Shown one piece after another: positions 1 through 64,000 of a stretch of 64,000 bases of DNA. Source of the DNA: Gracilaria domingensis (taxonomy: Eukaryota > Rhodophyta > Florideophyceae > Gracilariales > Gracilariaceae). Each line of letters opens with the position of its first letter. Positions within the stretch are counted from its first letter, which is position 1. The DNA lies in assembly GCA_022539475.1 (NCBI GenBank), contig VCMS01000022.1, forward strand, positions 666,237 to 730,236. Reading direction: 5' to 3'. The notes beneath the pieces were generated by a model that was given only the letters and a program-made list of their open reading frames with translations, searched no databases and was not told the DNA's origin. A program made the translations under genes and the position numbers.

Positions 1-440
1 TGCGCAATGGATGTCCATCGGTTGAAATTTAGGGACATCTATAGGATATCAGTCGGATATCTTCTGCGCATCCAGGATATCCGAATGATATGCCATGGTA
101 CCCCGTTGGATGCGCCTAATTGATGCCCTTTACATCTCCTTTGGATGTACAAAAACTATTCCAAAGATATTCATATGATGCACGAAGATATGTCCCATGG
201 ATGTCCGGAAATCCACGGCGCATCATTTGGACATCACAAAATCCAACGGGCATCTCTTCGTACATCATATGAGTATCAGGCGCTTATCATTTGAGTATAC
301 TTCATGCATCATCTGAGCATCATTTACGTGTATCATATGGACATCTTGAGGAGATCAAATGGACATCTTCAGGTCTCGTAATTCTAATATGGGTTATCTT
401 GGGGATATCATCCGGACATCAATTCACCTCTCTGGGGAAT
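1..440. repeat. Degenerate GATATC/GACATC repeat tract
   Basis: Short words such as GGATATCC, GGACATC, GCATCAT and CATATGGACATC recur roughly every 12-20 bases with heavy decay. No reading frame of note crosses the tract. It ends about 30 bases before a Gypsy chromodomain coding fragment. A similar tract lies upstream of the chromodomain of element L at 10690-11105, so it may be a part of this Gypsy lineage and not an independent satellite. Confidence 0.55.
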
Positions 441-470
441 ACATGATGTGTTTCACTGTCAATTACTTAG

Positions 471-713
471 AAGATACCACGAGGGCACTATCATGAGGAA
501 ATCCCAGCCAAAGCCAACAGCTATCAAACATCTGACGGAACAGAAGAATATGAAGTGCAAGCAATTCTTAATTATCGAAAACGGAAACGCAAGTCAGAAT
601 ACCTTGTCAAATGGCTTGGCTATCCCGATCACGAAAATCTGTGGCTCCCTGAATCCGAGCTCAAGAACTGTCGTGACATCCTAGAACAGTATAAAAGAAG
701 CCACAAACTCTGA
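471..713 (+). pseudogene. Gypsy integrase C-terminal chromodomain (fragment)
   Basis: The frame reads through EYEVQAILNYRKRKRKSEYL and then VKWLGYPDHENLWLPESEL, ending with a short basic tail. This is the classic chromodomain found at the C-terminus of chromovirus integrases, with the hydrophobic and aromatic residues of the methyl-lysine pocket region present. In such elements the domain tethers the integration complex to marked chromatin. Only the domain and a short linker remain in this window. Confidence 0.8.
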
Positions 714-748
714 ACGTAGCCGGGCCCAGTAACCAACCATCACGAACA

Positions 749-1261
749 ATGGCTAAAAACGGACAGCCGAACTTCGCAAACAATCTGCAACTCGACAATG
801 CAATTCACCTCTACAGCCGTATAGTTCTTGGCGGAAGGAGGATGCTAAACTGGTTTGATGATATTACCGATGAACTTTTCGAGAGATTCCGTCTTGCATG
901 GGCCTCATGTCATATTTGCTTTGCCTTTCTGCAAGTTCGAGGACCATTTCTGACACCAGAGAATGCGATCATGCTAAGAAAGCTATTCAAAGCTTATGAA
1001 GATGGCACACTTGAAGATATTCATGAAGAGTTCGTTTTATTCCTTTTTGCTTACCTGCTATCTCAGTTTGGTCACCTCTCGCCGGATGCCGGAGATACAT
1101 TCTTGAATATAATTGAAAGTGCTATTCTACACATCGAGGAATTTGGAGATAATACTGATCTTTCCATAATGTTCGAACCGCGCTCCGATATGGTTCTCTT
1201 CCCTAACCCTCTAGAACAGTTTGAAAATCATCCTATTCCGAATGGTACGCCCAACAACTAA
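749..1261 (+). CDS. Unknown 170-residue ORF between chromodomain and LTR
   Basis: This is a complete open frame beginning MAKNGQPNF, in the same orientation as the G1 integrase and placed between its chromodomain and the 3' LTR. The predicted protein is acidic and mostly helical, with hydrophobic stretches such as EEFVLFLFAYLLSQFG in the middle, but it has no clear signal peptide, zinc knuckle or known catalytic motif. Position suggests an accessory ORF of the retrotransposon. I do not recognise the family. It could instead be a captured host fragment, although intactness argues that it is recent or was selected. Confidence 0.5.
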   Translation: MAKNGQPNFANNLQLDNAIHLYSRIVLGGRRMLNWFDDITDELFERFRLAWASCHICFAFLQVRGPFLTPENAIMLRKLFKAYEDGTLEDIHEEFVLFLFAYLLSQFGHLSPDAGDTFLNIIESAILHIEEFGDNTDLSIMFEPRSDMVLFPNPLEQFENHPIPNGTPNN

Positions 1262-1296
1262 CGAGTCGGGACGATTCTCCTTAATGTGGGAAGTGA

Positions 1297-1833
1297 TGTT
1301 AGGATTTCGTTAATTCTGGTCATGTTTTTATTTGATTTTGTTACATTGCTATGCTTCTATTTAGTTCTTCAATGTTTTAATTCGTTCTTTGAATTCCCGG
1401 TGATCTAGCCATCCGATTTGATACCCTAATGATCCTCAGAGTTTTTGTTTGACATTAGTTGTCATAATGTTACCAAGACATGTCAGGTGTGATATCTGCC
1501 TCGTCAGTTGACGTCATGACTGACTTCATTGTTTCGGTGCCTTGCTGGAACTTCTACAAATGGACACGTTGCAGGAATTCCTAGAAGCTTGTAGAAGACT
1601 CCACTATCGATTTCTACGCACAGCTACTACACTAGTTCCAACGCAAGGGCCAGTACTCATAGACACATTAGTTTGAGGGATATTCTAGAAATCTGCGTCA
1701 GCGACTTTATTTTCGAAGGTCCGATTCTCCATATAAACCCTGGTCGACTGCTTGACTTCTCCTCGGCAGTCACCATCGTTCACGATCTCAACCATCGACC
1801 CGAGTCCTCAACCACCGATCCAGTGTCCTAACA
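1297..1833 (+). repeat. Long terminal repeat of G1
   Basis: The 537-base segment starts TGTTAGGA and ends TCCTAACA, giving 8-base terminal inverted repeats with canonical TG...CA ends. The run GTGGGAAGTGA just before it resembles a polypurine tract. A TATA-like word (CATATAAACC) lies about 100 bases before the right end, as expected for the U3/R promoter. The partner LTR is outside the window, so age cannot be estimated. Confidence 0.7.
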
Positions 1834-4800
1834 TAGGTGTTGTGTGGATCGAAGTCGATGAATGGCTTCTGCTTGTCCCCTTGTAGACAGCAGCGGGCCT
1901 TCTTCAAGAACTTCTTTCCAATACCATCGAGCATTTCTTCCTTGAAGACATAAGTATATGGCCTGCCCAGGCAAAACTCGTTAAGGGAAAACTAAAAGGG
2001 TTCTCAGGAGACTTGCAGACAAGATGACTGATGTAGTAAGGTAATATGACCAGCTTCATTGAAAAGTAAGTAAGTTTTTGTTTCACTGACATTTCCATTA
2101 GTGTGATTTTTTGAAAAAATTAAATTCCTGGAAAGTGCCCTTACATTTTATTGAAAGGCATCAATTTCAATTACCGCCACATGATGATTCAATGACAATG
2201 GGTTTTGCTAGGGCTGGGTTTCATCCAAGCTTCTCGAGGGATGAGTTCACATGTTTTCCGCCGGAACAAGGCATTCATTTTGCGGTCGATTGCTTCACAC
2301 CAACCGGGATACCTGCAGGCTTCTTTGAAGGAGTGAGGTACCGAAGGGTCATCTAAGGTTTTCTTCGATACCCATACCCGCGGAAAGGTTTGCGTAATAG
2401 TTGTGAACGCCTTGACCAGATGCCCCTCAAGATCCGAGTAGTACAAGCGTTCGTCGGTTGCTACATTTTCTTCCGTCTCCTGCTTTCTGCTGATCCCTCC
2501 AAGAAGGAAGGAGACGTTTGGAAATGGAGAAGAATTAATGGGCTTGAAGTCTATGTTCGGGCACGTGACCACAGAGTTTTTTTCCGGTACGAAGACGCGG
2601 AAGAGAATATTTTCACTCTGCATGCCTACGAAGTGTGAGAACACTAACCTTGGTAAGAACTTCTTATTTGGAACCGTTTTCGAGCTTCAGACGAACGCAT
2701 ATCCAGGCTGTCCAAAGTTCGGAACCTGAGAGAAATCCATCTTCGTCGATGGGTGCCACACCAACATTGGAATCGGTCCCTTGATGCGCGAGGACGGTGC
2801 CCGGTTTCGGAGCCAGTTCGCATGGTTGATGGCCTCGGTCCAAAAGGAAATGGGGAGCTTGCTCGGAAAGAGAAGAACGTGAGTCCGGGTCCAATGCTCT
2901 TGAATGAGCCTGTCGGCAGCCGCATTTGATTCGGAGGCGTACGCCGGAGAGAAGTCCAGTTTGATGCCATTTTTGCGGCAGAATAAGTCTAGCTCGCTGC
3001 TCTTGTGTTCGCCTGCCTCGTCCAGGCGAACATTCTGGAGACGGAACGAGTGGTTTAGCTCGAGTTCCGAGCGGCGCTTATACCATTCGATGTCCTTCAG
3101 GACAGATGCAAGCTGTCTTGTCCATGAGAAAAAACAGGTCCGACTTTGACGTGTACTCGTCCAGAACGGCCATAGCGTAGATAGCGCCAGAGAGAGAAGG
3201 CGAGATCTTGGCAGACAGGTCCATATGAATGAGCTCCAACGGGCTTGAGGTGGAGACGGACAGTGGCCTAGCGATGGGCGGATTGCGCTTCATCTTGCTT
3301 GTGAGACATGGGACGCAAGTTAAGGACTCAAGGATAGAGCTCTGGAGGAAAGGAACGGAGTTCAAGGCCTTTGCCAAGTTCTGATATCCACTTGGGTGCA
3401 GGATGACCAGTTCGCCCATGCCAGTCGAGAGCCAGTTCTTGTTTGGTGTTGCTGGCATTCACGACCATGACCTGTTTGTAGGTTGCAGTCAGATCCATCA
3501 CGAATAAACCCGGATTGATCTCCGTTTCCCATATGACCTCGGAGGTTTGTTTGGGGTCCATGATGAAGCAGCCACTGAACGGGCAAAGGGTCGAAATGAA
3601 AGTAACTATGAAGTCCACGCTCAGAACATCGACAGACAATATGTTTGATTCGAATGCGAGAGCGTGGTAGGCTTCTATGACTGTGCCGTAGTTAAGCGGA
3701 ATCCAAACATGGACTTTAGCGACGAGACGAGCTGTACCAGAAGCAGCTTGAACCAACTCGATGTCGATGCGTTCGTAGCGAATGAAGGACTTGCGCGAGT
3801 GAAAGAAGTGATGAGTAGCTCCAGAGTCGATGTACGCGAAGTATACCTTCTTCAGAGACAGTTGCGCGATATTGCTCGGATACATAGCTTTGTCACAGTT
3901 GAAACCAGGTGATGGAGGTGGATCATCACGGCTTTGCGCCACATACGATCGAGGGTTAGAGGGACAATTACCATCTCAATCCCCCCTTGGTGCGAAGCGT
4001 GAGTTCCAGTTGGACTGCTGCCCTCCTTGATGGTTGTGAGAGGAGCGGTTGTAACCACCATTGTACCCTTTTCTGGAGCAGGTGCGTTGTTGTTGCAGGG
4101 TGGAAGGCTGGTTCCGCGAGTTGCTCTTATCAGATTCCTCGCGTTTCCGTTTCTTGCAGTTCCGGGCGCAGTGGCCGCGACGAACGCAGTAGTAGCAGTA
4201 TTGTCGTCGTGATCCTTTGTGATGGAGGATTTGTCACGCCGGTTGTGTGGGTTCCGTACGTTGCACTGAGATGTGTTGGCCTGCGGTTTCGAGGATGTGC
4301 ACGGAGCGGAAGGAGCAGTAGGGCCTTGAGGATTATTCGGGTTCTTCCGGCGTGCCATTTCAGCTTCGACGGCGTTAATGATGGAGTCGAAGCCGGCGTC
4401 CGTCAGGTTCGAAATCATGGCCAGAGGTGCGAAGGGGTTCGGGAGACTTCGTACTAACTCAGACACCTTTTTCTTCTCCGATAGTTCTTCGTCAAAGGTG
4501 GCCAATTCACCGACAATGGCCGAGAATTTACACACGTGCTGGTTCCAGTCCTCGTTGTCCTTGTATACCAGAGTGTCTAGTCGGTGAAGGATGTTCTGCA
4601 CGGCCTCAGCATTCGATGTAGTATAGAGGAGTTGCAGCTGATCCCAGAGATCTTTGGCCGTCATCTCATCGTCGTCACCAAAATTACGGACGAGAGCGAG
4701 AGCCGAGTCACCAAGACACAGGGTGATACTGCTCTTGGCCTTAACCGACTTTTCGAACCAAGATCTTATAGTGCGATTTATAGGATTGAACCCCTCGGCA

Positions 4801-4934
4801 CGGGGGTCCAAACCAGTGAGAGAGGCGTCGTCACAACGTAGGTAGGCGAGAAGGCGACGTCGCCACAATAGGTAATCATTCGGCACTTTGAGTTTTGGAA
4901 GCTTACCAAGGAGTCCATCTTGTGTGCCAGACAT
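1834..4934 (-). mobile_element. Broken Ty1/Copia retrotransposon interrupted by G1
   Basis: Reading on the minus strand, one sees a UBN2-type Gag, a protease with the YIDSGATHHFF active site, a GAG-pre-integrase and integrase region, a Copia-type region leading into reverse transcriptase (FVGMQSENILFRVF), and the start of reverse transcriptase with a KARCCLQGDKQ block. The order protease, integrase, reverse transcriptase defines Copia. The rest of reverse transcriptase and RNase H is not in the window, since the Gypsy LTR begins there. The element is a fossil with roughly five or more breaks. Its 5' LTR and primer-binding site were not resolved in the sequence beyond 4934. Confidence 0.8.
3852..4934 (-). 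pseudogene. Copia Gag (UBN2-like) region
   Basis: The start MSGTQDGLLGKLPKLKVPN is typical of Copia Gag, followed by WRRRLLAYLRCDD and the helical UBN2 block with DLWDQLQLLYTTSNAEAVQN. The C-terminal third is a basic, Ser/Thr/Asn-rich linker of the kind that precedes the nucleocapsid and protease regions. It encodes the structural protein of a Copia particle. It belongs to the broken element described above and is treated as a fossil. Confidence 0.75.
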
Positions 4935-6721
4935 GGTGGTGAAACGGGCAAGCGGGGTGGAGAATAAAGATCAACCTTCTTAAGCGGGAAAGAAATCCGC
5001 GAGATCAACGTGCCTTAACGGAAAACGAATCCGCAAACTTCGTAGTCTTCGTCCGTCCCCTACGATTAGAGGGATCCTTTGTAGATGCAAACTTTAAACC
5101 AGTCCCCTACTGGCAGAGGGAGTTAGGAACTTTAGGTGATCCTAGCCCAACTCAGGGAGCTAGGTGAACGACGTAGTACAGGTCCCCGCAATTATGCAGC
5201 TAACCCCGCACCACACCGATCACTTTTCGGAGGATCTTCGCGCACCCGTCAAGCGGAGGGTGCTACACTCCTGTAGAAAAACAACAGTGGTCACAAAAGG
5301 GAGAGGTAAAGAAACCCCAACACCAAAGCCAAGTAATGAATAGTGTGAGGTTAGACGCGTGCGTCAGAGCGGGAAGGCGAAGAACCAGAGACGACTTGCC
5401 AAGACGAAGCGCCAAGAAGGCGAAGCCAAGAGCGTGAGACTGAAACCCTACGCGGCGTTGTAGGGCGGAGCCCCAGTATCACCAACAGAAATTACCACAA
5501 GACGATGATGGAGGACCAAGTACCGGTGGTGACCACGACTGGAGATCTTCCGATGAACTCCCATGAAAAGAAAAAATCAAAAGGCGCAAGGTTGCGTAGG
5601 TGAAAGCTCACGAGCGGTGAAAAGTTGCGCGATTGGTTGGAGAAATTTTTCACTACTCGAGGTGAATTAGTGTGCCGACCTTCGTAGGAAGTCACTGTAT
5701 GGATGCGAAACCACAACGATGCGTCTTCTAGAAAACATGCCAAGTCTCATGTGAGATAAGCGATGGCGCAAGAGGAAAGAAAAGTGACTTGCGGTGCTTG
5801 CAGAACGATAGCCCACACGGTTGAAGTCGACGATCCATAGTAGAGCAAATTCACTAGTGAGCCGACAGAGTTGTGCGTGTTCCGCTGCTCCCACGGCGCG
5901 GCGCCACCGCCCAGACATACTTGACGTAAGTGTGTGGACGGGCTGGAGCAAGGGCTGTACCCAAGTCTACCAGCCGCTGCTGGGAGGAGCCTGCGCACGC
6001 GCAAGACGATGGCGCAGCCGCCGCGTCTCTCAGCCGTAAATAACCGATAGGTCAGTGGATCGCTCGTAGACGCAGCGCGATAGCGTAGCTCGGTCTCGGT
6101 CCCATACCACACCGACGAATAGGTAGGCGGGCTGGGCTCAAGATCGGCGCGGTGGTGCAGCTGTAGAAGCAGCGTGCAAGTCGAGAGATGTCGTGAACGG
6201 CGGAAACTTGCGCCAGCGGTAGCCCGCACAGTGGATGTACGCGATTTTTGGCGGCGATGCGAGAAGCGGAAGTGTGCATTGACAGCTGTTTGCGGCGAGA
6301 TATGAAGATATCGTTATGTGAAAGGGGCGCGCACAGCATAAGCAGGAAGGCGGGAAGAAAAGAAGAATCGCGGTTGCGTTGCGCGGCGGCGGCCGCCGCG
6401 CGCAGAGCAGTAGTAGGCGATGGGATCGCGATTATCAGCGAATGCTACCATATTGGAAGCGGCGTTGCGGGGTGAGCGGGGCAGATCAATAAGGTGCACG
6501 CGTTGACTGCCGGTGAGTCGGGCACTCGCCGGAACGGTCGTGCATTTTACTTGGTGCCAGGTGCCGCAACGGGCGGCGCCACTGTGCGCCCCCGCAACTC
6601 TGTCACAAAAGTTACGCGCGTTCTCTGCGCTAGCCTCGCAAGAGGTCATCGGCGTGTAACAAAATTTGGGCCCTTTATTGAACAACTTTTGCTCTAAATT
6701 CTACAAACGTTTTTGGTCATG
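4935..6721. other. Region without recognised gene; probable Copia leader and unknown sequence
   Basis: No open frame here looks like a real protein. The first several hundred bases probably contain the untranslated leader and perhaps the 5' LTR of the minus-strand Copia element, but I could not find a matching terminal repeat. From about 5500 to 6700 the sequence is GC-rich with short overlapping open frames on both strands that resemble random translation. A poly-alanine-coding run near 6380 comes from a GCGGCG repeat. Confidence 0.4.
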
Positions 6722-7150
6722 TTACGGATATACTGAGGCCCAAACTGGACCCTCGAAATTGTTTATAGGGTTATGAGACTTCTTGCAAAACGCTGAGCTT
6801 GTTGAGCAACATTTTATACCGTAGCATGTGAATGTTTTCCTCCATACTTGTACTTCTTCATCAAGTATGTAGACCGAAGAGTTTTTTGCCGCTTTGGTTC
6901 TCATTGACTGAGAACAACTTTCAAGAGAGGCACCCTCTGTAAGACCGTATCCATGAAGATTAATAAATGAGATGAATCCTCCGTCGGCCGTTGGAATGTA
7001 ACCTGGTGGGACTTCAACTGACTTGAATTGGATGGCAGTGATACTCTGAAATATCTTGTACTGCCCGTCAATCTTGTCAAGCAGAATTTCACATAAGCCT
7101 TGATCCTCGAAGATTGAGGGCTCTGATCTCAGCACTTTCTTTACTGTCAT
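6722..7150 (-). CDS. Hypothetical protein fragment with Cys-rich end
   Basis: From an internal ATG the frame gives 142 residues beginning MTVKKVLRSEPS. The codon texture looks protein-like: a hydrophilic N-terminal half, then GYIPTADGGFISFINLHGYG, and near the end TCYGIKCCSTS with several cysteines that could bind metal. The open frame continues upstream of the chosen ATG, but that part is low-complexity and probably not translated. I do not recognise the family. It may be the leading part of a truncated transposon protein, since its neighbours are all mobile elements. Confidence 0.3.
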   Translation of the reverse strand: MTVKKVLRSEPSIFEDQGLCEILLDKIDGQYKIFQSITAIQFKSVEVPPGYIPTADGGFISFINLHGYGLTEGASLESCSQSMRTKAAKNSSVYILDEEVQVWRKTFTCYGIKCCSTSSAFCKKSHNPINNFEGPVWASVYP

Positions 7151-7570
7151 TGATAACGAAAAGCACGTAAAACCACAAAACGAAATGCAGTGAAGTTCAA
7201 ACTGTAGTGCAACGCCTGCGAGCAGGAAACAAAACGAAGCTGTTCGGGATCTTCCTCTACTGCGGGCATCCCAGTGAGCAGAGCCTCTCTGGACTGGCGC
7301 GACTAGCCGGGTGTAAGAATGGGGCCAGATTGTCAAGACGGGGCGTTGAGAGTTGAATACGGAAGGATTACTCACACGTGAGTGTAGTGTAGCAGCCCCG
7401 AAAAAGGGACGAACCACAGAGTGGGAAAAGGGAACAGAGGGAAAGAGAGAGAGAAAAGAGAGGTACGCCGTATCGCCGGCGCATTCGCTATACAGGGTCA
7501 GACGCGACAACAGATGGTTATAACACTCCCAAAGTTGGGTTCTGTGGGGAGGCAGGGTTGATAGGCGCAC

Positions 7571-7987
7571 CGTTACAACGGGGAGTCCCTCCGATAAGGA
7601 GTTCTGCCCCGCCGAAGGCGAGAGTGGCTAGAGTCAAGATCCTTGAGTTAGGATCACCCTGGTTGGGGAACTCTACTGGTGCAACGGCGGCGGCTCCATC
7701 GCAATAAGTAGTGTCCTCACTAAAATTAATGAATAATATTAACTAAACATCCCACTAATTGTGACAAACGCCCACGTGTAGTGGCCAACCTCCGATCAGC
7801 TTCACCGTGTCCCACGTGTCCAAACCATCTCAATGGAAACCACTAGTTACTACTAGTCATATACTGGTGTGTACCAGGCAAACCCGTGAACGGGAATTAT
7901 GACTAAGTCCAGCGAAATTCCTCATACCTGAGCATTGGACTACATCTCCCCCTCCTTGGGCGGCAATACAACCTCGAAGAGGGCAGG
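7571..7987. other. Spacer left of Gypsy element L
   Basis: No gene is seen. The stretch GAGTTAGGATCACCCTGG resembles, on the opposite strand, a part of the leader next to the Copia element near 5130-5150, so it may be a Copia remnant. The right part precedes the convergent ORF of Gypsy element L and may contain that element's 3' end, but LTR ends could not be fixed. Confidence 0.3.
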
Positions 7988-9907
7988 ATGGCGTCGGGCA
8001 AAGACAATATAAGTGCGGCGCTCCCCGGTCCTCCGGTATGTTCTTCTCCTTCTCCCGTCAACGACGTGCTCCCTGTTCCTGCAGTAGCCGTACCTCCTCA
8101 GAGTACCGAACGCGCTCTCGCTCCTGCGGTCAACTTTCCTCCGACACAGGAACTAGACCTCACTATGAGTGGCGTTCCACAGAACCAGGCTCCGAACCAA
8201 CCACCGTTCCCGTAAAGGAGCTTCACCGGATTCTACTCCGTACTGCTCCCTCAACAGGGCTCCAACCCGTCCGCGGGACAACAGAACAACGCCTCTGAAT
8301 CCTCCGAACAGCATGCCGCTCTCGCGGGTCCCGTCCTCGGGTTCCACCCAGGTGTGATCTGGCCGTCCTTCAACTCCCTTGTAGGGCTCAGCCCGGCGAA
8401 CCGGCGTCATGCGAGGCGTCTCCGGCTCGCGCCGTGGTTATACCCGACTGCGGTGTTCAAAGAAAGCCTCATTACTGAGTATGCCGATGAGCCCAACACC
8501 CTTCCAGGGGATCTCCCAGCAATGGTGACCACTTCGTGGGATTGGCGTACGCGCATCGCGATTCCTGTCCATCAGATTGCACGATGGAACCAGCAATCCC
8601 GGGAAGAAGCCCATGCCAACTTTTTCGTAGTGGCTTACAAACGGCAAGGCCGGGCGCCCTTCGAGTTCCCGATCCCGCCAGGGATGGACTTCGGTGTGGC
8701 GTTTTACCGCACTCGCGGCGAAATTAGTTACTGCGACCTCTTAGCGGAATTGGAAACCTTCGCCTGGCGAGGTATGCCCGTTGCACGGCAGGAAGCCATG
8801 TGCTGGACACGACCGACTCTTCGGGCTGAGTTTCGCTATCTTCCGCGCCGCTCGCGGTCCAACTTCCTTCAGAACTTCATCCGCCATGAGAGGCGGTCTC
8901 GATCCCAATTGGGGTACTTCGCTCCGTATCAGAACATGGAGATCCGCCATATCGCGGCTGCGCACCGACAGGGTCGGTATGTACCTCTGCCAGAGTGGTG
9001 CAGTTACCTCGAGGCATGCCGGGGGTGCTACATCGAGTTGGCCCAGGTATTCACCTACTTAGGGTCATACCTGCTCACAGATCCCAGAACTGGGTTGTGG
9101 TCGGTTGTCGTCACCGAGTGGGCTGTCTGCACGGCGGCGTTCATCCTGGCAGAGGCATATGACCAGTATCGACTGTGGTTCATTTCACCCCGCGTGCGGG
9201 CAGCAATGCGAAGTTTGGACTTGGAAGTCCCCCTCGGGGGTCGCGCGAACAACGACGAGGTGTTGAATCTTCTCGACTATATTGATAGTGTCGACTGAAC
9301 CGAGGTGCCTCTGCCTCAGAGTAGTCGCCGTGATTCCCCAAACACGGGTGAGTACGGCGCAGGTGTGGAAGGAAATACCGCTCTTGCGGGCGATTACGTC
9401 TTCTTCGACCCGTAGGATTATTGGGAGATTACCGCTGAGGAAGCGGGAGAGCTCCGTTCTGCTCCTCGGCGCGTGTCGCCCGATCACCCAACTGGGTTCA
9501 TGAACTCTGATGAGTATTACCGAGAGTACCTCGGGGAAGATCCAATTGTAGACAATCAGCCCGAGAATACGGGAGGCGACGCAACCCCTGCGGTGGAGAG
9601 CGCCGGCTCTGCTCCGGTTGTCGGTTCCGAATCGGAGGCTGACTTTGTCGCTCCCGCTCCGGTTCCCATTCCGGTACCCACAGCGGTTCCGATTCCGGCT
9701 CAGCCGGCTCTTCCCACTGTTGCGGCTGCTGCAGCTCCTCCCCCGCCAGCGGGCGTGAACGAAGGTGCGATCATCGCTCGCTTCCTCTGCGGGGCGGGTT
9801 TGAGTGCTAGTGCGGCCTCTGGCGTCGTCACCGCTATGGGAGATGCCTTGGCTCAACGCCTTGTAGGTATGCCTCCTCAGGATGAGGACAATGGCGACGG
9901 CCAGTGA
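7988..9907 (+). pseudogene. Convergent accessory ORF of Gypsy element L
   Basis: The recognisable core runs from about 8354 to 9298 with blocks such as WDWRTRIAIP, FYRTRGEISYCD, CWTRPTLRAEFRYLPR and YLLTDPRTGLW. Each has a counterpart in the 618-codon ORF of element R at 59014-60867 (FYRTFGEVRYGD, CWNRPILRAEFRYLRK, RLISDPRSGWW). An Ala/Pro-rich region fills the C-terminal third of both. No known domain, membrane segment or zinc-binding cluster is evident, so it is not an envelope-type gene by sequence. The copy is broken a few times and is a fossil. Confidence 0.65.
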
Positions 9908-10366
9908 TTGGGAGCCCAGCTTCCTCATGCGTGGGTAATTACCTGTTCACAGTAGTATAGCCTTGAGATAAAATATCCTTCGCTTCATACACGTCTTCGA
10001 CGGTGTCCTTCCTCTTGACCGGCACAGCCGGCTGATGCGATGCGCTGCGATGCGCTGCGAAAAACGCACCCCTCCGAGTGGAAAAACCATGCTCATGGTG
10101 TGGCGGTAATGCCGTTACCAGCGAGCTGGATGAAAAACCCTCAGGCATGAGCCTTCCTTCCGAAAATCAGTGTTTTCGCGGCGCCAGCCGGTCGAACCGT
10201 CAATGCGGCGGGCGTCCCACCAAGGTGGTATGCGCTCAATTCCCGTCGCACGACGTGTGTTACCAACATGATTTCTCTCCGATTCCACGGCAACCTTATC
10301 CCACTTGGGCGTTGTCCAGCGTGGCTGCTGCCGCCGTTCCAGCTTTGCGGTGATACTGTACGCCTT
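9908..10366. other. Spacer between convergent ORF and chromodomain in L
   Basis: This is the tail-to-tail interval between the two opposing coding regions of element L. Small open frames on both strands look random. A tandem pair of GATGCGCTGC words is present near 10035-10055. Nothing else is recognised. Confidence 0.4.
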
Positions 10367-10549
10367 CTAGCGCGGTAGGTGCTCGATTGGTTCGTCAGTA
10401 TCCCACGATGTGCCATAGCCGTACCAACGGACGTGGTATTGTAAAATGCCCTTCTGGTCCCAGGAGTGCTCGATAATTCGGTCTACGATGTACTCTTGAA
10501 CGTACAACTGCCGGCCTTGCCGTGTTATGGTTACTTCATCGGCTGACAA
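10367..10549 (-). pseudogene. Chromodomain of Gypsy element L
   Basis: The 60-residue frame contains LYVQEYIVDRIIEHSWD and LQYHVRWYGYGTSWDTDEPI, ending EHLPR. It aligns well with the chromodomain of element R (EYVIERIVRHVVD, YQVRWYGYSTEEDTMEPVE, HLPR). Aromatic and acidic positions expected in a methyl-lysine reader are kept. It is placed 3' of the integrase core as in other chromoviruses, but separated from it by more than 1 kb including the GATATC-like tract. Confidence 0.75.
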
Positions 10550-10689
10550 CCCTTGCGGGGGAGCGGTTCCCGTGCCGGGGGTAACAGCGCGCGCCTGGCT
10601 CTGCGTGGCCAGTTTCCTCCGGGGAGGAGCGTTCGAAATGTCGCTGCGTACCGCCAGTCGCGTGGTTCCTTCCGCTTCGGGGGTGTTGG

Positions 10690-11105
10690 CGCCCAGGGAA
10701 ACATTTTGATATCCGCTTGATATTCCTTAGATATGCTTTGGATATCCGAGTGATTTCTCGGATATCCATCTGATTTTCGAAGTTGGATATACGGCCGATG
10801 TACATAGGATACACGAAAATGCTCAAAATATCTATACCAATGATATTCGTCTGATTTCTGGATGTCCGAATGATGTCCGAGCAATTCCAAGAGAAGCAAC
10901 TTTCGTTTTCGAAATCATTCGTCATATCTCCTGTTATATCTTTCAAAGTAGTTGATGCAGGTCTCAAGTGCATCAAAAGAGTATTATTTCGTACATCATC
11001 TGTGATATCTACTGGATGTCACAGGGATATCATGGATATACGTAAGATATCAAGTTGATATCCAAAAGACATACGGATTTCAAATCTACAGGGTATCATT
11101 CGAGC
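10690..11105. repeat. Degenerate GATATC repeat tract inside element L
   Basis: Words such as GATATCCG, GGATATCC, TGATATTC and GGATGTCCGAATGATGTCC recur with irregular 12-20 base spacing, closely resembling the tract at 1-440. In both places the tract lies immediately 5' (in element sense) of a Gypsy chromodomain. It may be a cis-acting element segment or an expanded microsatellite carried by the family. Confidence 0.5.
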
Positions 11106-11815
11106 ATCTGTGTACTTCTCTGGGGCGGAGCTGCGTGCTCACCGCTTGCGGCGGGAGGCTCCACCTCGGGTGGCTTTACAACCGTGCGTGCACGTGATTC
11201 TAGCGACGGTTGGCTGCCAAGTTACCTCTGGAGAACCGCTTCTTTGTTACAGGTGTCCTCCGGCGGCTGCGCCGTTGGCCCTTGAGCGTCTTTGCTCGAA
11301 TTTACGTTCTGAACGGTTACTTCCGGGTTACCGGGGTTATCGGCACCGCCGGCGGCTTCCGATCTCGCGATCTCCGCACGCAGCTGCACTTGCGCCGATA
11401 TTTCATGCCCAACATTTGGTGCTGTACCGTCCATGACGTGAACTCTTCCCGCAGTGTCCGGTTTTCGGACGGCTGTACTGCCGGTTTCTACCGAGTCACT
11501 CGGGACTTCCCTTCCCTCAGCTTGTGCCTGCTCCGCAGGATTTCACAGACTTCCTAGTTGTTCTGCATCGCGTTGCGCGGTGGTTGGCGATTTTGCTGCG
11601 CTTTCCCCAGTGGGGCTTCGTTCCGACGACGTCGGCTCGGTGGCGACGGCATCCTTCGACGTCGCTTCGCCCAGGGCGGCTGGGAGGCCACGAGGCTCTG
11701 TTGACTTAACCGAATCCGCTTCTACGTGAATGTCCTTACCCGGCGACGGTGTAGACTTCCCGGCAACGAGGCTGTGTGTGTGGCGAGCGAGCGTGCCTTG
11801 CGGAGGCGATGCCCG
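11106..11815 (-). other. Linker region between integrase and repeat tract in L
   Basis: This GC-rich interval of element L corresponds in position to the 57710-58290 linker of element R. Several overlapping short frames occur on both strands with no recognisable domain. Confidence 0.35.
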
Positions 11816-13635
11816 CTAGCGTACCGGAACATCCGGAGAGCTCCGTAAAGTCCTTCCGTCACGTTTGTCCTCACAACGCGACATCGGCAAAGAAGTCTCA
11901 GCAGAGCTGATAACATCCTCCCCCTTAGATGGAGCGGCGTAGGGAGTAACAGAATGTCCCGCATCGCGGGTAGGTGAAACCAGCGATTGGAAAGAAACGG
12001 GGGTGCCATGAAGGAGATCATTTTCCGACACAGTCGGGGGGGCCGACTCGATCGGGAGGTCTGTAAGGCCTCGATGGGAGTGGGGCAGGACGCAGGGTCT
12101 TGTCACCATATTTGTTTCCGGTGTTACCGGCGTTGTTGACTCCGTAGACACGGGCTCCGTACCAGACGGGGGAACCTCAAGCGAGGGTGGAGGGGCCAAT
12201 ACCACGCGGTCGCGAGAGATCCGCTCATGCGCGTCGGCGATCTCGACTACAACAGTGTCCGGTGCAACCGTGATTACCTTATAAGGTATATCCGCCACAG
12301 GCGAGAGCTCATGACGTTTGCCCTTCTCAGGGTTGTAGTGCTCCTTCCGTATGAAGACATGGTTGCCTACGGTGAGCGGTTCAGGGGTCCTTCCTCGCAA
12401 GCGAGTATCAAAATTACGCTTGTAAGCGGCTTGGGCTTTCGCCATTGATTTCCGGGCGGCCGGTACTAACTTCGTCAGCGAAGCCTTCCATTGTTGGCGA
12501 TAATCACCCGCAGATGAGAAACTGCCCAAGGTAGCTTGTGATTCCAACGCAAATGGCGGGGGTGTCCTTGACAAGACCAGTTCGAATGAATAAACACCAC
12601 TAGTCCTGTGTACCTGCGTGTTATACGCAAGGTTAACGCGTCGCTGTATAAGTCCCATGTTTTTGGGTGGTCAGCAACGCAGGAAGGGAGAGATGCCAGC
12701 ATCATACGGTTGTACGGTTCAACTTGCCCATTACATTGGGAATGGTAAGTGGTCGTGAAGAGGTTATTCACGTCCATGATGCAGCATACATCCTGGAAGA
12801 ACCGGGATGCGAATTGCTTTCCGTTATCGGATAACAACTCCACAGGAAGACCGTACACGAAGATCTAGTGCGTGGCGAACGCCTGCGCGACTGTGAACGC
12901 GGGGATCCTCTTTAGAGATACTGTCCGAACCAGTTTCGAGAACCGATCCGTGATAACGAGAAGGAACTTATTGCCTCTCCGAGTGATAAGCAGTGGTCCG
13001 AGAATATCGATTGCCACAAATTCAAGCGGCACCCTGGAAGGGAACAGTTTCACTTTCTTCGAATTCTTTCGAAGTTTCACACGATTTCTCGTGCAATAGG
13101 CACAGAAGCCTACCGTAGCGTAACAATCTACCGCAATGGCGGGCCAATAGAAGTCTCTTCTCAAGGTGAGGTACAACTTTCTTCCACCTGCGTGGCCACC
13201 TAACGTTGCGTAATGCGAAAGGTGTAGGACCCTAGTCTGCAACGAGTGTGGTACCACAACTTGTGGGTGTGATTCGACTGTCCTTAGGAGGTAGCCGATG
13301 TGGTTGACCTCGAATGGGAGGTTGGCTCCAGCGTTAAGTAGGGCACGGATCGTGATGCAGGACCGGTCTCCATGCTGTTCTCGGATCATTTCTTCCAGTG
13401 ATACCGGTACAAAATTTCCCGGTAGGGGCTTTACAGCCTCGGCTTTGCCTGCAACAAACAGTTCATCAAACTCAGCCTCCATATCGTCCCAGTCATCTGT
13501 CCAGTCGTCAAGCCGCCATTCCGGGGGTTCCGGTTCATTATCGTCGACGACGAAGCAAGGATTGTCAGCGTCCTCAACGACCAGAGTTTCTTCATTCGTG
13601 GGTAAGCGCGACAGCGCGTCCGCCTGGGTGTTCAT
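11816..13635 (-). pseudogene. Gypsy integrase region of L
   Basis: The minus-strand frames carry an integrase zinc-binding region (LRRDFYWPAIAVDCYATVGF, then CAYC), the core beginning EFVAIDILGPLLITRRGNKF with ITDRFSKLVRTVSLKR, LLSDNGKQFASRFFQDVC and a terminal domain with NHVFIRKEHYNPEKGKRHEL and SPVADIPYKVI. These match element R block for block. The protein would insert the cDNA copy into host chromatin. The region is broken. Confidence 0.75.
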
Positions 13636-13725
13636 GGTCCCTTTTTTGTATACGACGGAATTCCGCTAGCCGGAGCCTCCACCGCATGAGGCGGCCTGAT
13701 GGGTCAGAGATATTCATCAAAGACC

Positions 13726-16111
13726 TCAACGAGAAAGATCCGTGTCCACGGTGAAGTGCACACTGAGCAGATAAGGACGGAGGGTGGATAATGCCAATAC
13801 GACTGCAAGGCACTCTTTCTCCGAAATGGAGTAGTTTCGTTCATGAACCTTAAGCGAACGTGACCAGTACCCTATGGGTTTTCGTTCTCCCTCGGGAGTG
13901 GTTTGGAACAGCGCGCAGCCTACTTGGTATTCGCTCGAGTTCGTGTCCACGGAGAACGGCAATCCCGGTTTTGGTAACGATAGGATCGGTGCTGATGTAA
14001 CAGCCTCCTTCAAGGAGTTGAAGGCTTCCGCTTGTGCGGGCGTAAAGGGGTCCAGTTTTGGTGGCTGACTTTTTCGAAATAGAGCGTTAAGGGGAGCCGC
14101 AATGTCCGAAAAGTTCGGTACAAACCGTCTGGAGACGTTGACCAACCCTAAGAAGGAGCGTAATTCCGTTTGAGTTCGCGGTTCCTTCGCCTTGGCGAAC
14201 GACTTGACGCCAGCTTTCTTGATCGTCAGCCGTACTGGACGGACAATGTGTCCAAAATACTTGACGGTGTCGGTGAAGAATTCACACTTCCTCAACTTGA
14301 GGGTTATTCCTGCATCACGTAGAGTGGTCATCACGTCCCTGACATATGTGAGATGATCGTCCAGATTACTCGAAAACACGATGATATCGTCAAGGTAGAC
14401 GAGACTGGTCCACCATTTGAAGCGGCTCAACAAGATATCGATGGCACTCTGGAACGTAGCGAGCGCGTTGGTTAAGCCGAAAGGCATCCGCTTGAAGCGG
14501 TAGGAGCCCGAGTGGCACACGAACGCAGTCTTATCGCGGTCTTCCTCCCTGACGAGGACTTTCCAGTATTCCCAATTGGCATCCAATGCCGTGAACAGGG
14601 TAGCGTCGCCGAGCGAATCGATGCACTCGCCCATACGGGGGATTGGGAAAGCGTCCCTTACCGTCATGGCATTGAGCCGGCGATAGTCGACACAGGACCT
14701 CCAGGTTCCGTCGGTCTTGAAAGCCAGTACCACTGGAGATGTCCACGGCGATTGCGCGCGTTCGATGACACCTGCGTGGAGCATCTTACCCACTTGGAAC
14801 TCTTCCTCTTCCCGAGCTTTCGGTTCTGCTCTGTAAGGGGATTGTGAAACCGGACGCGTGTTCGGTAACATATCGATACTGTGTTTCGTTGCATTTATCT
14901 CTCCAAGAGGGCCATCCCACATTCCAGTAAACTCCTGTAACATGTCTCTCAGACGTTCACGGTGCGACTCCGGTACATGACCGAGATCAAGTCCATCTAG
15001 CGCCTTCAAGGGGTCAACCTTGTCGTAGCTCGTGGGCTTACGCTCTTCTGTCCTTGACACAGGGTGTGGTTCCGAGTCAGTCGGTTTCTTCTCCTTTGCG
15101 ACGGTGTTGGTACCCGCATAAACAGCAGTAACTGCAGCTCCATTCCCCTCCTTAAATGAGGCGACGTCCTAGTCGGAGGTAACTAGTCCGAGGACATCGG
15201 CAGCCGTCATCTTCGTCGGAAGCATCGCGAGTGGGTGTGGTGTCACGGACCCAATGACTTGGTTTTTCACCAGATACTGGGGGTGCTGCCAGAGTTGGCA
15301 ACGAGTATCCGAAACGGAGTATCCGGTGTGACTTCGAGATGGCGAGTTGGCACTTCTCGTACAACGAGGTGAGCGGTTGAATAACCCGAAGACCGTGTTG
15401 ACGGGAATTAACTGACACCATAGCTTGGGACTCAGGCGGGATGCGGATCGACGCGGCGACGCAGAGCTTGGTGGAGTCGCGCGACGCCGGTGCCGGGGCT
15501 TGCGCAGCAGGGAGTGGAACTTGCTTCTGCGATGACCGCTTCAGCGTACGACGGACGATCGGTACCGATGAACCATCGTCAAGTTCTACACGCCTGAGGC
15601 GGGGCCTGATTGCACCGACAAACCTGTCGCAGTAATCGCAACCCAAAATGACTGGGGTAGCGAATGACCGACAAACAATGAAGTCGACCTTCACCACGGA
15701 GGTTCCTATACGCACGACTAAGTCGATTGTCCCCGCCGTTGTTAACGGGTTGTTATTCGCGTCAGCGACATCAGGAAGCACGGTGCGGCGGATACGTTCC
15801 CGCAATGGCGGTGTGAGAAGGGACTCCACGATGAAGTTCGGACCTGCACCTGTGTGTAGTACAGTCAGGTAACGCACCATAAACTGGGGACTCAGGCCAA
15901 GGTCAGCGTACCCCTTATAGTTTCGCTTGGCCATCAACATGATTCGGTCCAGGATCCGGTTATTCCTTACCCGTATCCACGGTCGACGCAGAACACCGAG
16001 GTGCTCCGAATCCGCGTCTGCGGCGTCTTTCTTCGAGAGGACTTTCACCGGGGAGCGAGGCAACGACGCCTCGGGCTTCAACAGCCTCAACTCTAAGGAC
16101 GTCTCTCTCAA
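13726..16111 (-). pseudogene. Gypsy protease, reverse transcriptase and RNase H of L
   Basis: A retropepsin-like segment is followed by reverse transcriptase (VLAFKTDGTWRSCVDYRRLN, FGLTNALATFQSAIDILL, and the catalytic LVYLDDIIVFS) and RNase H (FSVDTNSSEYQVGCALFQ, GYWSRSLKVHERNYSISEKE). The order protease, RT, RNase H, integrase identifies Ty3/Gypsy. A continuous 444-codon stretch covers most of RT and RNase H, so decay here is moderate. It is treated as a fossil. Confidence 0.8.
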
Positions 16112-16128
16112 AAGGGAGACTCCCTCGT

Positions 16129-17901
16129 TCAGTTTCTCTGAACTTCCGTTTGTGGCGGCTGCTCAGGTTCCTCGGCAACGAGTACTTGGGCTCGCTTGCC
16201 GCGGGGTCCCGCGTTCGTGGTATGGGGCTCGGCAGCATGCCGAGGGTTTGGATGCACGGGTGGTGCTTGGACATTCCGATGCGGCGGTGGTGCTGCGATA
16301 GCGTGAGAGAAGTCCGTCTTCGCACGCAAGTAAGTCATAGGGACGGTTTTCTTCTCCTCCGGAGTTAAAGGTTCATAGTTCACCGTGACCATGGGCATAT
16401 CCCTCATCGAGAGGAGGCACTGCGGTGAAATGTGACCATGCGTATAGCAAAGGTGACAGATCGGCGTTGCCATCCCCAAACGCGGGTTACTATTCCGGGC
16501 ATCGGTGAACCCTACCCTAGGGCGTGTGTTTCTCCATCCAGGCCGTTGGAAACGGATTGCTCCGTTCGCATACAAGATTCTTGGTCCGTTCACACGGTTA
16601 GAATCTGCGTAAAGCAGCGTACCGTCCCGAGCGGTATCGAAAGAAGCATCCGTCGTCGACGGTAGTTCCGTAGTTGGAATGGAACTCAGGCCTTTCTGGG
16701 CTAACTGGACGTTTTCATACTCCTTTGGGGAGGCCTCGCTCGCTGGCAGCGACAAAGATGGGAAGCCAGTCTCCATCATCAACGCCTTGGCGGACTTCGA
16801 CCCGGGAACAGGACCTCGTGCACGGAGTGCTTCATCCTCCGCTCGAGCGTACTAGACTAGCTCGAGGTAGGTAATTTTCCGCTTATCCTCGCGGTAGCGG
16901 GCGACCAAGGTCTTGATGGCTGGGTCGAGGCCGTCGACGAGCATCGTACAACGTTCCCATGCGGGGTAGACATTACCACAGCGATGGAAAGCCTTGTTCA
17001 GGCGTATCGAGTAGTCGGTTTCCGTCTCTCCAGACTTCTGCCGGGTCTCCCGGATTGCCAGGATGGCCGTGACGATTGCATCGTTGGTGGCGTACGGGTG
17101 TAGCAAGTACTACACCGCTTCCGGCCAACACGTAACCCCTCCTTCGGAGGCACGAGATGAGCCTCTTACAGAGTTGAACTGGTCTTCGGCCACTCCCCGT
17201 AAGAAATACGGGAACGCAATGTAGGCATGGCCTTCGTTCATCCCGAGAACATCGGCCTCCGTCACGAAACGGGCGAAAAAATCAAGCACCAGGACTGGGT
17301 CGCTTCCAGAAAAGGTCTGGTTACGCAGCGAGAGCTGCATACGTCGGATGCAGTCCTTGACCTTACCCGTCCCACGGGGTGTGCGATCCAATGAGAAATC
17401 CTCCAAACGGTAGTTTCGGTATGAAAGTAACTTCCGATACATCGCGTTCTTCGGCTTCAGCGCCTTCAGCCCGGAGTGCTTCCGTCTCTTCGACCGGGTA
17501 CGGACAACACCTTGGGTGGTCGATGACCGCTTAGAGCGTGATGAGTGCCCTGCACGACCATTATCGGATGAGGAATCGGATGAATCCGAAGTACCCGGAA
17601 CATCAGGTGCGTCGTCTGACGAACTCGAATACGAGTTGGAGTACTGATTGTCCTCCTTGACCTTCCGCCTGCGGCGAGATTTGTCCCGACCGGTGTTCTT
17701 GTCGCGATGCGACACTTCAAACTGCCCCGCCGAAGTGGCGAGTTCCGCGATAGCGGCCTCCTCCGACGTCTCCAGACGGCTCCGAATCCGATCGAGTCGG
17801 GTTTCAATTCCTTCCACGAAGGCAGCCGGTCCTTCAATGCATTCCAGCACGGGGTTGACATCGGACCGTAGGATACGGAGATTCTCTGCGACATCCTTCA
17901 C
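16129..17901 (-). pseudogene. Gypsy Gag region of L
   Basis: The frames contain a Ser/Asp-rich N-terminal linker, then the capsid-like block with MYRKLLSYRNYRLEDF, LVLDFFARFVTEADVLGMNE and RGSSRASEGGVTCWPEAV, and a nucleocapsid knuckle CHLCYTHGHISPQC (CX2CX4HX4C). Element R shows the same blocks with about two-thirds of residues shared by eye. The upstream end is abrupt near 17944, with no LTR visible. Confidence 0.75.
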
Positions 17902-17944
17902 AGGAAATGTGCGAACTCCCTCGTCTGTGTTTCCGGGATGCTAG

Positions 17945-18324
17945 TTTACAGTCCAAAAATCGCAGAAAAAAAATGCTAGTATTTCATATGTTAAATTGCG
18001 ATTAGTGGAAGTTTGAAGTGGAAGATAAACTAGAGTAAACTCCAGATTCTGCAGTATGGTTTGAATGGAATACTAGGCTTGACTTTCAAACTACGAGCTA
18101 TTTCTAAGAAATATGAAAGTTGCTAGAATCTTAGAACTAACTTCCATTTCTGCTAGTTCACTAGTACTACCGGTCCATCGGTCCAAAAGAGCCATCGGTC
18201 CGAAAGCACGGTGGAAGTTCCATCCTAGCAGAAATGAATGTTATTGATGCAGTATTGCAGGTTCATGCAAGGTATAGCACCACATGAAAACAGGTCCAAA
18301 CCGGTCATCGTACACATCTCCACC
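17945..18324. other. AT-rich spacer with CTAG-bounded inverted words
   Basis: No gene is seen. Words like CTAGTTTAC, GTGGAAGTTTGAAGTGGAAG, CTTCCATTTCTGCTAG and CCTAGCAGAAATG recur in both orientations, suggesting a small decayed non-autonomous element. The pair CCATCGGTCCAAAAGAG / CCATCGGTCCGAAAG is a short direct repeat near 18175-18205. Confidence 0.35.
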
Positions 18325-18872
18325 CTACTTCCCACCCCCGAAAATCCATTCTGACATCACCAAAGAAGCCCTGTATCATTTGGAAGACAATTACGCATCG
18401 AAACTCACCGAATAGATACCCTGAAAATGCTCTCGTTGCCCTCAATGTAGACATCCCCTTGGTTAGTTTTCTGTTGCCTAGTCTCTTCGTCCATCCCAAC
18501 ATGGAAATAAACACACTTACCTAAACATTCTTCGCCATCTTCATCTCCCCAACTCCCTCGAAAACATCTCAACTGCACAATTTCCAGCACCGCCACCGAT
18601 CCATTGCCATCCAACGCACCTGCACATGCACAAACACAAGCTAGTCAAATACTCCGTTAGATACTTTTCCATCTTCGAAACTTTCCCAAATGCACACTTA
18701 TCTACTTACCATGTGTCCCTACCTCACCAATAGCCTCGAAAACACGAATCAAACTGTCCCGAAAATCCTGCACATACACATAAAACAGTAACCAGTTAGC
18801 ATTCTTATCAGAACTCGAACAAAAAACATCTCGTACTTACCCCGACGCGTACCTTGCCATCCACACCGAACT
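18325..18872 (-). CDS. Spliced host gene, last five exons (unknown protein)
   Basis: On the minus strand I can place exons at 18841-18872, 18710-18767, 18521-18619, 18409-18420 and 18325-18350. Each is bounded by a GT donor (GTAAGTACG, GTAAGTAGA, GTAAGTGTG, GTGAGTTTC) and an AG acceptor (mostly GTGCAG, TTTCAG or GTCAG), and introns are about 57-100 bases. The joined frame stays open across all junctions and ends in TAG, giving DFRDSLIRVFEAIGEVGTH, then GALDGNGSVAVLEIVQLRC and a C-terminal FEWIFGGGK. One exon is only 12 bases. The 5' part is unclear because the gene runs into an inverted duplication. I do not recognise the family. It may be a decayed copy of a gene elsewhere. Confidence 0.55.
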
Positions 18873-18977
18873 CTGACGAACAAGAATTTGGAGTAATGGA
18901 AAAGAATGATTACCTGGAAGGCCTCCGTTGAGGTAATCATTCTTTCCATGACCCCAAACTCTTGTTCGTCAGAGTTC
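18868..18977. repeat. 46-base inverted repeat over a predicted intron
   Basis: Left arm 18868-18914 and right arm 18932-18977 are inverted copies of each other with a few mismatches and a 17-base loop. The arms carry the exon start and the intron upstream of it from the spliced gene, so a host gene segment seems to have been copied in reverse beside itself. Confidence 0.75.
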
Positions 18978-18979
18978 AG

Positions 18980-19760
18980 GGTCATTAGCATGATTCCTCT
19001 AGAAACCGAACCACACAGCCACATCGTAACCATTCTCCCTTATCCACTTCACCTAAAAAAACACGTTACACATAGGAAACGAACTTCGTTTCCTATGTGT
19101 AACGTGTTTTTTGAGGTGAAGTGCTTGAAGTAAACCACCGCCTTCCGCCCCATCCCCATTCCACTTCCAATCCAAAGATCCCGCACGCTATAACTCCATG
19201 AACCTATCGCGCTCATTCTCGCAAACAGCCCCCGCCGTGCAGTCACATATGCCGTTAGCTAACTCTTCGCTCTTCGAAACATTCTCAAATGAACACTCAT
19301 CTACTTACCATGTGTCCCCTACCTCACCAATACCCTCGACAACACGCATCAAACTGTCCCAAAAGCCCTATGCATACGCATACAACATTATCCAGTTAGC
19401 ATTCACATCAAAAGTCGAACAAAAAGCTTCTTAAACTTACCCATAGGCCCCCGCCCCAGACATTCAAGCTAACCTGCTTCCAAATCCTCTCCGTGCGTCT
19501 CGCAAAATCACGTAACGTTCCGCAGTTAGACTTCGCAAACACCATCAGCATCAAAAGGTCTCACTTACATTGAACCCATTCAGTACGCATCCCAAACATA
19601 AAAAACCTGAACTACTCCGGTTCCAATCCAAAGATTCCGCACGCTGCAGCTTCATGAACCTGTCGCGCTCATTCTCGCACACAGCCGCCGCCGCGCAGAA
19701 ACACTGGTCAGAGTCGCGCATATTCGCCATATCAAACATTTACGCCTCGACTTACCTGTT
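18980..19760 (-). pseudogene. Duplicated exons of the spliced gene
   Basis: The block 19290-19450 repeats 18675-18850, including an exon (19310-19368) reading FWDSLMRVVEGIGEVG between GTAAGT donors and a CATAG acceptor. A second pair of copies, near 19160-19250 and 19620-19715, encodes AVCENERDRFMKLQRAESLD in the better copy. The duplications are diverged by 10-20 percent and frames are not all kept, so this part looks like tandemly duplicated, decaying exons of the gene ending at 18325. Further GTAAG donor words occur near 19565 and 19752. Confidence 0.5.
19045..19123. repeat. 39-bp near-perfect hairpin
   Basis: Arms 19045-19083 and 19085-19123 are inverted copies with a single mismatch and a one-base loop. 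There is no terminator-like T-run context, and the hairpin lies inside the duplicated exon region. Confidence 0.85.
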
Positions 19761-19987
19761 TCGCACGTTTCACATCCCAGGACAGGACTCTGAGAGGCAA
19801 CGCCACTGAAGCTCACAGAAGAAGAACTTCAATCGCAGCCACACTGTACGTCAATCATCGCCGGCCGCGTAATACGCCGTCCGCGAAAATTTTTGAAAGT
19901 TGTGTTCAGAAAAGTTCGAAATCCTCCCCACACTGAAACATGCAGGAAAGGTACGTAAACGATCACGTGCACGGTGGAGTTGGTGGC

Positions 19988-19994
19988 GTATAAA
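19988..19994 (+). promoter_or_regulatory. TATA-like box before the transposase gene
   Basis: GTATAAA lies 114 bases upstream of the chosen ATG of the Plavaka-like transposase, in a stretch lacking other open frames. Assignment rests on position and word match only. Confidence 0.35.
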
Positions 19995-20107
19995 CACACT
20001 TTATACTCTCCTCTGCAGGGTGCTCCAAGATTCTGCGCCGCACCATCACCACCGACCTCCCTCTGCAAGCAACTTCCCCCACTACTTTCATACCCTCTCA
20101 CCCAGCC

Positions 20108-23100
20108 ATGCACAACTGTTGTTTCCCCCGCTGCTCATTCCATACACAGTCCCTCGCCTCTCTCGCCCAGCATCAGAAGCGATGCAGACACAGGACTGAC
20201 CCAAACCCGTTTCTCACCCCAACACCTCATCGAGGATCCCACTTCCCTCCCCGAACCAAGCGCCGCAGACTCAACAACACCGAACCCCCTTCCTTCCCCC
20301 CCTCTAACCGCCCGTCCGATAACGTAGCACTCGCAGACGATGACCCTTATCTCCAGGAACAGCTTGCTCTCTCCCTACGCTCATCCGACGCAGCACAGAT
20401 ACTCAGCCCGCATCACCAACTCGCCTCCCAGTCCCCTTCCACAGGCTCAGGTAACGCCTTCTCCCCCTCTCCACCCTCACAGAAAGACCACATCCCTAAC
20501 CTCGTCACCTACATATCCTCCATCGCCACAAAACTCGGAAAGCGTTCTGCTGACGAGCTCATCAACATTCTCAAGCAATCCACCTTTCCCTCTTCCCTCT
20601 TCCAGACCTCCATCACTTCCGCTGCCGAATGTCTGAAACTGCACTCCAAAATCTTCAAAGAAACAGTCAGCTCCATTGGGTTCACCTCAACCATCATCCA
20701 TGACAAAAACCATAACTTCTCCGTCACCCTCTACCTCAGGGACCCCGTTCAGGTTCTCCTACAACAACTTCGTCTCGCATCCCACTGCAACTCCTTCTTT
20801 CATCCAGTCAAACAAGCTTCAAGAACAGGAACTACCGCAATCGCACACCCTATGGCTTCGGAACTCGGCCGCCATGTCGTCCCGACTATCAAGAGGCATA
20901 TCATGCATTCTCCGGACCCCGACGTCATCTGGCACGATCCCAGTATCACCGGCACAGACTCGTTCGTCGGCCTCGTTCAACTATATTCAGACAAGTCTTC
21001 CACCTCTTTGAAAAGTTCTTCTGTTACGTCGTATCCTCTTCACATCACCCTCCTCAATTTCAATGACTCCTTCCGCAGAAAGTGCATCACGCAGAACTAC
21101 ACACTCGTCGGATACATACCCACATCCTTCACCTCCGACTCGTCCTCCACTGACACAGATTCCTTGGAAGTCGCTCCCTCAACCCCCAGCGTGACCCGCA
21201 TTGTGCGCATGCAGCTCGTCCAGGAGTCCCTAGAAACCATCCTCAAACCTCTGTATCATACCGGTATGAAGGGTTTTCCCTTCCGCGACGCCAAAGGAGT
21301 CCTTCGTCAATGCCATCCAGTCATCTCCAACTACAGCGCTGACATCCCCGAAGCCAAGGACATTCTCGCAGTACTTCATGGCACAAAGCCAAGCAAACCC
21401 TGCCACCGGTGTCTCCTCCCTCGTTCAAAACTCAACCTTTACCAACCTACTCTCACAGAGCGAACCCTCTCACACACTTTGCAAACCAGAAAAAAACATG
21501 ATGACCTACTTCTCGAGGCAGATTCTGCTCTCCTCTCCCATAGACCACGGGTTGCAAGGAACCTCAAAGAAGAAGCTGCAGAACTTCTCCACTCCACCTC
21601 TCTCTCTCCATACAAGTCCTTTCTGGAATCTTACCCTCTTCTCAACATCTCTTCACTGCTCACTCCTTATTCAATCTTCTCCTTCGAGCCCCTTCACAAC
21701 TTTCACCTTGGCATCTCTAAACTCATCAAACTCGCCACAATCGAACGCCTGAAGTCCGATTCTCTTCACACTTCCGTGGGCTTCAATGGATCCTCCAGGT
21801 CGTTTCGGTCCATCAGAACATCTATTCTTACTCACGCCAACTCCATCCTAGCTGACATCGAACGCTCGTTTCCGGCTCCAGGGCTTCATATTGATTTCTC
21901 GACATCTGAAAAGGGTAAGTCTCTCAACGGCTTCTTCACCACTGACGGAATCAGAGACATGCTAGAAGCAAAGGACTATCGCGCCCTCGACATGGTCTTC
22001 CCCTTCATCGGTGCATTCTTCGACCGTTGCTGCGGTGAAGTATCTCCCGCCCCAATAACCACCATTTTCACCTCTTACGTCGATCTCGTCAATAACGTTC
22101 TTCACTACCACACTGCCCCAGAATGGACTGATGATCGCTTACGCTCTTTGGAGACTCTCATCAAGAACTTCAAGACTCAAACTGTCTCAGTTTTGGGTCC
22201 ATACCAGGCCTCCAACTTTCGTACTCTCAAATTCCATCTCCTGGATCACATCATTCCAGACATCCGTCGATACGGAGGCCTCCATTTCGGTGATGCAGGT
22301 GTGTACGAGCACGCGCATCTCCTGTTCAAGAACCACTACCGCCGTACCTCTCGCAGAAGATCAACTGCGCATAAGGAAACAGTGGACTCAATCCAAGAGT
22401 CGCAGGATTTCTTACACTCCATCTCGGTAAGGAAACACTTCTCCATGTCTACCAACTCGGCCAGTCTTTTGTCGCAGCGGAGTCCCTCCATGGTTCGTGA
22501 TGGTAGTTCATTCTCCCTCTTCGACATCATCACGGCCGACAAGTATCTACGGTCCCATCCAAACGTCCCGTCATCTGCTCTCACAGATTTGTTCTCCAAA
22601 ACTACATTGCAGTTCATCAACCAAATCTCTCGCGACGCCCTCTCTTCCTTCCATACACTAAGCTTAGAAACTCTTCAACCGTTGGACAACCCCCATGACA
22701 TCAAAATCACCGTCGTTAACTCCGCTTACATTGTTTCTGGATTCTGCCCCTCGCTGGATGACTACGATCGTCACTTTCAATGCATTAGACTGCGAGAGCC
22801 GGAGCTCTCTTTGTGTGAACGTATTTTTGCAACCACTTCTTTCGGCCCTTCCAAGTCCCCAAAATTCTCTACCGTCCTGGTTAATGGAACTCCTCCTCCC
22901 GGTTGTGACTTCCCGACCGCATTGGTATGCAAAGTCTTTGCCCTGGTTCGCTTTAGCAGATGAAACCAAAGCAATTCCGATTCTGAATTTGCCTTTGTTC
23001 GCTTCTTCGAGGTAACGGAGCCGTTGGATAACATTGACGAATCCTTGAACTGCATTTCCCTCCGCTGGGCCACGGATGACGAGGAAGATCACACATTGCA

Positions 23101-23326
23101 AACCTCCAATTCTCTAAAACGGTCAGCAACTGCATCTGTATCCCCATGGTTCGGTCTCGTCCCATTCTCTTCGATCAAAGGCTCGGTACACATCCTCCGA
23201 CAAAACTATCCCGCACGCCCCTTTTTCCCTCCATTGCACTGGAAGTTCCACCGATTCTACATTAACAGATTCTATCGCAATCCCCGAGCTCGTTTACACT
23301 ACCATCCAATCACCAAACTTTCGTAA
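20108..23326 (+). CDS. Plavaka-like (CMC/CACTA superfamily) transposase
   Basis: The start is a C2H2-type finger (CCFPRCSFHTQSLASLAQHQ followed by KRC), then a Pro/Ser-rich linker and a long conserved body. Around residue 405-440 the pattern CHPVISNYSADIPEAKDIL, followed by PCHRCLLPR, matches the first catalytic-Asp block and CxxC of Plavaka transposases (Asp about 412). FEPLHNFHLGISK at 525-538 corresponds to the LHxxxxG block, with Glu where Asp is usual. GVYEHAHLLFKNHYRRTS near 732 fits the final catalytic-Glu block. The enzyme would cut and rejoin its own element's ends in the nucleus. One in-frame TGA at 22961-22963 precedes a further 120 codons in the same frame, so this copy may be recently dead, recoded or shorter. 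Terminal inverted repeats were not found. Confidence 0.75.
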
Positions 23327-23699
23327 CGTAAACCATAATGCATTAGTGACGTTCTATCCAATTCTCCTCATGTAATCCTTCTTGCACAGACCTTTCCCTC
23401 ACATCCCTCTCTGCAGTTATGTCGTAGAACATACGGTCTCCCCGACTGCAGCATCCAACATAGCAATCCAGTACAGCTCCGAGCTTCTCAGAGATCTCTC
23501 CCATAAACACATCTTCTCGGACAGCAAGGTACATTTTCCTTTTCGACGGAATCCAGTAAACCACAGTGCCCACCCGGTCATCATTTCCATGCGGCGCATC
23601 TTCAGCATTCGATGGGCCATTTCTGAACTCTGTTGGATAACTCTGCTGCATGCATACCCTCACGGTCTTCAGTATACTCTCAAGTGCCAGTGGTAGATA
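23327..23699 (-). other. Interval with possible 3' exon of the coiled-coil gene A
   Basis: After the convergent transposase and coiled-coil genes comes an interval where two minus-strand frames look protein-like. If GTAATATCT at the coiled-coil stop is a donor and ATGCATGCAG an acceptor, about 75 codons (RVIQQSSEMAHRMLKMRRME onward, to a TAA at 23417) would be added to the C-terminus. The alternative frame is equally plausible as protein, so I leave this unassigned. CATTAGTG near 23340 could mark a CACTA-type end but has no partner. Confidence 0.25.
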
Positions 23700-25895
23700 T
23701 TACCCGAACAAGTTGGAGAACAACACTTGTCTCTTACCACCTCTCCCTCGTTCAGACTCTGTCGCGCGAACAACGGACGCTATCCAGGCATCAAGACGTG
23801 CCAGATGCATAATTGTTCCATCCACTGGATCCCTCTCTTCGGTATTCCTCGAACTTGTTTGTAAAACGTCGTAGCCCATGAACTCACGCAGCACCTCCAA
23901 GCTCAGGCTGTTCCGAAAAAGCAAGTCACATGGTTCATCTTCGGTTGCATGATATGGGTTAAAGCCCGAGAAACATATATCTTCTACCTTCTGAGTTCTC
24001 CACGACGACAGAATCTCACATCCATTTGCATCTTCGGGTAGGAGTTTTTCACGTACCTCTCTGGTTTGTATTTCATACTTGTTCTGCTCCATTTCATCAT
24101 TTTTTATCGGGGTCCTTACAAGCATGTCGTAACCTAGTCCCATCAATAACTTCTCCTTCGCATGGCGTTTTCGAACACCTATTGCATCACTTAAAGCCTG
24201 TTTCAACCTTCTGCGCAAACAAATGTCGTGCGTTAACTGTTTCACACAGTCATCTTCCATTTTCATTCCTCGGATAGATTCCCAACGTGGCTTCATTACC
24301 TCCGTCTCCACAATTTGCATCAACAAATGGTCGCCTCCACCACTTACGGATGGCGTGTACGCCCTCATCTCCATGGCAAGATCCATTGGGCACCGTGGCA
24401 CTATCTCCTTCCCATCAACAACCAGCACACTGTCGTCTTTCTCAGGTCCAACTGTCCCACTTCGGTTGCCCCAGTTCCTTGCCGGTATACTCATCTCGAA
24501 GCATAGCTCTCTTGTCTCGTCTTTGGCGTATTGAAGTATGGAGTCATAGACGGTCTTCGCAACACCAACAAACTTGTCGTTCACGTCAATGTTGTACCGC
24601 TTCCTGCTCTTGTTACTGTCACGTTCGTTCCTTTTCCCTCCACGTCTGAGAGCCTCTCTCAAAGAGTGTATGAGAACCTCTTGTTCTCTGACCTTAACCT
24701 CCAGTTGCTCTATGTTCTTCTGAGCAAGTCGTACGCTCATTTTCAGACTTTGCTTGTCCTCTATTGTACGATACAGATCTCCCTTCAGTTTCCCGATCTT
24801 TTCCAAAAGCTCGTATCGCGGAGTAAGGGATTCATCTTCATCTTCTTCCATTGCACCATGCAGGGAAAAGCTCCGTGACAAAGCACCACGATCAACATCT
24901 TTATCGTTCCATACTTCTCTACGGGCGTTTGCTATGACAGGTTGCCGATCGTTCCCCCCCCGTCTATTCTCATTTCCATGGTTCGTCCTTCTTCTGACCT
25001 GATTGAACCTGTTTCTCTGTGACTCACCTGTGACTGGTGTCAGTTGTATCTCGTCTTCGTCTTCGTCTTCCTTGTGTCTGGACCCAATATGAGGGACGGA
25101 ATCATGCCTGCCTTCGATGGGAGCCATATGCGTTGCATTTCCGGCGTCCACCTTGTCGTTCGCCTCCACGTTATCCTTGTCCTCGACGTCACTTGGGATA
25201 TCTACTGCGTCCGTGGACTCCCACTCCTTTCTTCCACTGCCTTTCTTGGCACGAGAGACACCCTCATTCATTTTCTCGTTCCTCTTCACTTTTCTCGAAT
25301 CATAACTGTTACGTTCTGTTCCGGCAGCGCTTCTGGGTATCTCCCTATCCCCAGGTTCGGCTCTAGGTTCGGCTCTCACGATGGCGCAATCCACGGTTTC
25401 CATCTCCGCATTGTCATCCGCAGTTCTCACCTTGTCGAAACAATCATCGATACGAGGACCTTCTGTTCCTCCACTGCCTCTTGTCCTCCTTACATTCTGA
25501 CGTACAGCCGTTCTTCTCTTATTTCCTTTCATCGCTTTGATATCTACATTTCCATCATCACTGACCCTTGGCTCTTCCATTGCAGCCATGTGGCGTGTAA
25601 CAGGCCCACGCATTGCACTATCCTTGGCTTGAACGGTTTCACTTACTGTGCGTTCCGTGGTGCATGTGGAAGCTCCTGACCTCCTTCTCGGTTTTACTTC
25701 CGATACTGTAGATGAAGATTTTGGTTTGCGAAGTCCATCACGAGGTGCTCGGCCTCGGCTACCTCTCCCATTAGTAGCACTACTTCGTGAGACGACCGCG
25801 CTCCTACGTTTGGCCACCCCAGTATCCCAGCGCTCCGGCGGTACCGATGCCTTTCGCGGTTTACCACCTGCATGCTCCGCACGTTGAGGAGCCAT
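23700..25895 (-). CDS. Basic/acidic coiled-coil protein A (cassette unit A)
   Basis: From ATG at 25895 the frame gives 731 residues, starting MAPQRAEHAGGKPRKASV. The first 350 residues are Arg/Lys/Ser-rich and disordered-looking with acidic patches (KEDEDEDEIQL), suggesting a nuclear, nucleic-acid- or chromatin-binding tail. A coiled coil follows at about 355-420 (ELLEKIGKLKGDLYRTIEDK and LEVKVREQEVLIHSLREAL). Then comes a globular half with YNIDVNDKFVGVAKTVYDSI, which is shared with coiled-coil protein B. No catalytic motif is recognised. It follows the methyltransferase and SET frames on the same strand, about 460 bases away, and the same order is repeated in unit B, so it is probably a partner or scaffold of those enzymes. 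The start was chosen by comparison with protein B; the frame is open further upstream. Confidence 0.7.
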   Translation of the reverse strand: MAPQRAEHAGGKPRKASVPPERWDTGVAKRRSAVVSRSSATNGRGSRGRAPRDGLRKPKSSSTVSEVKPRRRSGASTCTTERTVSETVQAKDSAMRGPVTRHMAAMEEPRVSDDGNVDIKAMKGNKRRTAVRQNVRRTRGSGGTEGPRIDDCFDKVRTADDNAEMETVDCAIVRAEPRAEPGDREIPRSAAGTERNSYDSRKVKRNEKMNEGVSRAKKGSGRKEWESTDAVDIPSDVEDKDNVEANDKVDAGNATHMAPIEGRHDSVPHIGSRHKEDEDEDEIQLTPVTGESQRNRFNQVRRRTNHGNENRRGGNDRQPVIANARREVWNDKDVDRGALSRSFSLHGAMEEDEDESLTPRYELLEKIGKLKGDLYRTIEDKQSLKMSVRLAQKNIEQLEVKVREQEVLIHSLREALRRGGKRNERDSNKSRKRYNIDVNDKFVGVAKTVYDSILQYAKDETRELCFEMSIPARNWGNRSGTVGPEKDDSVLVVDGKEIVPRCPMDLAMEMRAYTPSVSGGGDHLLMQIVETEVMKPRWESIRGMKMEDDCVKQLTHDICLRRRLKQALSDAIGVRKRHAKEKLLMGLGYDMLVRTPIKNDEMEQNKYEIQTREVREKLLPEDANGCEILSSWRTQKVEDICFSGFNPYHATEDEPCDLLFRNSLSLEVLREFMGYDVLQTSSRNTEERDPVDGTIMHLARLDAWIASVVRATESERGRGGKRQVLFSNLFG

Positions 25896-26359
25896 CCGAG
25901 ATCCTTCGGCCTTCGTGCGCGGTATTATTACGGAACAGATATAGAAACGTGAACGATACTGAAGGTATATGATTGAGAGTGATATGTGAGGGTCACGTAC
26001 TCGGTGTGCAGGACTGATATGTGAAGGGGAGGGGAATTTAACCTCGTACTGCATATATGGAGAAAAGCATTCTGCAGCATTTGTGGCGGATCGGCATTCA
26101 ATTTTTGGACCTTTCCCGGGTCCATATTCCGGACTTGGTCCGATTTTCCCGGATGTTGCGCCCTGCATATACAAGTACGGCACTTTCAACGATCTTTCAT
26201 ACCACTATATGCATCAATATGTTACACAGTACAGCTTGAGTGTACATATGAGTAGTATTTCTGCAATCATAGCACAAGTGTTCAATACAATTTACTTCAA
26301 CAAAAAGCTTTTCTCACTACATTGAGCCCATACGAAGTTCAAGGACATTGTCGGAGAAC
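25896..26359 (-). promoter_or_regulatory. Intergenic region upstream of coiled-coil gene A
   Basis: This is the spacer between the SET stop and the coiled-coil start. On the minus strand CCATATATG (near 26050) is a TATA-like word about 155 bases before the ATG, so the gene may have its own promoter. No other signal was recognised. Confidence 0.3.
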
Positions 26360-26962
26360 CTAGGTTAACCTTTCCCAAGGATATGTGGGTCCATAGTCAA
26401 CGTAAATTTCGTCGTGCTCCCTAATGTCCCTTGAGGCCGTGACTACGAGGAGTCTGTAGTTCTCCAAAAGCCCCAAAGTTGTAGCCTGATACTCTGTGGG
26501 CTGGCGAATGAATACATTTGCTTGGCGTGCCATGTTAGAATCCATTTCTTCCAATTCCTTGTCCTCATCACCTTCACGATATGACGCGTCATTGATATAG
26601 CCCGCTACACAGAAAGGAGCAGGAACTATCCAGGCATGACCAGCGTTGACTTCAGTATCATAATGCGGGAGAGTGTTGTACATTTGCCCCTTCACCCTCA
26701 CTTGCTTGCAATACTTCCTGAACCGAGATGCAGTGGCCCCCAGCATTCCGTCTCCATACGTCAAATGTGTGGTATTGCGTCGGCTTAGAACATGATACAC
26801 CAAGGTCCCATAAAAGTATCCAATAACCTCCCCTTCGGAAAACGCCCTACTCGTAAATACTCCATTTCCACTTCCTGCATGTTTGATATTCGACTTCTTC
26901 ACATAGAGCCATAGCGATGTCGCCTCGACAGAGAGTAAAGTGTGAGTGTCCCACGTAGTCAT
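26360..26962 (-). CDS. SET-domain protein A
   Basis: The 200 codons cover essentially one SET domain. GNGVFTSRAFSEGEVIGYFY (33-52) is the N-terminal SET strand pattern, and YGTLVY follows. GYINDASY (121-128) with ANVFIRQ (148-154) occupies the place of the usual N-H-S-C-x-P-N region. DIREHDEIYVDYGPTYPW (179-196) is the C-terminal (I)xxxEEIxxDYG pattern. SET enzymes use S-adenosylmethionine to methylate protein lysines, classically on histones. The canonical HSC is not present, so activity is inferred. The frame is the same as that of the upstream methyltransferase, separated from it by one stop and 24 codons, and the residues in that gap resemble the corresponding part of unit B. The two may therefore form one translation unit or descend from a fusion. 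Confidence 0.75.
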   Translation of the reverse strand: MTTWDTHTLLSVEATSLWLYVKKSNIKHAGSGNGVFTSRAFSEGEVIGYFYGTLVYHVLSRRNTTHLTYGDGMLGATASRFRKYCKQVRVKGQMYNTLPHYDTEVNAGHAWIVPAPFCVAGYINDASYREGDEDKELEEMDSNMARQANVFIRQPTEYQATTLGLLENYRLLVVTASRDIREHDEIYVDYGPTYPWERLT

Positions 26963-27034
26963 CTTCCCTTGTAAGGCAAGTGGCCACTCATGGAACGGTT
27001 TCTCTTTGTACGTAGTGATAAGACCAGGTTCATT

Positions 27035-29527
27035 CTAATAGGTGGATAGGTACGACATGATATGGAATGGGAAAGATTGGTACGATGGGAAACCCCTGGG
27101 TGCCTTCCATATAGTCGAAGTCTTTCGTTTCCGTTCAGGAAATTCGGCATCCACCACATAAGACGCTTGAACTACCTCATTCGTAACCGGTTCTTTCATC
27201 TTCAATTCATTGCGCCACACCTTTCTTGCGTAATGCACAATAGCATTGTGCTTGGCATGAGAGAAACACTGCTCATCTTGCTCACATCCAATGAAACGCC
27301 GAGGCCCCTCAATATCCATACATGCCAGCGCGCACGAGAACGTCCCGGAGTAGAGATCAACCACAACATCCCCGGGATTCGAGAACCTCGCTATCAGCTC
27401 CATCAGTAGTTGCCTCGACTTTTGTTCTGGACGAGCCTTCGCGGTTCGAATTCTTCTACCACTCTTCACTCTCCATCGGAGACTCTCCCCAGGCGTAAGA
27501 TTTGGAACCTGGTCAATGATAGAATAGTGCCCAGGATAGCGAGCTGAAACGTAGTTGAAGTTCTGATAGTTCACCATTACCTTCTGTTCCGCGTACGGGT
27601 TTCCATTCCTCACGCCATGCCCGGCGTACTCCGTCGCCCCAAACAGGCGAGTAGTATTACGCGCAGGGTTCTTCAAGGGGTTCGAACGAGAACGAATGAA
27701 GTTCATGGGCGTCGAATCCACTAAGAATGATGCGGTTTTCTTTCCGCTTGCGTCCTCCGACTTGTGCTCTCGCAAACTCTCTTCCCAGTCTCCAAACTGG
27801 TCGATACTGCAGAACAAAACGAAATGTCCTCCTGGTCGAAGCATGGATGCCATGATGTCCGCAGTATTGTCCATATCATCGTCAGCCAATTCGTCGTACT
27901 CGCTGTCGCGGATGCCATATGGTGGGTCTGTGAGCACGAACTGAACGTTGCCTTCCAAAGATGTATCCGATGGGAAGATAGTACCATGGGCCTCCACCTG
28001 TTCGTCATATCCGACACAATGCATTGAGAATTGCTTCTCCATGCTTCCTCGCACCACATCTAGAGCATTTAACGTGCGCGTGTCATCAAAGTCATGAGGG
28101 AGGAGAACCCCATCTGGAACGTTATCTTTCGCCCCAACAGAGGCACCAGGTGTATCACCTTCTTCATTGTCGCTATCGAGGATGACGATGACATCGGAGT
28201 TAACTGAGCTTTTCCCTGCGGCGTTCCTCTTGGAGGAGCTCGGAATCTGTATCGAGTCCTCAACCTTAACCGTGACGGTATTACTTCCTCCATCCTGCCC
28301 TGAAGGAGCGGCCCTAGGGATAAGTCGAGATGGTTGGAGGTTATGTACAGACATCGCTTGACGAATAGAAGACATGTACTCTTTGGAGAATACATTGAAA
28401 CGGGGTGGTACTCGTGCGGGGCGGCCAGGTCTGAAGCTTTCCAACAAATTCCATCTTGACGTTGGGGACATTTTGTATAGGAAGCCATTCAACACAATCT
28501 TGCTGAAATCTGCCAAGAATTCCTTTGCCAACTCCCGTAAGTTGGCGTCGATAGTATCCGGAAGAGTATGAACCCAAGAAACGGTGTCGTTCACATCCAA
28601 CGTGGGTTTCAGTTCTTCCCCCAACGTATGAAAAGCTGACTCCGGACTGTACCCAACAGAGCGGGATTCAATGACATGGAACCCAAGCGACTTCTTTTCT
28701 ACAAGCAGGTATGGCAGCAACATCTGCTCACCATCACCAAAGCCTAAGGTTGAGGCAAAGAAATCCCATCCCTTACAAATCGTTTGCACTGCATGTGCCA
28801 TCCGTCTCCCGTGCGTCTCATTCGAAGCTATGTAGCCGTCGACGAACTGCACAGCTCTATGGGTTCCCTTCCCGGTCTTTCCTCTCTTCGCCGCTGGGAG
28901 ATTTCTCTCCGAAGTTATATGCTTCACGAAAGAGAGATAGAGTAACTGCTGAAAACGAGTAAGAGGCCCAATCCTGAACGTAGTTCTCTTCGTCTGCTTA
29001 CTGCCTGGACCATGTCGTTTGAAAAGGTCATTCCAGAAAGCCCGTTCTATGAACGAGTTACCGTTGTCGACATCCTTTTCAAGACTCCAGGTAAACAAAT
29101 CTCTCACGCGCCGATCAGAATTCTCGTCGTCTAGATCAGTGATACGCGTATATTTGTAGACCCTGCTCAGAAAACGCACGTCCAGACAGATCTTCGTGAC
29201 TTCTTTTGCGGAGTAGTTTTGGAAAGGACCCTTGACCGCAGTGGTGATGAACTCTCGTGCACATGCCAGGTGTTCACGGTTTGATACAGCGTATTTCACA
29301 ACTTCCGTGTACCCAACTTCACGCGGATTACCAGTACCACTTCTTGAAGCGGCATACGCATCTCGCAACTCAATGAACAACCCCCAACATTTCAAGAAAC
29401 GCGTTGCCATGCTGGCTGAATCGAACGACGCGCTAGAGGATGCGCTAGAGGATACCGTGCCGTGGTTCTCATCGGCCAGCACACTCTGCTTAACAGTCCG
29501 AGGAGCGTCATTTCCGGTGGACGCCAT
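27035..29527 (-). CDS. DPPY-type DNA (amino) methyltransferase A
   Basis: The frame is 830 codons, starting MASTGNDAPRTVKQS, with a TTTAAA box 70 bases upstream. Residues 1 to about 410 form a mostly helical N-terminal domain, shared only with copy B. A linker carries VKVED (a sumoylation-type site) and DVIVILDSDNEEGD (a SUMO-interacting-type motif near 444). The catalytic domain has VLTDPPYG (motif IV, near 534), a GGHFVLFCSIDQFGDW block, then PEQKSRQLLMELIARF and DVVVDLYSGTFSCALACM (motif I, near 720) and FIGCEQDEQC. Motif IV before motif I is the beta-class order of amino-methyltransferases. DPPY favours adenine-N6 but cytosine-N4 is possible. It would methylate DNA in the nucleus. Its neighbours are a SET protein and a coiled-coil protein. 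This copy looks intact, and I found no introns. Confidence 0.8.
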   Translation of the reverse strand: MASTGNDAPRTVKQSVLADENHGTVSSSASSSASFDSASMATRFLKCWGLFIELRDAYAASRSGTGNPREVGYTEVVKYAVSNREHLACAREFITTAVKGPFQNYSAKEVTKICLDVRFLSRVYKYTRITDLDDENSDRRVRDLFTWSLEKDVDNGNSFIERAFWNDLFKRHGPGSKQTKRTTFRIGPLTRFQQLLYLSFVKHITSERNLPAAKRGKTGKGTHRAVQFVDGYIASNETHGRRMAHAVQTICKGWDFFASTLGFGDGEQMLLPYLLVEKKSLGFHVIESRSVGYSPESAFHTLGEELKPTLDVNDTVSWVHTLPDTIDANLRELAKEFLADFSKIVLNGFLYKMSPTSRWNLLESFRPGRPARVPPRFNVFSKEYMSSIRQAMSVHNLQPSRLIPRAAPSGQDGGSNTVTVKVEDSIQIPSSSKRNAAGKSSVNSDVIVILDSDNEEGDTPGASVGAKDNVPDGVLLPHDFDDTRTLNALDVVRGSMEKQFSMHCVGYDEQVEAHGTIFPSDTSLEGNVQFVLTDPPYGIRDSEYDELADDDMDNTADIMASMLRPGGHFVLFCSIDQFGDWEESLREHKSEDASGKKTASFLVDSTPMNFIRSRSNPLKNPARNTTRLFGATEYAGHGVRNGNPYAEQKVMVNYQNFNYVSARYPGHYSIIDQVPNLTPGESLRWRVKSGRRIRTAKARPEQKSRQLLMELIARFSNPGDVVVDLYSGTFSCALACMDIEGPRRFIGCEQDEQCFSHAKHNAIVHYARKVWRNELKMKEPVTNEVVQASYVVDAEFPERKRKTSTIWKAPRGFPSYQSFPFHIMSYLSTY

Positions 29528-29596
29528 GTAAGAACTGAGAATCGGAAAGGACGCGAAGTAAACGAGTATTGTGAAACGGTAGAAGTTTCGGAGATG

Positions 29597-29602
29597 TTTA
29601 AA
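29597..29602 (-). promoter_or_regulatory. TTTAAA box of methyltransferase gene A
   Basis: CCATTTAAA on the minus strand lies about 70 bases before the methyltransferase ATG. The same CCATTTAAA word, at a similar distance, precedes the ParB-side gene, and it also sits close upstream of methyltransferase B. Confidence 0.5.
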
Positions 29603-29749
29603 TGGGTGGGAAGCGTCGGAAACAATGGTGGAGAGCGCGGTTGCGACGGATTACCGAGAACTGAGCGGGTAATGAAATAGAGAGACGAGAGTGGGATCTA
29701 AACACATCAAACCGGTGGGGCACCTCAGTGTGTGCAGTGCATTATATGT

Positions 29750-31105
29750 CTAGTATGTAAAACCAACGTAGAAAACACTGGGTTCGTACATCTTTGAACA
29801 TCGCCCGAGCGCGGTGTGGGAACCGCGGTTCGCCGGGTTCATAGCCGAGATCATAGCTATGAGCGACTCACCTTCGAGCCATAGCTCACTTGTTTCTCTC
29901 CTTGCCCACGTGAGCATGTTGTGATACACTGCTCGAGCAACCCCTTGAAACTCGTCGCACACCTCAATTTTATGCTTCTTTCGACCTGTCTGCCCAGGTT
30001 CACCAGCACGTGTACTCCTATCTCCCTCCTGTTTCAGTGCCCCTCTTAGCCCTTCAATGACTAGATCCTTCTCTTCAAGCCTCTTTTTCAAAGCCGTACT
30101 CTGCTCTTGGGCGACCTTCACTAGAATTCCCCGAACCATCAAGTCCTCTTGTAGCGTCTTAACCTTTTCTTTCAAGCAATTCAGTTCATTTAAAAGATCA
30201 GGTCTGTTCATAGAGCTTGAATTCACACCAGTTTGGATATCTTCCGTTATTTCCCTAGCTTCTTCGGCGACAGGCCCCGGTAATGCCGCAGGATTCGGTG
30301 TTATTTCGTTATCGGAACTATCCTCATGTGCCATAGCCTTAGACACGAGAGGCTGCAGGCGTTCTGTGTCCACCCTTGGCACGGCTCCGAGCTCCAACTC
30401 CCGTGTCTGTCCTCCTCCATGGCATGGTATATCAGATGAATTGGGCCTCGTACGAGCTGCAACGGCCCCCGTTCTGGAAAGAGGGGAAGGTCGAGGAGTA
30501 ACTCGTCTATCAGTTGTCTCTCGAATTCTTATTGTCTTTCTCCCTTGTCCGGACCCATTGCGAGGCATGATACGATTCATAGCGGCCCCAGTTCTAGAAG
30601 ACAGCGATGGACGTGACGATCTTAATATACTAGGGCTCTCACGACTTCTCGTCATTGTCCCTTGTTGTCCAGATCCACTGGGCGGCGTAACCCGCGCCCC
30701 AGTAGCTCCGGTCTTCGATATCGGCCGGGGACATGAAGGTTTTGGTGTCATACGAACCTCTTCATTTCCAGTTGTCATGCCCTCCTGTCCTGACCCGCTG
30801 GGCCGAGTTACCTCATCTTCTTGAGGAGCAGAGACAGATGCACGATTTGCATTATCGGCAGTTGACGGCACGACATCGTTCGCTGATCCACGAATTCTTG
30901 ACGCAATCCCGGAAGACGCTCCGCTGCGAGATGGGCGAGAGAGTTCTGTAGAAGGACGCCCACTGACTCTCTCCTTCGTCGAGGACGACTTCCGTTTAGG
31001 AAGTGCGGTGCTTGTAGCCTGATTCGTATCATCCGATGCTCTTCTCTTCTTCTGTCCACTCTTGTTCCGCTGCGTACTATTTCGCTTTCTCGGCGTTATA
31101 CCCAT
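29750..31105 (-). CDS. Coiled-coil protein B (cassette unit B, shortened)
   Basis: The 451-residue frame starts MGITPRKRNSTQRNKSGQ. It has the same plan as protein A: a basic Ser/Arg-rich tail, here with a repeated PSGSGQ / RNGSGQG theme at about 90-190, an acidic patch, a coiled coil (LLNELNCLKEKVKTLQEDL and LEEKDLVIEGLRGALK) and the shared block HKIEVCDEFQGVARAVYHNM. It stops about 40 residues after that block, whereas protein A continues for about 280 more, so the globular half is missing or was cut when unit A came to lie next to it. It follows SET/methyltransferase B on the same strand. Its function is unknown and inferred only by association. Confidence 0.6.
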   Translation of the reverse strand: MGITPRKRNSTQRNKSGQKKRRASDDTNQATSTALPKRKSSSTKERVSGRPSTELSRPSRSGASSGIASRIRGSANDVVPSTADNANRASVSAPQEDEVTRPSGSGQEGMTTGNEEVRMTPKPSCPRPISKTGATGARVTPPSGSGQQGTMTRSRESPSILRSSRPSLSSRTGAAMNRIMPRNGSGQGRKTIRIRETTDRRVTPRPSPLSRTGAVAARTRPNSSDIPCHGGGQTRELELGAVPRVDTERLQPLVSKAMAHEDSSDNEITPNPAALPGPVAEEAREITEDIQTGVNSSSMNRPDLLNELNCLKEKVKTLQEDLMVRGILVKVAQEQSTALKKRLEEKDLVIEGLRGALKQEGDRSTRAGEPGQTGRKKHKIEVCDEFQGVARAVYHNMLTWARRETSELWLEGESLIAMISAMNPANRGSHTALGRCSKMYEPSVFYVGFTY

Positions 31106-31139
31106 GTTGTGGAGATAAACAGGGTAATGAAACGAAATT

Positions 31140-31171
31140 GTTGGGGAGGGGGGGAGGGGGTGGGGGAGGTG
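31140..31171. repeat. G-run tract upstream of coiled-coil gene B
   Basis: Five runs of four or more guanines in about 30 bases on the plus strand (template strand of the gene) could form a G-quadruplex just upstream of the start codon. It could equally be a chance homopurine tract. Confidence 0.5.
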
Positions 31172-31351
31172 CTTGGTTCAGATATTCCGGGAGACTCCGC
31201 AGTCCCGCTTTTTAGGAATTTGAGGTGCCCAATGGGTCGCAAATATCGCCGTTACAGATGAAGAGCTCCAGTGTACATGTACAACAACGCGTATTGCAGG
31301 CAGCTGCAACATTCACAAGCATATTTACTTTCTATTCGGTACTGAACTCAT

Positions 31352-34300
31352 CTATTGCTCCAATGTCAGAGCCCAGTCCCAGGCATACTGCTCTCCGTAG
31401 TTGAAATACAACTCTTCGCCCCTCTCAATATCTCTTACTGCTCTACAACGAAGTAGAGCATAGTTAGAAAGGTCTGACTTGAACTGTATCACGGACTTCG
31501 CTTCCACCACCTGCACATTGGCACTTCGAGTCCTGTTTGACCGGGGCTCCGATAAATCGGGATCCCCGGCATGATATCCGGCGTCGTTAATGTAGCCCCC
31601 GATACAAAAAGGCGCCGGGACAATGTAGACTTCGCTCTCCTTTCTATCCTGAGCCTGTCCTGGTCTGTTCCTCAGGTGCAGAAACTCCGTACCAGTCACA
31701 GTGACCATCATAGAAAACAACTTGTACCGCACTGGAGTTGCTCCGAGACAGCCACTTCCATACGTTAAGTGTCTTTCCTTCCGGTTCGTCAGATCCGTTT
31801 ATACCAAAGTTCCATAGAAATGACAGATAGTTTCCCCAGCCAATATCTTATGTTCCGTGAACACCCCCATACCAGCACGGGGATGTCGAATCTTAGAAGA
31901 TGCTATATGTAAGCGATAGCGATTGGCTTCAACAGTCAACAGCATATGCATATCCATAAGATTCAGAGCTCCTCGGTACTTCCCCTCCCAAAGATCTACA
32001 GTACGCTGTCCACACTTCTCGACAAAGTCCCAGTCCTTCCAGTTCTTCCTAGGAACTGAGTAATATGTCCAGGCATCACTTGGTACTGGGGGTAACCAAA
32101 TGGAGCCTCCCATTCAAGCCGACCTCGGTCCCGATGTGGAACCCGTTCATAGGTCGTTGAAGCCGCATCCACCACCTCCTGTTCAACCAGGATGTCATTC
32201 TTCCCCCCCGAATAACTTCGGCCATAAGAGTCGTTAGATGGTGCTTCGCATGGCTGAAACATGCCTATTCTTCTCGCACCCCAAGAACTTCCTATGCTTT
32301 GTCAGCGATAGGCACGCCATACCCGTAGAAAAAGTTCCCGCGAACATGTCCATGACAAGATCACCCGGTCTTGTGAAGCGACATATCAACTCCTTCATCA
32401 ACTCCCTCGACTTCTGCTCCGGTCTTATGTACTGCCCACCTGGTACTGAGCTACCTGGCTCATGTACCTTCCATGTCAACCACTCCCCCGCCCTCGGTTT
32501 GGGCACCCGGTCAATTACATTCCTGTTAGCCGGGAAAGTGGAAGGAATGAAATTGTTCTCCTCAAATGGAGTAAGACTGGCTTCCTCCGATGGTCGCAAT
32601 CCACGCTTCACCCCATGAACGGCGTACTCCGTTACGGGCTGTATCCCAAACTTCCGTGGATTCCCTCCAACATTACTGCGATCCCGGATGAACACCAGTG
32701 GATTCGCATCCACTTTAAACGAAGGCATGAGTTCTGGTTTACCTTCGCTTCCAGCCTCATCTTTCGTACTCGCCGTTTCCGAAAGTATCCTGTGCCACAC
32801 ATGAAACTGTGCCATGGCACAGAATATAATGAAGTGCCCACCTGACCGAAGCGCGGAACTTATTAAGTCAGCCGTACGGATCATGTCTTCCTCACTGAAG
32901 ACATCGTGACCACTATTCCGTTTGTTCCTCTTCCTTCGAGTGTTAAAGGGAGGGTCTGTTAGGACAAGCTGTGCCTCACCCCATAAAATCTCACTCTGAT
33001 TCACAAACGTTTCGTGTGTGTGCCTCAGGTCCTTCATGTCACAGTTGTACGCTACAAAGTGTGACTTTCTCATCCCCTTCCACACCTTCTCCATATTCAT
33101 TCGAAGGAGACTGGATATCCCCTTCATGGGCGGCTCAATACCAGTCTTTTGGATGTTGTAACCGGCAACCCGAGATTCATGCTCCGCAAGATTCACCGGC
33201 TTCTCGAACTCGTCGCTATCGGAGCTCACGAGGTTCATATACTCTCGACGAGGTGGGGGTGGGGCAGACTTGGTCGAAGAAGGTTCGGCATTACCGGAAG
33301 TTTTAGGGGTTTCGTCAGTTCAATATCAGGTTTCGCGTGAATGCCGACATGGAACCCTGCGGCATGACGCATATCCTGTATCGGTTTCCATAGCAACTCC
33401 GAAAACTTCTGAAATCGAGCAGGCAACTCACCGGAGTCAGAACCAGATACGGTATCCATCCGTATCTCCGAAAACTCTATCCAGTTCCTCATCTGATCAG
33501 CCCGTAAGCTATAGAGGCTATCGTGGGTGCATATGGTTTCGAGGTCTGTCAAAAACTCCTTAGCCAGTATTCGCAGGTTTGTATCGCATTCATCACTCAA
33601 GGTCTCCACCGATCCACTAGTACTGCTCTGTGGCACATCCTTTGTGTTGAATCGAGTACTCTGGCTCGGCGGGGCATAACCAGACTCCCGTGTCTCTAGC
33701 GCTGTATACTTCAACGTCTGCATATTCATGTAAATGTATGGTTTCACCATGTGCTGAACGTTCGTGTATCCAAGATGAGCCGCAAAACAACTCCATGCCC
33801 ATACGACCTCACTGATAGCGAATCCCAGTCGATCACAGTTGTCTTTGGAGAACGACGTAAAAGTGGGTATGTACACAGATGGTGCATGGTTCATTTTCGT
33901 TTCTTTTTCGGTTGTTTCTTCTTCATCATTCGGATGTTGTCGTTCTCTCCCATTATGTGGCCGAGGTATGATAAGTATATAACGACCTCAAATGGGTTCA
34001 CAGCTGTTGGTGGGATGAACACTGTCGTCTTCAGAACCTGCTTTCTCCTGGTCATGAAATAACCAACCAGGCATCGCACCGGTAGGTATATACCCATATC
34101 CATAGAGAGAAGGAAAAAATCGTGCAGTCTCTGGTCCTCATCCCGTCCTTCTTGTCAAGAAGCTTCGTTACAAGATATCGTGTTCCACAGGTTTGTTATT
34201 CACAACACTCTTTCGCAGCTGTTGCAGTGTCAAGTTCTGCAGGTTCTTGGAGTTAGTGGCCTCCTCAAACATCTTCCTTGCCTCCGGAATATCCTTATAG

Positions 34301-34481
34301 TTCTCGGCGCAGAACTCTATTAACCCTCTAAACCCACGTCCCGTGGCCGATCAGGGCCTCCATCGCTGTTTGCCAAAGCATCGCGAAGAACCAAGAAAAG
34401 TCTGACATATGCATGGAACGCCGGAGGCGGAGCACTCATGTCGATAGGATGTATCTCCTCTCCAACATCGGTGGAATCCAT
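31352..34481 (-). pseudogene. Methyltransferase and SET protein B (decayed paralogue)
   Basis: On the minus strand, from MDSTDVGEEIHPIDMSAPPP onward, successive frames match methyltransferase A and then SET A in order. The matches are the N-terminal LFLVLRDALANS and RPRDVGLEG against the A copy's FIELRDAYAAS and NPREVGY, then the catalytic VLTDPPFNTRRKRN, PEQKSRELMKELICRF, DLVMDMFAGTFSTGMACL and FLGCEKNRH, and SET blocks GMGVFTEHKILAGETI, GYINDAGY, ANVQVVEAK and LYFNYGEQYAW. The reading frame is interrupted several times, so it appears to be a pseudogene, though motif residues remain. Identity to A is low, about a third by eye, so the duplication is old or two lineages were brought together. 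Its start lies only 30 bases from a TTTAAA box in the inverted repeat. Confidence 0.7.
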
Positions 34482-34510
34482 CGCTTCAGCGCAAACAACG
34501 GAGGCGAGCC

Positions 34511-34516
34511 TTTAAA
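34511..34516 (-). promoter_or_regulatory. TTTAAA box in left arm (methyltransferase B side)
   Basis: The box reads CCATTTAAAGGCTCGCC on the minus strand and is identical to the word in the right arm. It lies 30 bases from the inferred ATG of copy B. Confidence 0.45.
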
Positions 34517-34804
34517 TGGCGACTTACGCTGGGCACCCCCGCTTTCGGCAGCTCCTCCCAGCGCACTGCCAGTCTCGTCCGTGTCCGTGTCCGCTCGGAA
34601 CGATAGCGTCGCGTGTCGGCCACGTCGCGATTCGGAGCTATTGCAAGGGTCCGTATTGTGCTAAAAGTCGCGGATCAAGTGGGTGTGAAGCGCTAGTTTT
34701 CTCTAGTTTGATATATGTGCACGGCGTGTGCAGCGAAATCACTGCCGGAAGTGCCGGGAGGAGTGTTTGGGAGGTCTCCGGAAGGCGCCGGAATGTGCCA
34801 GAAC

Positions 34805-35579
34805 GTGCCCGCGGGCGGGGGGGGGTCGGTCGTGTTAGGGTAGGTACCCTACACGACCGGACCCCCCGCCCGCGGGCATAAATCGCACATTTTTCAAAAA
34901 ATCGTCCAAAATGTGCCCGCGGGCGGGGGGGTCCAGTCGTGTTAGGGTACCTACCCTAACACGACCGACCCCCCCGCCCGCGGGCACGTTTTGGACGATT
35001 TTTTGACACCCTCCGGAGACCTCCCAAAACACTCCTCCCGGCACTTCCTGTACCCACTGCGTCACCTCAGTGCACCATCCCGGAAATTAGGGAGTGTCTG
35101 GAGGGTGGAGAAGACGGGATGGTCATGGATGGAGAGACGGATGGTCACCTCAGTGCACCATCCCGGAAATTAGGGAGTGTCTGGAGGGTGAAGATGACGG
35201 ATGGTGCACTAAGGTGACGCAGTGGGTACAGGAAGTGCCGGGAGGAGTGTTTTGGGAGGTCTCCGGAGGGTGCAAAATGTCCAGAACGTGCCCGCGGGCG
35301 GGGGGGTCGGTCGTGTTAGGGTACTACCCTAACACGACGGACCCCCCCGCCCGCGGGCACGTTTTGGGCGATTTTTTGAAAAATGTGCGATTTTATGCCC
35401 GCGGGCGGGGGGGTCGGTCGTGTTAGGGTACCTACCCTAACACGACCGCCCCCCCCCGCCCGCGGGCACGTTTTGGACGATTTTTTGAAAAATGTGCGAT
35501 TTTATGCCCGCGGGCGGGGGGGTCCGGTCGTGTTAGGGTACCTACCCTAACACGACCGACCCCCCCCGCCCGCGGGCAC
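34805..35579. repeat. Array of five ~75-bp palindromes
   Basis: Each unit is an almost loop-free palindrome whose arm runs GCCCGCGGGCGGGGGGG, TCGGTCGTG, TTAGGGTA. Units begin near 34805, 34912, 35287, 35396 and 35505. The last three are spaced 109 bases apart by an AT-rich spacer containing TTTTTTGAAAAATGTGCGA. Units differ by a few bases, so they were duplicated and kept similar. Confidence 0.85.
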
Positions 35580-35919
35580 GTTCTGGCCACATTCGGTGCC
35601 TTCCCGGGACCTCCCAAAACACGCCGCGCGCAGTGATTTCGCTACACCCGGCCGCCGGTACGTTGGCGCCGCTGTCCACGTGTATTGCGGGAGTAGGCTG
35701 TACATGGAAGTGAATGAGTGTACTCTTGACTACTATGCAAAGCATTTGAAGAGCATGATTAGAGAACGCGACCATTGCTCGCGTGAGTCATCATTGCGCG
35801 AACTCCACGACTCTAAAGCGTACAATCAGCGTGCGAGCGGCCACGGACAGGACACGGACGAGACTGGCAGTGCGCTGGGAGGAGCTGCCGAAAGCGGGGG
35901 TGCCCAGCGTAAGTCGCCA

Positions 35920-35925
35920 TTTAAA
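35920..35925 (+). promoter_or_regulatory. TTTAAA box in right arm (ParB side)
   Basis: CCATTTAAAGGCTCGCC in the right arm lies 77 bases before the ATG at 36002, at a distance typical of TATA boxes in compact genomes. Confidence 0.5.
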
Positions 35926-36001
35926 GGCTCGCCTCCGTTGTTGTATCGTCCAGAGCGAGCGTATTGTTGATATACACCTTTCACTGCAATAGCTGTTCAA
36001 C

Positions 36002-36607
36002 ATGAAGCCAACTCGTGTTCGAAAGCGTACGCAAAGCGTGACTCCTCGCACTCGGCGGAGCACTCGATTATTGCAAGGTGGAATGCGGGTTTCTCTGCAG
36101 ATGGATATTGAGGATGAAGGAAAGGTGATAGTCGGGGAAGCGTTGTTGCATGGAATTGGAAGTGTTCTACGCCGCGAGTTGCACGGGAAGCAATTGGACC
36201 CAGGTCTTGTGGTGGTTCATAATATTCTCATCAGTCGAAGCGGTCAGACGTTCTACCCTTACCGGGCGGAGGGCCTGGATCTTCCACAATATATCCAGGA
36301 TCTCCGGACGGCCGCTCCTTGGGATGAGAAAATGATGGAACCGGTGGCAGCCAGCATTCCGGCGTCGAAGCGAGGAACGGTGAGCGCTATGAGTGAGGTG
36401 ATGACGCCGACAAGCCGCACGGAGCCAATTCGAAGTTCATCAACACCGAGAGGTAGCGCATCAGTAGCACCTCCGCGGCAGGTCCGTCGTCTGTTACGAA
36501 GCGGTCTATGGAGACGAGAGCATCCCCAGCTACGAAGCGGACAGGTCAAACAAAGTCTACCTCCGCTACGAAGCCCACTGCGTCGAAAAGGGCTTCTCCT
36601 GCGATGA
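36002..36607 (+). CDS. N-terminal ORF of the ParB-side gene
   Basis: The frame starts MKPTRVRKRTQSVTPRTRRS 77 bases after the TTTAAA box and gives 201 residues. A basic N-terminus of nuclear-localisation type precedes a small folded-looking block (MDIEDEGKVIVGEALLHGIG, then RELHGKQLDPGLVVVHNIL and QTFYPYRAEG). The last 50 residues are Arg/Ser-rich and overlap the ParB-like frame, which is open from 36457 in the -1 frame. The overlap falls in low-complexity sequence encoding repeated Ser/Thr-Ala-Thr-Lys units. One gene with a recent frameshift, a recoding event, a short intron or two genes are all possible. I do not recognise the folded block. Confidence 0.5.
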   Translation: MKPTRVRKRTQSVTPRTRRSTRLLQGGMRVSLQMDIEDEGKVIVGEALLHGIGSVLRRELHGKQLDPGLVVVHNILISRSGQTFYPYRAEGLDLPQYIQDLRTAAPWDEKMMEPVAASIPASKRGTVSAMSEVMTPTSRTEPIRSSSTPRGSASVAPPRQVRRLLRSGLWRREHPQLRSGQVKQSLPPLRSPLRRKGLLLR

Positions 36608-38025
36608 ATCAGACCGTCGACACAAGGGGATCTTCTGCGTCGAAACAGACGGTTCAGCAGGGGACGGCTGTGCAAGAGGAGGAAGATGAGATCATGAAAG
36701 GTCCCCTTCCAGACGCGGATGCGCAATCCGCGCAAGGAGCTGGTCCATCTGTACCCCAAACTGCACCAGAAACTGCGGAGCAGCAGGACGATGACGTTGT
36801 GCTTCTGTCCGCAAGAATGGCACGTTCAAGTGTTTCTGGCGAGCGGTCTGGAACACAAGGGACACCTACTCGGAGCAAGACGTACAGACGAATTCGTCAG
36901 AAGGTACCAAAGGTGAACCTCAATCAGTACCGGATGGTTGTTGTTACTGTTGACATCACTCTGGTGGACACTCCGCCCAATTTACTCCGTGGAGTAAGTA
37001 AACGCCACGTTGAAGCCCTTGTGAAGAGTATGGAGGAGCGGGGGATATTGCAGTCGATGGGTTCTCCAGTGGTGGCCTTACAAGATGCTACTACGGGAGA
37101 GAGGGATACTGACAAGGGACGCCTAACGAAGAAGTGCTTCATTGTAGATGGTTTGCATCGTCTGAAAGCTATACAATATTTGGCAGCGACTGGTGCACCG
37201 AAGTGGAAGCGATTAGCCAAGTTTTGGCGTTGCAATCTGCTGATACGAAGAGATGGGAGGCCCATTGGGATGAAGGAATTGTTATGTGTTGCTTCGTACC
37301 TCAATGAGTCGACGAGTACCATGCGAAGGATGATGTTTGCAGACAAGATACACTCTATAGTTAGTGTGGTCGCCATTCTAATTGAAGATGTTGAGGGGGT
37401 GACGCCGGCAGACGTGGATCCTGCAGAAGTGACAGAAGTGTTGAAGGAGAGCCAACTGATTGGGACTGTGCAAGAGCGTCAGTACCTGAGATATGCCAAT
37501 GTCGCCCTGCAACTCATGTCTCGTGAGGGAATGCTGGCCCATTTCGAGGATATATGTGAGACTGTGAGTGACATAGGTCTCACACATCTGTCCCATACTC
37601 CGCTATATGTTTTGGATGCCGAGGAGTTTTCCTTCATTCTTGATTGTCTTCAGATGTTTCTATTGAAGGGCAAGTCGACGAAGACAAAGCAATGGAAAAG
37701 CTTTGAGGAGGTTCGAGGTTTCTTTTATGATAGAGCAGTGTCTCTGTTCCGCGCGGCTAGAGCAGTGAGGAATGAACTGAACGAGGAAGAGTCCATGGAA
37801 GTGTTCCTGAAACGCGAAGTCAGTCTTTCTGCTCCATCGAATGAAGATGACGTTGAAGACCCAGACAACAACGCAGCTGTGTATCAGTTCCTTTTGGGAC
37901 AAGTTGTGAACTTCAACACATTGCCGCGTGTTCGGAGCAGGACGAACTCAATTAGAACTGCCACGACTTCCGTTCAGAATCGATTGCGGACGATGCTCAA
38001 GGTAATTCCGCCCCCGCACCAGTGA
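36457..38025 (+). CDS. ParB-like (ParB/Srx-fold) protein
   Basis: From the first ATG (36508) the frame encodes 505 residues. After an Ala/Ser/Thr/Lys-rich tail and an acidic patch with DDDVVLLSA, the ParB N-terminal-type domain begins near residue 140: VNLNQYRMVVVTVDITLVD, VSKRHVEALVKSMEERGILQ, and the motif FIVDGLHRLKAIQYLAA (211-227), which is the DGxHRxxA signature in place of ParB's GERR. A helical region follows. ParB/Srx folds bind nucleotides and in phages and bacteria act as DNA-binding switches or nucleases. Here it sits directly before a dioxygenase whose frame overlaps its stop. Nuclear DNA binding is inferred; nuclease activity is not shown. Confidence 0.7.
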   Translation, partial: RISSTSAAGPSSVTKRSMETRASPATKRTGQTKSTSATKPTASKRASPAMNQTVDTRGSSASKQTVQQGTAVQEEEDEIMKGPLPDADAQSAQGAGPSVPQTAPETAEQQDDDVVLLSARMARSSVSGERSGTQGTPTRSKTYRRIRQKVPKVNLNQYRMVVVTVDITLVDTPPNLLRGVSKRHVEALVKSMEERGILQSMGSPVVALQDATTGERDTDKGRLTKKCFIVDGLHRLKAIQYLAATGAPKWKRLAKFWRCNLLIRRDGRPIGMKELLCVASYLNESTSTMRRMMFADKIHSIVSVVAILIEDVEGVTPADVDPAEVTEVLKESQLIGTVQERQYLRYANVALQLMSREGMLAHFEDICETVSDIGLTHLSHTPLYVLDAEEFSFILDCLQMFLLKGKSTKTKQWKSFEEVRGFFYDRAVSLFRAARAVRNELNEEESMEVFLKREVSLSAPSNEDDVEDPDNNAAVYQFLLGQVVNFNTLPRVRSRTNSIRTATTSVQNRLRTMLKVIPPPHQ

Positions 38026-39917
38026 AGCAGTCCGTGACGAAGAGGAGGACTCCCGCTGCTGCTGCTGCAACATCTGCCAGTGAAGAAGGGGAGCCGCGAA
38101 GAAGTGCACGAGAACGGGCGCAGGTGAGTTATAGGGAAATTGAACACGGCCGAAATCGAGGTGCCATAGAAGTTCTGGATAGCTCTGAAGAAGAACAGCG
38201 GGCTCCGCCGAGGAAGAAACGGAGAAAGACTTTCACACAACAGATGAGATCTACTCTGAACAGCATGACACCGGATGACCTGATGTCTCAACTAAATGAA
38301 CATGTGCTGAGAGGAAGGTCGATGAAGGTTCAGTTCGTGGCATTGGGAGAGGGAGCGAATGCAGAGAACGCAGGCAGTTCTGCATTTGTGGATGACGAAG
38401 AGCTTCTTTCTGTGACAGTTCCACGGGTTGTCACCGTCGAGAAAGATGCTGCGCCAGACGATCAGCAAGAGACAGGTGGGGGGTCATTTGATGACGAGTT
38501 ACCTACAGCTCTTCCGGAATCTGAGGAGCACGGACTTGTTCGAGGTGACCCATATGATGGCCCACTGAACCCATCATGGTGCGGGTATGCCAGGCTGAGA
38601 CCGCAGGAATGGCAAGGGAAGAACGTAATTGAGCACAAGGACCCCTGGCTCAGAGTCATTCACTTGCCGAAGGGACATAGGTCGGAGCTGCTAAGTGTCT
38701 CGAATCTCAGAGATGTACACCATCTTGTCTTTTGGCACGCTGCAAGGGCTGAACATCGCCTACGGGCGGAGACATTTGGTATGCAGTATCCTCGTACTCG
38801 ACCGACAGGTATGGATGATGAAGAGGTGCTGTGGGTTGCTGCGAAGGAGCATGACGAATTTGGGCAAATGTTCTTCGCCCGAATGCAAGCTGAGCTAAGG
38901 CAGAATGGATATTGCGTGCTTGATGGCTTTGCGACGGATAATGGTGTCCCTAAATGGGAGGAGTTGGAAGAAGTTCGGGAGTTCGGAGATGTGTCGGGGA
39001 AGTTGGTGGACTTCTTCGAGAATGAGTATGGAGCGATGCCGGATATACGGAAAGGAGAGGAACAGAAGTCGTTTGTTCAAATAATCAACGATGATGAAGG
39101 ATGGAAGGACGGTAGCGATGGACCATTTGAGGGGAGAGTGATGTCGACACGTTGGGGTACGGTGGAGAAGCCGGAGGATAATGAGGAGCTCAGGTGGGTT
39201 GTAAGGTCGCGTGCTTTACTTGATGTTCGAATGGGTACAATTGCTGCGGCTTTGGGACTATGGGACAATGAAAGGGAAGCTGTGAAGATGTACACTCCGA
39301 AAACTGGTGGTCGATTTCTGGGGACGACGAGAAAGTGCAAGCGCCAGACGCTGCACACCGACTTCAGTGGTCTGGTTACGAAGGAAACAATGAATACTGG
39401 CAACCCCGGATACTTTGTAATGGCCTCTGGGAAAGAGGGCTTTCCTCTCTGGGTGAGCGCTGGAAGCCATCAACTGGTGGGGATGAACAACCAACAGTTG
39501 CGAGTGATGTCGGAGGTGTATCCAGCGAAGAAGATAATCATCCCACCGTACTCTGTATTCGTGGGCCGTGGTGATGTGACACATGCTGGAGCAAGTGGGA
39601 AGGACAAGGTGGATAGGCCCGAGTCTATGGATTTGCTGGTTAGATACCACATGTACATGGTACCAGAGGGCTACGCACTACCTGATGCTGTTCATCGGGT
39701 GCGGGATTTCCGACCCACGTTTGTCAATGGTGACGAGGAGGAGGAGGCGGAGGATGAACTGTTGTCCGATAAGGAGGGTGGGGCGGTTGACATGGACGAA
39801 GACCAAGTGGTCGTGGAGATTGGTGTGGAAGCGGACGCCGGTAGAACCGAAGTGCTCGAGAGTAGTAGTGATGACGATTTGCCAATAATGAGGCTGCGAG
39901 CGCCTCGAAGTGGATGA
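38022..39917 (+). CDS. 2-oxoglutarate/Fe(II)-dependent dioxygenase
   Basis: The frame is open from 37956. No ATG occurs before 38244, so the earlier part must be read by recoding, splicing, a non-ATG start or not at all. That part encodes a basic tail and AIEVLDSSEEE, a SUMO-interacting-type motif. The double-stranded beta-helix core carries LHTDFSG (His445 and Asp447 counted from 38022), PLWVSAGSH, IIPPYSVFVGRGDVTHAGAS (distal His521) and LLVRYHMY (Arg541), which complete the HxD...H iron facial triad and the 2-oxoglutarate salt-bridge Arg. The arrangement resembles PhyH-type oxygenases more than AlkB. The C-terminus is acidic. Position beside ParB and opposite a DNA methylase suggests a nucleic-acid or chromatin substrate, but nothing in the sequence proves this. 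Confidence 0.75.
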   Translation: MKQSVTKRRTPAAAAATSASEEGEPRRSARERAQVSYREIEHGRNRGAIEVLDSSEEEQRAPPRKKRRKTFTQQMRSTLNSMTPDDLMSQLNEHVLRGRSMKVQFVALGEGANAENAGSSAFVDDEELLSVTVPRVVTVEKDAAPDDQQETGGGSFDDELPTALPESEEHGLVRGDPYDGPLNPSWCGYARLRPQEWQGKNVIEHKDPWLRVIHLPKGHRSELLSVSNLRDVHHLVFWHAARAEHRLRAETFGMQYPRTRPTGMDDEEVLWVAAKEHDEFGQMFFARMQAELRQNGYCVLDGFATDNGVPKWEELEEVREFGDVSGKLVDFFENEYGAMPDIRKGEEQKSFVQIINDDEGWKDGSDGPFEGRVMSTRWGTVEKPEDNEELRWVVRSRALLDVRMGTIAAALGLWDNEREAVKMYTPKTGGRFLGTTRKCKRQTLHTDFSGLVTKETMNTGNPGYFVMASGKEGFPLWVSAGSHQLVGMNNQQLRVMSEVYPAKKIIIPPYSVFVGRGDVTHAGASGKDKVDRPESMDLLVRYHMYMVPEGYALPDAVHRVRDFRPTFVNGDEEEEAEDELLSDKEGGAVDMDEDQVVVEIGVEADAGRTEVLESSSDDDLPIMRLRAPRSG

Positions 39918-40163
39918 GAATGAGATGATTAGTAAATTATGTGTGTCTTGCGAGTATTAAGAGTAGTATACTATTACAAGGCTATACATATGAACATAGA
40001 AAAGGTGCGGCAGGCTGGTAATTGAACAAATGTCAAACGTCTTTGGTCCAGTTGCGTCTAATTGCAACATGCAAATGCTCGGTATCGTTAACATCATTGG
40101 TGGCACCAGTCAATTCGCAATTGAACATGTAGCGTCCTAACATTTCTGAAACTGCACTTAAGG
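39918..40163. other. Spacer after the dioxygenase
   Basis: AT-richer sequence with no open frame of note. It probably contains the 3' end of the dioxygenase transcript; no polyadenylation word is unambiguous. Confidence 0.4.
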
Positions 40164-40856
40164 TTGCTTTTAAGAGAAGTTGAAACTGAGAAGTCTATAC
40201 AGTTCCTGTCTATGCGGTACTTGTGGCAGTATGGTGACTGTATCAGGAAAAATGGCAGAGGAACAGAGAGACTTGGCGGAAATTTCACCAATACCTTGTC
40301 TAAGTTCATATATGCCAATGGTTACGGTATATTAAGTTCCGTTGATGGAACGTTGAGAAGAGAAGGAGAGTCAATTCCAGAAGAAGTTGTGAAGTGTATG
40401 AAGTTCATTGACGAACGTGTTGGTTTCGGACTTGTCACAGGGGGTGATGTGGGCGACGTGGAGGGGAAAATGGAAGGACTCGGAGACTATAAGTTTGGTG
40501 TCTCGGCGAATCATGGAGCTTTCCTGCGTTTCTCTGACGAGAGGGAAATTAAGGGTGCATTCAATGATCACACCCTTGACCACACTGTTGACGGACTACT
40601 GTTCCTGGCAAGGGATTTGAATAGGAGGCATGGTATTGTGAATGATGATGACAAGGGGTTCGTGGAGACCAGAAGTGATAGTGGCCTTCCCAATTTCGTG
40701 TACAACAAACTGTGGCAGTGGAAAGAAGAAGTGGATTCTGCTATTGGGGACCTGTTGCAGAAGATGGATGCGTTTGTTATCTATCCCGGCGATAAAAGTT
40801 GCGAAATTGTGGACAAGCGATACACAAAGGAAGCGGAGGAGAAATCTTGTGGATAA
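40164..40856 (+). pseudogene. HAD-like phosphatase fragment (trehalose-phosphatase or phosphomannomutase type)
   Basis: The 230-codon frame contains ILSSVDGTLRREGESIPEEV, then VGFGLVTGGDVGDVEGKMEG, YKFGVSANHGAFLR and, near the end, FVIYPGDKSCEIVDKRYTKE. This order resembles HAD subfamily IIB enzymes (DxDGT; (S/T)G; late Lys; terminal DKG region), in which a metal-dependent Asp removes or shifts phosphate on sugars. The first Asp of DxDGT is Ser here, and the frame ends before the final metal-binding motif, so it is likely a decayed fragment. The assignment to trehalose-phosphatase versus phosphomannomutase is open. It is not obviously connected with the modification genes upstream. Confidence 0.4.
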
Positions 40857-40993
40857 TGAACCGAGATTTATTGATACGGATGACGTCGTGACGTTCGGAA
40901 GTGCTTTGAGCGACGGGCTTTGCATGAGGTAGCGTGTAGCGGCGTTTCACGTGCAAAGAAGAACTTGTATCCCGGTGGAGTACAGAACCTGTT

Positions 40994-41298
40994 NNNNNNN
41001 NNNNNNNNNNNNNNNNNNNNNNNNNNNNNNNNNNNNNNNNNNNNNNNNNNNNNNNNNNNNNNNNNNNNNNNNNNNNNNNNNNNNNNNNNNNNNNNNNNNN
41101 NNNNNNNNNNNNNNNNNNNNNNNNNNNNNNNNNNNNNNNNNNNNNNNNNNNNNNNNNNNNNNNNNNNNNNNNNNNNNNNNNNNNNNNNNNNNNNNNNNNN
41201 NNNNNNNNNNNNNNNNNNNNNNNNNNNNNNNNNNNNNNNNNNNNNNNNNNNNNNNNNNNNNNNNNNNNNNNNNNNNNNNNNNNNNNNNNNNNNNNNNN
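40994..41298. other. Assembly gap (N run)
   Basis: A run of 305 N bases. Open frames that seem to cross it are artefacts. Confidence 1.
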
Positions 41299-42739
41299 GC
41301 TGGAGGGTCGTGTCCCTTCACATCGAACTGCCAGTGGTGTGCCATTTCATAAGAGGGCCATCATTGGAAGTGCATTCCGAAGCACACCGATTACAATGTG
41401 TTGTCGTACTGGGGGTCTGTTTTCAACCAAGGATAGCGCCATACTAATTTCGTGAACGAATGTCCCTATGTCACAGTTTTTATCTTGAGGGTACGCAACG
41501 CCAGGTTCGGAGGATGTTCAACACTTTTGAATACCGGAGTTAACTTTCTGTTCACTTCGACAGTCCATTTACGTGAAGTTCCGGTGAGTCCACTGTCCTT
41601 TTTCCTAGTGCTCAAACTGCCTTGTTGACGCTCTCGTGAAGTCCGTGCGATTCATTTAAGTGAGAGTACAAGTCTCCTCAACGTTTCGGCTGCACCATCT
41701 TTCGTAGCCTTCCTGTCAAGGTCCTGATCAATTCGGTACCCATTGGAAACAATCTCACCGGTGGCTTGGTTTCGCAGAGAACTGCCAATATTGTAGCCCC
41801 CAGGTGCTCCATGAAACTCTCGGCATCCTCTATATCTCGCCCAGTAGCAATTTCGAAACAACCGGTGCATTGATGTACTTATGCACTTTGAACTGTTTCG
41901 GCAGGAATGTTTCTCCCCCAGCTTCTTTTCAGAGTACACGTACAATATCACTAATCACGGCGTAGCCATTTTCGAATATTTCGTTAACGCAGCTTCTGAG
42001 GAGTTACTCTGGGCTCTAACTTCTGAGTTATACATGTTTTGAAAGCTTTCGAAAGGGTTCGTTTGCAAATGGGTGTGGGTATACGAATGAGAAGGATGTG
42101 ATTGATGTTCACAAGGTGTTTCGTAGTATAAAAAGAGTCTAAGAACGACCATATCGGGTATTGTAGTACTGTTTTAAACGTTACTACGACGAGAAGCTTT
42201 TGCATCGATTTGCAGTAAAGAAAGGATGATTTAGTCATAAATTATATGTAGGGTTCAAGTGGGTAAAGAAAACTATGAATATCTTCAACATGAGCTTAGA
42301 AATCAAGATCAGTAAACAACCTCCATTAAGGGTTGAAACCCCATAAAAGGTTTACCTTACTTTATACGGGTGACCCAAGTATTGCAAAGGCTTAGTTCTT
42401 CAGAAATATCACAATTTTGTACTTGTTTCGTTACTAGTATCGTGCACTTTAATGATGTGGAATGACCCTTTTCCATCTAGCAAAAACTTAGCCAGGTATT
42501 AGTGATAAGGGATGTAGGATTTAAAGGGGCATACTTGAACCACAGAAGGACGAACAATATAAGTAATGTAATAGGAACAGGTCATTTCGATAAAGTAACT
42601 TTTATGTTTAACTATCTCTAAAAGGTTTACAACACCGAAAAGTCATGTGTTCTAACCTCAAAGCTGGGGGAATGGGGAGGGGGATAACTTTTCCTTAACA
42701 ACGTTGACGTAGTTTGTATGAAAGGAGCGGGGTCACCGC
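41299..42739. other. Region with at most one small ORF
   Basis: Nothing definite. On the minus strand, 41652-41830 encodes FHGAPGGYNIGSSLRNQATG and GEIVSNGYRIDQDLDRKA, which look protein-like and could be the end of a truncated gene; I do not recognise it. GTATAAAAAGAG near 42120 is a TATA-like word without an evident gene. The rest is AT-rich and featureless. Confidence 0.3.
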
Positions 42740-43558
42740 CTACAATGTTTCTTTCTTGGCGGGAAAAGTCGTAGAAGTACGCGTTTCTAAACTGAAAGTC
42801 GGAGAAAGAAGTAGGGAAGCCAAGAGAGTTTTCCCATATGCAAGAAGTCGCCCAACGGTCTCTTCCAGGTTGAAAGTAGTACCTGTCTTAAGCGAAACTA
42901 TCTTCAACAGCTCTTTCATTATTGTGAGCACAACCGTACTGCACTCCGTAGCGACTACGTCCATAGGAATGAAACCTCTTGAGACCCCGACGATGTTGAA
43001 CGCTGATAGCCACACGAGCTTCTCATAATAGCTTACGAGAAATGTGTCTTCGTCGACAACCCCGCAAGTGAGATCCATAGACCTAAACCTGTCTGCAACG
43101 TTGGAGGCCCACTTTCCTGTTGCGACAGTGAGACCATCCGGACTTTGAGGAGTGACACCATCCTGCGGAGCTGCGTTTCTTGAGGGGACACCAACGTATA
43201 AGACAACTTTTGAACATTTGTCCACACCGAGCTTCGAAACCAATGGTATGATGTCTCCATTCTGGAAGAAAACGAGATTCTCTCTGAGCGAATAAGGGCA
43301 AGCTTGAATTACGGTTTCCAGGGTGTTCGTTCTTCCACAAACTAGTATCGGTACATCAGAAAGATGAGAGGTAGCAGCCATGCTGCAGAATTCGTGTGCG
43401 GAAATGACCGTGTCTTCTTCGTTATCCAGCATGGTACCTATACGCCCCCTTCCAACAATAACGGCCCGAGTCCTTCGGGAGGGAGATGAGGCCTGAGGGA
43501 CGTCAGAGTATCTGAGACTCGGAGGCGGAGTTGGAGACATGTCGGACTGGGAGTTCAT
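42740..43558 (-). CDS. Rossmann-fold protein, ketopantoate-reductase-like
   Basis: From ATG at 43558 the protein has 272 residues. After a Pro/Ser-rich leader comes RAVIVGRGRIGTMLDNEEDT, a Rossmann nucleotide-binding loop (GxGxxG). VPILVCGRTNTLETVIQACP with ENLVFFQNGD parallels the QNG block of ApbA/PanE-type reductases, and WLSAFNIVGVSRGF with ECSTVVLTIMKELLKI fits their C-terminal helical domain. Such enzymes use NAD(P)H to reduce 2-oxo acids, for example ketopantoate in pantothenate synthesis. Divergence is high, so the substrate is uncertain. The frame is open further upstream, but that part reads like untranslated leader, and a CTTAAGTA word there may be the promoter. It appears intact and is probably a host gene. 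Confidence 0.55.
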   Translation of the reverse strand: MNSQSDMSPTPPPSLRYSDVPQASSPSRRTRAVIVGRGRIGTMLDNEEDTVISAHEFCSMAATSHLSDVPILVCGRTNTLETVIQACPYSLRENLVFFQNGDIIPLVSKLGVDKCSKVVLYVGVPSRNAAPQDGVTPQSPDGLTVATGKWASNVADRFRSMDLTCGVVDEDTFLVSYYEKLVWLSAFNIVGVSRGFIPMDVVATECSTVVLTIMKELLKIVSLKTGTTFNLEETVGRLLAYGKTLLASLLLSPTFSLETRTSTTFPAKKETL

Positions 43559-43955
43559 TGCAAGTGTTCGAATGTTTTTGTGTGACGATAGAAATGGAAG
43601 ATGGGGCGGAGAACTGCTGGGGTAAAGAGTGATACTTAAGTACAAACGGTTGAAAAGCGCAGAACGGGAACATGGTTCACTTTGTGAAAGTGAGCGAAAT
43701 GTATGATATGTGATTGTACTGAATGAATTATAGGGCTTGTATGAGACGACAAGCCACAAAGTGTGATGATGTTTTATAAAAAGTAGCTGGAAGAGTAGAA
43801 AGTGTACAATGAATGAAACTGATTTCGAACCTGAGTTGTAAAGTAGTTGTAAAGTACGAGTTACGGGGATCTTGAATACAGGATGAAAGGAGCCATTTTG
43901 GCTTCATAAATGACGTGAACGGGTTCTATAGTTTTACTTAGATTGCCATAATTAA

Positions 43956-44276
43956 AAGGATGGAGTTGGGTTGCGCCCGAATACGTCTATAAAGGTCGTA
44001 GAAGCACTTATGAAGGAAGGAGTTGTAGACATGTTATTGTTGATGACAGTGGAGCCAGGGTTTGGAGGACAGGCGTTTATGGAGGGTGTTCTTGATAAGG
44101 TGCGACATGCAAGGGAGTTGTACGCAAGAATAGGGATACAGGTGGATGGGGGTATTGGACTGAGTACTGTGAAAGGAGTAGTGAAGGCCGGTGCAAACAT
44201 TTCAGTTGCAGGATCTGCCATCTTTGGCTCGAGTAACCCATCTCATGTCATAGCTGGTTTTCGAAAGGTTGGTTAG
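43956..44276 (+). pseudogene. RPE: Ribulose-phosphate 3-epimerase, C-terminal half
   Basis: The frame reads GVGLRPNTSIKVVEALMKEG, VDMLLLMTVEPGFGGQAFME, IQVDGGIGLSTVKGVVKAGA and SVAGSAIFGSSNPSHVI. These are the conserved C-terminal blocks of ribulose-5-phosphate 3-epimerase, including the MTVEPGFGGQ loop, the catalytic-Asp VDGG and the phosphate-binding GSAIF. The enzyme interconverts ribulose-5-phosphate and xylulose-5-phosphate in the pentose phosphate and Calvin cycles. About 105 of the usual 220 or so residues are present. The N-terminal half, with the other metal ligands, is not found upstream, and an in-frame stop lies just before. Either a first exon lies further away or, more likely, this is a truncated copy. 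Confidence 0.75.
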
Positions 44277-44342
44277 AGATAGTAGCATAAATTTATTGTT
44301 TATTACATTGTTACCTTTACGTGTTATCACGACTATATTCTC

Positions 44343-44680
44343 CGTCTCCATTGGAGATGTATTTCTCTTGTAGCACAACCGGGAAAGGATGTGAGAGAAC
44401 ATCAATATATCCCCAGTGGACGCTGAGAGGGAGGATGAACTACTCTACGTGCTATCATTGTTACCCATCCGGTGTCGAGTGGTGACATATTCTTTTTTTG
44501 TCACAACCCACACAGGATGTGACGGAAGAAGAACATGCCCCCAGTCGAGACAGAGGGTGAGCAACTCTAAGTACAATCACTAGTCCCTAGCTTGCCTCCA
44601 CTGGCAATATCTTCCTGTTCTACTATAACCATCGAGTAAGGTTATGGTGGAAGAGAAAAATATCGCCGGTCGAGGCGAGG
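44343..44680. repeat. Three tandem diverged hairpins
   Basis: Units at about 44343-44422, 44471-44548 and 44593-44680 each fold into an imperfect stem of more than 30 pairs. The tips are ACAACC...GGATGT in units 1 and 2 and ATAACC...GGTTAT in unit 3. Primary sequence differs strongly between units while pairing is kept. They lie between the RPE fragment and the coiled-coil gene and may be a structured RNA, precursor hairpins or a repeat family. Confidence 0.6.
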
Positions 44681-44916
44681 TGGGTGGGGATTATGTGAGC
44701 GCGAAAGAGGAGACAGAGAGGTGGCGCTTAAATAGTGGAAGGTGCGAAGGTGTACAGTAGATGTTTTGGCGGGAAATGGGATGAGGGAAACAGGGACAAT
44801 CATGTTGCTGGATATAGTGCGTGTGGTTGGACAGTGGGGGTGGACAGCACAGCTTAGCTCGATTGCACTGTATCGCAGCGGAAACTTCGATCCAACTACT
44901 ACTTCTTCTTCTGAAG

Positions 44917-45846
44917 ATGTCGAACGGATACGTGAAGGATGAGGAGCTGTTGGCGCTGTTGGAGGGGAAGGAGGTACCGCCGACGCCGTCACCAAAGCGG
45001 GAAGAGGACGTGATTACGGCGGCTGGTCGTATGTCGCAGAAGAAGGAAGTGGCCGATGAAGGAAAGAAGTGTGAGGTGAGGAGAGGGGATGGTGATGAGG
45101 TGGAGAAGGGTGTAGAATTGGAGGTGGAGGGGATCGCAATGGAGAGAAGGGGTGCGGTGCATCTGAGTCAGTTAGAGGTTGGAGACCAGATAGAGAGTGG
45201 GGGCGGAGAGGGTGACAGGGAGATGCGGTTTGTGTGGGAGATGAAGGCGAGGGTGGGGATGTTGGGGTTGGTGATGAAGGAGCAACTGGACGATGGAATT
45301 GTGGAGATTGTAACGGAAATGGGAGATGTGGTGCTGAGTGGGGGTGGTAGTAGTGTTTCGGTTGAGGCGATTTCGAGCCTGTGGAATTCGTTGTCGGTAT
45401 TTGGAGTGGAGATTAGAAATCATGTGTATGGGATAGTGGAGTGTGCGGGAAGGGAGGTTGGAGAGTTGCGGGAGGAGAATAGGGTTCTGAACGAGAGGTT
45501 GGACGTGCTGGAGAAGGAGGTGAAGGAGCTGGGCAAGAGGCAAAGATTGGTGGAAGAGGAGACTGTGAAAGGAGGTGTGGAGGGAAAGACGGAGAAGGGA
45601 AGTGTGGGAAGGGTGGCGGTGCAGAAGGGGTCCCCTGTTACACCGAAGACAAAGGGTGGTGGGGTTGGGGATGGGAAGAGCCGTCTGAAGAAGAGGCGTA
45701 AGGAGATGAAGAAGGTGGTGGAGGAGGTGCCGCGGGAGGGAGTCGGAGCTCCGGTGGTGACTGGGTTTAGGAGTGCGGCGGAGGTAGCGCGGACTGCGAA
45801 GGGGATTCTGAGGGGACAGGAGCAGAGAAGGATGGGAGGGATTTGA
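44917..45846 (+). CDS. Coiled-coil protein of unknown function
   Basis: From ATG at 44917 the frame gives 309 residues starting MSNGYVKDEELLALLEGKE. It is Glu/Lys/Gly/Val-rich. A helical region (MKARVGMLGLVMKEQLDDGI) leads into a coiled coil at about 180-220 (VGELREENRVLNERLDVLEK and EVKELGKRQRLVEE), then a basic tail with RLKKRRKEMKKVVEE. The codon composition is strongly purine-rich, and a GGCGCTTAAATAG word about 190 bases upstream could be its promoter. No family is recognised. The order of coiled coil and basic tail differs from the cassette coiled-coil proteins and no residues align, so I do not group them. It could be a host nuclear protein or an element-encoded structural protein. Confidence 0.5.
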   Translation: MSNGYVKDEELLALLEGKEVPPTPSPKREEDVITAAGRMSQKKEVADEGKKCEVRRGDGDEVEKGVELEVEGIAMERRGAVHLSQLEVGDQIESGGGEGDREMRFVWEMKARVGMLGLVMKEQLDDGIVEIVTEMGDVVLSGGGSSVSVEAISSLWNSLSVFGVEIRNHVYGIVECAGREVGELREENRVLNERLDVLEKEVKELGKRQRLVEEETVKGGVEGKTEKGSVGRVAVQKGSPVTPKTKGGGVGDGKSRLKKRRKEMKKVVEEVPREGVGAPVVTGFRSAAEVARTAKGILRGQEQRRMGGI

Positions 45847-46309
45847 AGCCGTTTTGGGGCGAGGCGGGTATACGAGAAGGGGGAGGGTTGTCCACCTGAC
45901 TTCTACAAAATGACGTTTGCGGAGACGGAGAGAGAGGATGCGAACGCGTGATGGGCGAGAAATAGGTAAATAGCGGGGGTGGTGTGGACTGGGAAGAAGT
46001 GATGGGATGATTGAGGTGGGATGAGTTGCGATTGGCATTGCAACATGGGAGAAAATGGAAAGGCAAACTAGCACGAGTGCAGTTTTGAGAGAGGGTCGCG
46101 GAAAAGAGTGAATGGGGTGGTGCGGCGAAGTAGAACCTCTACAAAAACTAGGGGACCCAAGAACTAAACTGCGCGAGATGGAATTTAATATTCCAAAATT
46201 TCTTAATTTTTTGAGAGCCAGCCTCTGCTATCCCCTCGCGCGCCCCAAATAGCCCCAAAACTAGCTTAGTTTCCAAAGCGAACAGACTATATTCCACTTT
46301 GCAGAACAC
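45847..46309. other. Spacer with no recognised gene
   Basis: Purine-rich sequence continuing from the coiled-coil gene, then an AT-rich stretch. The long minus-strand frame over the coiled-coil gene is a shadow of its composition. Confidence 0.4.
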
Positions 46310-47545
46310 AGACGTAGTTCGACGCGCTCGCCTGACCCGTAGGGTGATAGGGAAACTGGTTCGGATTCATCGGAAGGATAGCAGATGTACTGTGATCCAG
46401 TCTTGATGCCAGGAATCTCTGTTCGCCTGAGTGTGTATCGCGCTTGCGAGGTATAGAAACCATGGAGTCGGTACCGCTCATCGTGGTCACGTATTTACGT
46501 ATTCGCGTTTGCGCAAAACGTCTGCCTCGAAGTCGTTCTCGGGTCCAAGGAGGAAAAGATGTAGAGCAACGCATACCGCGTGGTAATCGGGATGATGCAA
46601 CTCATATATTCAGGGGTGAGCCTAGGAGGATGCACTCCCAATGTATGAGTGGGACCCAATTTTGGAGGCTACTTTTGGATGGCTTTCCCAGAATTTACCT
46701 GTAATCAGGGGCGCCATTGCTGGATTTTACCGCTAGGTGGACGCGTGTATGACACGACCGTGTGTGCATAGTATGGGAGGATAGGTGGTGCACCTGAGGC
46801 GCCTGACACTAAATTAGCTACGTGTACAGACCCCTGCGGGTGTGCACCACGTGTACATAGTTGGTTTAGACCTACTTACGTGAGCTCGACCTCACCGTCG
46901 TCAGCACCTTTGTAAAGTAAACCCGAGTACTCCCCAAGTGAACTCTTTCTCGAGTAGCGCTTTTTTGAGTGGACTGCGCACCAGGGAGGCTCTGGCGCCA
47001 CCGCCTACGTGGGTTATCGCTCTCACGAGTATAACTGCGTCTGGTAACGGTGGTCCTACCCTCTCGGTATCCCTGAAGAACATCTGTCGTTGATGTCAGT
47101 ACTTGCGAGTCATATCGAGGAGGTATCAGACTCGATTACGATGTGATCCGACTCTGTATAGAGTTTAGCCGTGGTTACGGAAACCCGTGCATCCCTGTTG
47201 GAGAATCTCCCCCCGCTCCAGGCACAGTGCTGAGGAGGCTCTACCCGTCGCGTGTGGGTGTTGGTTGTTTGTTGTTGTTGTTTGTTGCTTTCCTTCTCCG
47301 GACTACACCTGCCATTGGTCGCGTCGCATCGTTGCCGATACCACCCGATCTCTAGAGTTTCTCATCGTTTCCCCACGATCGTACCTGGCACTTCTGTAGG
47401 TATAGCCAGTGCCACTTTGGTCTTACACCCGAGTTAGGGTGGTACAGAGGGCTCTGTCACTGGTCTACCATCTCGCAAGAGAGCGGACCTTCGGAAAGTC
47501 TGGTCCGTTTTCACTCTTCTGAGTTTTCCTTACAGTGCGTTTGCT
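46310..47545 (+). mobile_element. 3' end of another R-family Gypsy copy
   Basis: The segment repeats 60700 to about 61935 of element R in the same orientation, roughly 85 percent identical by eye. It contains the first 50 or so codons of the convergent accessory ORF (minus strand, MSGTDSMVSIPRKRDTHSGE) followed by the LTR-like region. Homology begins abruptly inside the ORF. It is a fossil fragment. Confidence 0.7.
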
Positions 47546-48200
47546 CTCTCGTTTGCTGTTTCGATACAGCCAACGTCTGTCTCTTGCAGATGCTAGTTTT
47601 TGGCGAGGGTCGTCCAGAATGTGGCAAGGGTCGTCCAGTAAATTTTTTGAAAAAATATCGAGATCAATTATTTCAAAATTTGAAGATAATTGCTTGGGTC
47701 GTCCAGAATCGCTGTGCAGTAAATACTGGTGGGTTTTCCACTCGTGCTAGTTCTTTAGTCGACGGCTACCTGAACGGTATTTCGCGAAGTCTAGGTTCAG
47801 TTTCTATTAAGGTGCACATTACACGATACCTTCTGCGGAATGATACCCTGCAACGCATGGAATACTAGTGCTAGTACAGATGATGCCCATTATGAAATCA
47901 TACCGTTTTATTCGTATCTATTCTTCTATCGACCGCTTTTGCTAACCACTACTTCGCTATATTACATGTACCATATCCCCATGATGGAGCGGGTGTAGGC
48001 GCAATCTGCGGCAGATGCCGCAGACTGCACCTCCACCATCGGCTGTATCGGTAGAACAAATACGCACTCCGAGAGGATGAGGCGCGAAGCGCCTCATCCT
48101 CTCCGTTCCTCATGTAGGGAACCATGCCCAGATGCATGGTTCCCTACTTGAGGAACCTGCACCTGCAACTCGTGAGCTACGTCCGCATCAAAAGTCATTT
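47546..48200. other. Spacer with three near-perfect hairpins
   Basis: No gene is seen. GGTCGTCCAGAA recurs three times between 47605 and 47715. Hairpins lie at 48005-48024 (9-bp arms), 48071-48103 (15-bp perfect arms, GAA loop) and 48105-48156 (23-bp arms, one mismatch). Confidence 0.7.
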
Positions 48201-48946
48201 ACCTGTATACGCAAGCAGAAAGTATCCATAAGTTAGTCAATTCTCCGTTGGATGCATTTGAAATGCGATGGAACCTACCATTGATAAAACAAAACAGAAA
48301 CGTTGAGCTAGAAAAGTCGAGGGACCTAGTAACCCGCAAAAGGAAGAAGAAGAAGGAAAGGGATCGGTTAGATTACCAGCCCACCATCATCGCAAAGCGC
48401 GAAAGGTGTCGAAGCGAGAACTCACAAGCAAGGACACCAAGAATGCCCATGCAGCAAACATACCGCAAGATGCGATAAACGAAAGAGCAGTCTATGTCCC
48501 AACCAAGCACCAGAATCTCTTTTCCCGAACAGTCAGACATCGATCTTGAGAGACGAAATGAAATTGGTGGTGTACCTGTGTACGCAAGCAGAAATTATCT
48601 ATAAGTTAGTCAATTCTCCGTTGGATACATTTGAAATGCGATGGAACGTACCATTGATAAAACAAAACAGAAACGTTGCGTTAGAAAAGTCGAGGGACCT
48701 GGTAACTCGCAAAAGGAAGAAGAAGAAGGAAAGGGATCGGTTAGGTTACCAGCCTACCATCATCGCAAAGCGCGAAAGGTGTCGAAGCGAGAACTCACAA
48801 GCAAGGACACCAAGAATGCCCATGCAGCAAACATACCGCAAGATGCGATAAACGAGAGAGCAGCCTATGTCCCAACCAAGTACCAGAATCGTCTATCCCG
48901 AACACTCAGAGATTCAAGATCGCCAAGGAACCAACTTGGTTTGTTG
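48201..48946. repeat. Tandem duplication, period 373 bases
   Basis: The unit that begins near TACGCAAGCAGAAA at 48208 recurs at 48581, about 97 percent identical by eye for most of its length. Both copies encode, in one plus frame, a very basic peptide with RKRKKKKERDR and YRKMR, but there is no sign that it is expressed. The high identity indicates a recent duplication. Confidence 0.75.
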
Positions 48947-49027
48947 CGCAGTAGGCTCTAGCTTCTCGCGTCTTGCGCTACTTTTGAAAAGTAGCGCAAG
49001 AGGCGAAGATAGAGCCTATGGCGCAAC
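48943..49027. repeat. 42-base inverted repeat without loop
   Basis: Arms 48943-48985 and 48986-49027 pair over nearly their whole length with a handful of mismatches. The centre is CTACTTTTGAAAAGTAG. It directly follows the tandem duplication. Confidence 0.8.
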
Positions 49028-49290
49028 GAAATGAACCATTGTTCGCGTACTTACAGTCGTCGCTTTGGGTTACCGGGTTCCCGTTTTCACCCTTCAATCG
49101 TTCTATATCTTGGAGAAATAGAAGAAGTTGAGGGTGAAAACTTATTTCCTGCCGTTTGCATGTCGCAGAGCGCGAAGAAACGTGGTGAGGATTGGTTAGT
49201 TTAGAGCAAAGATACGTGGAAGGATATGGAAGAACGTACGAATAGACTGCACGGAATACATCCATGAGATACGGATGATGTCCGCTTTAT

Positions 49291-49319
49291 GGCGTTCTAC
49301 TCCGGCGGAGTAGAACGCC
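49291..49319. repeat. 14-bp perfect hairpin
   Basis: GGCGTTCTACTCCG pairs with CGGAGTAGAACGCC across a single-base loop. No gene starts or stops nearby. Confidence 0.85.
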
Positions 49320-49649
49320 CGACGGTAACGGTATGTCGGACGCCGGAGGCGCGGCGGCGGCGGAGGGAAGAGATTTATTTTTCTGTGCGAGACTGGACAG
49401 GTGTACAGCGTACAACGTTGCGAAACCACAGGTTTATAACCAGTGGTAGATAATACGAGAAGTACACCCTTGTGTTGAGGTCGACGTGTACCTACGTTCC
49501 TTTTTGAACGAAAGCACGTGATTTAAACTCAAAATATATTCTCCGTTCTCAGCATGACGTCGATCTTGACTGTCGCTCGACCTCCTTCTCCCTTCTTACA
49601 ACCATCCCTTGCAGTCTTTGTCGTCGTTTCTCGTTCATTTCTTCTTCCC
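49320..49649. other. Spacer upstream of decayed Plavaka-like copy
   Basis: A GGCGGCGGCGG run and AT-rich sequence. The frame of the transposase is open for 32 codons before its probable ATG but looks untranslated. It may hold the old promoter of that element. Confidence 0.35.
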
Positions 49650-51735
49650 ATGGTCTACTACTGTACACACAAGAAGCGTGGGTGCCCCTTCGTTACTCGC
49701 CGAGGAGTCTTATCTCTTCAACAGCATGTCAACCATTGCCCGTTTCGTCTGAAAGCAGCGCTGGAAGACGACAATAGCCGGCCCATTCGGAGAAGCAGGC
49801 GTCTCAAGCTTTCCGCGCCCGCGCCCGCATCTTCCGAAACGGTCACTGCCCCTTGTCGCCTTCCCGAGCCTTCGGTGTCCGAGGACATCGTCGACCCCAC
49901 TCCGTGCGCCCCTCTCATTCCGGACACTTCGCATTGTGTTTCTCCTTCCCCGGGTCCCGCGTCATTAGAGCGAGAACACGGAAGCAGTTCCCGCCCAGTG
50001 CCTTCTGAGAAGGCCCTCGGTGATTTGCATATGGATTATCTCACGGTTTGTCTGGCTTCAGTAGCTTCCAACCTTGGTCATCGTGAGGCAGACGAGCTAA
50101 TTGGGCTACTTCGGGACCCGCGATTCTCGCAAAAGCGATTCAACGAGACCATAACAAGTTCCAAGCGCTGTACAGAACTGAAGAACGCCATTTTCGAACG
50201 ATACGCCTCAAAGGACGGTTTCAATCGCAGAACTGTCTCGCCAGAAGGATGTCAGTTCAGCGCCACCATCTACACGAGAGACCCCGTTCAGACACTTGTT
50301 AAACAGCTCCAATTGGCTAACAACGAAAACACATTCTTCCACCCTATACCTCAGACCCACTGCACGAAAATATCTCACCCCATGTCCGGCTCTCTCGCAA
50401 GAGACGCCATCTCAAAACTTAAGGAAGTAGTGAGGGGCTCTTTGGATAGTAGAATAGCGTGGTACTCCCAAGAAATAAGTTAAAGGGAATCTTTCGTAGG
50501 TCATCTGCAGGTATGCACCGATAAGTCTTCAACAACTCTAAAGAAAACATCGGTTACTGCTTATCCTCTTCACCTCATCTTTCTCAACTTCTCCGACGAG
50601 CTACGACGTAAGCGCATCCGTGATGACCTCACAGTAGTGGCATACTTTCCTACAACACTAGTACAGTTTTTCGCATCTGAACTTCAGATGCGAAAAACTG
50701 TACTTGAAGCAGACCCAATCCCATTCCTCTCTAGGAAGTCTCTACGCGATTCCAGGATGCACATCCTTCAAGAATCTTTTCGTCAAATCTTGTAGCAAAT
50801 TCTAAATCTAATGCAAAAAGGTTTTCATTTCATCGGCGAAGACGCACTATATCGAGTGTGCCTTTTTCTGCAAGTTTTTGTGCGGATATTCTGAGGCTAA
50901 GGACATTCTGTCTACTCTTCCTGGGACCAAAACGCAAAGCCCTTGTCGTAGATGCAAATCCCCTCCCTCATCTTTATGCAGTAATGTTCTTACGTCATTC
51001 ACTGGACCCTCTCAAAACCACACTAAAACTTTTAGTGATAGTTCTTGAAGAGTCAGAAAGACATACTCAGTTATTCTCGAATATGCAAAGAAAGGCGAAG
51101 GAGAAAGAAGTTTACGTCGTGCAAGGGAGAGGAGATCTAAGTCGGATACTCTCATGCGTTCTAATTCCATATCTCTTATTCTGTCGTGCATCAAAACCTC
51201 CTTGACCGTAAGATTCATCCAGGGGTTATTTCCATGCAGTCTGTTCGGAACAAGGAGAGCTCTCTTTGAACAGTTACGCAACTTGCATCTCGGCATATTG
51301 AAACCGATTAATACTCCAGAAATCGAGAGACTGTAGTCCGAGACCCTAAGCACTGCAATAGAATCATCCGCGTCACGTTCATTTCGAACGATACGTACTC
51401 AAATCCAGAACTTTACAAACGCAAATCTATCCCCCATGCAATGCAAGTTTTCTGCAAGAGGTTTGCATATAGATTTGTTTACGCCGAAGAAAGGTAGGTT
51501 ACTGAATGGAACCTTCATTAAGGCAGATCTCCTTCGAATGATGGATGCCAAAACATACAAAGACATTGAAATGTTTTTGCTTTCATGATGGAATTCTTTG
51601 AAATCTGATAGCGAGCGCAGGACACGGCCCCAATCAGAACAATTTTCTCTCAGTACTCGGACGTCGCTTGGACTACTTATAGGTTCAATCGTGGCCCATG
51701 GTGTAGTGAAAGCTCTATTTCGTCTCTAAGGTGGC
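49650..51735 (+). pseudogene. Second Plavaka-like transposase, decayed and truncated
   Basis: It begins MVYYCTHKKRGCPFVTRRGV with the same N-terminal finger plan as the transposase at 20108. Conserved blocks follow in order: LASVASNLGHREADELIGLL, ATIYTRDPVQTLVKQLQLAN, CTDKSSTTLKKTSVTAYPLH and, after interruptions, AKDILSTLPGTKTQSPCRRC. The frame is open to about 50483 and is then broken by many stops and shifts. Matches continue to about 51735, where Gypsy element R begins, so the C-terminal third including the last catalytic block is gone. A 21-bp perfect hairpin has been added inside it at 50661-50703. This is a dead copy of a plain DNA transposon gene. Confidence 0.7.
50661..50703. repeat. 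21-bp perfect hairpin inside the dead transposase
   Basis: Arms 50661-50681 and 50683-50703 are exact inverted copies with a one-base loop. The intact paralogue has no hairpin at this place, so the structure arose in this copy. Confidence 0.9.
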
Positions 51736-51738
51736 AGA

Positions 51739-53256
51739 TTGAAGCCTTTAAATGCTCCTCGACAAAGTGGTCCGCAGCACCCAAAACGAGTTCACTATGA
51801 TTCGGATTCATCGCGCTCTGATTCGAGCGGCATGACTGAAGACAGTTCGTCAGATTCATCTGATAGTGATGACAACGGTCATAGGTCACGTTCGACACAG
51901 TCGAAAGCGACGCAGTCTACTCAGGCAGTGATGAGATCACGCGTGAAAGGACGGCGCCACTTGGGACTCAAAGAGTTAAAGCCGACGGACCCGCTCTACA
52001 CAAAGCTGTTGTCGTACCGCTACTATCGGTTGGAAGATGTTACTTCGAATCGCTCCTCGCGAGAAACCGGTAAGGTGAAGGACTACATTCGAAGGTTGAA
52101 TGTTACCCTTGAAACAAGGAAGTTCTCAGCGACAGATCCTATCCTTATCTTGGATTTCCTTGCCAGGTTCGTCTAGGAGGCCGATATACTCGGTATGAGT
52201 GAAGCACAGGCATATGTGGCACTGCCGTACTTCCTAACAGGGACTGCGGAAGATCAGTACAACTCAGTTCGAGGAACCTCGAGAGCCTCGGAAGGAGGAG
52301 TCACGTGTTGGCCGGAAGCCGTGAACTACCTTCTCAGGTCGTACGCGACTTCAAACGCGATTTACAGCGCTACTCTTGCTGTTCGCGACACTAGACAGAA
52401 GAGTGGAGAATCTGAAACGGTTTATTCAACGCGGTTGAACAAAGCGTTTCACCGATGTGGTAATGTGTATTCCGCACAGGAGCGGTGTACCATGTTTGTT
52501 GATGGTTTGGACCCCACCATTCGGTCGTTGGTCGCTCGCCGACGCGAGGAAAAACGCCGAATGACGTACCTAGAGTTGGTTAATTACGCCCAGGCGGAAG
52601 GAGAGACGTATCGAGCCCGCAACCCGGGGCAGCGCCGCTCGAAAGCGCTACTCGCGGAGAGTTCGTCACCATCGATGTCGGTTTTGCGACGTGAAACCGC
52701 TGTCGGTGATGCTGATAACGTCCACTTCATCGGAAGTAACCCCGATTCTTACGGATCTACGGACCTGCCGTCAACCTCGATTCCGAGCACGGAAGAAGAC
52801 CCCGCATTGTATGCCCAAGGTGTCCGGGTGCCTGCAGCCCCGCTGCCTTACGCTAACAATTCGTCGCGTCTGAACCGTCCAGGGTGGAAGGACACAGCAC
52901 CACAACGTCGAGTGGACAATCGCCCTCGCGACAAACCGGCCTCGGTCATATGTTACCAGTGCTACCTTCCAGGTCACGTATCGACGCAGTGCGTATTTCC
53001 GCCGTCGCACAGGCCAAAAATTATTGCGTATTACGACGCCCTCACGCCCGAGGAAAAGGAATCTGTTCCACGAAAGGAATATGATAAGGCCAGAGCTGAA
53101 CTGGGATTACCGGTTCCGGTCTATGCTCAGCCCTCCGTTCCGGCACAGGCACCTTCGAACCAGGTTCAAGGCGAAGTACCCACGCATGGAGTTCAGTTAG
53201 GCCCCCCGAACGGAGTTCACGCACCGAATTCGGTGAGCGCCGTTCAGAAAAACTGA
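51739..53256 (+). pseudogene. Gypsy Gag region of R
   Basis: A Ser/Asp-rich linker precedes capsid-like blocks LYTKLLSYRYYRLEDV, ILDFLARFV, SEAQAYVALPYFLTGTAEDQ and RGTSRASEGGVTCWPEAVNY, a helical second half with FHRCGNVYSAQERCTMFVDG, and a nucleocapsid knuckle CYQCYLPGHVSTQC. The tail is Pro/Gln-rich. It would form the particle core of the retrotransposon. It matches Gag of element L throughout. Confidence 0.8.
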
Positions 53257-53510
53257 CTTCGGGAGTTTCCCCTACGGGAGGGGCGCCTTCCGAGCCGAAG
53301 TTGAAGGCGCCCGAGGCGTCACAGCTTCGCTCCCCAGCTGTTAGAATCCTTTCAAGGATAGCGGCTACAACTGACGTGAGCTCAGAACACCTTTCGGTTC
53401 AACGTCGTCCGTGGATACGGTCCCGTAATCTCCGTATTCCGGAAAGAGTTCTTGTGATGGCCAAGAGAAACTACAAAGTTTATGCCGATCTTGGCTTGTC
53501 TAACTAGTTC

Positions 53511-56500
53511 ATGGTTCGACAGTTGTCTGTGTTGGATACAGGAGCTGCACCGAACCTGATTCACCTTGAGTTGGTGCCACCCGCGCTACGGGATGAAATT
53601 CGTCATGGTCCAGGTTTGGACATCGCGGATGCCAACAATAACCCGTTGCGTACTCTTGGGTACATACCTCTCATGGTACGATTAGGAACCTGTATGGTTA
53701 AAGTGGATTTCATGGTTTGCAAAAGCATTGCCGCACCGGTGATACTCGGTTGTGACTTTTGTGATCGTTTTGTTGAAGCGATTCGACCTCGAGCTCCAGT
53801 TGTTACCATGGATGATGGTTCCGAAATACCGATTGTAAGGAAACCGCTAAAGAGAGCTACACGCAAGCGCGTCCCGCTCCCTGCTGCACAGGAAGTTCCA
53901 ACCGTCGACCCGGTATCATCTAAGCTCCATGTGGCTCATGCCATCGCAATCCCTGCGCAATCCCAAGTTTGGGTCACCATAACTACTAAGCAGTCTGGTC
54001 TACGCGTGGTACAACCATTGCCATCATTGTATGATCAGAAGCAACTCGCTTTGGCGAACGGAGTAATCTCGGTGGAACCGGACAAACCATTCAGAGTTTT
54101 GGTCGCCAACTTTGGCACAACCCGACAGTGGTTAGCTAAAAACCAAATCCTTGGTACCACTCTCCCACACCCTGCTGCCATCGTACCGACGAAGATACCC
54201 GTTGCGGATGTTCTCGGTATAACCGATGCTAAGGAGGGGGAGGGATCAGCGGAAACCGCTTTTACCGCATCGGTTACCCCGGCGAGCGAAGTTACCGAAT
54301 CGCTGGCACCCACCGAGGGTGAAGCGTTGCCACCAGGAACGGAAGATACAGACCCTGTCAAGGAACTGGAACAGTTGAATTTTGATCATGTACCTGAATC
54401 TCATAGAGGTAAGCTAAGAGAAATGTTGAGGGAGTTCACACCCATGTGGGATGGATTCCTTGGGACAATTGGAATCACGGAACACCGTATTGACCTACTT
54501 CCAGGTACTAGCCCCATTTCCCAACACCCATACCGAACTGGTCCCAAAGCTAGGGAAGAAGAGCAATCTCAGGTTGAGAAGATGTTACGCGCTGGCGTCA
54601 TAGAGGCGGCTCAATCCGCTTGGGCCTCACCCATGGTGCTAGTTCCAAAAGCGGACGGATCATGGCGATTCTGTATTGATTACCGTCGTCTAAATTCGGT
54701 CACCGTCAAAGACGTTTATCCCATACCCAGGATGGACGAATACATTGACTCGCTTGGGAGTGCTACAGTGTTCACCGCCTTGGATGCCAATTGGGGATAC
54801 TGGCAAGTTCCGATCCGTGAAAAGGATAAGGACAAAACTGCTTTTGTGTGCCACCAAGGTTTGTACCGGTTTAAACGAATGCCGTTCGGATTAACCAACG
54901 CACCGGCTACGTTTCAACGTGCTATCGATATCCTCTTGGCTCGATTCAAGTGGAAGACCTGCTTGGTGTATCTTGACGATATCATCGTGTTCTCCGATAA
55001 CCTTGATGACCACTTAACACACGTTCGGGACGTCATGAGAGTCCTCAGGGACGCGGGCATTACGCTGAAACTCAAGAAGTGCGAGTTCTTCACAGATTCT
55101 GTCAAATACCTAGGGCATATCATTCGACCTGGACAGCTCTCAGTTGACGCAGTTCGCGTGAAGTCGCTGAAGGAAGCGAAACACCCTACGACACAAACGG
55201 AACTCCGCAGTTTTCTGGGTCTTTGTAATGTATATCGGCGTTTTGTCCCGAACTTCGCAGATATTGCGACCCCCCTTAACCACCTTTTGAGAAAAGGTCA
55301 ACCAGTTCAACTGGAACCCCTAGGCGACGCGGAAGCGTCTGCCTTTTCGGCATTAATTGACGCAGTAACGTCACCGCCAATCTTGGCTTTGCCTAAGCTA
55401 GGACTTCCATTCGAAGTAGACACTGAAGCCAGTGCACACCAGGTTGGTTGCGCCCTGTTTCAGGTCACGGAAGACGGCGTGAGACATCCAATTGGATACT
55501 GGTCGCGATCCTTGAACGTACACGAACGTAACTACTCAGTTTCGGAGAAAGAGTGCTTAGCCGTTGTATGGGCTCTAACTACACTGAGGCCATATCTTAT
55601 GGGCAACCATTTTACGGTACATACGGACCACTCATCTCTCCGATGGCTCATGGAAATCTCGGAACCATCAGAACGCTTGATGCGTTGGCGGTTGAGGTTA
55701 TCGGAGTTCGATTTCACAGTTACGTACAAAAAAGGAACGTTGAATCCGCAGGCAGATGCACTCTCCCGCTTCGGAACAAATGCAGAAGCGGCACCAGTTG
55801 ACGATCTGGACATACCATGCTTTATGGTGGAAGAACAAGCAGGTTGGGTCCAATCTTTGTCGGACGACATCTGTGACGACATCCTGCTCACTTCTGAGAA
55901 GTTGGATCCCTTGACTGGATCTTTTGTACCCATCACTCCCGAGGAGATGATCCGAGAACAGCAAACGAATGAGTTTTGTACGCGAATTCGCGCTCGTCTC
56001 AATGGAGGAGATCGTATACCTTTTCAGGTTAACGATCAGGGGTACCTGGTTAGGTTGGTTGAAGCGTATACTCAAATTGTGGTCCCATACTCGCTGCAAA
56101 ACCGTGTGTTGGTCATGACACACAATGTGAAGGTAGGAGCCCACCCAGGAGATCGAAAACTATACTTGACCCTGCGTAGGGATTTTTACTGGCCGTCAAT
56201 GGCATTGGACTGCTACGCAGTACGACGCTCTTGCACCGAGTGCGCTAAGAATAACGTGAAACTTCGTAAGTACTCGAAGAAGTTAACGCTGTTCCTAGCA
56301 CGGTCTCCTTTGGAGTTTATCGCTATCGATATCTTAGGTGAATTGATCAGAACCGCAAGAGGTAATCGATACCTTCTGGTTATCACCGATCGGTTCTCTA
56401 AGTTGGTACGGACAGTCCCGCTGAAACGGATTACGGCCACCGTGGTTGCACAAGCTTTTGTCACCCACTGAATCTTTGTGTACGGTCCACCGGTTCATCT

Positions 56501-57709
56501 TTTATCAGATAACGGTTCACAGTTCACGTCGAAGTTTTTCCAGGACGTCTGTCGGATCTTGAGTGTCAAGAATCTATTTACGACCACCTACTACCCCCAA
56601 ACAAATGGTCAGGTAGAACGATTTAACCGTACCATGCTGAATGCATTAAGATCTTATGTGGCAGATCATCCTAAGGATTGGGATTTGTATACGGACGCTA
56701 TTACGTATGCATACAACACCCAAGTCCACCGGGTAATGAAGCTAGCACCTTTTGAGTTGGTATTGTCAAGAGTACCGCCACCGGTTGCAGTCGAGGCTCA
56801 AGAAACGCTTTCTACGTACCCGTCTGTTGGGTTATACAGGAACGCTTGGAAGGATTGGTTAACCAAAATGGTACCGGTCGCTCGCACAGCGATGGATAAG
56901 GCGCAGGCCGCTTATAAGCGCAACTTCGATGCGAAGGTTAAGACCCCATTACCAAAGGTCAAACCAGACGATATGGCATTTCTCCGCAAAGAATACTATA
57001 ATCCGGAGAAGGAACGCCGCCACAAGCTCTCGCCTATCGCGGAAGGACCCTACAAGGTTATTTCTGTCACGGACGATACCGTAGTATTGGATATCAATAA
57101 TCTCCACGAACGGATATCGTTAGACCGTGTCGCGCTGGCCCCACCACCCTACGTTCACGTTAACACCCAACTGGGTGAAGCTACAGGGGACGAACAGGTC
57201 GTATCTTCGCGCCCTGCGACTCTCCGCCCTGATCGCGGCTTATCGGATCTACCGAAGTCAGAATCACCCACGCGGGTAGCACAACCCGTTGCGGGAGACG
57301 AAGAGGAAAACTCAACTAGAGTTGCCCCCCCCCGGACGTCGTGGCTCCCGTGCCACCGCCTAAGGAGGGGGAGGAAAGTACGGAACCCGTTACACCGGCG
57401 TCGCACGGTCACACTGTGTCGCAAGGTACCGCAACCAATCTCGCGGTCTCTACCGATAGCGTTGTGGTGCGCCGAGGCGCTGTACCTCGTGGTGATACTC
57501 CGTCGAGTTCATTGAGCAATGCGCTGGAAACGACACGACCCACCCAGGGGGTACACACCGCTGTGGATAACGTAACCCCGTCGGGAACACCACAACTGAG
57601 TGAGGTCACCACCCGCAGAGCGGAGAAGACAGTATCTGTAGACCCGGGCTTCCCGGAGAACGCAGAACCGCAAGCGGTAGATCAGCTCAATGTTACCGAC
57701 CGGTGTTAA
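53511..57709 (+). pseudogene. Gypsy Pol of R: protease, RT, RNase H, integrase
   Basis: The protease has VLDTGAAPNLI. Reverse transcriptase has VLVPKADGSWRFCIDYRRLN, FGLTNAPATFQRAID and the catalytic YLDDIIVFSD. RNase H has FEVDTEASAHQVGCALFQ and GYWSRSLNVHERNYSVSEKE. Integrase has the zinc-binding histidines and cysteines (CTECAKNN), the core Asp blocks in EFIAIDILGELIRT and LLSDNGSQFTSKFFQDVC, the Glu in NGQVERFNRTM, and a C-terminal DNA-binding domain. These steps copy RNA into DNA and insert it. The order is that of Ty3/Gypsy. It is a fossil, though most active-site residues are still visible. Confidence 0.85.
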
Positions 57710-58291
57710 CCACGCCGTAGTAGGAGGAAACGAGAAGTCGTACTTACCCGCGTATTATTTGGGAAAACAACCTTGGAAAGGTGAAGTACGAAGTACGAGT
57801 TTGGAAACCGTCGATGGTGCACCCACTCCGCGTGGCAGAGGACTCATGACACACCCAAGTGGAGAGTAACACGTTGTGTGACGTGGTGACGTACGAAAAG
57901 CACCGCCGACGCCGGGAGCTGCTGACAGTAAGTCGCGTGCGCGAGTACCACACGTGCACCGTGCACGATGTACGGTCGCCAACCGTAGGCGAACGGACAC
58001 CTGTTAGGGTAACTCGTGGCTCACAAGTGCCATCGCCTGGCCAACGAGAAGGCCGCAATATGCACCGTGATTGGTCAATCCGCCTCCATGGCGCACGAGG
58101 GAGACCCTGCCCGTTCTCCGTCGCACGGACGATCCTTCTGGATAGCAAGAGGGAGCTCAGAATCCCGAAGCTACCGTTGGAAGGTCGGAAGCTCAACCAA
58201 AACGAGCCGAAGCTCGTCAGACTCAAGAAGGAGAGTACTTCAAGAAGAACCTTTCAGGTTGAAGATTGGACGCTCCTGGCGTAAGTTGTAG
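57710..58291 (+). other. Linker between integrase and chromodomain of R
   Basis: There are no convincing domains. Unlike elements G1 and L, this interval has no GATATC-like tract. Short frames on both strands look random. Confidence 0.4.
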
Positions 58292-58645
58292 TTGTCGCGC
58301 AGCGAGGAACTCCTAGTGAGTCGTGACTGGTTAAGTCCAAGAGAAACCCCTCTAGAGGTTAGCCGGCCACCACCTCGCCACCCTCGAAGGTACGAAACTA
58401 CAATGGGTGAAGGAGAGCAGTCAAACACCGAGGTGTACCCGCAGGAATACGTGATCGAACGTATCGTACGTCATGTTGTAGACCCCGATGGGACGGTACT
58501 GTACCAAGTGCGATGGTATGGCTACTCCACCGAGGAGGACACCATGGAGCCGGTCGAGCACCTACCTAGGTCGAAGATCGTTTCATACCACCGTCGCACT
58601 CGGTCAGCCTTGCCGTCCAACCTGGACCAAGCCCAGGTGGGATAA
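58292..58645 (+). pseudogene. Chromodomain of Gypsy element R
   Basis: The frame includes YPQEYVIERIVRHVVDPDGT, LYQVRWYGYSTEEDTMEP and VEHLPRSKIVSYHRRTRS. These match the chromodomain of L closely and keep the aromatic cage-type positions. It lies 3' of the integrase and in the same sense. In chromoviruses this domain guides integration toward methylated-histone chromatin. Confidence 0.75.
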
Positions 58646-59013
58646 GAACCGTTCCCGGTGAGGAGCTTTCAACTATACCGCGATGCGGAAGACTCAGAAT
58701 GGAGAGTTGACCCCTTCTGTGTGGGATGAATGAAGGAAGAAGACCAATGAAGCGGTGAAGACTGAACTAGAAGAAGTGAGAAGAAAGAAAGAAGAGCATA
58801 CCTAAATGCCGGTTGTACCGATTTAAAACGGTTAGAGTAGAAGAAGCACCAAAGAAGTGAAGTACACTTGAACACAGTGTGAGTGAAGAAGTAATCGAAG
58901 ATCGATCAAGTTCGTGGAGAACAGGCAAAAGGGTGAAGGGAAAGTTACCAATAGATGGTTTTACTGTTTCTATCTTATACTGAGGACCAAGTCCTCCAGC
59001 CCTGCTGGTCATC
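58646..59013. other. Tail-to-tail spacer in element R
   Basis: AG-rich spacer between the chromodomain stop and the stop of the opposing ORF. No signal was recognised; both transcripts must end or overlap here. Confidence 0.4.
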
Positions 59014-60867
59014 TTACACCCCCGATGAGGGACCGGCACCGCCGCTACCGGAGGGACCCTGCGAAGGGTGCGGAACGGCGTAAGCCAGTATCCCTGCCAT
59101 AGTGGTGAGATGATCGGGCACGATAATTCCAGCGTTCTGAAGACTGGCGCGCAACATCGCGATGTTCGCCGGAGAATCTCCCGGAGCGACCGGAGCTGTC
59201 GGGGCCGGAAGGACCGAAGGAACGGTAGCCGCTACAGGGGCCGGACCCACCACCGGAACACTCGCTTGAGTCGGAACATTCCAACCCACAGGAGCCTGGG
59301 GTACCCCGCCGCTGGCGTGCAACACCTGATTCGCCGCCGGTAGGTCGTTCACCAACTCCTGGTCCATCTCGACGAGTGCTCCCGCCGCCTCTCCACCAGT
59401 ATCCATGTTCGGATCATCCAGATCTACTGGGGCGACCCAGTTGTCACTGAACATGAACCCAATGGGGTGACTGTCTGGAATCGACCGTGGCTGGTTCGCT
59501 ACCCACTCGGCATACGCGCTAGTCGTCATCGTACCCTCCCATGGGTCGTAATACACGAAATCTCCTGCTGTGGGATGTCTCCTACCGGGTGAGAGGTCGT
59601 AGTGACGACGAGGACCTTTCCCGCGTTGCGAACGGGGCACCGTTTCCCAATCGACTCCATCGATAACATCCAAGATGTAATGGATCTCATCCACGTTCTC
59701 TTCGGACCCCAAGGGAGTGTGCAAATCCAGCGAGCGGATAATGCTGCGAAGCATCGGCGGAATATACCAAACACGGTAGTTGTCGTAAGCCTCCCAGAGG
59801 AGAAACGCTGCTACGCGTGCCGCCCACTCGCCGGCTACGAGACCCCACCATCCTGAACGCGGATCGCTGATCAATCGGGAGCCGATGTAACTCAAGCACG
59901 GAGGCAGTTCTGCAAAACACCCTTTGGGTACCTCCACATCACGCCACCAATCTGGTAGAGGAGAGAACCGTCCAACAAAGGCCTGCGGTCTGTACCTCTC
60001 GGTCTCGATATTCGGGTACGGAATCAGATACCCATGACGGGAACGAGCTTTCCGCTCAAACCGAATGCGGTTGACGAACCCACCCTGGGAAGCGTTCTTG
60101 CGAAGATAACGGAACTCCGCTCGGAGTATGGGCCGATTCCAGCACAACATCAACCTCGATGTGGTCGGGCCATCGCCAGCGTACCGCGCATGGTCGAACG
60201 TCGCCAAGTTGTCTCCATATCGGACTTCACCGAAAGTACGGTAGAACGGAGTATCGAACCCATATGACGGTGGAACCAGGTGCTCGAGGTGCACTCGACT
60301 GAGTCTCTTGTACGCCAACTTCGCGTGTTCCGCGCGCGCGGTGTTCAGGTTCTCACCCTCGCGGGTATCGTACCGGAGGAGCATCGGGTCGATCGCTATA
60401 CGAACTTTCCATTCTGGGGATTGCACTACCGCTAACGGCAGACCGCCCGGTAGGAAGCCGTTTTCGGCATACGACTCCAGGAGAGTGTCATCGTTAACAG
60501 CTACCGGATGAAACCACGGTGCACGGCTGAACGCAAACCCATCACGGAGTGGATCGCGTACTGCGAGAGATTCCCTCGATATCCAACCAGCTTGGTTCGC
60601 CATCAGCGGCATCGCTTGCGCTGAATTCCATAACGGAACGTTCACCGGGACCATCGGTTGAGACTGAGGCAGTGGAGCCGTCGCAGAACCCGGCTGAGGG
60701 TAGTTCGACGCGCTCGCCTGACCCGTCGGGTGATGAGGAAACTGATTCGGGTTCATCGGAATGACAGATGATGTACTGTGATCGAGTTCGGATACTTGAA
60801 TACTCTGTTCGCTTGAGTGTGTATCGCGCTTGCAAGGTATAGAAACCGAGGAGTTGGTACCGCTCAT
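59014..60867 (-). CDS. Convergent accessory ORF of Gypsy element R
   Basis: From the ATG at 60867 (MSGTNSSVSIPCKRDT) the frame has 617 sense codons and looks whole. The N-terminal 100 residues are Pro/Gln/Ser-rich. The middle (about 100-420) is rich in Trp, Tyr and Arg, with PEWKVRIAIDP, FYRTFGEVRYGDNLATFD, LMLCWNRPILRAEFRYLRKN, SYIGSRLISDPRSGWWG and WEAYDNYRVWYIPP. The C-terminal third is Ala/Pro/Val-rich. The same blocks occur in element L. No known fold, signal peptide or membrane helix is evident. The start was chosen because it matches the ORF start in the fragment near 46481, and an ATATATGAG or GTATATGAG word is kept upstream in both. A role as an RNA-binding or regulatory protein of the element is only a guess. 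Confidence 0.65.
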   Translation of the reverse strand: MSGTNSSVSIPCKRDTHSSEQSIQVSELDHSTSSVIPMNPNQFPHHPTGQASASNYPQPGSATAPLPQSQPMVPVNVPLWNSAQAMPLMANQAGWISRESLAVRDPLRDGFAFSRAPWFHPVAVNDDTLLESYAENGFLPGGLPLAVVQSPEWKVRIAIDPMLLRYDTREGENLNTARAEHAKLAYKRLSRVHLEHLVPPSYGFDTPFYRTFGEVRYGDNLATFDHARYAGDGPTTSRLMLCWNRPILRAEFRYLRKNASQGGFVNRIRFERKARSRHGYLIPYPNIETERYRPQAFVGRFSPLPDWWRDVEVPKGCFAELPPCLSYIGSRLISDPRSGWWGLVAGEWAARVAAFLLWEAYDNYRVWYIPPMLRSIIRSLDLHTPLGSEENVDEIHYILDVIDGVDWETVPRSQRGKGPRRHYDLSPGRRHPTAGDFVYYDPWEGTMTTSAYAEWVANQPRSIPDSHPIGFMFSDNWVAPVDLDDPNMDTGGEAAGALVEMDQELVNDLPAANQVLHASGGVPQAPVGWNVPTQASVPVVGPAPVAATVPSVLPAPTAPVAPGDSPANIAMLRASLQNAGIIVPDHLTTMAGILAYAVPHPSQGPSGSGGAGPSSGV

Positions 60868-61039
60868 GACTGTGACGTATTTACGTACTTGCGTTTCGCA
60901 CAAAACTTCAGCCTCGAAGTCGTTCTCGGCTCTAAGGAGGGGGAGATGTAGAGCAACGCAATTTGCGTGATTATCAGGATGATGCGCCTCATATACTCAG
61001 GGGAGTGATACGAGGATGCACTCGAAGAGTTATGAGTTG

Positions 61040-61935
61040 GACCCAATTTTGGCGGTTACTTTTGGAATGGCTTTCCCACAGTTACCTGTAATCAGGGTTG
61101 CCATTGCTGGCCAATACCGCTAGGTGGACGCGTGTACTACACCACCGTGTGTGTGCATATTACGGGACAATAGGTAGTGAACCTGAGGTGCCTGACACTG
61201 GGCTAGCCACGTGTACGGACCCCTGCGGGTGTGCACCACATGTACATAGTTAGTTTAGACCTACTTAGGTGAGCAGAACCTCGTCGTCGCGAGCACCTTT
61301 GTAAAGTCAACCCGAGCACTTCTAAGTGAACTCTTTGTCGAGTAGCGCTCTCCTGAGTGGACTCTACACGAGTGAGGCTCTGGCGCCAACCGCCTACGTG
61401 TGTTATCACTCTCGTGAATATAGCCACGTCTGGTTACGGTGGTCCTACCCTCTCGGTACCTTTGAGGAACATCTGTCGTTGATGTCGGGACCTGAGGGTC
61501 GTACCGAGGAGGTATAGGACTAGATTACGAAGTGATCCGACTCTGTATAGAGTTTTGCCGTGTTTACGGAAACCCGTGCATTACCGTTGAAGGATCTCGC
61601 CCCGCTCCGGGCACAGTGCCGAGGAGGCCCTACCCGTCGCGTGTGGGTGTTGTTTGGTTGTTGTTTTCTGTTGCTTTCCCTCTCGGGACTACACCTGTCA
61701 TTGGTCGTGTTTCATCGTTGCCGATACCACCCCGTCTCTGGAGTTTCTCATCGTTTCCTCACCACGTGGCCTAGCACCTCTGTAGGTATAGCCAGTTGCC
61801 ACTTCGGCCTTACAACCGAGTTACGGTGGTACAGAGGGCTCTGTCACTGGTCTGCCATCTCTCACGAGAGCGGACCTTCGGACAGTCTGGTGGGTTTCAC
61901 TCTTCCGAGTTTGCCCCACAGTAGGTATTTGGGCT
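61040..61935 (+). repeat. LTR-like 3' terminal region of element R
   Basis: It matches 46690-47545 over its whole length and then both diverge, so about 61935 is the element's 3' boundary. Landmarks are ACCGCTAGGTGGACGCGTG and CCCCTGCGGGTGTGCACCA. Exact LTR ends could not be set, and the 5' LTR is missing. Confidence 0.6.
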
Positions 61936-62102
61936 GCGAAAGTTTAGAACCTCCAAACCATTGCAAATAGCCGCCTGGATGCAAAGGTCATACCGGTGTT
62001 GGAACCGCACATCCCCCATATTCGGCTGACAATATCGCGGGGTTATTGGGCTTGGTTCACGAGAACGAGAGTGGGCGGGAAGGAGGTGTTTGCCCGAGTT
62101 CC
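61936..62102. other. Unassigned flank of element R
   Basis: Short unique sequence between the Gypsy boundary and the hypothetical minus-strand gene. Nothing is recognised. Confidence 0.4.
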
Positions 62103-62595
62103 CTATGCGGGTGCACCAGCGAAGTATCTAAAGCACTGCGAGGGCCCGGTTTTGTGAGCCGCAGATGAAGGAATTATCATTTGTGATGCGATGCGCCGAG
62201 CCGTCAGAGCTGTCAAAGAAGATGGGGTGAGGAGAATAGGCCAAGCCTGGCCGTCCGAGTCGTAGAAGCCAACGAAGGTCCCGTAGTTGTTATCCCAACA
62301 TACGGAGCGTATATTCCAGTCCGTGCCAGGTTGACCATGATCATAATTGTGACGATCTCCAACACACTCCGTCAGACCAAGCATGAAAATGATTTGGGCC
62401 GTCAAACGGAGATCGCGACTGGCCTCCAAGAAGCGCATGACATGTTTGGCAAGGAGGGTTATCATCTCTGCACGGTACAGAGCCACGACTGGTGCAAGGG
62501 TTGGAGAACTCGACGTAGTACGACGGCTTTGGGTCGGTGTTAACAGCGTCGAGTGTCAAACTAACAATATCTTCTCGGTCGTGCATAAGCGCCAT
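62103..62595 (-). pseudogene. Hypothetical protein remnant
   Basis: Two overlapping minus-strand frames look like one protein. MALMHDREDIVSLTLDAVNT with DPKPSYYVEFSNPC leads, one frame away, into VVALYRAEMITLLAKHVMRF, WNIRSVCWDNNYGTFVGFYD and GQAWPILLTPSSLTALTARR. Sequence texture and hydrophobic patterning are protein-like over about 165 residues. The change of frame could be a small intron, a sequencing error or a lesion. No family is recognised. Confidence 0.35.
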
Positions 62596-63122
62596 TAAGT
62601 CTCAGGGTTTACGGCGCTGGTGCCTGCTCGGTTTGATAGCCTGAATAGGTAGGTGTTGACGCTGTGGTGTTTGTCGCTTGCGTCCTCTCACGCGCTGCTG
62701 CTTGCGTGCCATATTTACTCAGCAACTTCAACCCAACAACGAACGAAGCAACTGTGTTTTATGCACCCGGGCTAGAACCGGACCTGTACACGTCAACAAC
62801 AGAGCAGCGGAGTATTGATGTGGATAGGCGCTGGAAGAAAACGAAAAGAGCGAAAAAAGAGGGTGCAGCGTAAAAGGCAGAGCGGTAGGACGGAAGCGAC
62901 GGTAAAAAGGCGTGAAGTGAAGACGAACAAGAGCGAACGACAAAGACGAGTAAGAGCAAAGCGCAGGGGAGCCGACAAGAAGAAAAGCAAGAAAGCAAGG
63001 TAGTGCAACGCAGGGCAGGAGGGCGCGAGCGCCAGGCGTAAATGAGTGGCCGGCGCGTGCAACGGTTATAAAGCGCCGCCGGCCGGCACGCCCCGCAGTG
63101 TTTCTAAGGAAGTGCCAGTGCC
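62596..63122. other. GC-rich spacer
   Basis: Short frames on both strands (a Lys/Arg-rich one on plus, a Leu/Ser-rich one on minus) mirror each other and look compositional. GCCGCCGGCCGGC near 63074 is palindromic. Confidence 0.35.
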
Positions 63123-63283
63123 GCACTGCACGTACGAAACGTGCAGTGCAGCGCTTTTGCGGGCCCGTGCCACGTTGGCACGGGCTAGGTGGTGGAGCGT
63201 GTCGCACACGTGTGGTGCACGCTGCACCACACGTGTGCGGAGCTCACAAAAACCCCTCTCGTCGTCGCGAGTGCGACGACGAG
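63123..63283. repeat. Four consecutive perfect hairpins
   Basis: Perfect stems at 63123-63149 (11 bp, loop 5), 63163-63185 (10 bp, loop 3), 63203-63239 (17 bp, loop 3) and 63258-63283 (11 bp, loop 4) follow one another within 161 bases. The stems are unrelated to each other in sequence. Confidence 0.9.
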
Positions 63284-63586
63284 GGGGGGGAAGGGGACAC
63301 CAAAGAAAAAGTGGAGAGGGGTAGCTGGCCCCTAGTTTAATCGAGCAGCTTTCAGTACTATCGAGCCTGCTCCTTCATCATGAATTGCGAAATTACTGGA
63401 TCTTTGAGAAATTCATATGTCTTTGTGCATTTGTGCTTTCTTTATTCTTTAGTACTATACATATGCTTTTATAAACACATGCGTTGTTTTTCGTTTATGC
63501 CTTGTTTTCTATCATTACGTCTATTGCGTATGTATGCGAAATTACTCTCTATAAGAGAGGAAGATCTATTGGGTACAGGCTGTACC

Positions 63587-63710
63587 GTACAGCCCTGCTG
63601 GGCTGGCGCATTTTTACTTTGGTTCTCAAGATGTCACACGTGACTCTCACGAATCGTCTGCTACCTTTGGTTTTCATCGGGTACAGCCCTGCTCGGCTGG
63701 CGCATTTTTA
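63587..63710. repeat. 30-base direct repeat, period 94
   Basis: GTACAGCCCTGCTGGGCTGG continuing into CGCATTTTTA occurs at 63587 and, with one change, at 63681. The core can form a small hairpin. AT-rich sequence surrounds it. Confidence 0.75.
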
Positions 63711-63726
63711 GAATGTGTGTAAAAGG

Positions 63727-63984
63727 CTACGAAGGTATATGATTCCACATCCACACGCCCACTCGTTGGAGAACGGGCTCTCCTTCGTTGGTTTTGTCGG
63801 TGCGGTGTTCTGCGGCAAGTTTTCGCCTATTGGATGAGAACGTGGTGCACAACTTGTACTTCTCCGACCCAGATGACTGAGATGACTGAGTCTCCAAAAT
63901 CGGCGACACTTTTTCTGACAGGAAGGCGAAAAAGTTATTAACAGTCCGTTCGCACTCACACAGAATCGCTTTCATTCTCCTCAC
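63727..63984 (-). CDS. Possible C-terminal end of a gene leaving the window
   Basis: The minus-strand frame RRMKAILCECERTVNNFFAF, LSEKVSPILETQSSQS, then a basic Ser/Thr stretch and VGVWMWNHIPS and stop is open to near the window edge, and a gene could continue beyond 64000. It is hydrophilic, with no recognised motif. A second minus frame overlaps it, so coding status is unsure. Confidence 0.25.
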   Translation of the reverse strand: MRRMKAILCECERTVNNFFAFLSEKVSPILETQSSQSSGSEKYKLCTTFSSNRRKLAAEHRTDKTNEGEPVLQRVGVWMWNHIPS

Positions 63985-64000
63985 TCGATCGGTGCTTCTG

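Follow-up and report, generated by a model that had tools for sequence, protein, structure and literature searches.

The window analysed here, a stretch of 64,000 nucleotides of the red alga Gracilaria domingensis, carries side by side a DNA amino-methyltransferase, a SET domain, a coiled-coil protein, a ParB-like protein and an oxygenase-like domain, which raises the question of what kind of unit they form and what it does. A first-pass annotation had read them as one eukaryotic cassette. The five-protein module it observed is real, but it is not a single-copy unit, and the window holds copies of two transposon families. The five genes are almost certainly the cargo of two families, A and B, of large cut-and-paste DNA transposons of the Plavaka type, with divergent fusions around a palindromic centre. 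A single host cassette was ruled out by copy number.

Layout and copies of the two families

In both families the gene order is transposase, coiled coil, DNA amino-methyltransferase–SET fusion, palindromic centre and a divergent ParB-like/oxygenase-like fusion. The window itself holds parts of two truncated elements, an A copy (17922-29862) that adjoins a B copy (29863-46314), and therefore the five proteins described earlier stem from two elements (Table 1). Both copies are decayed by stops and frameshifts. Ty3/gypsy-like frames are found on the flanks of the two truncated elements. The open reading frame at 29750-31105 was rejected as one protein because its first 113 bases belong to A; the coiled-coil frame of B is complete (832 aa) in L078. 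An in-frame stop separates SET from methyltransferase in the A copy of the window, whereas other A copies are in frame, and nine of 20 A loci have the two in one stop-free stretch. All five genes lie inside paired ends in the A copy on contig 12, and the claim that a eukaryotic unit combines DNA amino-methyltransferase, SET, coiled-coil, ParB-like and oxygenase-like parts is borne out there; the B gene set is a composite of several copies.

Table 1. Positions of the elements and their parts in the window.
Feature	Position	Strand	Evidence and remarks
Left terminal inverted repeat of A, CGTCTGTGTTTCCGGGATGCTAG	17922..17944	+	End pattern
Plavaka transposase of A, 951 aa	20108..22963	+	PF18759, 86.7 bits; same position in C12 and C25 copies
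Coiled-coil protein of A	23700..26189	-	Open reading frame; coiled coil judged by eye; 31% identity to B counterpart
SET domain of A	26360..26962	-	PF00856, 28.8 bits
N6/N4 amino-methyltransferase of A, 830 aa	27035..29527	-	PF01555, 52.3 bits; beta order (DPPY ahead of SAM motif); best PDB sequences DpnA, CcrM
Central palindrome of A	29814..29862	.	Left arm complete; right arm ends after six bases at A/B junction
Coiled-coil protein of B, truncated by junction	29863..31105	-	L078 (C171) and L079 (C465) match from 29860 onward
SET domain of B	31352..31873	-	Profile match; one internal stop in window copy
Methyltransferase of B	32234..33894	-	PF01555, 61.6 bits; two overlapping frames in window, single frame in L051
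Central region of B between divergent genes	34494..35942	.	93-bp perfect inverted repeat around several GTCGTGTTAGGGTA-NN-TACCCTAACACGAC palindromes
ParB/Srx-fold protein of B (predicted)	36002..38025	+	N-terminal piece 36002-36607 in different frame here; joined to oxygenase-like domain in L160
2OG/Fe(II)-oxygenase-like domain of B	38022..39917	+	Motif only (HxD...H...R)
Right-hand cargo of B	40164..46296	.	94-99% alignment to C164 as far as 46074
HAD-like frame of right-hand cargo of B	40164-40856	+	PF08282, 23.3 bits in L057
Masked N run in right-hand cargo of B	near 40994-41302		
Frame in right-hand cargo of B	42740-43903	-	
Frame in right-hand cargo of B	44818-45846	+	
Right terminal inverted repeat of B, CGTCTGTGTTCTGCAAAG	46297..46314	-	End pattern
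Another B copy	47574..51767	+	Left end CGTCTGTCTCTTGCAG and Plavaka transposase part, then interrupted

The Plavaka transposase domain (PF18759, cut-off 26.3 bits) scored 86.7 bits in A and 66.5 bits in B. Proteins of A and B share 31-46% identity, and gene order and fusions are common to both families; in a quick tree, A and B each group with another public sequence and not with each other. Inverted ends starting 5'-CGTCTGT were counted 93 times for A and 553 + 571 times for B (reversed-pattern controls 10, 1 and 0), the termini being 5'-CGTCTGTG in A and CGTCTGTC (left) and CGTCTGTG (right) in B. The termini 5'-TGT or 5'-CATCA given for the PlavakaA and PlavakaB sub-lineages in PMC12730594 are absent from the A and B ends. 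Nine of the 13 convergent A end pairs enclose a methyltransferase match. Among the 15 copies checked for target site duplications (11 of these 13 A pairs and four B pairs), eight showed a 2-bp duplication (5/11 A, 3/4 B) and seven showed none. Among B end pairs shorter than 16 kb, 28 of 31 enclose no gene match among those listed, which suggests that many mobile B copies lack the enzymes.

The co-occurrence elsewhere on which the first-pass annotation had made its reading depend was found: 48 of 142 SET matches have a listed ParB or oxygenase match no more than 12 kb away, compared with 3.6% of the genome. The spacing is also regular, with 3-6.5 kb between SET and ParB in 38 of the 41 SET matches that have a ParB match within 12 kb, and with SET no more than 4 kb away from 34 of 54 coiled-coil matches. 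Gene matches were found within paired ends.

The fusion proteins and the palindromic centre

Contrary to the earlier description of five separate proteins, methyltransferase and SET form a single frame of 1055 aa in one B locus (L051), and ParB and oxygenase-like domain one of 1136 aa in another (L160). The methyltransferase–SET fusion has 29 homologues in public data, one of them from Chondrus crispus. A profile scan of 31 rows found PF01555 in all 31 and SET (PF00856) in 29; DPP is present in 30 and RPEQK in 28 of the 31. Of the 30 rows that include a SET part, 29 keep its catalytic tyrosine and 14 have the exact DYG. PF01555 with motif IV (DPPY/F) ahead of the SAM motif places the enzyme in the beta class. 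Among solved structures, the catalytic half comes nearest to DpnA, CcrM and similar bacterial N6-adenine enzymes, and PF01555 domains have repeatedly evolved 6mA or 4mC specificity (PMC8885841); the mark of the predicted writer is more likely N6-methyladenine than N4-methylcytosine. No chromodomain was detected on the methyltransferase, L051 passing cut-offs for PF01555 and PF00856 only. Among themselves, the A methyltransferase copies show near-neutral divergence (pN/pS 0.84).

A viral origin of the fusion was rejected, as no relative appeared in a protein scan of viral contigs; the profile scan of viral contigs with the fusion (up to 600 pattern rows, best 80 of 82 loci) gave matches only within residues 507-792 and none to the SET part. 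A bacterial fusion was also rejected, with four MAG loci that match the methyltransferase part only.

Modelling supports a ParB-N/Srx fold for the ParB-like domain, and no ParA partner was recognised among the frames listed for the window and the element copies. The HxD...H...R motif of the oxygenase-like domain is whole in B; A (L052) has HxD and the distal H, after which the frame stops, and P0003 and P0004 stop ahead of the distal H. The model of this domain, from 8 sequences, has a pLDDT of 30. With the core of the domain as query, a profile search of the PDB returned unrelated rows only (best bone morphogenetic protein, E 0.055), and Pfam showed no match to TET/JBP for the A, B, P0001 and P0003 oxygenase frames, a search that remote TET types would escape. 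Profile and structure checks have upheld methyltransferase and SET by their Pfam matches and the ParB fold by model, but leave the oxygenase with its motif and no profile match. A homologue search that scored about 7,990 candidates sharing most words recovered P0003 itself and two Gracilaria proteins. The pN/pS of 0.31 for ParB of B is biased low because it was drawn from the best-scoring copies (best 20 of 85, plus the window reference).

Palindrome sites number 1180 for B (up to one mismatch) and 96 for A (up to two mismatches), with 0 in the reversed control. Of 14 B end pairs on six contigs, 11 enclose such sites, which sit approximately mid-element in 10 of these 11. Other palindromes of the window have perfect arms longer than those of its B centre: 28 bp for the one at 19056-19112 and 22 bp for the one at 50660-50704.

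Possible roles of the gene set

The best overall explanation, to which we assign a probability of roughly 0.5, is that these are Plavaka-type elements which manage their own chromatin. Taken by itself, the chromatin part, with predicted enzymatic activities, SET substrate, palindrome loading and benefit, falls just short of an even chance. The fusion would write an amino-methyl mark on DNA and, at that same site, methyl-lysine on the adjacent histones, while the ParB domain would load at the central palindromes and then slide outward. The oxygenase borne by ParB could strip or convert repressive methyl marks across the element, and the outcome would be permissive chromatin in which the transposase is expressed and the ends are accessible. 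Tentative, and on balance doubtful, is the strongest form of this proposal, in which a selfish element would encode a complete self-directed chromatin state through a joint DNA and histone writer and a sliding ParB clamp carrying an eraser from the central palindromes, so that the active state would be inherited independently of the host. We counted for the overall explanation the Plavaka transposases and end counts, the two fusions with their conserved motifs, the modelled ParB fold and the central palindromes, together with the coincidence of 6mA and H3K4me3 in several eukaryotes (PMC12695648) and the proposal that TET-bearing transposons, including Plavaka, escape silencing (PMC12730594). 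Counted against it were the findings of PMC12695648 that robust 6mA occurs only in species with AMT1, an enzyme of a different family, and that 6mA did not fall under H3K4me3 inhibitors. The repeated evolution of 6mA or 4mC specificity in PF01555 domains, the motif-only oxygenase, the decayed copies of the window, the near-neutral divergence of the A methyltransferase copies, the many B end pairs that enclose no listed gene match and the longer-armed palindromes outside the B centre also speak against it.

Alternatively, the gene set could license transposition: the methyltransferase would mark the element's own DNA, the transposase would need a given methylation state, the oxygenase would reset it and SET would be an accessory. 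Dam and Tn10 offer an example of a transposase acting only on a given methylation state. The kinship of the catalytic half with bacterial N6-adenine enzymes and the presence of writer and transposase within one element agree with licensing, but SET would be superfluous for licensing alone and is retained in 29 of the 31 scanned rows, and we consider this explanation unlikely. Somewhat less probable still is that the writer's DNA and histone marks repress the element and thereby limit the damage to its host. N4CMT with SETDB1 plays this part for transposons in bdelloid rotifers, whose captured PF01555 methyltransferase marks transposons and has a link to H3K9 methylation (PMC8885841); the bdelloid system, however, is host-owned, whereas in Gracilaria the element itself owns the gene, and its family is present in great numbers. 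The captured enzymes might also be passive or host-serving cargo without a part in the transposon life cycle, which would fit the decaying copies, the nearly neutral drift of A copies and the HAD-like and other frames likewise aboard. The gene order and fusions shared by the two families at 31-46% protein identity, the separate grouping of A and B with other public sequences and the conserved motifs argue against this, and we regard it as improbable. That unrelated repeats came together by chance in a region rich in transposons, as might be suspected where two truncated elements are juxtaposed between Ty3/gypsy-like frames, is highly improbable given the recurrent coiled coil–SET and SET–ParB distances (34/54 and 38/41) and the gene matches within paired ends.

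The methyltransferase–SET fusion would physically couple a DNA mark directly to a histone mark, in elements with more than 1,100 B-type ends in the G. domingensis genome. If active, it would be one way for red algae to acquire amino-methyl DNA, any 6mA or 4mC reported from these algae should then be weighed against transposon copies, and the ways in which amino-methyl DNA and histone marks can be linked would become testable. Moreover, ParB-type clamps would be extended to a eukaryotic mobile element.

Comparison with known systems

In phage base-modification clusters, ParB-like domains associate with oxygenases. Gracilaria shows such an association with an oxygenase-like domain, while the viral relatives found with the methyltransferase–SET fusion as query (best 80 of 82 loci) concern the methyltransferase part only. 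In agreement with the first-pass annotation, which knew of no account of this exact combination, we found none in open-licence papers; the reviews of Iyer and Aravind on eukaryotic adenine methylation may mention the fusion. The bdelloid N4CMT with SETDB1 is also a eukaryotic PF01555 amino-methyltransferase coupled to histone methylation, but there the gene is the host's own, carries a chromodomain and has SETDB1 as a distinct partner, whereas Gracilaria has both domains in one mobile-element protein (PMC8885841).

Several transposons share features with A and B. The Plavaka giant repeats of Amoebidium carry tyrosine recombinases, which match red algae and dinoflagellates, and heavy 5mC; the part of that paper drawn on here makes no mention of enzymes of the Gracilaria type (PMC11244446). 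HarbingerS and MuDR transposons of Phytophthora likewise encode a SET histone-methyltransferase domain, but belong to other transposase superfamilies, and the relevant part of PMC12730594 mentions no DNA methyltransferase or ParB. Closest, together with these SET-bearing transposons, are the fungal TET/JBP-bearing Plavaka, Kyakuja, Zisupton and other DNA transposons, which share the Plavaka-type transposase, duplications of 2 or 3 bp and an on-board candidate dioxygenase for DNA marks, and for which the escape from silencing was proposed (PMC12730594). The Gracilaria elements differ from them in their red-algal host, in ends with CGTCTGT instead of TGT or CATCA, and in an oxygenase-like domain without Pfam-detectable similarity to TET/JBP, although remote kinship is possible, the PE type of that paper being very remote as well (PMC12730594). 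Transposons with a single epigenetic enzyme are already known; in the Gracilaria elements the oxygenase-like domain shares one frame with a ParB-like domain and is accompanied by an amino-methyltransferase–SET fusion.

Copies, ends and linkage of the five genes

The five-gene set belongs to a transposon family, represented in the window by a truncated copy of each of two related Plavaka-type families, A and B. Across the 77.9-Mb genome of this red alga (680 contigs, of which the window covers positions 666237–730236 of contig 22), we found at least 150 scored SET matches, comprising 8 strong and 142 weaker ones that are alike in score and were mostly taken as a group, together with at least 64 matches to the A methyltransferase, 85 to the ParB-like part (92–100% identical), 70 to the oxygenase, 54 to the coiled coil and 46 to the B transposase. 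All of these counts are lower bounds, since scoring was restricted to the best candidates. Two public Gracilaria domingensis proteins match the oxygenase frame at 87–94%. Methyltransferase matches on contigs 84, 132, 157, 505 and 571, with 62–64% identity over nearly the whole query, hint at a third family.

The matches lie close to one another. Regions lying no more than 12 kb from a listed match to ParB or the oxygenase make up 3.6% of the genome; they hold 48 of the 142 weaker SET matches and none of the eight strong ones. Where a listed ParB match lay within 12 kb of SET, the distance was 3–6.5 kb in 38 of 41 cases. SET was also present within 4 kb of 34 of the 54 listed coiled-coil matches and within 8 kb of 17 of the 46 listed transposase matches; a coiled-coil match lay within 5 kb of eight of these 46.

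The elements have recognizable ends. The A end motif CGTCTGTGTTTCCGG occurs at 93 sites with at most one mismatch (control, 10), and nine of 13 convergent A pairs read off the motif list bracket a listed methyltransferase match. The left and right ends of B, CGTCTGTCTCTTGCAG and CGTCTGTGTTCTGCAAAG, occur at 553 and 571 sites (controls, 1 and 0); 85 left and 97 right ends were entered and gave 44 nearest pairs 6.4–24.3 kb apart. A listed gene match is held by 9 of the 13 B pairs of at least 16 kb and by 3 of the 31 shorter ones, which may be deletion derivatives mobilised in trans. Two-base duplications flank five of 11 A pairs and three of four B pairs. The A copy of contig 12 has inverted ends 19.98 kb apart, with the whole gene set between them, and aligns with that of contig 25 over about 17 kb. 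Two A right ends, on contigs 12 and 233, share one flank that falls, on contig 12, inside an oxygenase gene of B (98.6% over 146 bases); on contig 171, an A end lies where the oxygenase gene would be expected.

Gene order, fusions and the palindromic centre

From the left end, the order is transposase (+), coiled coil (−), SET and methyltransferase (−), palindromic centre, ParB-like and oxygenase-like (+), further frames and right end. The B order was assembled from the window and from copies on contigs 164 (incomplete transposase and no coiled coil), 171 (complete coiled coil, with a transposase) and 296 (ParB-oxygenase part). Methyltransferase and SET form a single 1055-aa frame in the B locus L051 (57.0 and 32.3 bits) and share one stop-free stretch at nine of 20 A loci; the window A copy is split. 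ParB and oxygenase form a single 1136-aa frame in the B locus L160 and are spread over more than one frame in the A copy of contig 12. Both parts occur in the public protein P0003, which stops short of the distal histidine, while P0002, an annotated G. domingensis protein, joins ParB to oxygenase-frame parts without the oxygenase core; its public name, "cell-wall-anchored protein SasA (LPXTG motif)", is misleading.

Coordinates of features in the window and in related copies
Feature	Sequence	Position	Remark
Plavaka transposase	window	20108-22963	upstream of window A genes
A–B junction	window	29862	A broken inside its central palindrome; adjoining B lacks left part
28-bp palindrome arms	window	19056-19112	left part of A
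TTAGGG/CCCTAA	window	34747-35586	within B central palindrome
B right-hand cargo	window	40164-45846	HAD-like hydrolase frames; further ones on other strand in locus L057
B frame	window	44818-45846	strong GC skew
22-bp palindrome arms	window	50660-50704	within further B copy
Ty3/gypsy-like gene set	window	11816-17940	by eye; one side of region
Ty3/gypsy-like gene set	window	52177-57515	by eye; other side, after interrupted B copy
Membrane-protein-like frame	A locus L052	4650-5513	by eye
Long frame	locus L078	7686-9362	left of contig 171 B element; no Pfam match; part of other repeat or gene
A right end	contig 12	85341-85355	common flank
A right end	contig 233	73115-73129	common flank
A end	contig 171	12793-12807

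In both families the divergent genes flank perfect palindromes. Two copies of the A centre (L010 and L016) have arms of 38–43 bp, and the window B centre has a 16-bp arm, against none of 12 or more in 20 shuffles of the region; the two other palindromes tabulated have longer arms than this. The B unit, GTCGTGTTAGGGTA-NN-TACCCTAACACGAC, occurs at 1180 sites and the A unit at 96, with no site for either reversed control. On six contigs, 33 of the 49 B-unit sites entered fall within a listed end pair, and the unit is present in 11 of the 14 B pairs, lying near the middle in ten (relative position 0.40–0.61) and at 0.11 in one. The repeat within the B palindrome is a common telomere unit. Many B gene matches lie close to contig ends, possibly because contigs broke at hairpins during assembly or because there is a genuine link to chromosome ends.

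Relatives and constraint

For the methyltransferase-SET part, a database search yielded 29 homologues. Both precomputed domains are present in 23; one homologue, from Chondrus crispus, is named adenine specific DNA methyltransferase. With L051 and window A added, PF01555 was found in all 31 rows and SET in 29; window A, with its SET in a separate frame, is one of the two exceptions. DPP is conserved in 30 of the 31 rows and RPEQK in 28; the SET tyrosine is present in 29 of the 30 rows with a SET part (absent in P0011), 14 of which have the exact DYG form. Among the matches listed from viral contigs and MAG loci, none carried a fusion to SET. A quick tree built on the catalytic region placed B with the public protein P0005 and A with P0006; both lineages therefore seem older than their spread in G. 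domingensis.

The A and B proteins are 31–46% identical, with pN of 0.38–0.51 and pS near saturation (0.72–0.82). Among 15 A methyltransferase copies pN/pS was 0.84, and among 21 B ParB copies 0.31, a value biased low because copies were chosen as best by protein score. Long-term constraint therefore finds its support in motif conservation and not in these ratios.

A possible mechanism and known systems

We propose, as the most economical reading, that the element governs its own chromatin. As one polypeptide, the methyltransferase-SET writer would couple a DNA mark to a histone mark. Bacterial ParB loads at a palindrome in a CTP-dependent way and then slides; by analogy, the centre could serve the ParB domain as a loading site from which it would carry the oxygenase-like domain along the element. 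The weakest link is the identity of the ParB-fused domain, a candidate oxygenase. Permissive marking appears more likely than self-silencing, since 6mA is reported to coincide with H3K4me3 (PMC12695648) and transposon-borne dioxygenases have been proposed to counter silencing (PMC12730594). However, PMC12695648 reports robust 6mA only with AMT1, an enzyme of a different family, and H3K4me3 inhibitors did not reduce 6mA there. PF01555 enzymes may also produce 4mC (PMC8885841).

In the open-licence literature we did not find a Plavaka transposase combined with a methyltransferase-SET fusion and a ParB-oxygenase fusion; transposons with a TET/JBP or a SET gene are already known.
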